Of a DNA stretch of 64,000 nucleotides, positions 1 through 64,000 are shown piece by piece. Numbering within the stretch: the first letter of the stretch is position 1; each line of letters starts with the position of its first letter. The stretch is from assembly GCF_042242105.1 (NCBI RefSeq), contig NC_092014.1:2068874-2132873 (forward strand). The letters run 5' to 3'. The notes below the pieces were generated by a model. That model saw only the letters and a list, made by a program, of their open reading frames with translations. It ran no database searches and was not told where the DNA came from. A program made the translations under genes and the position numbers. Source of the DNA: Pempheris klunzingeri. Lineage: Eukaryota > Chordata > Actinopteri > Acropomatiformes > Pempheridae.

Positions 1-631
1 GGAGGTGGACGGAGGTCTGAGGTCTGAGGTGGTCTGAGGTGGACGGAGGTCTGAGGTGGTCTGAGGTGGTCTGAGGTCTGAGGTGGTCTGAGGTGGTCTG
101 AGGTGGTCTGAGGTGGTCTGAGGAGGTCTGAGGTGGTCTGAGGTGGATGGAGGTCTGAGGTGGTCTGAGGTCTGAGGTGGTCTGAGGTGGTCTGAGGTCT
201 GAGGTGGTCTGAGGTGGACGGAGGTGGACGGAGGTCTGAGGTCTGAGGTGGTCTGAGGTGGACGGAGGTCTGAGGTGGTCTGAGGTCTGAGGTGGTCTGA
301 GGTGGACGGAGGTCTGAGGTGGTCTGAGGTGGTCTGAGGTGGACGGTGGTCTGAGGTGGTCTGAGGTGGTCTGAGGTGGTCTGAGGTGGATGGAGGTCTG
401 AGGTGGTCTGAGGTGGTCTGAGGTGGATGGAGGTCTGAGGTGGTCTGAGGTGGATGGAGGTCTGAGGTGGTCTGAGGTGGTCTGAGGAGGTCTGAGGTGG
501 TCTGAGGTGGATGGAGGTCTGAGGTGGTCTGAGGTGGTCTGAGGTGGTCTGAGGTGGTCTGAGGTGGTCTGAGGTGGTCTGAGGTGGATGGAGGTCTGAG
601 GTGGTCTGAGGTGGTCTGAGGTGGTCTGAGG
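1..631. repeat. 10-bp G-rich minisatellite at window edge
   Basis: The stretch is an uninterrupted tandem array of the decamer GGTCTGAGGT with interspersed variants such as GGACGGAGGT and GGATGGAGGT. It runs off the left edge, so its true size is unknown. The strand is strongly purine-biased with many GG runs. Confidence 0.97.
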
Positions 632-1189
632 TGAACCCTACACTAGCGGTGAAGCTGCAGCAGCCAGAGGAGCGTCACACACCAGCAGAGGTGGAGAAGA
701 ACCAGGGAGACACAGCAGAGAGAAAAGAGAAGTTGAGCTGTGAGCAGAGACAAAGTGCTAATTCAGAGGAGCCAGTCCACTGCCTCCACACACAGGAGCT
801 GGAAAAGTCTTCATCTGCCATAAAAGACGTCACAGAGCCGCCGAAGTGGAACAACACAAAAAGCAGAGGAGCCGCCGGAGGGACGGAGAGACGAAGCCAA
901 ATTTATTCATGAGCCGCACGTTTAGATAAACCACGGCCTCTTGGCTGCTCAGGAGCAGAGCGAGCAGCGTCGGCCAATCACAGAGCTGTATTTTAGAAAA
1001 CTACTGCTCATGATGATGATTGTGCATGTTGTTATATCTTTCTATTATTATTATTATAAGACTCTGGACTCACCTGGTGCAGTAATCTACCTCTGTGTAA
1101 TAATAATCTTTTTTTTTTTATTCATACTTTTACAGATTTATATTTAACTTTGTGTTTGAAGTTTATTCTTATTCTTTTGGAGCTGTGTG
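632..1189. other. Unassigned non-coding stretch
   Basis: There is a 93-codon open frame on the plus strand right after the minisatellite and short AT-rich text after it. I recognise no domain and see no convincing splice context, so no gene is called. Confidence 0.5.
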
Positions 1190-1245
1190 TAACAGAAACT
1201 AATTTCCCCCTGAGGATTATTAAAGTGATTCTGATTCTGATGAAA
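1190..1245 (+). mobile_element. Short retroelement 3' tail
   Basis: The text aatttccccctgaggatta followed by attaaagtgattctgattctgat is typical of the 3' ends of abundant fish LINE/SINE families. Only the tail is visible. Family name not assigned. Confidence 0.5.
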
Positions 1246-1981
1246 CTCAAACGTTCCTTCATGGTTAAATAGAAAGTTCAGAGTTCAGTCGTCTGAGAAA
1301 CACTGAGACACCAAACCACAACATGTTTCATGTAGATTCATATATTTCATCTTAAAGAGCAACTCCAGTCTGTTACACACCAGTGCTTTAACTTTTTGTT
1401 CCCATTATGTTAACAGATGTGAACATTTTATTTTTAGTTCATTCTACGCTCTTTATCCAGTACTTCTTTTTTTAGATTCTCTATATTTTATTCTATGGGA
1501 AACAGATAAAATCAATATTACACATTTAATTTCTATTAATCTCAGCAACTGTTTAAATTTTCAGATGATCACTTCTACAACATTTCATAGAACAAATGTT
1601 CCATTTTCACTTCCCACTGACAAAGAGCCTTTAAACACATCATCAACTATGTTTGTAAAAGTTATCAATTATTTAATGTTTAAGAAAAATCAACTTTCAT
1701 ATTTTTAAATAAATCTTACCACATTTTAAATTAATGAACAAATCTGCGGCATTTTTAACAAAATTATATCTGTTCACATTTCATGAAGACACTTTTGAAT
1801 TGAACACAATTAAAAATCAATATTTTTATTTACCGTTGCCATGACACCGCCATGTTGCCCCTGACAACATCTGGTATCTGTTTGAAAATGTGGAGCTCTA
1901 AACGAGGCTTCGGCTGCTTGTTGGGATTTTTCCTCCGGCCTGGTGAAAACAGACTGCTGCTTACCCAAAGCTGCCTTCAGC

Positions 1982-2287
1982 TCACGGGCTGTTTCTGCCC
2001 GTAGCTTCCCGGTGGGCAGTTAGCATGCTAGTTAGCATGCTAGTTAGCATGGCAGTTAGCATGCTAGCTCTGTGACCCGTAGTGAAGTGTCTCTCCACAT
2101 TGTGCCGCTTTGTCGTCGCCCCGCAAATGAGACACACGCAGTTTTCTTTCACAGTAGTAACAAAGAACTCTTCCTCCCATTCACTGTGAAAATGATGAGC
2201 TTTCTTTCTTTTTTCTGCCATGTATTTTGGGTTAGAAACCACATTCAGCTCCTTCATCTCCGCTGCGCCCGCTAGCTTACTCTGCAC
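1982..2287 (-). pseudogene. Zinc-finger N-terminus of a hAT-derived protein (relic)
   Basis: The minus-strand frame encodes a lysine-rich N-terminus followed by CLICG...H(x5)H, a single BED/SPIN-DOC-like C2H2 zinc finger as found at the N-terminus of hAT transposases and of GTF2IRD2/ZBED-like domesticated proteins. After the finger the frame runs into a repeated block from tandem gttagcatgcta motifs and stops, and no catalytic domain follows. The same frame recurs at 18319-18579 with few changes, so this is a transposon-borne fragment, not a host gene. Confidence 0.75.
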
Positions 2288-2330
2288 GGTGACCTCTGAC
2301 CTCTGACGTCGTCAGAGGTCAGAGGTCACC
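2288..2330. repeat. Perfect 43-bp palindrome with AGGTCA half-sites
   Basis: Two perfect 21-nt arms are separated by one nucleotide. Each arm contains AGGTCAGAGGTCA, two AGGTCA half-sites spaced by one base (DR1, the spacing used by HNF4 and PPAR/RXR type receptors). Confidence 0.85.
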
Positions 2331-2959
2331 TAAAACTATCTTAACTAATTCTTTTATTTTTAAGATATAGTCATTTTCAAATCTATATAAATGTAAGTGT
2401 GATTAAAAATGAATAGCAGCAGAAAAAAAATAACATTTTAGACGCAGCTCACTGGTGAGTTGTGTTATTTTTAGAACAGGCCTGCAGGGGGCGACTCATG
2501 TGGTCCTTGGGGGCGACCTGGTGCCCGCGGGCACCGTGTTGGTGACCCCTGATCTACCTACATTAAAAATGCTAAACATCTATTTATTGATATAGTTTAC
2601 GATGTGTTGGTGTACACTGCATAACTGCAGCTAATGTAACTCCTGGTGTTACACATAAAAACTGACAGCAGTGATGAACAGAGGTGACAAACAGTGATGC
2701 ACATAATACACAATATATGATCATATATGATAATATATGATCATATATGATCATATTGCACACAGTGACCAGAGGAACTGCTCTGAATGGAGTCTAATCT
2801 CCCTTCCTGTCCTGTTCCCCATCCCAGAATATCTCTTCTTTAGTAGATATAATCTGGAAGGCTACAGCTGGAGTTTGACCTCTCATGTCCCTGCCGGGGA
2901 CCCGTAGCAGAGAAGAGCTCTCAGACTGGAGCCCTGTAACGCCGTCATTACATACGTTC

Positions 2960-3340
2960 CTTCATTCCTTTTCTAAACCGCTTAGTCCTAATTACTACCC
3001 CACTAGAGCACTGTGCTCCCAGACTGCAGGTCTACTGGTGGTTCCTAAAGTCCTCTAAAGTAGTTCAGGAGGCAGAGCTTTCAGCTATCAGGCTCCTCTC
3101 CTGTGGAACCTCCTTCCAGTTTGGGTTTGGGGGGCAGACACCCTCTCTACATTTAAGAGTAGACTGAAAACCTTCCTTAGTGATGAAGCCTATAGTTCAG
3201 GACTGGATCAGGTCTTAGAACAGCCCCTAGTTATGCTGCTATAGGCTCAGACTGCCGGGGGACTCTTATGGTGCACTGAGCTCCTCTATTCTCTCTCCTC
3301 CTCTTCCTCTCCATCATCATGTCTCATGTCTGGTGTCATG
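2960..3340 (+). mobile_element. LINE reverse-transcriptase C-terminus relic
   Basis: Plus-strand translation around 3010-3215 gives the fish LINE C-terminal signature GGRAFSYQAPLLWN, then LPVWVWGADTLSTFKSRLKT, broken by an in-frame stop just upstream. This is the end of a non-LTR retrotransposon open frame followed by its 3' UTR, which continues past the minisatellite at 3341-4370 to 4576. L2/Rex-like family is likely but not proven. The 5' part of the element is absent. Confidence 0.75.
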
Positions 3341-4370
3341 GTTTCTTCCTGTTAAAGGAGAGTTCTTCCTGTTAAAGGAGAGTTCTTCCTGTTAATGAGG
3401 AGTTCTTCCTGTTAAAGGGGAGTTCTTCCTGTTAAAGGAGAGTTCTTCCTGTTAAAGGGGAGTTCTTCCTGTTAAAGGGGAGTTCTTCCTGTTAATGAGG
3501 AGTTCTTCCTGTTAAAGGAGAGTTCTTCCTGTTAAAGGAGAGTTCTTCCTGTTAAAGGGGAGTTCTTCCTGTTAATGAGGAGTTCTTCCTGTTAAAGGAG
3601 AGTTCTTCCTGTTAAAGGAGAGTTCTTCCTGTTAAAGGGGAGTTCTTCCTGTTAATGAGGAGTTCTTCCTGTTAAAGGGGAGTTCTTCCTGTTAAAGGAG
3701 AGTTCTTCCTGTTAAAGAGGAGTTCTTCCTGTTAAAGGAGAGTTCTTCCTGTTAAAGGAGAGTTCTTCCTGTTAATGAGGAGTTCTTCCTGTTAAAGGGG
3801 AGTTCTTCCTGTTAAAGGAGAGTTCTTCCTGTTAAAGGGGAGTTCTTCCTGTTAAAGGAGAGTTCTTCCTGTTAATGAGGAGTTCTTCCTGTTAAAGGGG
3901 AGTTCCTCCTGTTAAAGGAGAGTTCTTCCTGTTAAAGGGGAGTTCTTCCTGTTAAAGAGGAGTTCTTCCTGTTAAAGGGGAGTTATTCCTGTTAAAGAGG
4001 AGTTCTTCCTGTTAATGAGGAGTTCTTCCTGTTAAAGGGGAGTTCTTCCTGTTAAATGTGAGTTATTCCTGTTAAAGAGGAGTTCTTCCTGTTAAATGTG
4101 AGTTCTTCCTGTTAAAGGGGAGTTCTTCCTGTTAAATGTGAGTTATTCCTGTTAAAGAGGAGTTCTTCCTGTTAAAGGGGAGTTCTTCCTGTTAAATGTG
4201 AGTTATTCCTGTTAAAGAGGAGTTCTTCCTGTTAAATGTGAGTTCTTCCTGTTAAAGGGGAGTTCTTCCTGTTAAATGTGAGTTCTTCCTGTTAAATGTG
4301 AGTTATTCCTGTTAAAGAGGAGTTCTTCCTGTTAAAGGGGAGTTCTTCCTGTTAAAGGGGAGTTCTTCCT
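3341..4370 (+). repeat. 20-bp minisatellite inside a LINE 3' UTR
   Basis: About 51 tandem copies of AGTTCTTCCTGTTAAAGGAG occur, keeping an exact 20-bp register for over 1 kb with no indel. Variation is confined mainly to the last five bases (ggag, gggg, tgagg, agagg, atgtg) plus a later agttattcct variant. The atgtg type is found only in the distal third, so the array is internally stratified. The unit is a normal motif of this LINE 3' UTR (ttcctgttaaagg) that has expanded. Confidence 0.95.
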
Positions 4371-4531
4371 CCACTGTTGATCAATATAACATCTGATGCT
4401 GCTCATGTGGAGATTCTTGAATCCTTCATGTTGAACTCCTGAATCTTTGGTCTCTCTCTAATTAAAGAGTTTGGTCTGAGCTGCTCTTCATGGAAAGCGT
4501 CTTGAGATAATGCTGTTGTGATTTGACGCTA

Positions 4532-4576
<45 letters not shown>
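4371..4576 (+). mobile_element. LINE 3' end with (GATT)n tail
   Basis: The sequence downstream of the array contains tttggtctctctctaatta, gtcttgagataatgctgttg and the terminal aataaagattgattgattga tail. The same text flanks the second array at 37846-37982, showing both belong to one LINE family. Confidence 0.85.
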
Positions 4577-5948
4577 CACTGCCCTCCAGTGACCTGTGGA
4601 GTCGTTTCAGTGACAGGATCTGGTACCATGATGGAGGGCGGTAGAGCTAAACAACAGAAACGAATGGATCAGAAGCTCATTTTGATAACTGGGGAGGTTC
4701 TAAATGTTTATTGGTGTTCGTTCATTCCACTACGACGGATGGCGGCCGTGTAATTATGAGCCCGTTGAGGGTTGGAAGGAGTAACGGGGAGCTGTGGAGA
4801 ACTCTCACTCCAACCACTCGAAGCTCCTCATCCACCACCGTTCATCCAGGAGGAGTCTTAAGCTGGAGGAGACTGTTCTGGGGGCTCTTGTGTCACGCAG
4901 TCGTTTCTATTGGTGTCATTTATTTCTCTTCTTTGATGCATCCAGAACTGGCACTCGGTGTAATTTGCCCTCGCCAGGGTCTTTTCACAAACACACTACA
5001 TTCCCTGTTTGCCTGTTTTATTTGCCTTCATTGTTGTGTGCGTCTGTTTTTTTTCTCCTCTTCTTCTTCTTCTCATCTCTGCAGTTTTGATTGTTTTTCG
5101 GTTTAATCGCAGCTTATTCCCGGGCCTTGTTTCCTTCCTCGTGTTGTCATTTCATCCTCCTCCTCCTCCTCGTCTCCGAGGGCTTGTTTTCTGTTCGTGC
5201 CGTGGCTCTTTTCATGTGTCCCTCGCCGGCAGAAAGTGACGCTTAAACACACAGGAGGGAAGAACAAAACAAACAGGCAAACAGCAGCCAGAGAACAGAT
5301 GCAGAGCGGCTGCAGATTCCTCCGTCTGCCTCGAACTGTGTGACATTGGAGAGAAGGGGAGAGAAAAGTGATGGTGCAACACGGTGAAACATCCTTCACA
5401 ACAAAGACAGGCACTGTGGAAGCAGAGCCAAGGCTGCATACACACTGCACATAAAGGACAGATAAAAGGCTTTAAATCCTGAAGGATAATTCCACTTTGT
5501 CACAGCTTTGCTCACATTGTTGTGGTGTTTGCAGCCTTCACAGCCGCACAGTTTGGGTGATCATTTTAACGTTTGCTCCTCTTCTCTTGTCCAAAATAAG
5601 TTCGGCTCCCCGGGGGCCCGTTCACCACCCGTCCTCTCCCCTCGTCCTGTCGGAGAGGGAACGGACAAAAGTGGAAGCGAAGCCCCGGAGAGCTTCGCTG
5701 TATGACGTAAGGGCGTGAAGTGTTTTGTGTTTCAGACCTTATGTGATTAGATCGTCACACTAGTGGTGATTTAGAGTCTTTATTTAGTCAAACCGAAGCT
5801 CCAGAAGAGGTTAGAGGCTCACAGAGAGCTCAAACTACGAGCGCTCGGCTCCTCCTGGTTGTCTCCAACAGGCTGAGGTGTCTCCAAACAGGGAGCATCC
5901 AGCCTTCACACGACCAACACACAGAAACACAAGTGGTGTTCAAAGCGT
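4577..5948. other. Unassigned non-coding stretch
   Basis: Several overlapping open frames of 60-130 codons occur on both strands, rich in pyrimidine-run serines and leucines, with no recognisable domain. I treat them as chance frames. Nothing else is identified. Confidence 0.5.
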
Positions 5949-6506
5949 TTAACCCTTCAGAGTCTAGGACCGTCACACGGCGTCAAAGTCACATGTCACA
6001 CGTTTGAAAACGTAAAGCTGTGACACAAGGACGCAGGAGCTCAGTTCAAAGACTGTTGGAAAGCGGACACTTCAAACTTTTTACAAGTGTTTGAATTTTG
6101 TCGATGGGCCTATTAAGACTAAAGTTATGAAGAGCCGAAGTCGCCCACTACAGCTCTTCTACGAGTTAGAAGATGCTGAATCTGGGGAAGAAGGTTCTGA
6201 TTCTGAGGAAGACTCCTTTCAGAGGATGAAGAGGATGCTGCACGTGAAGACGAACAAGAGGAGGTGTCCGCACAGACCCCCGCTCCTCCAAAGATCCAAC
6301 TAGTTCCTGCTCGGATTTTGTGTTTCTTTTGCACTTTTACATCCAGTGTGTCCATATATTATGTCAGAATAAATAAATACTTGTAGAATCACATAGGTGA
6401 GGTTGTGCTGAACAGAAAGACACAAAGAAAGGCAAGAAAAAGGTAAGCTGGGAAACACAAAGGTCAAAGGAAAAGTAGTAAAACACACCAGACTCTGAAG
6501 GGTTAA
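5949..6506 (+). mobile_element. piggyBac-like non-autonomous element
   Basis: The element is flanked by TTAA on both sides (5949-5952 and 6503-6506), the piggyBac target duplication. It has perfect 13-bp terminal inverted repeats, CCCTTCAGAGTCT at 5953-5965 and its complement at 6490-6502. Inside, 6091-6303 encodes 70 residues with an acidic Glu/Asp/Ser stretch (residues 27-43), reminiscent of the acidic N-termini of piggyBac transposases. No DDD catalytic core fits in 550 bp, so it is a deletion derivative. Confidence 0.85.
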
Positions 6507-8188
6507 ACAACCAACCGGTGCCGTCGTTGTTCCGGTGAGGACAGAATCTCTAGTTCTTTAAGGAGAAACCAGCTTGTTGCCACAGAAAGTGACACATCTG
6601 GCTGTGAACTGGAGGAAAGATCAACCTTAAGATAAACTCCTTATAGTTTGTGGTGCATTTATCATCGGTTTATTATATACAGCTTTAACTTCCGGTGCAC
6701 TTGAGGTAATAACAGTCAGGGAAGATGTAACGCCGATGGTCTGCACAGTTTTTCTACCAACAGAAGACGCCGTCACTCCTCGATTCCTCCATCTCAACTC
6801 GACAATCTTATCAGGGCTGGTGCAGAAGGGACTCCAGAGCGCGGCGGAGAAAAGGCCTGCGGAGGGTCTGAATGTGTGAACCACACGGTGCCCGACGCCA
6901 CGCACAGATAACAGGAAGTCTGCTGGAGGAGAGACAGCCATCCTGCTACAATCAGAGGACGAGTGGGACAGACGGAGGTGAAGGGGGGAGTGGGGGAGAA
7001 ATGGAAAAGAGGAAATAAGAGAGGAAGAGAGAGGCCAGGTGAGGCAGAGGTAGCGTCTTTATTATAGCTCCGGACCCATTACACGGCAGCGGCCTGAGCC
7101 GAGCCGGGCCTTTCAACTGGGAGGGAAATTTGAGGAATCAGGCCGAGTGATGAAATGATAAAATAAAAAGAAGAAGGTATCCTGGTATCCTGCCGCTGCA
7201 GAGGCACTTGACATTTCTGATGACATTTGAGCCCGTTTGAATCTGCTTGAAATTGCAGCGTTTCATCCCGACGTAATGCTACACTTTAGAAAAACCCTCC
7301 TTATCTGGGAGATTATGCCGGCGTATTATATGTGTGGGGATTATGCGGCGCTAATAGTGCATGTAGATACTTCACAAATGATACTAAAAATGCCTCGCAT
7401 CACACACACACACACACAAGGAGGATTTGGCCCTTCGGTAAAAGAATACTTCCGAGTATGCAAATGCCCACAAAAGAATTAGGGCTTAACAGATTTGACT
7501 CACTCAAACAATGGCATGCGGCTCTTTTTCCCAGGATGCAACTGTCCGTCAGTTTGCAGGATTAAGGCTCTGGGTTGTGACAATGAGTTGAATGAAAAAG
7601 GACAAAGAGACACCTCCTTTATTACGAGGATATGACTATAAATGCTTCTCTTATTATGCCTGACAAATGATCACAGCCCGAGGACGGAGAGGGAGGGAGG
7701 GAGGGAGCGGCGGAGGCTACACACTGCCCCCTGTAGGATGATCCCGCTCACGGCAGCTCTGCTTTTTCATTTCTTGGCAGCGTGTCTGCGTGGTGCGGCG
7801 CCGCTCCCGGTGACATGCTTCATGTGATGAAGAGCAGGCCTCACTGGTCCCTTCATCCCTTCATCGCCGCTCGCTGTATTGTCAGCGCAACCGTGATGAA
7901 ACCAAAAAACAAGCTCTCGTCCTCCTCGAGTCACCGACACGTTCCAGTTTTTACTGTTTGTGGTGTTCTAGGATGATGCCAAGAGGCTTTGGACGTCGAC
8001 CACAGAACCAGAAACTGTAGAAGAAGAGGACGTGAGCTCGTTAATGTCCAGCAGGGGGCGACTCCTCCGCTGGCTCCTGATTGGATGGAAGTCAATGAGG
8101 AAAATGAGCCGCCTTCTCTCCCGATGAGTTTCTGGTCTCAGTCTCTAGTTTACAGTCTTCTTCTTCTTCTTTTAGTAAATTATGGTCC
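6507..8188. other. Non-coding stretch, possible conserved element
   Basis: No gene is recognised. Roughly 7040-7450 is low in repeats and unusually balanced in composition, ending in a short CA run at 7400. By appearance it could be conserved non-coding DNA, but no alignment was possible. 7985-8188 is unremarkable. Confidence 0.35.
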
Positions 8189-8350
8189 ATTTAGAGCAGG
8201 GGGGTCAAACTCAACCAGAGAAGGGGCCAAAATCTAAAACACGGTCGAAGTCGAGGGCCTAAAAGTCTAAAAGTGACTCTTTTATTATAATATATAATAA
8301 AATAATAGATATTTTATTCAGAAATATGAATTTAAACAACTTCAACAACT

Positions 8351-8449
8351 AGTACAAAGAAGAAAAAAATAATTTTAAATTTTATTTATTTTATTGAGGA
8401 TAAAAATAAAATAAATAAAATTTAAAATTATTTTTTTCTTCTTTGTACT
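8351..8449. repeat. Perfect inverted repeat, 45-bp arms, 9-nt loop
   Basis: Arms 8351-8395 and 8405-8449 are exact reverse complements by manual comparison, separated by gaggataaa. The arms are about 85% A+T. The structure would extrude as a cruciform or transcribe into a long hairpin RNA. Confidence 0.93.
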
Positions 8450-8691
8450 CATCCTCATGTTTTGTCTCTTGGTGTCGTCTTATATTTATATTCTTTAATC
8501 ACGGCCACATCAGCTCCACAAACAAGACACACAGGTTTTTACCTCCGATATCGACAAACAGGTCAAACAATTTATTTCGGGGGGGTCTAGCTGAAGTGTC
8601 GCTATAAAAGCGCTGACCGATGCATTGATCCGCTGATCGGTGTGTCATTATACCTGCTGCACAGGTCCTGACTAGCGCGGCAGCTGTTCAG

Positions 8692-8711
8692 TGCATTGTG
8701 GGATTTGTAGT
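8692..8711 (-). promoter_or_regulatory. ZNF143/THAP11-type SBS motif
   Basis: Read on the minus strand the site is ACTACAAATCCCACAATGCA, close to the known consensus ACTACAANTCCCAGNATGC bound by ZNF143 and THAP11. It lies within the hAT element. A similar site is in the commd1 promoter. Confidence 0.55.
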
Positions 8712-8798
8712 ATTAGAGGTGGGAGTGCTGTTTACCGACGAGCCGTTCTTAATAGTCACATGAAATGATACCTTGAGTTTGACATGTCTGATTTAGAG

Positions 8799-9195
8799 GA
8801 AAATACACCAGGAGGAGGGGGTGGGCGGGGCTTTAGGGCGGGGCTACCTGTTCATTGACCAATCAGGTATTCATAAAATGTAGTTGGGGAAAAAAATATA
8901 TATATCGGACCATTACCGCCTGCTCCTACGAGACTGGATCCCAAAACTGTCAGGGCGGGGCAGACGATCACAAAGGCGGGAAACACACGAGGGCAGGAAG
9001 TCTGAAACGGCCTGAAACGACAGTTTTCACAATAAGACAGGAAGTGAGAGACGAGTGAACTGGACAAACTTAACGAGACAAGACACTCTGCTGCATTTAA
9101 ACACCGCGGTTTGACTTTTGAACGATCCTTTGGCCATTATGAGCCACCGTACCTTGTGTGTGTATCCATAGCAACGCCAGCGAACATGCTTGGGT

Positions 9196-9257
<62 letters not shown>

Positions 9258-9873
9258 GATGAATGTGGCTCTAGTCATTTATTTACAACAACCAGCAACA
9301 TTTGGACGGGAGGAGGCTGCACCGTCAGTGGGGTGCTGAGGGGGTCTGATCCAGGACCAAGTGTTGAGTCACATCATTCCTGAGTGAGGTGGGTGAGGAA
9401 GTGTGTGTTGTTGTTGTAAGTCAGCAGACTGAAGGGTGAGTGAGGTCCTGCAGGCGTGAACAGATGTCCCCTTATTGATCCACAGCTGCTCAGGAGGCCC
9501 GATGGGACCGGAGGGCTGCACCAGGCTGCACCGGGGGGGGATATTTTCTCCAAAACAGGAGCGAGTCATCGTGCCCCCAGCGGGTCGTTATGATGGAGAA
9601 ACATGAAGAACATAAACACTATGAGGCGTCAGAATAAGTGAATGTGTTTATTTCTCTCAGTCCTGCAGCAGCACGTTCAGAGCTCTCATTTAAACACAGT
9701 CAGGAGCGTTCAGGTCCCAGGAGGCTTCGGCCAAATCAAAGTGAAACTGGTTGAATATTAATGTGATAAATACGGTTGCAGACACTTTTAGTACCCACCA
9801 GTCATCTCTAACCCAAAATAAGGTACTGGAATACCTCAAGATTCGGCCTGAATGATTAAAAGTCTTTAACACT
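8799..9873. other. Non-coding stretch with GA microsatellite
   Basis: No gene is seen. A (GA)n tract of about 27 dinucleotides occupies 9199-9252 and produces artificial Arg-Glu/Ser-Leu frames on both strands. Confidence 0.6.
9199..9252. repeat. (GA)n microsatellite
   Basis: About 54 bp of pure GA dinucleotide. Confidence 0.97.
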
Positions 9874-10290
9874 CTGAGCCTGTCAGTGGATCAAACAAGC
9901 TCTTTTAGTGGACCTACTGCATTATATCACAAAACAACCAGACTCCATAGACAAAAACAGTACTTTTACCTCACTAAACCCAGATGTTGCTGGTCTCCTG
10001 TTGCCTCCATCAGTTACTTTGTTTGTGTTATTATAAGGATATTGGAGTTTTAAATGGTTAGTTCAGATCAGACACAACATTTTTGTAACACACAGTAACA
10101 CAAACAGACTAACTGACAGAGGCAGCGATAGACCAGAAACATCTGGGTTCTGTGAGCTAAAATCCCTGTTTTAGTGAATGTAGTCTGGTGTGTGTGCTGT
10201 TTGTGGTTAAACCAAAAGGATCTTCCAGGTCTCTCTCTGTAGGGATCCTTTCCATGATGCTGTCACACATTAGTTTTTGTTGATGGAAAA
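9870..10290 (+). repeat. Fold-back repeat family, copy 1
   Basis: This copy starts at gagcctgtcagtggatcaaa and ends with gatgctgtcacacatt. The central 250 bp are self-complementary: the segment with ccagactccatagacaaaaa and cccagatgttgctggtctcc reappears inverted as accagaaacatctgggttc and tgtagtctggt, with about 100-bp arms. At least ten related copies occur in this window on both strands. Family not recognised; it behaves like a fold-back or MITE-type element. Confidence 0.8.
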
Positions 10291-11217
10291 AGTTGTTGTC
10301 TTGTTCTGGAATCACAAATTATTGTATTTTTAGGTTTAAAAAGCTCCATCACTGATATTTCTAATTACTAATTACTGACGAAATGGACTTTAAGTATCAG
10401 AAGTAAAAAAGAAAAACTCATTATTCAGATATTCAGCGTCAACGTCTGGTCACTTTCTCGTTTCTTTCTCATTCTGACTTTTAGTGAACTCACCTCCCAC
10501 CTGAGCAGCAGCATCACTGAGAGCACCTGTGTGTTCATGCTCGGCATCAAATCTACAATAAAAGCAACCAGAAACTATTCTTGTCAAATAAATATAGTGA
10601 ATAAAAACAATAATTGTTTCAGAAAATACCTCAAAACTTCAAAAAGAGAAACCAAAGTGTCTCTGCAGGTGTATGAATGAATGAACTGACTGTGAACGAC
10701 ATTAACGACCCCCCTCGTTATATTTCATGTCATCCTGAATGTTGGATTGGTTTGAATTTGGCTCCACTTTTATAAAAACACCTGCTTAAATCTGTTTTTC
10801 TTTTATTTCAGCGTCAGGTTTTCTAATGAAATCAGGCATCTACCTTAAAGAAACACCTCAGTGATAGAGTTTCTATAGTGTGTGGTCAGCCTCCTGCCTC
10901 TTATCTCCGTCCAATCGGTGCACAGAGTCGGTGTGCTGAGCAGCATCTCCGACCGTCCCCTTATCGGGCCGAGCAGCCCCTCCACCGACCCGCAGCTCAA
11001 CGCCTAATCACACTTCACACGGGCCGGCTAATAGAAAAATAAATTGCCGGGGAGCCAATTCCAACACGGCAACACATGAGAAGAAGCCCGGAGCCCGATG
11101 CCTCTGATATAATGAAGCCCATAACACTCAGATCAGGTTATTAAACACTGATGGGATTACTGACCAGCTCATCCTGATGGGAGATGCAAGGTCAGCGTTC
11201 CTCAGCTGTTTGGATGG

Positions 11218-11253
<36 letters not shown>

Positions 11254-11635
11254 ACACTGTACTGTGACCAGGTAGGTACGTTTCTGTGAAATATCTCAAT
11301 TAAACGTACCTGGAACAGAATCGAAGCATCCATTGTGTCTTTACTGTTAAACTCCTTTGTGTGTCTTCGGTCCTAAAAGTGACTTTTAATCTCTTTAATT
11401 CACAGCAGACATCTTGGAAAAGCACAGATGTTACTGCTAACATCCTGTGGGACATTTCCTGCTTACATAAAGGCTGTAAAAACCTCTGCCCCTTAACCCA
11501 GAGTATATGCAGAATAATTACAGAAAACCATCTAGGTTTCATCACACGCTCTTAAAAGTAAAAACAAACTCTAATTTCTCTGTTTTCTCTCGTCTACTGA
11601 TTCAACTGGCTTCAGGATGGATCCAAACTGACCCT
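10291..11635. other. Non-coding stretch, includes CA microsatellite
   Basis: No gene is seen. 10880-11200 is repeat-poor and could be conserved non-coding DNA, judged by eye only. A (CA)n run fills 11220-11251. Confidence 0.4.
11220..11251. repeat. (CA)n microsatellite
   Basis: About 32 bp of pure CA dinucleotide. Confidence 0.95.
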
Positions 11636-12300
11636 TTAAAACACCAAAGTCACACAATAAGACAAACTAACTAACCGATCGAGGCAGCGGGAGACCAGCA
11701 TCTCCTGTGTCCTGTTCTCTAAAATCCCTGTTTTAGTGAATGTAGTCTGGTGTGTGTGCTGTTTGTGGTTAAACCAAAAGGATCTTCCAGGTCTCTCTCT
11801 GTAGGGATCCTTTCCATGATGCTGTCACACACTTGAGCCTGTCAGTGGATCAAACAAGCTCTTTTAGTGGACCTACTGCATTATATCACTCTGTTCAAAA
11901 CAACCAGACTCCATAGACAAAAACAGTACTTTTACCTCACTAAACCCAGATGTTGCTGGTCTCCTGCTGCCTCCATCAGTTACTTTGTTTGTGTTATTAT
12001 ATGATATTGGAGTTTTAAATGGTTAGTTCAGATCAAACACAACATTTTTTGTAACACACAGTAACACAAACAGACTAACTGACAGAGGCAGCGATAGACC
12101 AGAAACATCTGGGTTCTGTGAGCTAAAATCCCTGTTTTAGTGAATGGAGTCTGGTGTGTGTGCAGAGAGCGATATAACGGCTGTTTGTGGTTAAACCAAA
12201 AGGATCTTCCAGGTCTCTCTCTGTAGGGATCCTTTCCATGATGCTGTCACACACTTAGAATAACACTCTGAGCCTGTCAGTGGCTAAAAGTTTTCGTTAC
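11636..12300 (+). repeat. Fold-back repeat family, copies 2 and 3 in tandem
   Basis: A half copy (11636-11832) is followed directly by a full copy (about 11833-12256), joined at cacacacttgagcctgtcag. The same blocks as copy 1 are present, including the ggatcttccaggtctctctc segment. This full copy also carries gcagagagcgatataacggc, a block absent from copy 1. Confidence 0.8.
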
Positions 12301-15205
12301 ATTGGGCCCAGGTTTAAAAATACCAGTTATCCTTTAAAAGCCGCTCACCCTGGAGCCCCATTGATTTCCAGTGTGGTGACTTCTGGCGTTTCCTGGCACA
12401 GACTACAATCAGCTCCGCAGTTTTGCTGAAGTTCGGGGAAAGTTGTTTGGCCTGATACCACTAGATCAGGTCTGCCACCTCCTCCAGGTAGGACACATCA
12501 TCATCATCATCACTCAAGATCCGGCCGGAGTGGTGAAGAGTTTCTTCATGCTGGTAATCAGTTTGTTTGGAATCACAATAATTAGACTTTATTGGAGCAA
12601 TTTTTAGGTTTGAAATGAGTAAAAATAACTCATTCATTGTTTTTTTAGCACTAAACTCACTTTATTCACCAACAAATTTGAAATTTAAGGATCAGAAATT
12701 AAAGTACAGTTTAAAACACACAGATATTTAGAGTCAAGGGGCCAAAAGAGGATATTTCTTTAATCTTTTTGCCACCAAGTTAGTTTGTTGTGAGTGTGTG
12801 TTGCTTCAGAACAGAAAACAAAATGAGCTTTTTGGATTTTGTTGACTTCAGCACTGATCTATCAGACCTGCAGTGAATATTCCTGATCCCCTGAGGATGA
12901 TGATTCCAGATTTTTTTGGCCCGTAACTCCTGTAACTGTTAACTTGTGCACAAGAAATAATGTTTAACGTGAACTGACAGCGTCTCAGAGGTGTGCACGA
13001 GGCAGCGGAGACGGCAAACACACAAACAAATCCAGATGGCTGAACCACAAGAGCACAACGTGGCCACCTGGCAGAAGAGAAGGATCCGGTGAGCTGGTTA
13101 TAAACACTGAAGGACTGATGAGGCAGCCAGAGGCAGCAGGTGTGTTTGAGAAGTCAGGTGACCAGCGGTTGGTGGGCGGGTCCAGGGGGCATCAGGTGGA
13201 GGAGGGCAGGTCCGGAAAGTTCCTCCGAAATGCATCGTGGTCCCCGGGGGAAGTGAGAAGCGTCTGGAGGCAGCGACAGAGGGGCCAGCTGAGCTTATTC
13301 ACAATCACCAGAGGATGAACCCCGTCCCCCCCCCCGAGGACTCGTGTTTCTATAAGACTGAATATTTGTGATGAAATAACCAAAATTCACGATTAAAAAG
13401 ATGTTTTCATAGAATTTATAACCCATAAATCTGATAGAGATAATCTGGACTGTGTTTGATCTGATCATAGTTTGATTGAAATGTCAGTAAATCCCAGTGG
13501 TGGTGGAAGTAAAAAAATCCTCCACAATAAGTAAGTAAGTAAATAAGTCGTGCATTCAAGTATTATCAGCAAAATGTGGCCAAAGTACTAAAGTAAAAGT
13601 CCTCAGTAAAATGTTTCAGTGTTTCCTGATCTGTCTGATGTTTGTGGATTAAAATCACTGCTGCATTAACTCCTTTATATCCTGTTGGGTGGTTTGATCT
13701 ACAGCAATGCATCCTGGGATATACGATCGTCATGTGGTGCACTTTGTCGCCGTGGATGTTTAAGTTTGGGCTCTTTTAACATCCCAGTATTAGACACAGA
13801 CTGCTGACTAAAGACTTAAGGTGAAACAAATGTTTTTATTCTGGGACTAAAAGTCAAATATCGAAGGATTTATCGCTGTAGGATTCTTCAGGTGATGCCC
13901 ACGGAGGGGGGGGTTATGGGTGGGGAGCATCGAAGGATGGACCTCCACCTCCTCCTCCTCCTCCTCCTCACGCTGTGGAGGAGGTGGTGGCTGCTACTGG
14001 TATTATTTTCACATTATTGGTTTTAATGTATTCATCTGATTATCTCAACAGGTTGGAGGCACAGTTTTATTTCAGTGGGGTTATTCACTCCCCTTTTAGC
14101 TCCGTTTTTGGTCTCCACCAGCTGGTCTATTTACCCCGAAAACCCACCGGTGGTGTTCTGGCTGTGGTTCGGTTTTGGTCCGATTTAAATGTGCTTCTTG
14201 TGTGTATTTACCTGTTTATTGTGCTGCAGCTGCAGACAGCTGCCAGAGTTAAGAGATCAGTTTGATTGGTTAAATTGGTCCGTGGTGTTAAAACCCTCTG
14301 ACCATCCCACATCTGGCCTGGTGCCGCCGACTAAAACATCTACGTGATGGTGGAAGATATGATTAAACGTCTGCACAGGGCCTGAAATGCATTCAAAGCG
14401 TTCACTAGAGTGGCCGCGATCGGCTCTGGTCACCGGTGGGTTTTAACCAAACACCAAGACTGAACCAAAACAGGAAATACACACAAAAAAAAAAGGTGGA
14501 GTGGAGCTCTAAAACTGCAGTGACGCCCCACAGATGGGGGGGAGAGTAAAGAAAAGCCTTGTGGAGGGAACAAGCACCCGGTAATAAAGCAGAAGGAGGT
14601 CAGCAGACTCCCCATGTGACAGCACACCGCCCCGGATTAGCCGCTGTAAGCCTATTAAAGTGGTTTGGACCAGGTGGGCCAGCACTCACTGATGCAGGGG
14701 GGCCGGTTTGAAACCGAGAGGTCACAGGGGGGGGGGCGACTGGCCGGACCTGCCGGAGTGTCCTTGAGCCAGAACAGTCACTCAAGTATAAATCCGGTGG
14801 ATTCCTGAATTCAAATGTGGATCCTCTTGGATCCAGACCCTCAGAGTGGAGAACTGATCGGATTCGAGATACAAAATATTTACATCAGAACATTTCAGTT
14901 AAACCTGATCAGTATTTGATGTCAGTGATGAACGGACACACTTTTCACTAAACTCTGCAGTGGACGAGCTCCAACGATCAAACCTGGACCATTTTAGGCC
15001 AAACTAGAGCAGTTTGGACCAATTGATTGTAAGCTACGCTAGCATGCTAACAGCTAGCGAGCATCACGTAACACTGGACGCTGTCTGTCCACACAGAAGA
15101 TGGCGACACCGATTCTCTGCCCACGTTTGCACTTTTAAACTGAAAATAAGTCTCATATAAAAAAATGGCAAAAAACGCCAAGACACCAAGGAAACGCAGT
15201 GTGTT
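12301..15205. other. Non-coding stretch
   Basis: No coding region is recognised between the fold-back copies and the 3' end of the CUB/SEA/EGF gene. It contains short trinucleotide and G-run tracts (for example 13951-13970 and 14728-14737) and small open frames without recognisable domains. Confidence 0.5.
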
Positions 15206-15210
15206 GTGAT

Positions 15211-15216
15211 TTTAAT
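15211..15216 (-). terminator. Candidate poly(A) signal ATTAAA of the CUB/SEA/EGF gene
   Basis: ATTAAA on the minus strand lies about 100 bp past the stop codon at 15312. It would give a very short 3' UTR. Confidence 0.45.
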
Positions 15217-15311
15217 TCAGAATTCAAACAGTGGACGACGGTATCAGACAACAGGAAGTGAACTAAAGGAAGGAGTTCAGACACCGCTGGGCGTCACAGC
15301 TCCACGTCTGC

Positions 15312-18300
15312 TCACATCTTCCCGCCTTCCTGCGGCTCCACGTAGGCGCCCGGCGGCGGCAGCAGCGGGCTGAAGCGCAGCAGTGGCAGGTCCACGGCCG
15401 GGCGGCGCTCCTTCACCTGGGGCCAGGCGTCCCTGAAGCCCCGCACAGGTGGGGGCGGGGGAGGGAGGTCGGAGTCGGCGGGGCTGCGGTACTTGTCCTC
15501 GTGATGGCGGTTGTTGTTGCCGGAGTCGGGGGGCGACACGCTGCCGCTGCTGTGGCAGCGAACCATGAACGCCCCCCGGCGGTGGCGGCGGTACAGCAGC
15601 CCGGCCGCCACCAGCAGCATCAGGATGAGCGAGCTGAGCAGGAAGAAAAGCACGTAGACGCCTTTCGTCTCGGCGGACAGGCCCGGGCCGCAACCTGCAG
15701 GCACACAACAGGAAGTCAGCACCGCTCACCTCCGGGCTCTTTCTCTCTCTCTTCAATAAACGCAGAGCTCAGTCAACCTGCAGCCTTCACGTCCACACAC
15801 GCCGTCCCTCCTGATCCCAGACGGGACTTGTCCTGGAAGCCCGGCCTGCAGCGGCACGAGTACGAACCCATCCCGTTCACACAGTCTGCGTTAGCGTCAC
15901 ACAGAACCATCTGGGTCTCACACTCGTTCACATCTGGAACAGACAAGCAGGGAGACGGAGAGGCCTCACTGGTGTTTACCGCTCAGTCCCTTTAACTCTT
16001 AACTCTTCCATAGATTTTAGTGGAAAGCTGCTTTTTCACTCAAATTCCTGGATTGTGAACTAAAGGAGAACCTGTGGACTGTTGTTAGGACAGAGCCCAG
16101 ACTGGAAATGGCTCTTTTAGTGAAGGACAGACTCCAGAAACATGAGATACAACAGGAAACACTGACAGGGAGCATTTTACTGCTTTTACATTTTGCAGAT
16201 AAGATACTTTTACTTCAGTACGGTTTTGAATGCCGTTCATACTTTGACTGCAGTAAACTGAATATTTGGACATATTGATGCCGTCTGTGGAAGTCAGACT
16301 GTAAAACGCTCCACGGTAACTTCCTCCTGCCGTACCTGCGGTCGACACGGACAGGATGACGCCCTTCCCGTGGTTCCCTCCCACGCTCGTGGCGATGAGG
16401 CCCTGCACGGCCGAGTGGACGGCTCTGTGGACCTGCGGCCCCCCGGGCCCCTGCAGCCAGAGGATGTACAGCACTCCTGCACTCAGCCTGCACTCACACA
16501 GCCGGGACGCAGGCACTCATTTCCAGTTTTATTCATTCTAACCTTAACATTCATGCTTCAAAGTGACGTGGCTTCATGCAACATCTTCTCTAATCACGTC
16601 TTCAGTGAGAGGAACCAAGGATTAGGACTGAGTGTCCTTTCAAATATTACCAGTCACATGAAAAAGAAGCTTAAAAGTGATACCAGCACCAACAGTGTGT
16701 TTCACATGATGCCCATCGTGTGAATGGAAGCAGTCAGATGTCTAAAATGCCGCCACTCCTCCATCCAGAGTGTTTGCTTTAAATATTTGGGCATCATAAT
16801 TCATCATGTTCCTCATATTCCCGTTGTTTTCCTGACATCATTTACTTTTATCAAAAGCCGTGTAGCTGTGGAGCCACTTAAACATTTTAGGTGGCATCTC
16901 GGGTCTCTGAGCTGGGAAGTCGTGTTCGAGTTCACCGCACGCCAACTGAGGCAGTGGGCCAATCGCGGCGACTGGCTGCAAGCAAAACCGCACAATTTGT
17001 CCCTTTTTCTAGTTCTGGGTACGAACAGGATGAACAGCAGGTGTGCAGGATTATTTCAGTGATACCGTTAAAGTGTGTTGAGCGCAGATACCTGACGCCC
17101 TGACAGAGATACACCTGAGAAGGACCCTGTGACGGTGAAAGCATTCGTTTTAGAGGACCAACCTCTTGATGCGTTTCGGGGACATGGCCAGCGGCGTGTG
17201 CAGAGCCTCCAGCTGCTCGCCGATCTACTCAAACACGGACAGAAACAACGGCGGGCATCAGCGACGCCTCTCGCTCCTCTCCAATAATCCCATAACCTTT
17301 AATATCTTTGCTCAGGGCTCAGCAACGTACCAAAGTCTTCACCGACAGCAGCAGCGACGTGGCCACTTTGTCCCAGGACTCCTCCACATCCTGCTGGAAA
17401 GTCACTTCAACAGCCACTTCAAACAGGTGATCTGTCAGGGAGCCAAACAAACACCTGTGTAAAGCTGACAGCATGCTAACAAAACATTCAGTATCAGAAA
17501 GACGTGTCTAGTTTGGATCCTCTAGATCAGGGGTCACCAACCTCTTAGAAACTAGGAGCTACTTCATGAGTACTGAGTCATACGAAGGGCTACCAGTTTG
17601 TCACACTCCTCTGAAATAACTAATTAGCTCAGTTTGCCTTTAGTTATATATTATTATTATTATTAATGATTAATGATACTCATCTATGTGAAGACACTGA
17701 TCACGTTAGTGATTTCTCACAATAATCATCAACAATGACTTAACAAGGTGGGAAACAGATCAAATCAATATTACACATTTAATTTCTATTAATCTCAGCA
17801 ACTGTTTAAATTCTCAGATGATCACTTCTACAACATTTCATAGAACAAATGTTCCATTTTCACTTCCTACTGACAAAGAGCCTTTAAACACATCATCAAC
17901 TATGTTTGGAAAAGTTATCAATTAAATAATGTTTAAGAAAAATCACCTTTCATATTTTTAAATAAATCTTACCACATTTTAAATTAATGAACAAATCTGC
18001 GGCATTTTTAACAAAATTATCTGTTCAGATTTCATGAACACACTTTTGAATTGAACACAATTAAAAATCAATATTTTTATTTACCGTTGCCATGACACCG
18101 CCATGTTGCCCCTGACAACATCTGGTATCTGTTTGAAAATGTGGAGCTCTAAACGAGGCTTCGGCTGCTTGTTGGGATTTTTCCTCCGGCCTGGTGAAAA
18201 CAGACTGCTGCTTACCCAAAGCTGCCTTCAGCTCACGGGCTGTTTCTGCCCGTAGCTTCCCGGTGGGCAGTTAGCATGCTAGTTAGCATGGCAGTTAGCA

Positions 18301-21300
18301 TGCTAGTTAGCATGGCAGTTAGCTAGTTAGCATGGCAGTTAGCATGCTAGCTCTGTGACCCGTAGTGAAGTGTCTCTCCACATTGAGCTGCTTTGTCGTC
18401 GCCCCGCAAATGAGACACACGCAGTTTTCTTTCACAGTAGTAACAAAGAACTCTTCCTCCCATTCACTGTGAAAATGATGAGCTTTCTTTCTTTTTTCTA
18501 CCATGTTTTTTGGGTTAGAAACCGCATTCAGCTCCTTCATCTCCGCTGCGCCCGCTAGCTTACTCTGCACGAGCGCCACAGTTGTGTCATGCGCACAACA
18601 CTGACCTTTGACCTTTGACCTGGGAGAGGTCAGAGTTCACCTAAAACTATCTAAACTAATTATTTTATTTTTAAGATATTGTCATTTTCAAATCTATATA
18701 AATGTAAGTGTGATTAAAAAAAAGAATAGCAACAGAAAAAAATTAATTTTAGATGCAGCTCACTGGTGAGTCGTGTTATTTTTAGAACAGGCCTGCAGGG
18801 GGCGACTCATGTGGTCCTTGGGGGCGACCTGGTGCCCGCGGACACCGTGTTGGTGACCCCTGCTCTAGAGTTTGTCTAGTCTAGCACACAGTGACTGACT
18901 TGTTTGGCACACACTCACCTCCAGGAAGATGCGGAATCTCAGAGTGATTTCTAAAGTTGACTACAGGAGAGAAACACAGTCAGATTACAGACAAACAGAA
19001 CCTGGATGTGAGTAATTTGGTGCCAACGTTGACCTAAAATTAACTTAACTTAAAACCTCCTCTGATTGGTCAGTGAGCAGGAAGCCCCGCCCACTTCTCC
19101 CTGGTGTATCTTCCTCTAAATGGACTATAATTTACTAAATGAACATCCTGCTGTGGACGTTCAGGAGGCTTCATGTACTCACGCTTCCCTCTGTGGTCGG
19201 ACAGCGGCTCCACCATGTTGGGGTGGGGGTGGGTCTGCTCAGTCCCCCCTGGCTGTGGCCCCTCAGTGGGGTGAGGGACCTGGTCTGAGGCCCCGCTGAC
19301 CTCTGACCTGTCCTCAGCATCATCAGCTGGCGTCGCCTCCTCCGACGGCCTCTGGGTGCTGCTCTCCTCCTCCGGGCCGGTCCACGGCGGGGTGGGGCCG
19401 CCGGGCCGGAGCTCCTGGTTCAGGCCGGGGTGGGGTTCAGGGGGCGCGGCCGGGTCGGGCTGGTCCACGGGGGTCGGAGCGGCGCCTCTCCCCGATCGAG
19501 AGCTCTCCTGCGTGGATGCTGGCACGGAGAGCTGGCCGTGGGTCAGAGACGACGGAAGGAGTTCAGAACACAAGAGAAAATGTCTGAGCACAGATGAGCA
19601 GATCTGTGAGTCCAGATAAGACAAAGACAATAATGCAAAAATCCTACAGATACCATTTTCTGCTACTTCATATGGTTTCTCAGTGTTTCTCCTCTTTAAC
19701 CCAGAAGGATTATCTGCAGCTCCGTCTCTCCCTCTCTACCTGTGGAAGTGAATCCTAAGCCGTCTTTGCCACTAGAGGACACCAAACACTGTAAACTTTG
19801 TTGAACCGAGTCCTCTGGCAGCAGCAAACATGCGACCGTTAGTCAGAGAAACAGAGAAGCTGATGTGGAGGCAAATGAAACAGCACATAAACACAGTTAG
19901 AGAGAGGCTGCAGGCGGTCTTAAAAACAACAGCCTCGCTTTAAACCCCCGCTAATCAATAGCTTTCATATTAGCAGTGGATCAGACGGTGGTGTTGCCTG
20001 CAGCGATGACTCCAGAGACTCATCAGCAGCTCCACGGAGCTTTTAAGAGGAGGGGAACTTCATGCATCCCTCATCAGGGAGAGTCACTGCTATAATCTTC
20101 CTGTGTGGATTGAAGCTCGTATGAAACTGCAGCTTCCAACCTGCATTTTAAAATGTGTTTGATATTTGGTTAAAAACCTTCCAGTCTGCTTTGACTCCAC
20201 TGATTGACGGACCGTGTGGCTCCGTGTGTGACTAATCGATACTCAAATGTGAACAACTGGACCAAATGACCGTGTGGAATCTGAAAGGGACTTGTTGCTG
20301 GATCAGATCTGGAGATCTCACCTCCTCAGGATGTGCTGGAGGCTGCGGCAGATCTGACTCCATCTCTTCACCACCGACGTCCATTGGTCCAACAGATGCC
20401 TCTGACTCCCCGTTGCTCTGTGGGAGCCCCTCCTGTGGGAGCCCCTCCTGTGGGAGCCCCTCCTGTGGGAGCCCCTCCTGTGGGTTGTACACCACCGGGG
20501 GTCCAAACGCCTGGTAGCGGCCGTAGAAGCCCCTGTATGGCGGGCTGGGCTGGCCGCCGATCAGCAGCACCACGTGCAGAGCGTTGGAGGACGACGTGTA
20601 CTTGGCCTCCCGCCAGCACTTCTGCAGGACCTTGTGGCCCCTAAACTGTCCGACGGGCTCGTCCACGTGGACCTGGTCCTGCTTGAGGTGGCAGGCGTCG
20701 TCGGGGGTCAGGTCCTCCAGGTGGAGATGGATCCTTTTTCCGGGATCCACCCGGACGGTCCAGTTGCACCACAGGGGCGGGTTGGAGCAGAGGTAGTCCG
20801 GGGAGAAGAACTCGCCGTTGTCGCCGCGAAGCAGCTGGTGGCAGCTCCGCAGGGCGAAGAACGCCCCGTCATCCCCTCCACGTCCATCTGAGGGGGGAGC
20901 AAACACAGCGGTGGTTTAAACTCACTTCCGGCCCTCCAGGTGGGCGTCACTTTACTCAGTTTAGACTCAGTTTGCCAAATAAGTTCCACGGTTAACAGCA
21001 ACAAATTACTAAATTCATATTCATGTTTGTTCTGTGAGAAACAGGAAACAGTCCATTTGCTGGGGACTATTTTCAGCTGCGGATGAATCCACATTTGGTG
21101 TTCTAGTGAGTATTTGGGGCAGCAGGACGGTGTGACAGTGAGGAAGCTGATATATCGAACACAACACTCATATAAAGACACTACAACACAAGGGAAATTT
21201 AAGGAGTTAACTTTTAACAAATTAACCGATTTATTTGATTTGCTTTGGAACAATTAAGGAAAAGACACGACAAATATTCACCTGCTATTTCCTTCTCAGT

Positions 21301-21663
21301 GCTGCTTTATTGAAACAAGCAGTTTAAAAAACAGTTTTAGTTGTTAGAGTTAAGGCTGCCTTCCTCCTTCACTTAACACAGACATTTCTTAGAAGAATAT
21401 AACGTTACAGTAGATCCTGTTCACCAGCTTAAAGTAAAGAATCACAAAAACTTTGAGTCTCACCTGGAGGTTTGTTGGCGTCGTCTCTGTTCTCCTGCAA
21501 AACACAAGAAAAGCAGCACACAGAATCAGTTTCAACACAAAACAAGCTGCTTTCACAGGCGGGACGAGCTCACCTGAGAGTCACAGCGTCTCCAGAGGAC
21601 ACCACATATCAGCACCAGCACCAGCAGCACACGCTCGCTGCTGAAGCTCGTCTTTTGTGACAT
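15312..21663 (-). CDS. Single-pass membrane protein with CUB, SEA and EGF domains (11 exons)
   Basis: Coding exons by splice signals and phase: 21574-21663, 21464-21494, 20322-20887, 19183-19507, 18919-18960, 17331-17431, 17163-17224, 17092-17114, 16336-16476, 15778-15933, 15312-15694; total 1920 nt, 639 aa, all phases consistent. Residues 1-30 are a signal peptide. A CUB domain spans about 56-168 (CHQLL...GEFFSPDY...WCNWTV...DDAC...QKC...FYGRYQAF). Four EGLPQ repeats follow (about 177-196), then a Pro/Glu/Ser/Thr-rich linker to about 338. A SEA-like domain covers 350-460 (DHLFEVAVEVTF, GVLYILWLQ), then a calcium-binding EGF (DVNECE..., 461-512), a TM helix (about 524-547) and a basic then proline-rich cytosolic tail. 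The architecture suggests a mucin-like cell-surface protein with SEA autoproteolysis or association. I do not recognise the orthologue. Least certain joins are the 23-, 31- and 42-bp exons. Confidence 0.82.
18319..18579 (-). pseudogene. Zinc-finger N-terminus of a hAT-derived protein (second relic)
   Basis: This is the counterpart of the relic at 1982-2287: the same lysine-rich start and CLICG...H(x5)H finger, 86 codons, then loss of homology in a gttagcatgctag repeat block. It starts a few residues earlier than copy 1. No transposase domain follows. Confidence 0.75.
18602..18620. promoter_or_regulatory. Triple AGGTCA half-site (DR1) inside the hAT element
   Basis: On the minus strand the site reads GGTCAAAGGTCAAAGGTCA, overlapping DR1-spaced nuclear-receptor half-sites of the HNF4/PPAR-RXR type. 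It is the counterpart of the palindromic DR1 in copy 1. Regulatory use is unproven. Confidence 0.5.
20413..20482 (-). repeat. 15-bp tandem repeat within the CUB-protein coding exon
   Basis: Four copies of the 15-bp unit TGTGGGAGCCCCTCC (plus strand) encode EGLPQ repeats directly after the CUB domain. The period is a multiple of three, so copy-number change would keep the frame. Confidence 0.93.
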
Positions 21664-22850
21664 TTTACTACCAAAACGTTGTCTGTTAAACTTGTTAAAT
21701 GTGTGATAAAATGAAGGCAGGTTGACCGTCAGAGCTTCAGTTAAAACTGCTGCTTTCCCTTCCTGTGTCAGCAGGTGAAATTCATCAACTAGCTGATTGA
21801 GTTTCCTTTTGCTGGACGTTCGGATCACATTCGTCCACCAGAGGCCCCTGTTGTGTTTCAGGTTTCATTCCTCTCTGCGGTGTGTGTGCTGCAGGACGTC
21901 TACAGCAGCGGGAGAAACACATTTTATACACAAATTATATCCAATAACTACTCTTATCCCTTTCTTATAGGGAGAACATTGTTATTTTGATTAGAAAAAG
22001 ATCATAAATACATAAAAACAACAATAATAATGAACATTTCATATTAGAAATGCAGCTAAAGGTGCTTTACATTAAGAGGAAAACAGTAGAAGTGACAAAA
22101 ATAACTAAAAACAGAATAAAATCTATTCAATCTTTATCCATTTTTTATTGATAATAGACAAAAATACATACACGATGCAAACAAGCGACATATTTATCAT
22201 TTATAACTAAAAAAAAAACAACAAAAAAAAACACTTCCAACGACACAAACAAGCAACAGAAAAAAGGACGAGGTTCATCCTTCACTCCTGAGTCGACCCT
22301 GAAAAGTCTGTTCATATTTGACAGTGAATTAGTCAGCGGGCAGAACGTGAAGACAGACGGTCCTGTAGCAGGTTTGTCAGGTTTTGGATCATGTTATATA
22401 ACACTTAGAAGTGATAGTTCAGTGGCGTGTGAGGCCAAAAGTCAGAGTATCGACAGAGCCGTCTGGAGGATGAATCCTGACGATGTTCAGAGCCGTCAGC
22501 AGATCAAATACTCCACCCGGCCAACACTGGACTTCAACATGCATGTTAACTGGTACAGTACGTGAGTAAATGTACTCAGTTACACTTCAGTACACAGTAT
22601 TTTTAATCTCTGCTACTATTCAACAACTGTCTTGATTTTGTCCAAAGATGTTTTCAAGTCTTAACCAGCAAGCAAGGGGTGTTGTGTGGACATGCTACAT
22701 TGCTAATATTAGCATTAGAGAAGGATAACAGAGGGCTCACTCACCAAATGCTTTCTTGAGGAAGACAAAGCACTAAACAAACAAACAAACTTGACGTGAA
22801 AACACATTTAATAAATTATCTTGAGAACTTTAAAAATACTGAACACAGGG
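21664..22850. other. Upstream region of the CUB/SEA/EGF gene, no gene seen
   Basis: The first 200 bp upstream of the start codon at 21663 should hold its 5' UTR and promoter, but no clear TATA box was identified. The rest is AT-rich (A-runs near 22207-22265) with no recognisable coding sequence. Confidence 0.45.
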
Positions 22851-23365
22851 GTTTTGATCCTCTCAACCGTGATCCTTTGGGGCAACGGCACCTGATCACA
22901 GTAGGTCCACTAAAAGGGCTTGTTTTAGCCACTGACAGGCTCAGAGTGTAACACTGACAGCAGCAGAGCAGCAGCTCCTGTGTCCTGTGGCCACCAGACT
23001 CCATTGACAAAAATAGTGATTTTACAGAGCAGTTACTAGTTTATCAGAGTTTTGATCCGTTAGTTTGTTTGTGTTATTGTGTGACTTTTGTGTTTTTAAA
23101 TGTTTATGGTATTGGACCTGAAATTAGTTCAGGTCCAATACCATAAACAAACTAACCGCCAGTAGTCCTGCAGCTCCTGTGTCCTGTTCTCTAAAATCCC
23201 TGTTTTAGTGAATGTAGTCTGGTGTGTGTGCTGTTTGTGGTTAAACCAAAAGGATCTTCCAGGTCTCTCTCTGTAGGGATCCTTTCCATGATGCTGTCAC
23301 ACACTTAGAATAACACTCTGAGCCTGTCAGTGGATCAAACAGGCACTTTTAGTGGACCTACTCTG
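22850..23365 (+). repeat. Fold-back repeat family, copy 4
   Basis: The core starts with ccaccagactccattgacaa at about 22990 and ends with the shared gatgctgtcacacacttaga block and gagcctgtcagtggatcaaa. Its left part (22850-22960) carries degraded further segments. It contains a perfect 21-bp-arm palindrome at 23102-23148. It is nearly identical, in inverse orientation, to the copy at 35060-35450. Confidence 0.8.
23102..23148. repeat. Perfect palindrome, 21-bp arms, spacer ATTAG
   Basis: The arms begin gtttatggtattggacctga and are exact reverse complements around ATTAG. The same palindrome occurs at 35269-35315. Confidence 0.93.
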
Positions 23366-23586
23366 ATCCCAAAGGATTACGTTGCAGCCATTGTAGCCCA
23401 TTGGTTTGTTCGCAGCCCGTCTGCAGCTGATGATATTCTTCAAAAACTGTACTATTCATTTAGGACACCAAAATATATGAAAAAATAGTTTCAAAATACT
23501 GGAGTAATCCTTTGACGGACTTAAAACGTGTTGAAAATGACAAACTCAGCAGTGCAAACGAGCGCTGGACAAATATGGAAGGTGCT

Positions 23587-24804
23587 TCACTGGCAGTCCA
23601 GCTCTGGATGGACGATCCACGGCCAGATCATTAGCATCTCCTGAGGCGTCCGGCTGTGGACCAGCATCAGGCTCCTGTAGATGCAGGGGTTGTACCTGTA
23701 CTTCTCCTCGATGTCAAAAGTCCTGAAGCCGCTGTGCTTGGCGGGAACCAGGCCCAGCTTTTTCAGACACATCCCCGTGTAGACGTCATCAATGGGATAC
23801 AAGACGACCTGCTGAGATACGTTGTGCAGGCGTAACGCCAACTCCCCCGAGTACAGATACCCTCCTCCTCCTGCGTAAGGCGGGTACAGCCCCACGAACA
23901 CACTCTCTGGGATAAAGTACTTGAGTTTCCCGTCTCTGTGCGGACCGGCATTACTGATGACGTCTCCTATGAACAAGTCCTTGGCCTTGTTCTCCGACAG
24001 GCCCTCAAGGAGGTCAATAATTCGTAAGGTGTTGACGAAGACATCGTCGTCACCCTTGAGGATAAACTGGGCGTGGGGGCAGTTTTGGCTGAACCACTCC
24101 AGGAAGAGGACCTCTTTCAGCGTGAGGTTGAAGAAGGTGTCCCTGTAGTCCCACTGGAGGAGGTCTTTGTGAAGCTCCGCCTCGTGGCCCAGCATACCCA
24201 GCAGGTCCGGGTAGTGGTCCACCGACAAGGTGTTACCAAGCAGGAACACCGTCGCCACAGTCCGATTGGCTAAGACGCCCGCCCGTCCCCATGTTTGACG
24301 AATGGCCTGCCGCCGGTCGAAGTGTGGGATGAGCGACTTGACAGCCAGCAGCAGGAAGGGCTTCTCGTCGCACACGTGGGGCTGGTTTATCAGCACGGGG
24401 TACGTCCTGCAGCGCATGTGCAGAAGGAAATCCTGGAAGCGCCGCGGCAGGGAGTTATAGTCTGAGATCTGTGTGCGGACTCTGTAGTCTGGGTCACAGG
24501 GGTTGGGAGGCCCGGTGTCGTTCAGCCAGTCCGGCAGCTCAGCGTCACCGGAGACCACGGAGTTGACTATGGGGTTGCTCACGAAGTCCAGGCGCTGCTG
24601 CTCTCTGTTCCAGAAGGATTTGCTCAGAACCCGCTGGTGCCAGAACCTCATGGATGGGATCTGAACCTTGTGCCGGCCACGTTTGTCACGCCTGAGGTTC
24701 CACGACAGGCCCATCAGGACGCAGACGAAGATGTTGAGCGTCATCATCACGCAGAGCACGCTCACTTTTCTGCGGGCCGCAGGCATGCTGCTTCCCCTCT
24801 GCAT
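23587..24804 (-). CDS. b3gnt2: UDP-GlcNAc:beta-Gal beta-1,3-N-acetylglucosaminyltransferase 2-like
   Basis: This 405-residue protein has an intronless coding region, as in the vertebrate B3GNT2 family (human about 397 aa). It is a Golgi type II enzyme that adds beta-1,3-GlcNAc to galactose and builds polylactosamine chains. A single N-terminal membrane anchor covers about residues 14-34. The GT31 motifs RRQAIRQTWG, YRDTFFNLTLKE, the metal-binding KGDDDVFVN, LFIGDVISNAGPHRD, PPYAGGGGYLYSG and IDDVYTGMC are all intact, with several N-glycosylation sites. The start at 24804 follows an acceptor AG immediately. A second Met lies at residue 7 and either could be used. It is downstream of commd1 in the same orientation, matching human COMMD1-B3GNT2. 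Fish have more than one b3gnt2 copy, so the a/b assignment is left open. Confidence 0.94.
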   Translation of the reverse strand: MQRGSSMPAARRKVSVLCVMMTLNIFVCVLMGLSWNLRRDKRGRHKVQIPSMRFWHQRVLSKSFWNREQQRLDFVSNPIVNSVVSGDAELPDWLNDTGPPNPCDPDYRVRTQISDYNSLPRRFQDFLLHMRCRTYPVLINQPHVCDEKPFLLLAVKSLIPHFDRRQAIRQTWGRAGVLANRTVATVFLLGNTLSVDHYPDLLGMLGHEAELHKDLLQWDYRDTFFNLTLKEVLFLEWFSQNCPHAQFILKGDDDVFVNTLRIIDLLEGLSENKAKDLFIGDVISNAGPHRDGKLKYFIPESVFVGLYPPYAGGGGYLYSGELALRLHNVSQQVVLYPIDDVYTGMCLKKLGLVPAKHSGFRTFDIEEKYRYNPCIYRSLMLVHSRTPQEMLMIWPWIVHPELDCQ

Positions 24805-24887
24805 CTACACGACGGACGACAAAAGAAGTAAATCACAGAGAAACAGGCTCAAATCTGCAGTGTGAAGGCCTCGGCAGGCGGACTTAC

Positions 24888-24960
24888 AGCAAAGCCAGGA
24901 TACAGAGGGGCATTTGGAAACATAGAGGCAGGTAGGAGGACCACGGGCCACAAGAATCTG
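24888..24960 (-). other. Probable 5' UTR exon of b3gnt2
   Basis: A GCT|GTAAGT donor sits at 24888 and pairs with the acceptor directly before the b3gnt2 start codon (cgtgtag|ATG), giving an 80-bp intron. The upstream limit is not determined. A more distant first exon is also possible. Confidence 0.4.
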
Positions 24961-24999
24961 GTTCAACAGGAAGCCTGATTTCTCCCCCGTTTGGTTTCA

Positions 25000-25210
25000 G
25001 AGCTCAGACCGGCTGCACACAAGGCCGCATTTTTATCTCTAATCCTGCAAGAATGGGCCCGTGAACATTTTTTTCCCCTCCTTCCTCCTCCCTCCTCCCT
25101 CCTCCTCCTCCTCCTCCTTCAGCAGCAACAGACAGGAATCACACTTTTCCAATTCAGCCACGCACATGACGCCAGTTTACTGCCAGCAATCTTTGTCATG
25201 GTTACCTCGC

Positions 25211-25241
<31 letters not shown>

Positions 25242-26380
25242 TTATATATATATATATATATATATAATAAGCGTGCTTAGCGTGCTTTTACAACATGAGG
25301 TCGAGGTTAGTTTTCCTTAAAAACATGTAGAAAATGTGGACATGAACAGATTTACCACCTGATGTCACTGTTGTCTGTGTTGGTTTGATGAGGCGAGACG
25401 ATATTCAGATAACAATATCCCATATCACACGTTTGGATGTTTATTTCTAACTGCAGATTGTTGACAGTTTTTCTCAAAATGAGTTCAGCAGCACTTTCAC
25501 ACATCCTGAACTCTACAGTTTACAGTGATAAAAAAAGATATTAAAGACATTAAAGCTATTTAAAAGATATTTAAAGAAAAAAATTAATCTGAACCCGGCT
25601 TTATCCACTATTTACATTTCTATTTACTTCTGCAAAATAATGCATATCTAATTAAATGACGCCTCATTCCTTTCTGTGACTAAACCTACTGCAGTCTGAC
25701 TTTGGAGCCCTGCAGTAAATCGTCCCTTCATGAGTTCACAGAGGCGTTGATTCAGTGGGGTGAGGATGTGAACAGGGTGGATCATTTCTCTGTATGTTAC
25801 CTGCGACCGGTGTGGAGGTGATGGGTCTGTGGGGGGGTCTGGTGGAGACCCAGGCCTCTCGGGGCCTCATACAGTGTGGGCGAGCTGCAGGGCAGAGCGG
25901 GGCGTCCCAGAGAAGAACCAGATTGTCGTTTCCGCATCCATCTGGAGTTTGAACACAATAACATGTTTACCAGGACTGAAGCACTAATGAGACAGAACAA
26001 CACCTGACAGCAAGATGTCAGAGGGGCAATAAACAAATCTACATTCACCATAAAGCCCGACCCTGTGTACAGAGAGACTGCTGCTGCAGCAAATCCCGTC
26101 CTCCTGTCTTGACTTGCAGTATTTGTGTAGAGAGTCATTGTTTTCAGATGTTTCTACTGACAGGTGCTGAAAGGAGAAAGACTCCTGAGGGCTGTTGTGT
26201 TTCCTTCGGTGGGAACACACTGATCGCTGTAGTTAACGACTCTGGAGAGCTCAGAAAGTGCTTTGGGTCACGGAGAGTTAAAGAGAGAGAAATGAGTTGC
26301 TCATTTTCTTATGTACACACCGATAAACGGCCCCTGTCACTAACTCCCTCCATCTATTTAAGTGTTGGCGTATATCAGGT
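25000..26380. other. Intergenic stretch upstream of b3gnt2
   Basis: No gene is seen. It contains a pyrimidine-rich CTC run (25080-25120) and a CA/TA microsatellite at 25213-25266. The remainder is AT-rich unique-looking sequence. Confidence 0.5.
25213..25266. repeat. (CA)n(TA)n microsatellite
   Basis: A CA run passes into TATATA after a short cata-ttta junction. Confidence 0.95.
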
Positions 26381-27250
26381 AGTGGTTAAACCAGAAGGAT
26401 CTTCCAGGTCTCTCTCTGTAGGGATCCTTTCCATGATGCTGTCACACACTTAGAATAACACTCTGAGCCTGTCAGTGGATCAAACAAGCTCTTTTAGTGG
26501 ACCTACTGCATTATATCACTCTGTTCAAAACAACCAGACTCCATAGGCATCATTTTACCTCACCAAACCCAGATGTTGCTGGTCTCCTGTTGCCTCGATC
26601 AATTACTTTGTTTGTGTTATTATATGGATATTGGAGTTTTAAATGGTTAGTTCAGATTAAACACAATATTTGTGTAACACACAGTAACACAAACAGACTA
26701 ACTGACAGAGGCAGCGATAGACCAGAAACATCTGAGGTTTGCGCTGTAAAATCCCTGTTTTAGTGAATGTAGTCTGGTGTGTGTGCTGTTTGTGGTTAAA
26801 CCAAAAGGATCTTCCAGGTCTCTCTCTGTAGGGATCCTTTCCATGATGCTGTCACACACTTCTTTGCTCATTTCAAAGCCACCAGACTCCATTGAGAAAA
26901 ACACAAATTTTACCTCACAGAACACAAGACTTTGCTGTGATGATGCTGCCTTTATCAATTAAATCAATTAGCTAATACATTAGTTTGGATCAGAACTAAC
27001 CATTCTCTCTCTCTCAAACTCTCAAATCACACAGTAAGTGTAAAATACCTGATCAAGGCAGCAGTAGACTCCGTTGCAACTCCTGTGTCCTGTTCTCTAA
27101 AATCCCTGTTTTAGTGAATGTAGTCTGGTGTGTGTGCAGAGAGCGATATAACGGCTGTTTGTGGTTAAACCAAAAGGATCTTCCAGGTCTCTCTCTGTAG
27201 GTCTCTCTCCTTTCCATAATGCTGTCACACACTTAGAATAACAATCAACA
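26380..27250 (+). repeat. Fold-back repeat family, clustered copies 5 and 6
   Basis: The block ggatcttccaggtctctctc recurs three times (near 26395, 26808 and 27176) with the intervening ccagactccat and cagatgttgctggtctcct segments, showing nested or head-to-tail copies of the family. The last copy carries a small duplication of ctctctgtaggtctctctcc. Confidence 0.75.
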
Positions 27251-30100
27251 ATCTTTTTGCCCTTATCAATCATTTTGAACCCAAAATATGTAACAGAATA
27301 GCAGAGATATCATTTGAGAGATGACACATCGCTGCAAGGCAACATGATGATCTGCTGAAATATTAAAAGAGGTCAAGGTCAGCTGTAACACTATTCACAC
27401 CCTTTTAGAAACAACGAGCCACTTGAAGGCTGACACTAAAAGAAGATCTTCGTGTCTTCTTCATGTGCAGATAGTTGACACCACCTAGTTCACACCCACG
27501 CTGCTTCGCTCAGATAGCATTTGTAGCCAGATCAGTTTGAAGCCCTGTGGTATAAACTTCTCGCTCAGGTGTTCAGACGGCAGAGTTACAGTCATTTCAT
27601 TTTAACTTAAGCCAGCGCTGACCTGGCCATCCCTCCTCGCTGATTCCCTTTTAATTGCTTCTGCTGGGGCCTTATCAGCCCCACACTCGTCCCACTCTCT
27701 GTGCATTGTGTGCAGTTCTTCTAAGCTGTAACACTATCTGGGCTCAGCTATGCCACCTGCTAAAAACAATGAATTTCTGTTTGCACAATTTAAGGCTGCA
27801 AATCAGTCTGCTTCAGTCCTTCTTTGCTCTGAGGATTCAAAGGATTCAAAGTAAAAGTACTAATACTACACTGTAAAATACTCATGCAATACAAGCATTA
27901 AAAAGTTATTCATGAAGTAAAAGTAGTGCTAGTAGTAGACTGCTATATATTCTTTAGTCATTGGATGATTATTGCTGGTGCATTCATCTAAAAGCAGGGT
28001 TTCACCGTCGTAAAAGACTCAACAAATATGAAACGGGTTGAAGATTAGAAAGGTATTATTGTACAATAACAAGAAACAAACATCGTTCACGAGGAACCTG
28101 AAGTCAGAGGAAAAGCATCTTTTAAGGCCAAACCACCAAAACGATCCCAGATGATAAACCGCGGTTTATCGTCGGCATAGAAACTCACGAGGCGGAGCTC
28201 ATTTAGCATCAGACTGCAGCTGATGATTGTTTTTCTCCATCAATCCACTGATTGGTTTGTAAAGAGGCACATGATAAAGAAATAAATCTAAATAAAGACA
28301 ATAAACACACCCATCTGTCTAACTGTACAACATGTGCAGCTGTGTTTTTTTCTTTTTGAACTTTTATCTGCTGTGTTTGCACTGGGTGTGTGTGTGCGTG
28401 CTGTTACAGCCTCTCTATCAGTACTGAGATTAACTCCACCAGCTCAGCCGCGTGGTGATAAAAGAAAGTCAACGTGACTTGAGAAATGGCGTCACAATGA
28501 CCCCGAAGTGGCCCCTTCACGGCGTTTGTTGTGTCCAGCAGCTCGACGTTATTGAAGCACTTAAATAAATAAAAATGAAATAATTTAAACAGGAAAAAGC
28601 AGCAAATGTTCACTTCTGAGAAGCGGAAATGTCTTTAAAAGACAAATGACTTAAAAGGATTATCAGAATAACACATTTATGTTTTCCTGCAGAACAAATG
28701 AGGAGAAAAAGTACAGCGCAGGTGCACTTTCCTATATTTTCATCTTCATCATCATTTTTCATCTTCACCTCAGAGATCGTTTCTGTTGGACGACGATGAA
28801 GATGTTTCATATTTACTTCCAGTCCTGTCCTGTCATCATTAAATCATTATTCGAAGTGTGACATGAAGCTCACAGTGAAGTGTCACTTCATGTTTTTAAC
28901 AAATCAAGAGTTTGTTAAGTCTTCTTCTCAGCCTTTCGGTTTCCATTAAAACTTGTAATTAAATATAACTAGAAAATGTGCTGCCTGTTGTAACTGTAAT
29001 TCATGGTTTAAGCTTCCCTGATTAGAGAGCTGGGAGTTCCTACTGCCTGTGAATGCACCATGCGCGTGTCACTCAGCTGTCAGGTTGCCATGGTGATGGT
29101 GCCTTCTGAGTCACTCAGCTCTCTTTTCAATGAGATTTCAGCTGTGACACACCTGTGAAAATCCAGGTTTTAGCTAAAAACAGTAACCGTCACAGCTGTA
29201 ATGTGTCGACCTGTGGAGAGAAGAGACTCTGCTGAACACGTACGTGTAGTTTGATGTCTCTAACTTCTAATTTAAGAGCGCTGGAGCGGGTTAGAAAAGT
29301 GTTTGTTTCTGCCTCCCTCCTGAAGTTTGCGCTCTCAGTTAGCATGGCCGTCAATGAGGCAGTTGGTTGGCACCCCTGTCGCTCCGAGGCCGATGGAGGC
29401 AGCTGTGCACATTTTTTTTGTTTCCATGGCCACATCACTGCGACAGGCACGATTTTTCCTACGTTTTGATGCATAAACGGCGAGTGTGAGTGACACGCTG
29501 TGGGTGTGAGAGCGAGAAAAAGACCAAAATGTTCAGACGTTTTTTCTGCTCCTCTGCACTCTAGCGATGACATCACCCACTCTAGGCAGCGCAATACACA
29601 CCCATTATAAAATCTGAGAAGGAGGGAAAACGGCGTAAAACTAAAACTGCGATATCGTCAAAACCGTAAAAGATATCAAATGAATTACGAATTATGTGGA
29701 AACAGCTGAAGGTCTTGTGGCCTGTATAAAAGTTGAATGGAGTCTTTAGCTGAAAGTATGAGGAAGCTATAACCTTTCAAAGTGGAGGAAGTTGAAGGAG
29801 GATTTGAACGTTCAGCCCATAGACTTCAATGTTAAAAAAAAAAAAAGCTGAAAAAAGCTGAATATTTTAAAAAGTTTAAAAAAGCTGAAATGTGAAAAAT
29901 CACAGTCGGCATGTCCTCAACGAGCTGAACATTTTGATGTTTGAATGGTTTCTGTAGCTGAAAGTATGAAGGAGTTAAATGCCGAAAAACGTACAGAAGT
30001 AGTCAGAATAATAAAGAGGAGGATAACAACAGCTCAGCCAACATCCGGGGCCAACGGCCGGAAGTCAGACTGAACTTTCCTTTAAGTTCTCTGATTTTAG
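27251..30100. other. Intergenic stretch
   Basis: No gene is recognised. 27480-27850 is repeat-poor with homeodomain-like TTTTAATTGC and GATA-like CTTATCAG motifs and may be a conserved enhancer. 28153-28170 is a perfect 18-bp palindrome, GATAAACCGCGGTTTATC. 29150-30060 resembles a degraded dispersed fish repeat (repeated aagctgaa motifs and an A13 run at 29833), unclassified. Confidence 0.4.
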
Positions 30101-30159
30101 ATCGATTTTAGTTTTCTATGGTGTTAAAAGAAAAAGAAAGCCGTGTAAAGGTAGGTAAA

Positions 30160-30660
30160 CACACACCTGTCACACACCGCCTCCAAAGCGTCCCGACACA
30201 GGCTGCGGCTCTCCTCCTCCTCCTCAGCTGGGGCGCGCGGATCCTCTTTAAAGCGCGAGCTCCGTGGAGCCCGAGTGCATGCTGGTCTATCCCCGAAGCT
30301 CCGACAGGAAGAGAAAAGTCAAACCTGCTGCTCACCGAGGGGGAGGGGAGGGGAGGGGGGGAGGTGAGGGAGGGGAAAGGAGGAGGGGAGGAAGGTGAGG
30401 TGATGAGGGAGGTGAGGTGAGGAGGGAGGAGGGGGAGGAAGGTGCCGGACATGTGCGCGCAGTGCATGCTGGGCGATCCCCAAAACCTCCGACAGAAGGA
30501 GAAGAGTCAAACCTGCTGCTCACCGACGGGGAGGAGGGGGAGGAAGGTGAGGAGGGGGAGGAAGGTGAGGAAGGAGGTGAGGAGGGAAGGTGAGGGAGGT
30601 GCCGGACATGTGCTCGCAGTGACTCCTCCCCCCTCCGGACCCAGACAGCAGGAGAAGCAG
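30160..30660. repeat. GC-rich block with diverged tandem copies and G-rich runs
   Basis: A segment with gtgcatgctgg, atcccc, ctccgacag and gtcaaacctgctgctcaccg occurs at about 30272-30340 and again at 30461-30530, each followed by variable (GGGGAGG)n/(GGAGGAAGGTGA)n expansions. A third partial copy begins near 30605. It is CpG-richer than its surroundings and could be a promoter region, perhaps an upstream b3gnt2 first exon on the minus strand; no exon could be proven. Confidence 0.5.
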
Positions 30661-30819
30661 CCATGTTTTCACCTCTGTGTCCTTTTTGGGGAAAAAAAAG
30701 AAAAGTATTTTAGTTGCAGGCTGCAGGCTTCCTAACTCACACTGTTTCCTCCTCTTTTTTTTAAATTAACCTCTTTAATTAATGATACAGAAGTTAATAC
30801 AAAAAGATACAACTTTTTA

Positions 30820-31140
30820 TTGATCAGAATCAGAATTCTTTTATTGTCATTGTGCAAAGAAGCACAGTGAAATTGAAATAAAAAACAGCAGCTCTCATGA
30901 ACAGTGCAAACAACGGAAGGTGCAAAATACAGAATAGTGCAAAAGAACGACGGAATAAACTTTAGTGCAAAAACTGTACCGGGGGGGTTTAACATTGGAT
31001 TTTTGAAGAATAAAAAAGATATGTACAAAGAATATATAAAAAAATATATACAAAAATATAAATAGGTGGCACATTTCTTTGGTTGGTTGTCTTGTCTGAT
31101 CCCTCAGTGGGGAAAGTTTGCCGTTACTGCAGCTCAAGGG
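30820..31140 (-). mobile_element. Short retroelement fragment
   Basis: The motif tcagaattcttttattgtca and the following aaagaagcacagtgaaattg are typical of the ends of a common fish retroelement in reverse orientation. The 5' part is unclear and the family is not assigned. Confidence 0.45.
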
Positions 31141-31800
31141 GACGGACAAGACAAGAAATAGAAAATTAAATACACATAATATATACAGAAAAAACCCTCA
31201 TATACACAAAGAAACATTATATACACAGAATAATAATAAAGAAACAACAGCAGGGTGGCTGCTCCTTAAAGCTGCACTTAAAGTTGATGTGTTCCAAACA
31301 GGGACACGTAAGAAACGTCATGTACGGCAGACTGACTCAGCTGTGGCGGGTCAGACCCCCCCCTGCAAACCCTGGGACACTTTGGTGCAGCGTGGATCAA
31401 TACAGCACCAACACTTATTGTGCAGCAGGTAAGCTGGTGCCTTCGTGGTCCCCGAGACCATAAGTCCTGGGTCCAGAGGCACTTTGTAGTCCAGCAGCCG
31501 GTGTGGGACAGAGGGGCGTCCTGCACTCTTATTATGGTCTCCTCTCGCTCTTCATCACCTGACGGTTGGCCAGGAAGCTGGAGCTGCAGCATGGTCTTCA
31601 TCGGTAGAGCAGAGGGGGCAGTGAAGTGATGATGGATCCATCAACAGTTAGCACCGTGTGCTCATGTTTCTTGTCATTGCAAATGATCACAACACAGTTT
31701 TGGTTTAAGAATGTTTATTTTTCTTGATTTACATTATGATATCAGTTTCCAATTTGAGTGCACACATTTTAGTCAACATTTATCATAAGTTTATCAAGCC
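31141..31800. other. Unassigned intergenic stretch
   Basis: Nothing is recognised except short open frames without domains. Confidence 0.4.
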
Positions 31801-31803
31801 AGT

Positions 31804-31807
<4 letters not shown>

Positions 31808-31868
<61 letters not shown>

Positions 31869-31872
31869 TATA
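31808..31872. repeat. (TA)n microsatellite
   Basis: Over 55 bp of nearly pure TA. Confidence 0.97.
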
Positions 31873-32079
31873 TTATATTTTTTCCTATGATAGAGTTAAG
31901 TTATATCTGTCTTGTTGGGTTTCCTTTTTAATTTATTTTATTACTGTGCCTATCCTTGTACACGTATAGAAACAGCTGTAAACAAAAAAAAGGAAAATTG
32001 AAGAATTGTGAATATTAATGTATAAACTGTTGAATTTGAAATAAAAACTAAGTCAAAAAAAAAAAAGAAAAAAAAAAGG

Positions 32080-32566
32080 GGGAGGCTTTTATGCTGGAAT
32101 GAGGAAATGGACTGTCTCAACTCCCAGTGCTGGGCAGGGGTGCTCGGAGTTGCAGAATTTTCTCATAACATGTTGTATTACGTAGTGTCTAGTGTTCCTT
32201 TGGGTTTTGGTTAGTTTAGGTATGTATATTGATATTATTTGTATCATATATTTAAATGGCAGTTGGGTTTATTTTGAGGTGTTAATTGTAAGTTGGAACT
32301 CCCCCCTCGTTTGTCTGTGGGCTAGCCCATGTCTGTATATATATATATACACCCCCCTTTCTTCATGTCATGGATTCAGATTTCTGTTGTATTATGGGTT
32401 TGTTGACCTCAGTTTCTTTAAAGGGCCCTTAGTTAAATATTCAGTTGATACTTTTTCTTGTTTATGTATTTTAATCAGTTTGCAATATTGATTTTCCTTT
32501 TTTGTTTTGGCTAAATAAAGCCTTAATGTTGAAAATGTGCCTTTACTGTTTGGTCCCTGACACACA
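32080..32566 (+). mobile_element. Possible LTR of a degraded retroelement
   Basis: An A/G-only tract ending aaaaaaagggggagg at about 32080 resembles a polypurine tract. About 480 bp follow, beginning near TGCTGGAATG and ending near ccctgacaca, with an internal aataaag 50 bp before the end, the usual place for an LTR poly(A) signal. No internal coding region or second LTR was found, so this is tentative. Confidence 0.3.
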
Positions 32567-33022
32567 GTAACGATGAGAAAACAAAGAATGAATAGGAAGA
32601 AGAACCTGATTCATATTTATGAGCCGTTAAATGTTCCATAGAAACGTGGAGAGCAGCTCCGGCTCCCTCCGCTGAGCTGCAGACGGACAGAAGCAGCACA
32701 ATTACAGCTACAGAGCCCAGACTGATGGAACTGGTGGATGTTTAACCTCTGACCCCTGCAAGCTTCTCATCGTCCAATCTCCGCTTCGTCCCAAAAATAA
32801 CTCTGGTCTGAAATCTGGACGAAGACAGCCGGACGCCGGATTACCGCTGCTGCTGGTCACTTTCAAAATTAAAAATGTTCAAGTGCATTTTATTCCAGTG
32901 TCTGGCTTATAAAGTTTATTGGATTAAAGTATATAATTTTGCTTTAGTGACATCACGTTAACAGAAACAAAGTCAGACCTCTTTTAAATGTTGAAAATCA
33001 AATGACTAATAATTCATATTAA
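32567..33022. other. Unassigned intergenic stretch
   Basis: Nothing is recognised here. Confidence 0.4.
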
Positions 33023-33056
<34 letters not shown>

Positions 33057-33095
33057 TATATATACGAATATATATATATATATATATACACACAC
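33023..33095. repeat. (TA)n-rich microsatellite
   Basis: Interrupted TA runs separated by ttcata and cgaa, ending in cacacaca. Confidence 0.92.
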
Positions 33096-33570
33096 AGTGC
33101 TTAACAAATTTATCAGACCACCTAAAAATGAGAAAACACAAATATTTTAGAAATCTGTCAAAAACTTGTTTCAAATTAAACATTGTATTATTATTTATTA
33201 GGCAAATAACAAACTGGAACAACTAAATAGTCCTTATTCACATGTTTTAACCAGAAATCTTAATATCTAGTTTGACCTCCCTGATTGTTTTCATGGACTT
33301 TTCCACCGTCTCTTTTGTTATTGAGCTCCAAATAGTTCCCAGCTGTTCCCTCAGACTTGCTTTGGATTAAATTTGTGTGTGATCTATTTTTTAATCCAAT
33401 AAATCCCAGATCTGTTCGATAGGATTCAAGTCTGGACTCTGACTTGTTCAGTCCATCAGTTCCTCTACTCCAGATTCTTTTCCATCATTTCAGATCCATC
33501 ACTGTGATTAAAGAGCTGCACATACTGGTGGGTTAACCATCACAGGAACTACAGAATATATAATAATAAT
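33096..33570 (-). mobile_element. Tc1/mariner transposon fragment
   Basis: The left part (cagtgcttaacaaatttatc) is a Tc1-type terminal sequence. On the minus strand, around 33400-33460, translation gives a degraded [11 protein letters not shown], the motif around the last catalytic acid of DD34E transposases. The rest of the transposase and the other end are missing. Confidence 0.7.
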
Positions 33571-35059
33571 GCAGGGTGGAGACGCCGGTGATGAGTGATG
33601 AGATGGTCCGACGTGCTGATCTGATGTCGGAGGTTTTTTTTAATACGAAGCAAATCACAACAAGAACAAGGGAATATTTACACTGAGCAGTTTTTTTTTT
33701 TTAAACATCATTTCTTCCTCTTCCTCAAACACACCCACTAAATTTAACTCCAACTGCAGACAGACAGACAAACGCTGTCCACAACATTAAGGCTCGCGAA
33801 AGTTTTTTTTATTGTTTTAATGGTGGTCAAACAATAAAACTGACGATAGCTGCGATGTTTGAGACGCCGTACAGAGACTCTGAGCTATAAACGAACTGAG
33901 AACATTGATTTGAATCTAAATTGGCACAGATCTGAGCACGAACTGGAGGGCTGGAGGGACCTGAACCACGTACCTGTGGGGTCACACTCACTTAATAGGT
34001 TATTTATGAAGTCTATATCAGTGTGTCGGCCACAGCCACACAAAGACAAGCTAGAAAAATAGTATACATATATCTGTGAACGTTGGCTCTACAATTTATG
34101 CATTTATTGACATTCACCGTCAGGACACTAAAACTAATCTACTGGCCTGGTTAATCAGTTTTAACACAGCGCCTGTGGTGTCAAACTGCAGTCTTTATTC
34201 CCTCACATGTACCTGACACCAGGTGACGTCTTAAAGGAACAGGACACTCTTTTCAGCTGCCTTTAATGATGACGACAACAGGCCAGAATTAGTTGATGCT
34301 TTGAGCTAAATGCTTGTTGCTAACACGCTGTTATTCTGATGATGTCCTGCGGTGGTGTGTGTGTGGTTCTAGGTATCATTTCCCCTGCAGGAATAGTTGT
34401 ATTAGATTTTTTGTAAACATCTGAGTGACTTGCTGACGTTTAGCATGCTTGCATGCTAATGTTAGCGAGGCATGAACAGTATGCTTTGTGCTAAATGCTT
34501 GTTTTACAGTTTTTAATAACATCCTGGCTAGCTGAGCGCTCACCCAGATATGCTAACATTCAGCAGATTTGTGTACTAATGTTAGCTGCGCAATATCACT
34601 ATGATTTGAGCTAAATGCTAACATTAGCTATAGTTAGCTTGTTCACATTCATATTAAAAAACTGAACACAAAGTTTAGCATGTCAGCATGCTAAGATAAA
34701 CATTCATGCAAACGTTAGCATGTATTGCTAGCTTATGTTTGTCATGTGTGAAGCAAACGAGAGGTGATTAACATACAAAGCAAAGCTAACATTTGACTTA
34801 TTTGTGTGAATTTTTATGTGGGCATGTTTTTTTTTCCCACATCAAATAGGACCAAATTAAAACATGAGTGGTTGTACCTTCTGTCCCACTTGCGTCTCAA
34901 ACCCTCAGTTTATGTTCAGTCTGGATAACACTTAAATTACTTTAAAGACAACTTCAGTATTTTTAAACCTGGGCCAAATCTTTATATATTTTGGGATTGG
35001 TCCGGTAGATTTCCTCGGCTGAGAACGGGCAGTGAACGGGCTGTAATGGCTGTAACATG
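33571..35059. other. Intergenic stretch with gctaacattagc-type dispersed repeat
   Basis: 34250-34760 is dense in gctaacattagc/catgctaac motifs, characteristic of an abundant unclassified teleost repeat. No gene is seen. Confidence 0.5.
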
Positions 35060-35450
35060 ATCAGTAAAAAGTGCCTGTTTGATCCACTGACAGGCTCAGA
35101 GTGTTATTCTAAGTGTGTGACAGCATCATGGAAAGGATCCCTACAGAGAGAGACCTGGAAGATCCTTTTGGTTTAACCACAAACAGCACACACACCAGAC
35201 TACATTCACTAAAGCAGGGATTTTATCTTGCAGAACACAGGAGCTGCTGGACTACTGGCAGTTAGTTTGTTTATGGTATTGGACCTGAAATTAGTTCAGG
35301 TCCAATACCATAAACATTTAAAAACACAAAAGTCACACAATAACACAAACAAACTAACGGATCAAAACTCTGATAAACTAGCAACTGCTCTGTAAAATCA
35401 CTATTTTTGTCAATGGAGTCTGGTGGCTTTGAACCAAGCAATAAAACAGC
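35060..35450 (-). repeat. Fold-back repeat family, copy 7, inverse of copy 4
   Basis: This is the reverse complement of 22990-23365 with only a few differences, including the palindrome at 35269-35315. With copy 4 it forms a pair of inverted repeats about 12 kb apart enclosing b3gnt2. Confidence 0.85.
35269..35315. repeat. Perfect palindrome, 21-bp arms, spacer ATTAG
   Basis: Same palindrome as 23102-23148. The element around it is in the opposite orientation, yet the 5-nt spacer reads ATTAG on the plus strand in both places. Confidence 0.93.
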
Positions 35451-35853
35451 TGTTTGTGGTTACGTCCTCGCTGACACTGTTGCCCTAAAGGATCCGATTT
35501 CAGCCATCACAGCTCATTTTGCTGTCCATTCTTGGCTGCCAGCTGTGGCGATCAGTTCCACAAAGTTTAAGGTTTAAACGTTATCCAAATCCTCTTTCTT
35601 CAAAGGCTTCATCTTTTCCAGAGCCGCTCAGAGAGGAACCGTCATCCTCACAGAAAACACGGCAGTCCGGCACTTTGAATTATGGCGTCAGTAGGTCAGA
35701 TCCCACGTGAATCATATATATCTTACACAGTATGTGCAGTCTGAGTCCTTACGCAGGTGTGAAAGCTGTGTTTCTGTGTGAAATGCTGCTGAACCCACTG
35801 GCAGGGAGAGAGGAGTCTGAGTCACACCTCACCGTCTGAGGTGAAACTCTCTT

Positions 35854-38800
35854 TCAGGCGCGGTGAACGAAGCCGTCGATGCTCTTCTGGATGTCGGCCA
35901 TCTTCTTCAGCACGTGGTTGACTTTGGCTTCGTCAAACTCCAGACACACAAACTCTGAGTCCTGGGACGGACGGACAGACAGGCAGACAGACAGACAGAC
36001 AGACAGGCAGACAGGCAGACAGACAGACAGGCAGACAGGCAGACGGGAGAAAGACATTTTATTACAACACATTATCATATACACCGAGCGTCGTATATGA
36101 AAATGTTTGACTTAAACTTTATTGAGATGTACGGTATTCACATGCCAGGAGGACTCAGGACAATTTCTCCCCCTTAAAGGACAATTTCTCCCCCTTAAAA
36201 GACAGTTTCTCCTCTTAAAGGACAGTTTCTCCCCCTTAAAAGACAGTTTCTCCCCCTTAAAAGACAGTTTCTCCTCCTTAAAGGACAGTTTCTCCCCCTT
36301 AAAGGACAGTTTCTCCCCCTTAAAGGACAGTTTCTCCCCCTTAAAGGACAGTTTCTCCCCCTTAAAAGACAGTTTCTCCTCCTTAAAGGACAGTTTCTCC
36401 CCCTTAAAGGACAGTTTCTCCTCCTTAAAGGACAGTTTCTCCCCTTAAAGGACGGTTTCTCCCCCTTAAAGGACAGTTTCTCCCCTTAAAAGACAGTTTC
36501 TCCTCCTTAAAGGACAGTTTCTCCTCCTTAAAGGACAGTTTCTCCTCTTAAAGGACAGTTTCTCCCCCTTAAAGGACAGTTTCTCCCCTTAAAAGACAGT
36601 TTCTCCTCCTTAAAAGACAGTTTCTCCTCCTTAAAGGACAGTTTCTCCCCTTAAAGGACAGTTTCTCCCCTTAAAAGACAGTTTCTCCTCCTTAAAAGAC
36701 AGTTTCTCCTCCTTAAAGGACAGTTTCTCCTCCTTAAAGGACAGTTTCTCCCCTTAAAGGACAGTTTCTCCCCCTTAAAGGACAGTTTCTCCCCTTAAAA
36801 GACAGTTTCTCCTCCTTAAAGGACAGTTTCTCCTCCTTAAAAGACAGTTTCTCCTCCTTAAAGGACAGTTTCTCCCCTTAAAGGACAGTTTCTCCCCCTT
36901 AAAGGACAGTTTCTCCTCCTTAAAGGACAGTTTCTCCTCCTTAAAGGACAGTTTCTCCCCCTAAAGGACAGTTTCTCCCCCTTAAAGGACAGTTTCTCCC
37001 CCTTAAAGGACAGTTTCTCCTCCTTAAAGGACAGTTTCTCCCCTTAAAGGACAGTTTCTCCTCCTTAAAGGACAGTTTCTCCCCTTAAAGGACAGTTTCT
37101 CCCCCTTAAAGGACAGTTTCTCCTCCTTAAAGGACAGTTTCTCCCCTTAAAGGACAGTTTCTCCCCCTTAAAGGACAGTTTCTCCCCCTTAAAAGACAGT
37201 TTCTCCCCCTAAAGGACAGTTTCTCCCCCTAAAGGACAGTTTCTCCCCCTTAAAGGACAGTTTCTCCTCCTTAAAGGACAGTTTCTCCTCCTTAAAGGAC
37301 AGTTTCTCCCCTTAAAGGACAGTTTCTCCTCCTTAAAGGACAGTTTCTCCCCTTAAAGGACAGTTTCTCCTCCTTAAAGGACAGTTTCTCCTCCTTAAAG
37401 GACAGTTTCTCCCCCTAAAGGACAGTTTCTCCCCCTTAAAGGACAGTTTCTCCCCCTAAAGGACAGTTTCTCCCCCTAAAGGACAGTTTCTCCTCCTTAA
37501 AGGACAGTTTCTCCCCCTAAAGGACAGTTTCTCCCCCTAAAGGACAGTTTCTCCCCCTTAAAGGACAGTTTCTCCCCCTAAAGGACAGTTTCTCCCCCTT
37601 AAAGGACAGTTTCTCCTCCTTAAAGGACAGTTTCTCCTCCTTAAAGGACAGTTTCTCCCCTTAAAGGACAGTTTCTCCTCCTTAAAGGACAGTTTCTCCC
37701 CTTAAAGGACAGTTTCTCCTCCTTAAAGGACAGTTTCTCCTCCTTAAAGGACAGTTTCTCCCCTTAAAGGACAGTTTCTCCTCCTTAAAGGACAGTTTCT
37801 CCTCCTTAAAGGACAGTTTCTCCCCCTAAAGGACAGTTTCTCCCTGCCACTGTTGCCTAATATAATATCTGCTCCTGTTTGAACTGAATCTTTGGTCTCT
37901 TAATTAAAGAGTTTGGTCGGAGCGTCTTGAGATAACGCTGGTATGAATTGGCGCTGTATAAATAAAGATTGATTGATTGAAGCAGAAAATGCGCGTTACT
38001 GCAGAGACTCTGAGCCAAAGCGGCCCGGACAGGGTGACCTCTGCAGGTCGACCCCCGGCCCGTGCTGGACTGATCCGCCTGGGGGAGGTCTGCTGGGCCC
38101 GCAGCGTCCCCGGCATTTTACAGGCCAAACAACACAAATCTAATTAATCTCTGATCTTTCCTGATGCGGTTCCAACATTAAGCTCCTTCATGAACAGGAA
38201 AATACAACAACGTGATGGCAGGTAAACAATTCTTAAACCCATTAAGAGTGCAGAGGCCAAGCTGCACCAGCTACAGCTAAAGCTTCTATCACAACCAGAT
38301 TAATGGTCAAACGAGGCACAAAATGTTAAAGGCAGTTCTGCAACTTATTTTAGAAGCACTTTTTGTCATATTTATTGAAATTGTCATAAGAGCCCTGTAG
38401 CATTCAATAAAGAAAATATAGTTTGACAAAAAAAAGTCCAGTGTTTGTGGCTGTCACGGGACGGTAACACACCTCATAAATCTGTTTCATTCAGTCCGCC
38501 TGCCTGCACACATGGATGCTCACTTCAAGGCTAAAGCTAGCGAGGCAGGTGCACAAGGAACGGCGGAGAAAGAGGCGTCAGACGCCCACTGAGCCAAAAA
38601 CAAGAGGCCACAGAGGGGAAACTCTGAGCTAAAGCCAACGTTACCTTCCCGACGGATATGATTTATACGATTGTGGCGCTGTGGAGGGAAGCCTGAGAGC
38701 TGCGTGGAGCCGTATTATCAGTGGGATACTTTCAAAATCAGCTACTCTGCCGAGGCTTGGAAGGCTTACAGGTAGAAAAATTAGAGGAGGAATAACAATA

Positions 38801-41646
38801 AAAGATGATACGCAGCTCTGATAAGGGAGGACGAGGACGAAGGATCGACAACATTAAGCCCGTAACAGTAGCAGCTGTATGTTGCTGTGACGTCTCAGTG
38901 ACCCACAGTCCTGCACTGACAGCACATACATGAGGGGCTCCGCTCATTTCAGCCCCTTTGGGTGCAAATTTTAGGGCTTTTTCTGCAAAAATGGAATTTG
39001 ATTTTGTAATTAAAGGTCACCACATAAACAGTAGCAGTGCCTCGGGGCTGTTGTGGTCTGGGAGGGGCTCTGACACCGTTTTCAGCCCAGATTGGGTAAA
39101 TTTAGCCTCCTCATGGGACGGGGCCTTTCTGAAACAGAGCAGTAATCCGGTCACATCCACAGCCAGGCCGGCCCTCTGTCCCCAAAACCAGTTCATGCCT
39201 GTGCTGCCGGCAGAGTTTGTACATTTGTACACAGCCGGAGCACCAGCAGCTGCCAAACTGCAGCTTTAAAAGCTAAAAGACAGTTTAAAACATCATTAAT
39301 ATCTTGCATTTTCGTCAAAGCGAGCTGTGAGGAGCGAGTCAGACGCAACACTAGAAGATAGATCCTTGACGTCCACTGTTTGAGCAGTTAGATTCACTAC
39401 AATTTCAAAAACGGGGCTGTATGTTTGAATATATTTGTGTCTGAATGACCGGCAGGTACAAAAAGTGTTGGGATTGGTCCAGTAGATCACCTCAGCCTGC
39501 AGCCGTGAAACAGGCTGCAATCGTTTGGAGCGACTGTATGTCAAAAGTAAGTCCACTAAAAGAGCTTGTTTGATCCACTGACAGGCTCAGAGTGTTATTC
39601 TAAGTGTGTGACAGCATCATGGAAAGGATCCCTACAGAGAGAGACCTGGAAGATCCTTTTGGTTTAACCACAAACAGCCGTTATATCGCTCTCTGCACAC
39701 ACACCAGACTCCATTCACTAAAACAGGGATTTTAGCTCACAGAACCCAGATGTTTCTGGTCTATCGCTGCCTCTGTCAGTTAGTCTGTTTGTGTTACTGT
39801 GTGTTACAAAAATGTTGTGTTTGATCTGAACTAACCATTTAAAACTCCAATATCATATAATAACACAAACAAAGTAATTGATCAAGGCAGCAGGAGACCA
39901 GCAACATCTGGGTTCGGTGAGGTAAAAGTACTGTTTTTGTCTATGGAGTCTGGTTGTTTTGAACAGAGTGATATAACGCAGTAGGTCCACTAAAAGAGCT
40001 TGTTTGATCCACTGACAGGCTCAGAGTGTTATTCTAAGTGTGTGACAGCATCATGGAAAGGATCCCTACAGAGAAAGACCTGGAAGATCCTTTTGGTTTA
40101 ACCACAAACAGCACACACACCAGACTACATTCACAAAAACAGGGATTTTAGCTTCCAGAGCACAGGAGCTGCTGCTCTGTCATAACCTCATTTGTTTAGT
40201 TAGTTTGTGTTATTGTCCGGTACACAAATATTGTGTGGATCTTGAATTTGAAACCAGTTCATTCCCCCAGCAGCTGCTGTCACTGGTCTCTTTAGCTAGC
40301 CATGAAGTGCTGCAGTAGAGGACTGGAGTTGTATTGGTCGGCCCCCAGAGTTGATATGCGATACCGAAACAGCGGATGTGAGTCTCACCTGTCCGGCTCG
40401 GCCCAGCTCCAGCTCCACCAGGGCGACCGGGCCGCTGTGCCCCGCGTCCCCTCGGCTGGCTGCGGTCTGGAGGTCCACCCTCCAGGAGAGGCCCCTGAGG
40501 CCGGGCTCCCAGCGGCTCCGAGCCAGCAAGCTCTCCCTCACCCGGGCTCGCTGGCTCTTCCAGAAGCGAGAGAGGGCGGCGGCCTGTTCAGCCGTCACCC
40601 CACCGCCGCCCTGCCTCTTAGTCTGGGCGGTGAGGAAGGCCTCCAGCTGGGCGTGGTCCATGTCTGCTGTGGCGATAGACTGAGAGATGGAGGAGACTGT
40701 GTTAACCATTTATTGTGACAATACTTTCATGATGCCTTCAGTGTCGCTTTCACTTAGTTAAATAAAGGAAAAGTCATTCTTCTTCTGTGGTTGACCTTAG
40801 TACAGGTCACAGTGCACCTAAAGGGATAGTATGGACTTTGTGGCACAGACGCTGAACTGGGTCTGCTACTGCTGTGGACAGGGGGGCAGAACTTAAGCGG
40901 TTATATCGCGTTCTTCAAAACAACCAGACTCCACTGAAAAAAACAGCAATTTTACCTTGCAAAGCACAGGAGCTGCTAGAGTAGTTGCTGTGTCTTTTGT
41001 GTTTTAGCGCATTAGATCAAATCCACAGCAACCTTCTAAAACTCCAAAGTCACACAATAACTTAAACAAACTAGCCAATCGAGGCAGCAATAGATGAGCA
41101 ACTCCTGCGTTCAGCAAGTTAAAATGACCATTTTTATCAATGGAGTCTGGTGGCTTTGAGGAGAGCGATAAAACAGCTATAGTTCCCTGTTGGAAAGGAC
41201 TGTGTGGTGGAAAAGTGGTGACAATATTCTAACTACACAAACGGATATTGATTTTTTTCAGGTGGGAGTTTTATTTAGGTGGTCATAATCCATTTTTCCG
41301 CCGTCCACAGCAGTACTCAGCGTCTGTGCTGGGACTCCTACATAGGTGATACACCGACTCTGCAGAGGGACGTCATACAATCCCACTCTGAACTATCCCT
41401 TTAACTGTGACCAGCAGTGGTAACAGGTATGTGTGTTAGTGCTGCTCCCTGCTGACAACAGGTGAGACACACAGGAGCAGACTAATGAATGAAAAAGTTG
41501 CACCTCTCACCATTAACATTAAGGGCCGTCATCATATACACGAGATCTCATTTCATATTTCCCTGAAAACAATTCTACATATCTTTACTACTTTATTATT
41601 GTCCTGCTCTTTTGGCACATTACAACACTTATTGTATGTATGTATG

Positions 41647-41715
<69 letters not shown>

Positions 41716-42451
41716 TATTTTTTTCTCTCTCATTTCAATATTTGCATTTATTTTTGCACTAATTCTCCTACCGACACTTTATTTCTGCACCTTTTGCTAT
41801 AACAAGTACATTCCCCCGGTGTGGGATAAATAAAGCCTCTCTTATCTCATGTTATTTTAGCTTGTCTTATATTTTACACTATACACCTTTATACTTATTC
41901 TACACACTGTGTCCCATGTCTTGTGTTTTCTATGGTCTAACGTTGGAAGTGCATCGCTGAGGGTCACTACCTGAAGTTCTTTATTTGTCATTTGCACAAC
42001 AATTACAGGGACCAGCAATGCTCATATAGAAAGAAGAAATATAAGATATATATATACGAAATAATACATGTTGTGTGAGTGCATATACTGTGTAGACACA
42101 CAGTCAAAATATTCCTTGTATATAAAATAATGAACACCCTGCCTATGAAGCAGGCCTGTGCACATCTATACTTCTTATACTACTTCTGCTACACTCATAT
42201 AAACACATTCATGCATCCAGAGGAGTCAGAGGGAGGCTGTGGCTGCTGTTTCCGGCAGGACGCAGGTGTGCTCTTACCTTCAGGAGGCCCGCCATCCTCT
42301 CGTGCAGAGCCCTGAACTCTTCCGGGGGCAGCTCGGGGTAAAGCTCGCCCCTCAGCTGCTCCTCCGTCACCTCCGTGTTGTTATAATAAACTTTCTGGGC
42401 TATTCCGTTCAACAGGGCGCTCAGAGACTTCGCCGCCTCGTCGTCGGCCAT
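35854..42451 (-). CDS. commd1: COMM domain-containing protein 1
   Basis: Exons 42278-42451, 40389-40679 and 35854-35961 (174, 291 and 108 nt, all phase 0) give 190 residues, the same length as human COMMD1. Exon 1 encodes the N-terminal helical domain (SLSALLNGIAQ..., LYPELPPEEFRAL). Exon 2 continues with DMDHAQLEAFLTAQTKRQGG, ending in the start of the COMM domain (SRWEPGLRGLSWRVDLQ, VALVELELG). Exon 3 gives its end (SEFVCLEFDEAKVNHVLKKM). The leucine-rich COMM domain covers about residues 118-186. COMMD1 is a subunit of the Commander/CCC endosomal recycling complex and is tied to copper handling and NF-kappaB turnover. Introns carry fold-back repeats, a LINE tail and a large minisatellite. 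The minus orientation next to b3gnt2 reproduces the tetrapod gene order. Confidence 0.97.
35970..36048 (-). repeat. (CAGA/CAGG)n microsatellite abutting the commd1 exon 3 acceptor
   Basis: On the gene strand this is (TCTG)n/(CCTG)n, beginning about 8 bp upstream of the tcccag|GACTC acceptor. The polypyrimidine tract and probably the branch region therefore consist of a tetranucleotide repeat. Confidence 0.93.
36160..37845. repeat. 20-21-bp minisatellite, about 80 units, in commd1 intron 2
   Basis: Tandem units of ggacagtttctcccccttaaa alternate with cctcc, cccc and ccccta variants in irregular order. The unit aligns with the 20-bp unit of the array at 3341-4370, and both arrays end in the same LINE tail. 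Confidence 0.97.
37846..37982 (+). mobile_element. LINE 3' end with (GATT)n tail
   Basis: The text gaatctttggtctcttaatt, gtcttgagataacgctggta and aataaagattgattgattga matches the tail at 4371-4576. The upstream LINE body is missing; only minisatellite and tail remain. Confidence 0.85.
37983..39474. other. commd1 intron 2, candidate conserved element
   Basis: No exon is seen. 38930-39265 is repeat-poor, moderately GC-rich and has the look of conserved non-coding DNA (ccccaaaaccagttcatgcc, tttgtacatttgtacaca), but no alignment was available. Confidence 0.3.
39475..40260 (-). repeat. Fold-back repeat family, copies 8 and 9 in tandem
   Basis: One full copy (about 39555-39990) and a partial copy (about 39985-40250) lie on the minus strand, joined at agtaggtccactaaaagagc, with the diagnostic ggaaaggatccctacagaga block in each. 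Confidence 0.8.
40900..41185. repeat. Fold-back repeat family, copy 10 (core only)
   Basis: This is a diverged copy of the palindromic core, from acaaccagactccactgaaa to tcaatggagtctggtggctt, without the ggatcttccagg block. It shows that the core can exist alone. Confidence 0.7.
41186..42277. other. commd1 intron 1, remainder
   Basis: It contains a TA/CA/TA microsatellite at 41645-41717 and a retroelement-like tail at 41780-41850 (cccccggtgtgggataaata). No exon is seen. Confidence 0.55.
41645..41717. repeat. (TA)n(CA)n(TA)n microsatellite
   Basis: A compound dinucleotide tract with CA in the centre and TA on both sides. Confidence 0.95.
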
Positions 42452-42545
42452 GTTTTCTTCCTGTCACGTGTCACGTGGAGCGGATGGATAATATCACGTG
42501 AAGTCCGGCCCGGCACGGCATTGTGGGAGTTGTAGTTTTATGTTA
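42452..42545 (-). promoter_or_regulatory. commd1 promoter: three CACGTG E-boxes and a ZNF143-type site
   Basis: CACGTG occurs at 42465-42470, 42472-42477 and 42495-42500, immediately upstream of the start codon. 42519-42537 reads on the minus strand AACTACAACTCCCACAATG, a good ZNF143/THAP11 SBS match. No TATA box is seen, typical of a housekeeping promoter. CACGTG boxes could bind USF or MiT/TFE factors. Confidence 0.6.
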
Positions 42546-42892
42546 CCGTGATTCTTTATTCGCTTATATCTTATTTTTTTAAGGGTTGTTCCATGTTGTG
42601 TGGCTCTATTAAGACCGAAGACGAGTTATTAGTGAGGTATTTCAGTTCAGTTTTGATTGTCAGTATTTGAATTTGACGATTAATTGCTTTAATTCACTCT
42701 TTTACTTAGTTAGAATTAAAAATGTTATTCCACCCCTGTTCTTAACACACCACTAAACATTCCAGCCACTGTAATTTGCATATATATCACATATTTCGTT
42801 ATTATTTTTCATTTTCATTACACTATACAAAACTAACAAAGCGTCCTCCATTGAGAACTACTGTGTACTTCCGGCCGCCATCTTTGTCTGTA

Positions 42893-43012
42893 ATGAGTCT
42901 CAACCGAAACTCTGGAGTATTGGAGAAAGTTAAAAAAAACCAGCTGTTCAGGGTGTCTCGGCTTATTTTTGTTGAAGCGGAACAAATGGAGCTATGTTCA
43001 AAACAAGCAGCG
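42893..43012 (+). CDS. Possible first coding exon of an unidentified plus-strand gene
   Basis: A 40-codon frame starts at an ATG just after a YY1-like GCCGCCATCTTT (42876-42887) and ends at a good donor, GCG|GTAAGT. It is head-to-head with commd1, 440 bp apart, as in a bidirectional promoter. The peptide (MSLNRNSGVLEKVKKNQLFR...) is not recognised, and no second exon could be proven before the SNAD-like cluster at 44.7 kb. It could instead be a chance frame beside the promoter. Confidence 0.35.
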
Positions 43013-43122
43013 GTAAGTGTGCTCAAACGACCTGCGTTTGTTTCTTAGTTTGGCTTGTGTTTATCTGAGAGATGCTAGTTTAGCCTTTAGCTAACACAGA
43101 GAAAAGATAATTAACGCTAGAG

Positions 43123-43132
43123 GCGCATGCGC
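43123..43132. promoter_or_regulatory. NRF1-type palindrome GCGCATGCGC
   Basis: This is an exact match to the NRF1 core, 110 bp downstream of the possible plus-strand exon donor. Confidence 0.5.
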
Positions 43133-44660
43133 AGTGCTGCCCTCGGGGTAACGGCCCGTCATTCTTCTTCTTTTTTTTTTTTTACATTTCTTTTTATTTT
43201 AACATCCGTTTATCCGTTGTCAGTGGTGAGAGTACATTTACTAAAGCAATCCAGTACCAATTGTGGAAGAAGTATTCAGAGCCTGTAATAGATTGTTTAA
43301 AAGAAGTGGACGTAGCTTCCGGGTCTGAAAAGTGAAGCCAATGCGGAAGTGCCTTAAACCTGCGTCCTTTTAAAATTCTCCTCCTTCAGCTAAATAAACT
43401 GTTTTAAACCCTCATGGCTCAGCTGGAAAAAGCAGCTGAAAACAGGCTGTTTTTCTGATGGAAAGCGTGAGACTTTTTTGTTGTGGTTCTCACAGGGAAG
43501 CGAAGCTGCAAAGCCACGATGATTTTATAGACCATGATGCATTGCTGTAGATTAACTACAGCAGTAAAATGAAACATAAACACATGAATGCAGCAGTGAT
43601 ATTAATTCAGAAGCATTTTGTTGCAACATGAGTACTTTTACTACTCATCCATAAGTACAGTTTGCTAATAAATATTGGATAAGTCTACTTTAAGTTGATT
43701 AATTTTGACATTTCATACTTATTACTATGACCTTAAAAACATATGCCTTTAACCTACTTTAGAATTAAACGATTCATGACAAAAACTGATCGTAAACAGG
43801 TTTGGAGGTTATTTTATTGCATTAATTAGCATCATTTATTATTACTGGTTACAGCTTCTCTTCTCCTGCTGAAGTGATAGAGGCCCCTCGCATCATCTTG
43901 GACTCATAATGGAACAAAAAGATTTCTCCAGACTGCACATTTCTTCATGCATGTTGCAGACATAATTCAGCCCTGGTCGTGATGACGATAATTATATAAT
44001 TTAGAATGACGATGTGATAAATGGGGAAATTTCAGCTCACTTTCTGCAGAGACACACGGCTATTGTTGTTTCCTTCAGTTTAAATCGGTTACTTGTGTAC
44101 ATTAATAAATTATCTGCCACTGAGGTGCTCCACCTAAGAAATAAGGTTTTCTTTTACATAAGGATTGTTAAATGCAGCTGTTTTTCGTCTTTAATGTAGA
44201 TGCAGATCCTCCACTGGACAGATTGTTTTCAGCCTTTTATTGGGAGGCATTGGTGCTGGCTGTGAGACTTCGGTTCAGCTGAATGATCTCCTCCCCCCTC
44301 ACTTGAAATGGAGACGGACGAGGCAAAGCGGAGCCACACTGTGAGTGTCTCATATTAAAGGAGACGTATTCTTCTCATTTTCAGGTTCATACTTGTGTTT
44401 GGGGTCCTGCTTGAACATGTTAACATGCTGTGATGTTCAAAAAAGCTGCTTACTGCTCTGGTCAGCCTCTTTCCGAACACTCAGAGGACATTACCGGTTT
44501 TGCTGAGAAAACAGTCCTGAGCAAAATAACTCACATTCCCATTTTGCGGTCGTATGAACCATCAGATGCACCTAAGAGAAAAAAGTCTTAATGATCTAAT
44601 GTTGTGTTCAAACAGGTGATAGTGGTGTAACGTGGGATTTCCCAAATGATTAACACGCAG
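43133..44660. other. Intergenic stretch between commd1 and the deaminase cluster
   Basis: No gene is recognised. It has a T-run near 43166 and AT-rich text. The region 44180-44360 holds a small ATG frame ending in a GTGAGT donor (44309-44340), which I could not connect to anything. Confidence 0.4.
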
Positions 44661-44688
44661 ACGGACCAGAATGGATGCTGAGCAAAGC

Positions 44689-44694
44689 TTTAAT
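44689..44694 (-). terminator. Poly(A) signal ATTAAA of deaminase-like gene A
   Basis: ATTAAA lies within a block (ctttctgattaaagctttgc on the gene strand) repeated almost exactly at the 3' ends of paralogues B and C. This conservation identifies it as the shared 3' end. Confidence 0.65.
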
Positions 44695-44937
44695 CAGAAA
44701 GAACAGAACATCACTTTAACATAAGTGTACAGGACAATAATATAAGCACCAAAGATACTGAGGAACCGTTCCTTCTTCCTTCCTTCTGTTCAGTAAAGTA
44801 GATAAAGAGTGCTACTGGAAATTGAAATGGATTTAAATCATAATTATGTTATTAATTTTGGCAAACGTTCTCCTGCGTCAGGGTAACATTGAATACTGAT
44901 TTTTGGAAAGGGTTGGCAATGTCAATGTTTAAATACT

Positions 44938-45044
44938 CATCTCATTTTTTATACCGCTTATCCGTGAGGGTCACGAGGGATTTGAACCCGGGACCTTCTT
45001 GCTGTGAGGCAACAGTGCTGACCACAGCACAGCCATGCTGCCCC
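44938..45044 (-). mobile_element. tRNA-derived SINE in the 3' UTR of gene A
   Basis: On the minus strand it has an A-box-like TGGTCAGCACTG (45013-45024) and a B box GGTTCAAATCC (44978-44988), about 25 bp apart, in the text cctcacagcaagaaggtccc typical of a fish tRNA-derived SINE. It lies between the stop codon of gene A and its poly(A) signal. Confidence 0.7.
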
Positions 45045-45671
45045 TTGTTTAAATACAACAAGGGAAATTTAGAATTTAGAGGCACAAACACCCCAATGAC
45101 TTTGTGTAGTTTTTTTAAATGAACAGTTTGCTGACCACAATCAATCATTTCACGAGCGTCAGTGAGTTTTTAAAGCATAAAGCTGGAGACAATCGCTACT
45201 TTTGTTAATGCTAACAAATCCCACGAAAAGATCAGTGCCGTGTTGGTGTGTCTCTAAATACTTTTCTGACCTCCCCACCCTTACTGAGGTACCTGTGGCT
45301 CTAATATAAACTTTCTGGTGAGTATTTGGCACAGTGGGTGTGGGTCAAAATAAAATACAGCAATGGAACTCTATGGCACTGAGGAATAAGCTTTGTACAC
45401 ACACACAGTGTTTGTAGTACTGTGGTTATATTCCTTGTTGGTTTTGGTCTTTTTCAAGAGATTTGTGGACAATAAGAAAAATATAAAAATCCCCGCCTTA
45501 TCCTTTTGAATGCTTAAAGATGGACCAGTTCCAAAATTCAAGTGATATATAAAAAAAAAAAAAAGTCAAATGCCGGAGAAGGGAGACATTAAATCTATGG
45601 GAAGAAGAGAAAAGAAGTCATTCTTATTAAGCCGAAGTGATTGTTTTGATCAGATTCTCAGGATCTTACAG

Positions 45672-47288
45672 TTATTTTCCCCATCCCCACTTCCTGCCCC
45701 GCTTTTTCCCTCCGCCACCTATGAGTCTTATACCCTTGCCCCTTCTTTTACCTTTACGCTTGCGCCCTTTTCTACCCTTGCGTCGCCCTTTTTGCTTGCG
45801 CCCTTTCTTAGCCACGCCACCTCTTCCACCCTTGCGTCGCCCTCTTTGCTTGCGCCCTTTCTTAGCCACGCCACCTTTTCCGCCCTTGCGTCGCCCTCTT
45901 TGCTTGCGCCCTTTCTTAGCCACGCCACCTCTTCCACCCTTGCGTCGCCCTCTTTCCTTGCGCCCTTTCTTAGCCACGCCACCTTTTCTACCCTTGCGTC
46001 GCCCTCTTTGCTTGCGCCCTTTCTTAGCCACGCCACCTCTTCCGCCCTTGCGTCGCCCTCTTTGCTTGCGCCCTTTCTTAGCCACGCCACCTCCCGTATT
46101 CCTGCAGCCTTGTTGAAGACCGCCACCTCCTCTGCACTTGCTCAGTCGTCCATCCATCTCGTTCCCTCCCATTCCCTCCCACATGCCTGTGGCCACCTCG
46201 TTACCCATTCCTTCGCCTGGTGCGATTTCTTCGCCCGTGAATGTGTCTTGAGGGACTGTGCTTATTTCCTCGTCTACGTCCTGCTCGTGATTTGCCGGGC
46301 CGGTGTTTGTAACACATGAGGTCGTGACACCTTCGCCTGAGGAGCAGCTGGTGCACTGGAAAGGATCATCTCCAGGTTTATAACAACGAAATATGTTATC
46401 CAGCCCAAGTTTCGAAATCAATGAAGTATTGACTACCTCAGTAAACACAAACGCATAACCTCTCCAGTTCTGAATGACATTGTTAAAGCCGGCAGGGATG
46501 TCGGCCTCATTTGTTTTTGTACACGTTGGGCCACACGGGGATTCTTTTGAGTAGATGATGAGGAAGTTACCCTGACTGCTTGTAACGAGGGGCTGTATGT
46601 TTTCTAGAACACGTGACAGCGCTCCTGACTGTGCTGCTGCCACCATCCTGGTGCCGCGGTACACTTGACCCCCTGAAACCGTTTGCGTCACCGTGTCTGC
46701 TGGGTCGTCCTGAAAGACTTGCTGAAGACTGTCTGGGTCTTGGTTCTGGGGGACGTTAACGGCCAGACTGAAGGTGTCACCAAGTGCATACCTGCCAAAG
46801 GAACACATTACATGACTTTTTAATGAGTATCTTGGTTCAGGCAATTTAAGGTATGTGATGGTAGTATAGATAGACAGTTTGAATTGTGGAAGTGTGAATA
46901 CACAGGTAAACTGAGGACAAATTCAGATTGATTGATTTAAAGGCCCTGTGGTGCCCAAGAGAAAGTCTACATTGCCAGAGAAGACATTTAGCAACAGGCA
47001 TGGCAAATGCACGCTGAGTTTGAGATCCCATTGATGAAAACTAGGGTCAAGGGAAGATATGACGGTGAATTTTATTTGAATTTAGGAGTTAAGAGTTCAG
47101 AGTCACAGATAACAATTGGTCCAGCTGTAGTAGTAATACTGGTAAAAAGACAGAAGAGAGCTACAGACTCACTCATCTTTGATGCCCTCTACAGTACTTG
47201 CGAGCCAGTCCTGGTTCACAGCAGCCAGTCCGCTTCCAGCAGACAGGAAGAAGGCAAAAGCCACAGCCATCCAGCACAGGCCAGCCAT
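45672..47288 (-). CDS. Secreted AID/APOBEC-like deaminase paralogue A, HxE lost, cationic repeat tail
   Basis: Coding exons 47173-47288 and 45672-46791 join in phase 2 to give 411 residues. Residues 1-22 are a signal peptide (MAGLCWMAVAFAFFLSAG). The core aligns with paralogue C from YALGDTFSLAVNVP through VLENIQPL, YSKESPCGPTC (Cys 125 and 129) and IFRCYK...CTSC. Where B and C have HAE, A has Gly-Ala-Leu or a gap (about residues 95-97), with 7 residues fewer between VAA and RVL. The zinc histidine and catalytic glutamate are therefore missing and deamination is unlikely. Residues 274-381 are six 18-residue units (GVAKKGRKQRGRRKGGRG), then a further basic end. I infer a secreted, nucleic-acid- or microbe-binding pseudoenzyme. 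Family call by motif only. Confidence 0.78.
45765..46088 (-). repeat. 54-bp tandem repeat coding the Lys/Arg tail of gene A
   Basis: Six 54-bp units encode 18 residues each, with R/K exchanges at the unit ends (GGRG, GRKG, GGKG) and one E for Q. The opposite strand is also open across the array, which is a by-product of the repeat. Confidence 0.95.
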
Positions 47289-48493
47289 CTGCACACAGAT
47301 CAGGTTTAATAATAGAGTGGTTTTAACAAAAGGCATTGTCTCTAAGCACAGAATGAACAACAGCAATAAAAACAACTAAACCAAGTGCACAACAGACTTA
47401 AAGTGTAAATTGTAAAGAAACACCTTAAAGTTGTAGTTACAGGAGTCGAGCAGATTGAATCATTAATTTGGTTTATATAATAAAAAATCTACATATTAAG
47501 GAATTAACTTGACATTTAAGGTTGAAACAGTGTCCCGTTATCATGCATAGTTCAAATATTGCTTTTCTGAATGTTATAGACGCGTCCAAAAGCTGGACCT
47601 GGATAGCTGGATGGCAGAAGCTCACTCTCTCTCAAAGGCTGTACGCTGTGTTATTGAAGGCATTGAAGATTGAGCAGCACTTAATCATTCATTTTTTGTC
47701 AATATGCGTGTATTTTGTTATTTGAAGTTGCTAAAAGTAATTTCATGCGCTCTGTAAATATTTAAATGCAAATGTTGCGCTGGAAAATTTAGAGGATTTG
47801 TTTACAACTTCATGAAAGGCTTAAAGGCAGCAAGTTAGTGTCTAGTTTTGATTCTCCACAGTGCCAAAAGTGATGCTCGTACTGAAAACACCCAACAGGG
47901 ACTCTACAGATCAATTCGCCGAACACTGAACATTTTCTTACATTATACAGTTGGCTGACTTGGAGGCTGATGTGAAGATGCAACCTCGGGCTTTAGCTTT
48001 GTAGTACCTCAGTTCTTTACCTGTGCATATAATGAGATGAAATCAAAGAAGAAGAAAAATACAATTAAGAAAATGCACAGGTACGTCTGTAGAGAGAGCC
48101 CCCCCCCCCCGATATTAAAGTTAGAGACAGCAAACATACATTTTCTAAATACGAGAGAAGAAAAGAAAGGGAAATAAAGCACAATAACATATTTGCACTG
48201 CTTTCATACGCTGCTGTCATACCTTATTTGTTAAGTACGTTTAAGGTACTTTAAGATCTTTTTTTAAAGGTGTGAAATGAGGAGTGACTGTGAGGTGAAG
48301 CAGCAACGCTAGATAGGCAGACCTAGTTACAAAGAAAGTGCAAAGTGAAATGGGAGGTGAATTGCCGAGAACTCGAAATACAAACGTTTACCTGCATGTG
48401 TCTGAGGTTTACTAATGTCAAATGAATATAGGAAAATATGCTCGGCATTTCAAAAAACGAGGAATGAAAAGTGACACGTTTTATTGTACGTAC
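47289..48493 (-). other. Intron 1 region of gene A
   Basis: No further coding exon was found. A small second non-coding exon as in B and C could not be located with confidence. A C10 run lies at 48101-48110. Confidence 0.4.
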
Positions 48494-48580
48494 CTACTTT
48501 GTAGAGGAGACTCTTCCGGTTATCTTATCAGTGTTTGAAGGGATGTTGCTGCTGCAGTAAACACAGTCAGGAGGAAGTGA
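48494..48580 (-). promoter_or_regulatory. Non-coding first exon of gene A; TATA position replaced by an A tract
   Basis: The donor AAAGTAG|GTACGT matches that of gene C (CAAAGCAG|GTACGA). The exon's 5' part (ccttc/cctgactg..tttactgcag) aligns with B and C. Just upstream, 48581-48604 is a run of about 22 T (A on the gene strand) exactly where B has TATTAAA and C has TATAAGAG. The upstream flank still aligns (gccatattggccatgtcctc). Transcription start not defined. Confidence 0.55.
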
Positions 48581-48604
48581 AGTTTTTTTTTTTTTTTTTT
48601 TTTT

Positions 48605-51600
48605 AGAGGACATGGCCAATATGGCATCATACCCTTATTTGAACATTTCTTTCAAAATGTAGGAGGAGGAAGATTAGAAAAAGGGGTAAAGCTATTATCT
48701 CAGCAGAATATGAGAAGTTAATGGGGTTTATGGTGCAGTTAGTAAAGGGGCTCTTAGATTTTGATGAAATGTATACAAAACCACAAGTAGAGTAACAATT
48801 TTATGTTATGAGAGAAAAAAAAGACATTTTTCCACATGCATCAGGTGCAATAAGATGGTCTAAAATCTAAAATCGGCTCGTGAACTGTCAAATCTGTTTT
48901 GTGGATTTACTTACTACTTAGTACAGAGCACAGGCAGCGCATTGACTGTGTAGAATAGAATAGAATGCTTTTTATTGTCATTATACAACGTATAACTAGT
49001 ATAATGTGTTTTTTAGTCTGTATGCTCTTGCCTTGATGCACCCGTAGCGCCTGCCAGAGGGCAACAGGTCAGACATGTGGAAACCAGGGTGTGAGCTGTC
49101 CTTGATGATATCTTAGGTTAATAACTGTGTACGTGACAAATAAAGGTCTTGAAATAAAAATGACGTGCAGACAGAACTTATGTGCAGGTTGCAGCTACAG
49201 TTTTTAGTTTTAAGTGTCCTACATTTATCTGCTGCATTGATATTACTAAACTTGCTGAAAGCAGCCTCTCTAATCTTTAAAGTAAATCATTAAAGAGCAC
49301 ACTCAGACATCAATGCAGTACAATAAAGAAATCACCTGGAAAGCTCGCGCTGCAGTCCACAGCATGAAATGTGAATGTTTTTCTAATGAAAAAAATGGCG
49401 AATGGCAAACATTTTTCCATTGTTTCATGGCACAATGTGTCGGACAGACGTATGTCCCTGTTGTCTGCATACTGCATGGAAAGTACACACTTTGTGAGGG
49501 CAGCTGCAGTACGTACTATAGTAAAAGGTAGTAAAAAGTATGCGATTTGGAACAAAGGGACCGTTTATTCTTTTTCTCTTGCGTTTTTCTTTTTGCGTTA
49601 TTCACACACTCGTAGAGCGAGTCGTCCATCAAATGGTGGTGTCGCGTGTGTCCTCGGGGCAAGACACTGAAACCCAGCTTGTTCCTGAGGCGTAGCTTCA
49701 GTGTGTGAAAGAATAATCCCCCCTCAGCCTGGATACCTCCTGTATGGATGATATATAAACTGCTGAATGTGGTGTAAAAGCGCTATGAGTGGTCAAAACG
49801 ACAAGAAAGGCATTTTACAAGTACAGTCCATTTTCCTTTTGACCATATAGGAGCCTGGGGGTGTGATCAATTGTTTCCCAGGCGTTAGTTGGATCCCTGG
49901 CTATTTCCAGGGCAGTCGAGGTGGCATATCAGGAGTAGAGTGGTAGAGAGATGGCAGATAGACAGAACTCCTGTCTTGCTGTCCGGGCTAACCAGCACAG
50001 CCTAACAATAGCTATGGTGGAGGAACAAAAATGAATATGAAATTTAAAAGTCGTGCATATTTTGGGTCAAATTGCTCTCAAAAGTTTTGGGGAAATTGTG
50101 AGTGTGCATTTTTCTTTTCTACACGTTCCATAGACCAAACTCTTAAGCGATTAATAGCAAAAATGATCTGCAGATAAACGATATTTAAAATAATCTTTAG
50201 TTGCTGCATTAAACTTTTCCTAACGGCTAATGAAACCAGCTGTGACCTTTGTGTCAAAGAGGTTGTGCCTTTTGTGCAGCAGCCAAACAAAAACTCAGCG
50301 GTCAACAAAGTGTCACAGTGATCCCATGCAGCACCTCTGATATCTTCGTCATCAAGAGATAAGATGAAGACTTCTGCCTGGTGGATGACTCACAGATTCA
50401 CCTTCCTGTTTTCACACTGCCTGTTCATCAAAACCACAAAAACAACCCGGAGGCCTGAGCTTAGACATACTTTACTAGTCTCAAAAGAAGACGTAGTTTA
50501 TAAATTTATAAACCAGAATTTACCAGCCCAGGCCAGGATTAGATTAGATTAGATTAGATACAGGATAAAAATGTTTTACAGATGATATATACAGATTCGG
50601 TGCTATGAACATACTATACTGCATAACATGTGTATACATATATGGATGGATATAGACATAATACACAGATTAGATTAGAATATACAGATTAAAGTGCAAT
50701 GAACATATTAAACTAGTGGACATAATATATGGATATATGGAGCAAGTATTGGTCATGATTAGGGTTTGGAGATTTGGCTGAACCCAGCCTTTATTTCTGA
50801 CTTTTAGCTCACACTGTTTGTCGTTACACACAAAACCTAATTTTTAGTGTGCGAACGTAGTTTTTCTAAAGGGTTTAACTTGAGAGAGGTCAGAGAGCTG
50901 CCGAGCTGTTGCGACAGAATATCTAACTCTTCATTATGACTTGAGTGTTATCAGCACAGAAGCAGCAGGAACAACAGTCACCCTCACAGCAGAAGTAAAT
51001 GGTGTGTTTCACAACAGATGTGCACACACACACACACACCTTTTCTCACATCTGTTATTGTGTCTTTTCCTGGATATAATAAAATGATCAGTTTGGCTGT
51101 ATTTTATTTATTTTCACGGTTGGCAGTATTCATGATAATAAAAATGAAGGAGTGTCACAGTTGTCTCACACTTTGGATAAAGAGTTTCCAAATTCCCCAT
51201 TTGGCCGGATACGAGCACCGACACTAATCTTGGGTCTGGAAGGACCTACAGTGGACAGTGGGTCTGGAAGGGAAACTGACTCTTGGCTGTTTGGCAGAAG
51301 CAAATGGCAGCTTTAGTGTTTCCAGCAGACGTTGTGCTGCCCTTCAGTTCCCAGGCACAACCTTACGGGGCTTTTCCTCAGCTCCAGGCTCTCTGCGTTT
51401 GTGTCATTTGCCTTTTTTTTAACGGTCATTCCCTTGAGTATTTAACTTGTTCGTTGTATGATAGATTTAATTTAGAAGCCTCTCAGAAAGCCTCTGTCTT
51501 GTGTTGTCGAGGATGTTTGCGTTTCATGGTGTTTTAGATGTCTGTACGTCAGCGCTTCTGGAGTAACAAGGGGTATAAACATGTATATCAAAAAGAGGCC

Positions 51601-51647
51601 AGATGTGGTGTGTAAATTCTGTTGTGTGTTAGAATTGGTGCCATATA
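48605..51647. other. Spacer between deaminase-like genes A and B
   Basis: Retroelement-type pieces lie at about 48955-49110 (tagaatgctttttattgtca) and 49640-49835 (gtaaaagcgctatgagtggt ... tacagtccatt, a fish SINE-like tail). A GATTA run lies at 50539-50560 and a CA run at 51022-51039. No gene is recognised. Confidence 0.5.
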
Positions 51648-52133
51648 CAGTGAGGGAAATAATTATTTGATCCCCTGCTAGTTTTGTAAGTTTACCCCCT
51701 TATAAAGACATGAACAGTCCATAATTTTTATGGTAGGTTTATTTTAACAGAGAGAGACAGAATATGAAGAAAAAATCCAGAAAAAAACATTAAATAAAGG
51801 TTATAAATTCATTTGTATTTGAGTGAATTAAGTATTTGATCCTCAAGCAAAACATGACTCAGTACTTGGTGGAGAAACACTTGTTGGCAAACACAGAGAC
51901 GTGTCAGACGTTTCTTGTAGTTGGTCACCAGGTTTGCACACAACTCAGGAGGGATTTTAGTTACAGATGCTCTCCAAACCCTGAAGGTTTGGAGGCTGTC
52001 GCTTGGCAACTCGAAGTTTCAGCTCCCTCCACAGATTTTCTATGGGATTAAGGTCCGGAGACTGGCCAGGCCACTCCAGGACCTTACTGTGCTTCCTCCT
52101 GAGCCACTCCTTTGCAGCATCACTGGCTGATGT
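51648..52133 (-). mobile_element. Tc1-like transposon, 3' half
   Basis: A terminal repeat starting CAGTGAGGGAAATAATTATT follows a TA. An inner direct repeat (ttaagtatttgatcc, 51828-51842) shows the IR/DR structure of Tc1 elements. On the minus strand 52090-51840 reads [20 protein letters not shown] and then SICNLKIPPELCANLV, the end of a DD34E transposase including the final catalytic Glu. The other half is missing. Confidence 0.85.
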
Positions 52134-52442
52134 TAATATAATATATTATTAGTATATAATGTGTGGCAGAGCCATGACATGAGATGAAGCACTTTTGGAA
52201 ACATTTTAAGTACAGGTTAAATTTTTGAGACTAGCAAAACCTTCAGTCTTGCACCATGCCTCTATCTGAAAATTCAAATTCATTTATTCATTTAAAAATT
52301 GAAGAAGAGGGAGCAAGATATTAGATATATGTTATCTTTAAAATGCTGTTTTGCCTACAGGATCCAAACTGTGAAATGACAGCTGTTATGAAGAGACACT
52401 TGAATGACACACAGACAGAATAGATTGGATGCTGAGCTAAGC

Positions 52443-52448
52443 TTTAAT
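52443..52448 (-). terminator. Poly(A) signal ATTAAA of deaminase-like gene B
   Basis: It sits in the same conserved 3' block as gene A: gatgttctgttctttctgat, attaaagctt, gctcagcatcca on the gene strand, nearly identical between A and B over about 45 bp. Confidence 0.65.
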
Positions 52449-52893
52449 CAGAAAGAACAGAACATCAGAGGATTTGGTAATACTTTACAGAAGTATGGTA
52501 CACAGTGATATGAGTACCGTAAACACTCATCACGATTTACATCAAACTTCTTTACTTTAGTTAATGAATTTGAAACAAAACAATTTCCTCCTTACACATT
52601 CATGGACCAAATTGTGTATCACAGGGTATCAGAAACTGATCAGAACACTGCAAGTAAGAAAACATCGTCGTCAATTTGAAAACTCGTTGAGAAAACGCAC
52701 TGCAAATACAGAAACTGAACACAATACAGATCCCATAACCTCTATAAACACATACTTGCGTATGAGTGCAGGACAAGGGACAAGGGACAGGACTTTGATC
52801 CACTTTGATCTGATTTATTGGCTTGCCTTCATATGCAGATGTCTGCTTATAGAGATGTCCGTTCAATGTCTGTTACACCGGAAATCGTCTTCA

Positions 52894-55156
52894 TCACACG
52901 ATACCTGATGTGCCCAAATACTGCAGACAGGTCGGCAAAATCAGAGGGCAGACAACACAGCACAGCGCACACACACCAGCACAAACCAGACAACACCTTC
53001 TTGCTCTCTGGTTTGGGCCACTGCTACAAGCCTGTCTGCTGCCACTTTGTGAGGAGGAAACACATTCTCCTTCATTAGTTTGTCCCTTTTTTTTGCCCTT
53101 ACGACGCCTTCCTCTGCCACCCTGGCCTCCTCCTGTATTACTGCTGACTTCTGTATTAGGGCCCTCAATGCCACCTTGGGTGGAAGAAACATCTACATTA
53201 GTATTTCCCTTTTTTTTGCCCTTGCGACGCCTTCGTCTGCCACCCTGAGTTCCTGCATTACTTCCCACATTTGTATTAGGGTATTCAGTGTCACTCTCTG
53301 AGGAGGAAAAACTTTCACTTTGCATTATATTTTTCCTGTTCTGACCCCTGCCGCGGCTTTTTCGGCCAACCTCATGCCAGCTGCCACTGCTACCCTGACG
53401 TTGTCTGATATTCCTGTCAGCTTCTGTATTACGGCCCTCAGTGTCACTCAGACTAGGCAGTGAGGGGGACTTTCTTCTGCCACGCTGAGGCTGCGTCAAC
53501 GAAGTGGATGGCAAGTTGTTGCTGGTACCAAATGGTACGTTGTCTGTAACACAATAGTCTGGAACACGGCCATTATCAGAGCACGTTGCGCACTGCACTG
53601 GGTTTCCTCTCCTACAACGGTATATGTTGGTCGCACCAACCGATCCCCCAAGACGCTCAAGGGCTTCACGATGGACTTCCGGTGTTATGGCTGGACCGCT
53701 GCGGGGTTGGAATATATCACTAAACACAACGGCATGGTTGCGCCAGTTCGTAATCTCTCTTATACTTTGGAGAATACTCCAGTGACCTCCTATCCTTGTG
53801 CATCTGTTACTACACGGGGTAGCGCGAACGTAGAAAACCAGCAGATCGTTAGGGTTACGATTCGTGACCAAGGTGTTAAAGTTCTGCAGAATACGGTACT
53901 CTGCATGATCAGCTCTACCATTTTGAACTGCATCAACACACTGTGGTGAAGCCCTACCACTCCTTAACATCCTCCCTAGAGCATCCCATGAAAGAGGCTG
54001 TCCACCACATTTGCGCACAACATCACCCCATTGCACAGGTTCATTAGGACACTGAGTCAGAACATTGTCCCATCTCAGGACTGTGGCTTCAACCACCCTT
54101 GCACTGGTGTACACTCGACAATTATCCACCTCATGCCTCACTTGGCCGCTGTCGTCAGTGACTTGACTGATGTCAAAAACCTTTCTTTCATTGTATGGGA
54201 TGCTGACGGCCACACTGAACATTGGCGGTCTGTCAAAAGAAGCACACACACAAAATCTAAACTAAAAGTTGTCATTCAAAACAACAATGCAGTTAATTGA
54301 AGTTAGCTGGACCAAACCAAACTAAACCAAACTGTGGACGTCACTCACATTCTGCCATTTTGCGTTGGTGTAAACCTGCAATAGGAAACGGATACAAAAT
54401 GTCACTGGTGTGTTTGATCGTTTCATACAAAACAGACGTTCGGAGAGTTTAATAGATGGATGGATGCACTGATCATTGAATGGACACAAACAGGCTGGAG
54501 ATTAGAAAAAGATGATCAACACACAACAGCCCATCGGATTATATTAAAGATGTATAAATAAAGATTTAGACTTGGAAAAACGTTGTGAAATGGAATTACA
54601 AAGGCAACTTGACTATAGTTTGTCATGTTTACTGATTATTATGTTTTAATAAATGTATTGTGTCATTGAAATGTCACAATACATGAAGCAGATGGTAAAC
54701 ATTTCTGCCTCGTTTCACTCTGTTTGTTATAGACGTGGCTACAAGTAAGGTTATCATATAGTTTTTGTTTGGTTTTAGTAAATGTTTGTAACTTTGCACA
54801 CATAAAAAAACAGCATAAAGCCAGAGAATAGAGGCAGAACCAATGTGACAGGAACCCCCCCCCACAAAGGAAGAAAACACTGAAATATATATGTATAAAA
54901 TGTATATCTTATTTTTACACAGTTCTGACCTGAAAGGCCAAAGCACACACTATGAAGAGCTCCCTATCTATTATGTGAAGGATAATTAAATTTGAACATC
55001 AAAATAAGGAATAAGGAAGTTTTCCTCTGAGTCAACTCACCTGTTCAACATCTGACCTACAATTTCAGAAAGTTCATTCTGGTTCACAGCAGACACACCG
55101 TTCCCAGCAGAGAGCAACAAGGCCAGCGTTACAGTCATCCAGCATAGGACGGCCAT
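52894..55156 (-). CDS. Secreted AID/APOBEC-like deaminase paralogue B with cysteine-rich hydrophobic C-terminus
   Basis: Exons 55041-55156, 54349-54375 (27-bp microexon) and 52894-54229 join in phase 2 throughout; 492 aa. A signal peptide covers residues 1-23 (MAVLCWMTVTLALLLSAG). The deaminase-like core has HAE at 156-158 and TPCSNRC with Cys 187 and 191, consistent with zinc ligands His/Cys/Cys and proton-shuttle Glu. A second cysteine cluster IYRCRRGNPVQCATC follows. The region before HAE is about 50 residues longer than in C. After the core come Ser/Gly/Asn-rich segments with two basic blocks (RRRRRKGKKKG and RGRRRKGKKKG). The last 35 residues contain eight cysteines in a hydrophobic run (CCLVCAGVCALCC...), possibly a membrane or lipid anchor. 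Likely an active secreted or surface cytidine deaminase. Substrate unknown. Confidence 0.8.
54349..54375 (-). other. 27-bp microexon of gene B
   Basis: Bounded by an acceptor attgcag and a donor GTGAGT, it keeps phase 2 on both sides and encodes about FTPTQNGR. A and C have no equivalent; their signal and core exons join directly in the same phase, so skipping would also leave an open frame. Confidence 0.6.
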
Positions 55157-56139
55157 CTGAGTGTTTGTAACAAACAGCATCAGCATAGAGGATTAGGCAG
55201 GAATGATAGCAGGGCTAAGTACAATCTCAATATCTCAAAATGCATATAATCTACTGCAGGATGTTATTAAATACAGGGTCCAGCTTTTATATTGAGATTA
55301 TACACTCATGTTTAGACATTAAAATGTGCCAGAAACCACATGAACGTGGCCTGGTCACAACTAAGAGAGACAGAGTGGCTGCTCGTCAACCAGCACACAC
55401 AGTCCTGAGGGTTTTGAGCTGTCACTTTTGCAATATTTTCTCTGCATCCCATGTCTGTCCAAGCCACAGACTGTCCTTAAAGACTGATGACATGTCTTCA
55501 CTTCCTCCCCCTGAACGAAAATGATCACTACTACACAGACTGTGGCTCTAAATACACCCGTCCAATGGGTTAGAGTTGGCTGTCAATCATGACGTCCCCA
55601 CCCCTCTTTTTATTGCATCAAATAACTAATTAAAACCAAACAGGTCAGAAATATGAACACATAAACATACATCAGCGTGATAAGAGCAACATAAAGTGAC
55701 AGAAACCGTCTTTGGGCTTCACTTTTGGGCAGCTGTCATGCCGTCCATCTTTAAACAAAGCCTTTGGTCTGAGCATGGCAGCAACCACAAAGAACAACAA
55801 ATGAAAGGAAAGGCAGACATACAGAAAGAGCAGGAACAAGGAGAGAGTCTGGACGGAAATAACAGTAGATAACAGGAGCGCTGAGACCAATCAGAGGCTA
55901 AGCAGACCACCGACACAGTACCATGCTCACGGTTGGTATGTCTGTTGCTTTCTGGCTTACGGCTAACATTCATGGTTTATAAACCCAACTATTGATTGAA
56001 AAAGGAAAACTAAGTCTCAAAAGCATCTTGTTTCTGTCACCATAAGTAGCCATTTCATGGTCCTGCAAAGGTAGAATTTACAGAGGAAAAGGGAACAAAA
56101 AAAGTTGTCAAACTTCAACAGAATCGTGAGAATGCTCAC
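55157..56139 (-). other. Gene B intron between 5' UTR exon 2 and the signal exon
   Basis: No coding feature is recognised. An 84-codon minus-strand frame (55719-55973) has no recognisable domain. Confidence 0.45.
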
Positions 56140-56163
56140 CTTCACTACCGCTGCCAACAGGAT
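56140..56163 (-). other. Small non-coding exon 2 of gene B
   Basis: tttttag|ATCC...GTGAAG|GTGAGC; 24 bp. It matches gene C exon 2 (60937-60968), which also ends GACGAAG|GTGAG. It could start at an alternative internal AG. Confidence 0.45.
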
Positions 56164-56523
56164 CTAAAAACACAAAAGCAAAGGTAGGAGTAAAAAGTGT
56201 GTATCTCATTTTTATTTAGAAGGATAGCATCACATGCTTTCAAGCTAAGTTTAACTTTTGCATATTGCAAGCAAGCAGGCAAATTCTGTTTCCAAAATAT
56301 CATAAAAAAAGCAAGAAAGAATGTGTTTTTAGTGCCGAGGGCTTTACCGAAATCAGAGTGCACCTTTTTAAATTGTAAATTTAAGACATGGAAATTAATA
56401 CCTCTTATTTTCTCAATCTTGCAGCACATTACTGTCCATTAAAATCTGCTGAGTTTATTTATTTGTCTTCTTTTATTCAATGTTTCAATTTGTACAAATC
56501 CAGCAAATGTGAACGTTTTTTAC

Positions 56524-56605
56524 CTGCTTTTCATGGAGAAAGATGCCCAATGAATTCTTTTGACTCTGCTTCCTTCTCAGTGCAAACAGCTCTTGCAGTG
56601 GATGC
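56524..56605 (-). promoter_or_regulatory. Non-coding first exon and promoter of gene B
   Basis: A donor AAAAGCAG|GTAAAA ends the exon. Upstream on the gene strand, TATTAAA (56629-56635) precedes CACTTCCTTCTGACTGCAT, homologous to the same region of gene A. The AGGAAGTG/CACTTCCT motif resembles an ETS/PU.1 site and is shared by A and B. A CCTTATTTGA block farther upstream is also shared with A. Confidence 0.55.
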
Positions 56606-56635
56606 AGTCAGAAGGAAGTGCTGTGTTTAATAGAG

Positions 56636-58050
56636 GAGAGCCTGAAGGCCAAACCCTCTGAGTGGCACCATTTCCTTATTTGACCGTGTCCTTAAGAAAT
56701 TGTGTAAGTAGTTGAAAGACATCCTGCAGTTTGATTCAGGAAGTTGATAATATTGCATGTACCTGTCATTACTGTTGATATGTAACCCCGACTCGTAACC
56801 TTTGGAGGCCTGCTTATGGTTGACAAAATGTTCAAGAAGGGCATTTTGGGTAGACATAGGTTTAATCCTTATTATTTTCAATTATAATCATATATTGTCT
56901 CCTGTGGTGTACCCCAAGGCTCCATGCTGGGGCCCCGCTTTGTTTTCCTGTGTCATTGCTGCACTGACAGAACGCAGCTATGCTTATCTTTAAAACCGGA
57001 CCTTTAGTTTCTTTGAAGTTGTCTTAAGGATGTCAAATGCTGGACAGCAATTTTTTTTTTAGTTTAATTTTTTAGTTTACTTGAGGTCCTTATCATGAGT
57101 TGTGAAAATAAAGTAAATGAAGCCCTGAAGTTTCCAGTATGTAAAAGGCCCTGGCTGGTTAACTCTTTGAAGAATCTTTGGTACTTAAAGGTTCCTGTGG
57201 TGTAACAAGAGCTCAATTTCCATTCAGTGTTCAGAGCACACTGTTAGTCACCAAAGCCTAATGAACTTGTTACCGAGTCAATCTTTTGAAGTATTTGAAA
57301 ACTACTGAAAACTGGTTCCTATGGATCCTGGTCCTGGTCCTGCTGATGTGGTTCTCCATCAGTCAATGGATGTGCATCTGTCCAAGGCTCCAGCCTGTCC
57401 GTCCTTGGGAGCTGGATCTCTCCTTCACTGTGGTGCTCCCGGAGGTTTCTCTTTTCCCACTGGGTTTTTTGAGTTTTTCCTTCCCGAAGAAGGAGGGTCA
57501 TAAAGGGCAGGTGATGCCTCGGACTGATCCACCGGACTGATCCATTGGCCTCATCGACTGCTGGACTCTTTATTAGATTGTTTGTTCGCTTACATTTCTT
57601 GTTTATTTCAATGAACTTTGTAAAGCACTGTGAGACAACTCTGTTGTGATATTGGGCTATACAAATTAAATTGATTGATTGATTGATTGATTGATCCATG
57701 AATGCTTGCGGTCAGTCTTCTTCTTTGCCTTTGATTGTGCATTGCTCTGTTTCTTGACACACTATTATTTATTCCAGCCCATTTATATGGCTAGATAACA
57801 GGCACTTCTCTGTATAGCACAGTTCCACAGCATCACAAACGACATCCTCCAAAATAATCTTTTTATAATCTCCACCAATTAGTTTTTCTTTTTCTTTTTT
57901 TGTTTGTTTGTGCAGCACACCTCCCTTATGTGAACACATAAGCTATGTAGTGGAGTGACATGTAAAGTATCGGTCAGTTTAACAGGTTGCAAAAATGATA
58001 AGAGACAATGACTGACACAGACTAATCACAATGACAATGCAGAGCCAAAC
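56636..58050. other. Spacer between genes B and C, with a LINE-type 3' end
   Basis: 57300-57694 is a plus-strand retroelement 3' UTR: ctggtcctggtcctgctgat, gggttttttgagtttttcct, tgtgagacaactctgttgtg and a (GATT)n end (57671-57694). It is typical of fish L2-like LINEs or SINEs sharing their tails. The rest is unassigned. Confidence 0.6.
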
Positions 58051-58056
58051 TTTAAT
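58051..58056 (-). terminator. Poly(A) signal ATTAAA of deaminase-like gene C
   Basis: It lies in ctgctctttgtgattaaagt on the gene strand, aligning with the 3' ends of A and B but more diverged. Confidence 0.6.
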
Positions 58057-58739
58057 CACAAAGAGCAGAAAATGATGATGATTTAGTATTTAAGTACAAT
58101 TGCATGAGTATACAGTTTAATGTAAGCAGTCATGTTGGATTTTGAGGTTGATTTACTTCTCAGTTACAGACATTGTTTAGGGTGGAGTCACTTTTATATT
58201 ATCTACCAAATCTCAAGGTTCCCTTTTTTATTTTCATTTATTTATTTATTTTATACCAGCAAAACTATCATTTAATACAGTCAGTTTAATACAGTTACTC
58301 ATTTTATTGTGTGGCTGTTTGAAATAATGAGTAAAGTGCTGAGTTTAGTTTATTTTGTTTTGTTATTTGAAGAAGAGAGAGGATGCCTCTTAACCTAAAA
58401 CCACACTGACACTCCCAAAAATGAAAATGTGAGTCTCTCTCCTCTTCAGACCAAACTGGCACGAGTACAGAACATGACCAAAACCAGTCAGCATTGCGAT
58501 CAACAATAGCCATAAACCTCAATAGTGTGTGTGCAACAGACTAATGGAAGCTCCTCTGTGCCAGTCTAATAAGCTTGTAGATAGAAGTAGAAAGCGTATT
58601 GTTAAGCATAAACTACCTTTTTTTTTTTTAAACTGGATCCAGTTGTGTTTGTGCTCAGGTCCTCATCAGTTGGAGCTAAATCTGAGTGGTGCCCAGAACT
58701 CCTGTGTTGACCACAGCACCTGTTGAGGCTTAAACTAAG

Positions 58740-60233
58740 TTATGCCTTGTTACTGTAACACAGCTTTAAAAGGTTGTTTTCGCTGTAGCACTTGGTGCAT
58801 GTGAGTGCACCATTTACTTTGTAACAACGGAATATGTTGTCACCAACTTTAGATTTCTTAAGCTGATTAAGGGACTCAATTATGTCATCCTCGGGAATGG
58901 AAGTACCATCACTGGTTAGGTCGAATACTTTAGAAAATACAAAGACACGGTGTTCCCACTTCGGAAAGACTTCATTAATCTTCCTTAAGATATTGTTCCG
59001 ATTCTCCAAGTTTGTACACTTTGCACCACATGGAGAAAGGTAAGAATAAAAGACCAGAGAATTATCCTTACTTTTGTCAGCTAAAGGTTGGATTTTGTCC
59101 AGAACACGTGCCTCTGCATGCTCAGTGAATTTCTCAAATTTTTTGAATTTTGCTGCAACCACATTGGTACCTTTGTACACTTCATCCTTTGAAATACTTG
59201 TCTGCACACTGTCAGATTTGTCTTTTTCAAAGACCTCTTTGAGCTTGTCCTTTTCCTGGGTCTTTGGGATGTTTACAGCCAAACTGAACTGGCCCTGGAT
59301 GTTGTAGCTGCCAAAGAGAACAGACACAGTGTTACCTTGTGTGGCGGATGGAGATGGATAAATATGGATAATAAATAGGTGGATTAATGGGTGGAGATCA
59401 TTTTAGAGTTTGGTACTTTCAGCCATACTGTGAGGCGGTACTTGGGCACAGGGTACTTTTACTTAAATGGTATCATAAACATGCTAACTTGGTCACAATA
59501 ACACTAATCTGCTGATATTAAGCCTAATGAATGCATGTTAACCATCTTAGTTTAGTGTGTTAGCATGATAAGATTTGCAAATTGATACGAAATTCAAAGT
59601 ACAAGTATTTGGTCGTTAACCAAAGTATTGGATAAATTAAAAGTTTGACCTCATGATGATGCTAGACAAAAGAGTAGGGGACCATCAAAGTTATTCCAAT
59701 TAATCCTGAGGGGGACATGAAAGTGTGTAGAAAAATTTTTATGGAAAATCCATCCAATCATTGTTGAGATATTTCGCTCAGAACTAAAAATGTCAACCTC
59801 ATGGTGGAGCAGAAGAATGAATGTCTGTTCTGAATGTCATGACAATCCATCCAAAGGCTGAAGCGATATTTCAGTCTACACTGAGCCTACATGCCAACAC
59901 TGCCATCTACAGAGCTGTCTTTAATTTAATTTCTGACAAGGGCCAATAATGCCAGATTGTGCCATGAGAATCACAGTTGATGGGAAGAAAGGGTAACTAG
60001 ACTACGTGGTTATTGTTAGCCAAAACAAGGCCACGGTATGCACATTATTATTTACATTTCATTACATTAAGGAATACTGAAGTCTTTCTGCTTTAGACAA
60101 CTAGAAACAAATTGACTCACTTTTTGATGAATCCCACAATGTTTGCAAGATTATTCTGATCCTTAATGTCCAAGCTGTGTCCAGTGGACAGAAACAAAGC
60201 CAGCAACACAGCCATCCAGCACAGGCCCGACAT
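58740..60233 (-). CDS. Secreted AID/APOBEC-like deaminase paralogue C, compact form
   Basis: Exons 60121-60233 and 58740-59307 join in phase 2; 226 aa. Residues 1-20 are a signal peptide (MSGLCWMAVLLALFLSTGHS). The core begins YNIQGQFSLAVNIP, with EHAEARVLDKIQPL (His 101, Glu 103) and YSYLSPCGAKC (Cys 131 and 135), then FRCYKVNGALTCTKC. HxE and the PC...C motif are about 27 residues apart, within the range of AID/APOBEC deaminases. The two zinc cysteines are three residues apart rather than two, in all three paralogues. No tail follows, so C probably shows the ancestral form. It would act outside the cell or in the secretory route. Known SNAD-type proteins are proposed immune mutators; function here is inferred. 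Confidence 0.8.
59440..59940. repeat. Dispersed teleost repeat in gene C intron
   Basis: The text ggcacagggtacttttactt, catgctaac motifs, cctgagggggacatgaaagt and ccatccaatcattgttgaga belongs to a very common unclassified fish repeat. It lies between the signal-peptide exon and the core exon. Confidence 0.55.
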
Positions 60234-60563
60234 CTGCTCACAGATCAATGAATTAGTAGTATTTTTTAACCATAAAAGAAAGAGGAAAAAGGAAAACTTC
60301 TAGATTCCCCTCCTTGACACATTTGACCCTGCACATGGCAATTTTTTAAATATACGAACCTCTCTATTTAATAGATATCACACTTCCTGTATAGCACATA
60401 CTGCAATAAGCATTGGAATATTAGCTTTAACAGTTAAACCTCTAAAAAAGAGAGGTTTTATGCAAGCTTGCCATATTTAAGAATCAACTTTTAATCAAAT
60501 TTAGCCTGGTCTGAGTTAATGAAAACAGCTAAGCCTGCCATGTTTTGCAATGCTGCATTTAAT

Positions 60564-60581
60564 TAACCCTAACCCTAACCC
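60564..60581. repeat. Short interstitial telomere-like repeat (CCCTAA)3
   Basis: Three consecutive TAACCC units lie in the gene C intron. Confidence 0.85.
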
Positions 60582-60936
60582 TTAAACAGCTATATGTAAT
60601 CACAGAGCAGATAACAATAACAGATAAATATCCATTTGTTGTGACATAAATGTGAAGATTAACACAGAGAACCCCCACCTTCACTAGAATACATATATTT
60701 ATTGTAAACCTATTTGTAATGAATATTTTCTTAATATGCTGACAGACTGTAACAGTAAGTCCACGTACTGTTGGACTAATTGATTACAATAAACTCTAAT
60801 AAACAGTAATTAAATGTTCATACTTGCAGCCCAGTAATATATCGGCCACAGATATATGGTGTCTCCCCAATTTAATATGCTGCACACCTTACATAGTGTA
60901 GGTAAAGTCACCGCCAGCAACAACAGTCAAACTCAC

Positions 60937-60968
60937 CTTCGTCACCGTCGCTCACAAGGCCTCTCGGT
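60937..60968 (-). other. Small non-coding exon 2 of gene C
   Basis: gttttag|ACCGAGAG...GACGAAG|GTGAGT; 32 bp. It corresponds to gene B exon 2 in position and 3' end. Confidence 0.45.
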
Positions 60969-61620
60969 CTAAAACACAACTACAACAGAAATACACAAAA
61001 AGGGCAGGTGTGTTCATCAACTTTGCTTTTTCTCACACACTTGTATGAAAACATTCATTCAAGGATGCTTCGAATCAGCCAAAGATATAAATACCTGGCG
61101 GAGGAGGAGTGTTAATAATGCTGATATTAATAACCACCACTAACGCAAATGGAGCATCCCACTGCCGCTGCTTCACACAGTGTGGCTTTTATTGTGAAGG
61201 AGTCACAGGAAATGCGCTCGGCACTTTGGTTAGTTTTGACCTGACATTGTTGTCAAAGCTGCAATATAAACGGCAGCGGCAGCCGAATTAAAATATAACT
61301 GTATAACTACTATACAAATAGATAATTAAAATGATTATTGTCTGAAATAATTGTTTTCATAGTTCATATTTCAGTAGGTTAAGTTATTACGCAAAACATA
61401 TTGCGCTTCAAATCATTAATAGTGTCACATTTTTGATAAAAATTCAGTTCCTGCAATTTCTGTTTTCTGTTCAATCATCTAAAATAAAATAAGAAAAAAA
61501 ATAAAATAAGTTTGAAGTTTTTGTCTTATCTATCGTCTTGCTGTCACAGCCAAGAACTGCTGTGGTGAGATCGTGTTACTGTATAGTTTAGTTCAGTTTT
61601 CCATAAACATTTCATTATGA

Positions 61621-62120
61621 GTTTTTTTTTTCTTTCAAAGTGATACAATTTACAATTATACTCGTTCTTACGAAACAGTTCAGTATCACATGTTTTGCAC
61701 AAACATAGAAAACAAATATAAAAAGAAAAGCACTAACAGAATAACCCGAGATAACACATAAAACAGTGCCTTTCAAGAACATAGCTTCTCTTTTGGACTG
61801 TAGCAGGTGGTCGTCTCTAGATACGGTACATGGTTGCAAGGGATTCAAAAATTAGTCAAGTCATCAGAAACATCAAAGTCCTTAGTAAAGTCAACAAAGG
61901 GTCCCCAAATCTTTTCCAATTCTTGTTGCCTTGACTTATGTATATATGTTATTCTTTCCAAAGGTAAGCTAGACGACATCTGTTTTAACCATTGGGAGAC
62001 GCCAGGTCCATTCATATTTTTCCAGTTTATAGCAATACATCTTTTTGCTATCAATGAGCTTAAATCAATAAAAGTACTTTCTGCTTTACTAAAGTTATGT
62101 TTATACGGATATATAGCCAT
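61621..62120 (-). mobile_element. LINE C-terminal relic in gene C intron 1
   Basis: The minus strand 61845-62120 encodes AINWKNMNGPGVSQWLKQM and RITYIHKSRQQELEKIWGPF, matching the C-terminal W...W region of fish L1/Tx1-type reverse-transcriptase proteins (remembered pattern). A short reading frame and an A-run (61622-61631 as T on plus) follow, consistent with a 5'-truncated insertion. Confidence 0.65.
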
Positions 62121-62209
62121 TATAAATAATCGCAGTGCTCTTTAAAACAGAATACAACAGTTACAAATCTGAATTCTTAAGCTTTATTCCTGAATAGTGT
62201 AGCTCGTAC

Positions 62210-62278
62210 CTGCTTTGTTGGATGTCAGCTGGAGGCTCTGGGGTTGTTCCTCTCCTCAGTTTTCCTCTTCTGCAGTGA
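62210..62278 (-). promoter_or_regulatory. Non-coding first exon of gene C
   Basis: The donor CAAAGCAG|GTACGA matches gene A exon 1. The 5' part, gactgtgttcactgcagaag on the gene strand, aligns with A and B. Start approximate, about 25-30 bp below the TATA box. Confidence 0.55.
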
Positions 62279-62300
62279 ACACAGTCCGAAGGACGAGACA

Positions 62301-62308
62301 CTCTTATA
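62301..62308 (-). promoter_or_regulatory. TATA box of gene C
   Basis: TATAAGAG on the gene strand, positioned as TATTAAA is in gene B. The upstream flank (gccgtctcgttctcccc) also aligns with B (ggccttcaggctctcctc). Confidence 0.6.
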
Positions 62309-62988
62309 GGGGAGAACGAGACGGCCAAACTGCACTCGACATTCAAATTCCTTTCATTGAATTTATTCAAAATGAAGAAGATTAACAGTGAGGGAAAAAA
62401 TAGCAGCTTCAGTGAAGCGGGACCGATGAAGTTAAAGCGACACGGCAGCTTCATTTGAGTATCTCATGAGAGTAGATTAGTTTCATGCTAACTGCTGACA
62501 CTACAGCCAAACTAAACAGCAATGGTTTCATTTATTCATGTGGTTTTTGTGAAGCGATAGTGTCGTGTTGCGATTATACAACAGTTACCAACAGAATAAA
62601 AGAAGCAGCCAAAATGGATTCACATTGTGGAGTTCACAGTTCACTCCAAAAATAGAAAAACTGACTATTAACTGAAAAAAACAGTCAGGTCAGTGGACCC
62701 CTATGTAATTATACTTAGCTTACCACTCCATTAAATAGGCCGACCCTAAGTAACATCCTGGCAACAGAGAACAAATCTATTTAAATGAAAACATTTGCTT
62801 ATTGGTTCTCCTGAGAGAAAATAACATGAAATGAATAGCCTTTGTTAGTGACAAGTGATTAAACTTTGAGCTTAAACTATTGGCTTTCTATTATGATTGT
62901 TCCTGTGATAGCTTGAAAAGTGATTGTACTCTCCTGAGAAAATGTAATGCCTATCCGTGCTGTCATGCTGATTTGAGCACGTTACATA
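62309..62988. other. Upstream flank of gene C
   Basis: No coding sequence is recognised. Confidence 0.45.
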
Positions 62989-63680
62989 CACTACTCACTA
63001 AAAGTCAGGGATATTCAGCTTTCAGGATGAACCTAAAATGCTTTATAACCTTTCCAGGTGAACTTAATGTGACCTTCTCTAAACCTTTGAATGCACATGT
63101 CCAACTGTTCAGTGTCTCAGTACTTTCTGCACCAGCTGCTGTTCTCTAACAAGAAGCTTAACAGCAACATTCACAACAGGTTTGATCCATGAATCCACCA
63201 ATACATTTCCTGCTTCAGTTAGAATTGGTATTTAAACAGTCCTCCTCATCCTGCTGTTCACATTCTGACATCATGAGACCAAGACGACACCTAACAGTTG
63301 ATCAGCAGCACCTCAACACTGGAGGCTTCAAACAGGAAGTCCTCAGACGGAGGTGTTCACTGAGCTTAGAGGGTCACAGAGTGTCATCAGGAGGTTGGAA
63401 CAGTGATACAGAGACTGGAAGAGTCACAGAAAGGAGAGGAGTGGACATCCTTTGGCCACGTCCCAATTTATTGAGGCACTGAAAATGTTTTGTTGTGGTA
63501 TACCTACCACTGTTGGTAGATTTTCTTTCAATAAACTGTTTAAGATGAAGAAATCACCAGTGTATGCTTCTACTTAAATGTCCTACTCTCATGATATAAT
63601 ATCACTGTAGCATTCACTTTTTACATTTTCCATAAATTTCACCTGAAAGTCGAATATCCCTGACTTTCTGTGAGTAGTCT
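62989..63680 (+). mobile_element. Tc1-like deletion derivative with about 37-bp terminal repeats
   Basis: The ends are CACTACTCACTAAAAGTCAG followed by GGATATTCAGCTTTCAGG, and the near-exact complement at 63644-63680. TA precedes the left end. Inside, 63272-63480 on the plus strand encodes, with frame breaks, RRHLTVDQQ, a helix-turn-helix-like region and ETGRVTERR. This is the paired/HTH DNA-binding part of a Tc1-type transposase. The DDE catalytic region is missing. Confidence 0.75.
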
Positions 63681-64000
63681 GTGTCTAGTTGACCAGTGGC
63701 ATTGTTTGGTGGGAACTATTATAATCATACTGTGATTTTTGAAGGTTGGATCATGGACCAGTGGGACCAGTGGACATTAGGCCCTTGCTTACTGATATTG
63801 TAGGCTAACCAGTACCCCCCCGCCCCCCCAGACCCTTTGCTGTTTGAAATGTGGCCCCATGTTTAAAACATATGCAGACTTAGAATACGTAATTCTGATT
63901 CTAAATAATTTGTAACATAGGGTCTCAAGCTACGTCCAGCTGTGTATTTCTGGATCTAAACCCTTTTCTCTGTGGAGAAAATGCATTAGGACTCTAAATA
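63681..64000. other. Right edge, no feature seen
   Basis: There is a C-rich run near 63817-63830. Otherwise nothing is recognised. Confidence 0.5.

Follow-up and report, generated by a model that had tools for sequence, protein, structure and literature searches.

A tandem cluster of three SNAD1 genes upstream of commd1 in Pempheris klunzingeri, one of them probably encoding a pseudoenzyme with a basic repeat tail

The 64,000-nucleotide stretch of contig NC_092014.1 of P. klunzingeri that was analysed, hereafter called the window, contains three SNAD1 genes of common design, A, B and C, all of them on the minus strand and upstream of commd1. They are read here, with moderate confidence, as an old tandem cluster in which C and B would be secreted cytidine deaminases and A a non-catalytic binder of nucleic acid. 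The SNAD1 family and close-set SNAD1 genes are already published; what is unusual here is A, one member of the group. With one paralogue that has lost the active site next to two that keep the motif, the cluster provides a built-in natural control, and A suggests that some SNAD functions may need no deamination.

SNAD1 is known in fish, with immune and cold responses described (PMC11004436), and SNADs are stated to be the only animal AID/APOBEC-like enzymes with a secretion signal, their extracellular role being given as unknown (PMC11004436, PMC8201067). Three zebrafish SNAD1 genes are placed between 42.04 and 42.09 Mb on chromosome 15 (PMC11004436, Table 1), 13 genes of unknown function as well as SNAD1 proteins in plasma are reported from carp (PMC13402138), and nurse shark plasma is reported to contain SNAD1, for which uptake into infected cells was proposed (PMC9207270).

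Organization of the locus

45672..47288, minus strand: gene A, SNAD1-like probable pseudoenzyme, 411 amino acids, coding exons 47288-47173 and 46791-45672 (splicing; Pfam SNAD1)
52894..55156, minus strand: gene B, SNAD1 carrying an insert and a tail, 483 amino acids, coding exons 55156-55041 and 54229-52894 (splicing; Pfam SNAD1)
58740..60233, minus strand: gene C, plain SNAD1, 226 amino acids, coding exons 60233-60121 and 59307-58740 (splicing; Pfam SNAD1)

Each of the three genes, as spliced from the sequence, has the donor GTGAGT and an acceptor with terminal CAG, and its signal-peptide exon is joined in phase 2 to the large exon. The signal exons of B and C are 79 % and 69 % identical, respectively, to that of A over 81 nt, and the late cysteines (C...CxxC...C, the SNAD1 C-terminal three-cysteine cluster), the promoters and the 3' ends likewise align across the three genes. 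The original prediction was thus borne out in these structural points, which included three minus-strand genes next to commd1, a shared signal-peptide exon, a phase-2 join, a later C...CxxC cluster and a homologous promoter and 3' end. With the C protein as query, tblastn matched the A locus at E=2e-32 and the B locus at E=7e-14; the likeness among the three loci is more than chance. No fourth copy was found in the window by tblastn with the A, B and C proteins, the best match beyond the three loci having E=0.51, and Rfam at the gathering threshold gave 0 matches in the window.

The commd1 gene is on the same strand; its exons that begin at 42463 and 40709 match COMMD1_N above the cut-off, and those at 40709 and 36111 match the COMM domain below the cut-off. 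A short repeated unit (36112-36485), which in the ORF listing is open in several frames on both strands, adjoins the last commd1 exon. A galactosyltransferase gene (24804-23590), presumably b3gnt2, has the same strand as A, B, C and commd1; no literature on commd1-b3gnt2 synteny in teleosts was found. Elsewhere on the minus strand are a reading frame with a CUB domain (20235-20915; 26.8 bits, cut-off 21.4) and two frames, 1985-2311 and 18319-18636, that are near-identical across most of their length and are perhaps copies of a repeat, the former with a Spin-doc zinc finger match under the cut-off (22.0 against 27.3).

Family assignment

The curated Pfam SNAD1 (PF18744) cut-off of 25 bits was passed by all three spliced proteins, A scoring 28.9 (E=1.3e-6), B 47.6 (E=2.5e-12) and C 80.3 bits (E=2.4e-22), and the designation of the region as a SNAD locus was therefore correct. 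B and C also matched SNAD2 (PF18745; 25.0 and 32.8 bits, cut-off 25), but scored higher with SNAD1, and both fell under the cut-off of 27 for SNAD4 (PF18750; 17.2 and 21.2 bits). In A (1.79) and C (1.61) hydropathy peaks at the hydrophobic N-terminus, and the N-terminus of B aligns with both. All three proteins would probably be secreted.

The profile match is common to A, B, C and published SNAD1 proteins such as zebrafish si:dkey-96g2.1, LOC795173 and LOC110437941 and carp Cap31/snad_810, with which the cluster also has in common a signal-like N-terminus, the late cysteine cluster, few exons and several neighbouring copies. B and C share the HxE...PCxnC motif of these proteins, whereas A is without HxE; B differs in the long stretch before HAE and in its hydrophobic end. 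A and B further differ in their long basic tails, as far as the wording of the PMC11004436 main text goes: that text does not contain "lysine", "arginine", "repeat", "inactive", "pseudoenzyme" or "tandem", and the founding SNAD paper (Krishnan 2018) may already cover inactive or basic-tailed members.

Neither a PDB sequence search with C alone nor a PDB profile search with the profile of A, B and C returned a deaminase, and both results were counted against the favoured reading. When bacterial and archaeal genomes were scanned with the A-B-C alignment, 19 pattern matches came up, 0 of which were confirmed. AlphaFold2 models from the three-row alignment were poor for both C (mean pLDDT 48.5, pTM 0.49) and B (mean pLDDT 41.0, pTM 0.28). 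With the C model, Foldseek gave 778 matches up to E=10 and no PDB match at E<=0.001; among the best 50 of the 778, triosephosphate isomerase came first and an APOBEC3G complex ranked 26 (E=0.12), and these matches were weighed neither for nor against a deaminase fold.

Active-site motifs of B and C

53899..53907, minus strand: B, HAE, residues 147-149 (motif position)
53800..53817, minus strand: B, PCSNRC, residues 177-182 (motif position)
59112..59120, minus strand: C, HAE, residues 101-103, His predicted to bind zinc and Glu to be catalytic (motif position)
59016..59033, minus strand: C, PCGAKC, residues 130-135, predicted zinc cysteines (motif position)

HxE together with PC(x3)C is present in two of the three proteins, with a Glu-to-Pro spacing of 27 residues in B (H147/P177) and 26 in C (H101/P130), close to the 27 or so first noted for both. 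This HxE-x26/27-PCx3C arrangement fits the deaminase motif rule HxEx25-30PCx2-4C quoted in PMC11004436. A second H-x-E in B, HRE at residue 225, is unrelated to the active-site motif. Counted by hand on the alignments, the stretch from VVAA or its equivalent to the motif is 10 residues long in C, against 59 in B and only 3 in A. C, with 2 residues beyond a core of net charge +5, would be a small secreted zinc-dependent cytidine deaminase, and B, with its 59-residue stretch before the motif, is a second probable deaminase.

Alternatively, all three proteins could be secreted scaffolds or nucleic-acid sensors that perform no deamination, the motif of B and C holding a structural zinc. This would agree with the published statement that SNAD activity is unknown (PMC11004436, PMC8201067), which was also counted against the favoured reading, and with A, which suggests that a paralogue is able to lose the site. 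HAE and PC(x3)C nevertheless occur at canonical spacing in both B and C, and only 2 sequences in a published comparison of 38 proteins are given as lacking the motif (PMC11004436), which makes an entirely non-catalytic family group very unlikely here. Given those 2 sequences, and active-site loops that vary according to the same source, motif loss is rare, yet has precedent.

The lost motif of A, and its basic tail

46617..46625, minus strand: A, GAL, residues 95-97, where B and C have HAE (alignments)
45766..46093, minus strand: A, basic tail, six Lys-Arg-Gly repeats of 54 nt / 18 residues each (TRF, 6.1 copies)

A retains PCGPTC at residue 124, but without H-x-E. Its core (residues 1-201) has zero histidines, the sole histidine of the protein being at 207, just past the core, and the alignments show an 18-column gap after FVFTEV. 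Because GAL replaces HAE, the core is devoid of His and a pair of loops has been cut short or is absent, A is very probably without catalytic zinc binding or deamination, and so very probably not a deaminase. Where three deaminases, all secreted mutators, had been predicted, B and C stand as two likely enzymes that keep HAE and PC(x3)C, and A, which has lost the catalytic His and Glu, becomes a likely pseudoenzyme whose tail is basic and built of repeats.

The core of A has a net charge of -9. Its tail of 210 residues contains 75 Lys/Arg, 14 Asp/Glu and 61 Gly, giving a net charge of +61. Compared with their consensus, the six repeats show 7 codon differences that change the amino acid and 2 that are silent, a result counted against the favoured reading, and such near-identity of the copies points to a young expansion.

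A could also be a functionless gene in decay, with a tail that is no more than a 54-nt minisatellite open in frame by chance. The lost motif and the two shortened or missing loops would be expected of such a gene, the repeat copies are nearly identical, and another frame of the repeat as well as frames on the opposite strand are likewise long and open. On the other hand, A has kept its signal exon, its splice sites, all seven cysteine positions of C (one of them in the signal peptide), its promoter, its 3' end and a frame of 411 codons. In a random-change simulation of 2000 copies of the A core, which spans all time since the duplication and not only the period of A after the motif loss, 21 copies were stop-free with 20 % of the sites changed, 2 with 40 % and 0 with 60 %, which speaks against long decay, though not against recent decay. 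Decay is considered unlikely, though it is the most serious of the alternatives.

Under the favoured reading of A as a non-catalytic binder, the protein, which has kept the signal exon and the cysteine framework and lost the zinc-binding and catalytic His and Glu, would not need to deaminate; most likely its +61 tail would attach it to nucleic acid or microbial surfaces. It might work alone or beside an active paralogue; such a partnership, like the substrate of B and C and an immune role of the cluster, is something we infer from the genes as read here. A bolder form of the idea, drawn by analogy and decidedly unlikely, is that A is a purpose-built secreted pseudo-deaminase whose dead domain would pair with active B or C while the Lys/Arg repeat tail holds foreign nucleic acid, the cluster then encoding a two-part extracellular editing complex, a counterpart of ADAT2/ADAT3. 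Yeast ADAT3 is an intracellular protein. In the ADAT2/ADAT3 tRNA deaminase pair, as described in PMC7713142, one subunit no longer has the catalytic Glu and includes a part that binds nucleic acid, which makes this heterodimer a model of the possible role of A; unlike A, however, yeast ADAT3 is stated there to retain the zinc site.

Tail and hydrophobic end of B

52936..52992, minus strand: B, residues 452-470, hydrophobic and rich in cysteine, possible membrane anchor (highest 19-residue hydropathy of the protein, 2.79)

The tail of B comprises 215 residues with a net charge of +21 and a hydrophobic, cysteine-rich end. Since this basic tail ends in an anchor-like segment, B may act at a membrane.

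Proprotein convertases cleave at the motif R-x-[KR]-R. The tails of A and B might be the working part of these proteins, short basic antimicrobial peptides being freed by such enzymes and the deaminase-like core serving as a carrier. The motif occurs five times in A, always inside the repeats, six times in B (one in the core, two overlapping) and 0 times in C, a distribution that would suit peptide release. It is, however, to be expected in any Lys/Arg-rich stretch, and B retains the full deaminase motif, so that this explanation is given very little probability.

Shared flanking sequences and age of the cluster

48494..48700, minus strand: A, putative promoter plus 5' non-coding exon with its end at 48494 (homologous in A, B and C)
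56523..56741, minus strand: B, putative promoter plus 5' non-coding exon with its end at 56523 (homologous in A, B and C)
62210..62420, minus strand: C, putative promoter plus 5' non-coding exon with its end at 62210 (homologous in A, B and C)
44647..44713 (A), 52401-52467 (B) and 58009-58075 (C), minus strand: shared 3' end with ATTAAA poly(A)-like signal (alignment)

In the aligned promoter and 5'-exon region, ACTGCA and AAAG(C/T)AG|GTA are invariant in all three genes. An 8-mer that we take to be an ETS/PU.1-like site lies close to the putative start of A (48579) and to that of B (56620) but is absent near that of C; it occurs 9 times in the window with both strands counted. Over 67 nt the 3' ends of B and C are 88 % and 64 % identical to that of A, the A-B 3' end being the most alike part, which conversion or constraint could explain.

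The recent tandem growth that had been proposed was not upheld. The proteins are 34-46 % identical (34.4-45.5 % over the aligned part), dS is 0.86-1.25 (0.91-1.25 by NG86, 0.86-1.15 by YN00), and the introns of the three loci had no match to one another below E=1e-3 within the window, so that recent duplication was rejected. Pairwise dN/dS, which spans all time since duplication and does not isolate the period of A after its motif loss, was 0.41-0.72 (NG86) or 0.52-0.83 (YN00). In the first 34 codons dN was 0.29-0.37, compared with 0.53-0.72 in the core exon, and dS was 0.81-1.20 compared with 0.90-1.33; we read the signal exon as more strongly constrained than the core exon, on the evidence of few codons.

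Short stretches around GCAAAATGG...GAATGTGAGT are alike at 44527-44550, 3' of gene A, and at 54341-54365 on the minus strand, in the B intron; this likeness is perhaps due to chance.
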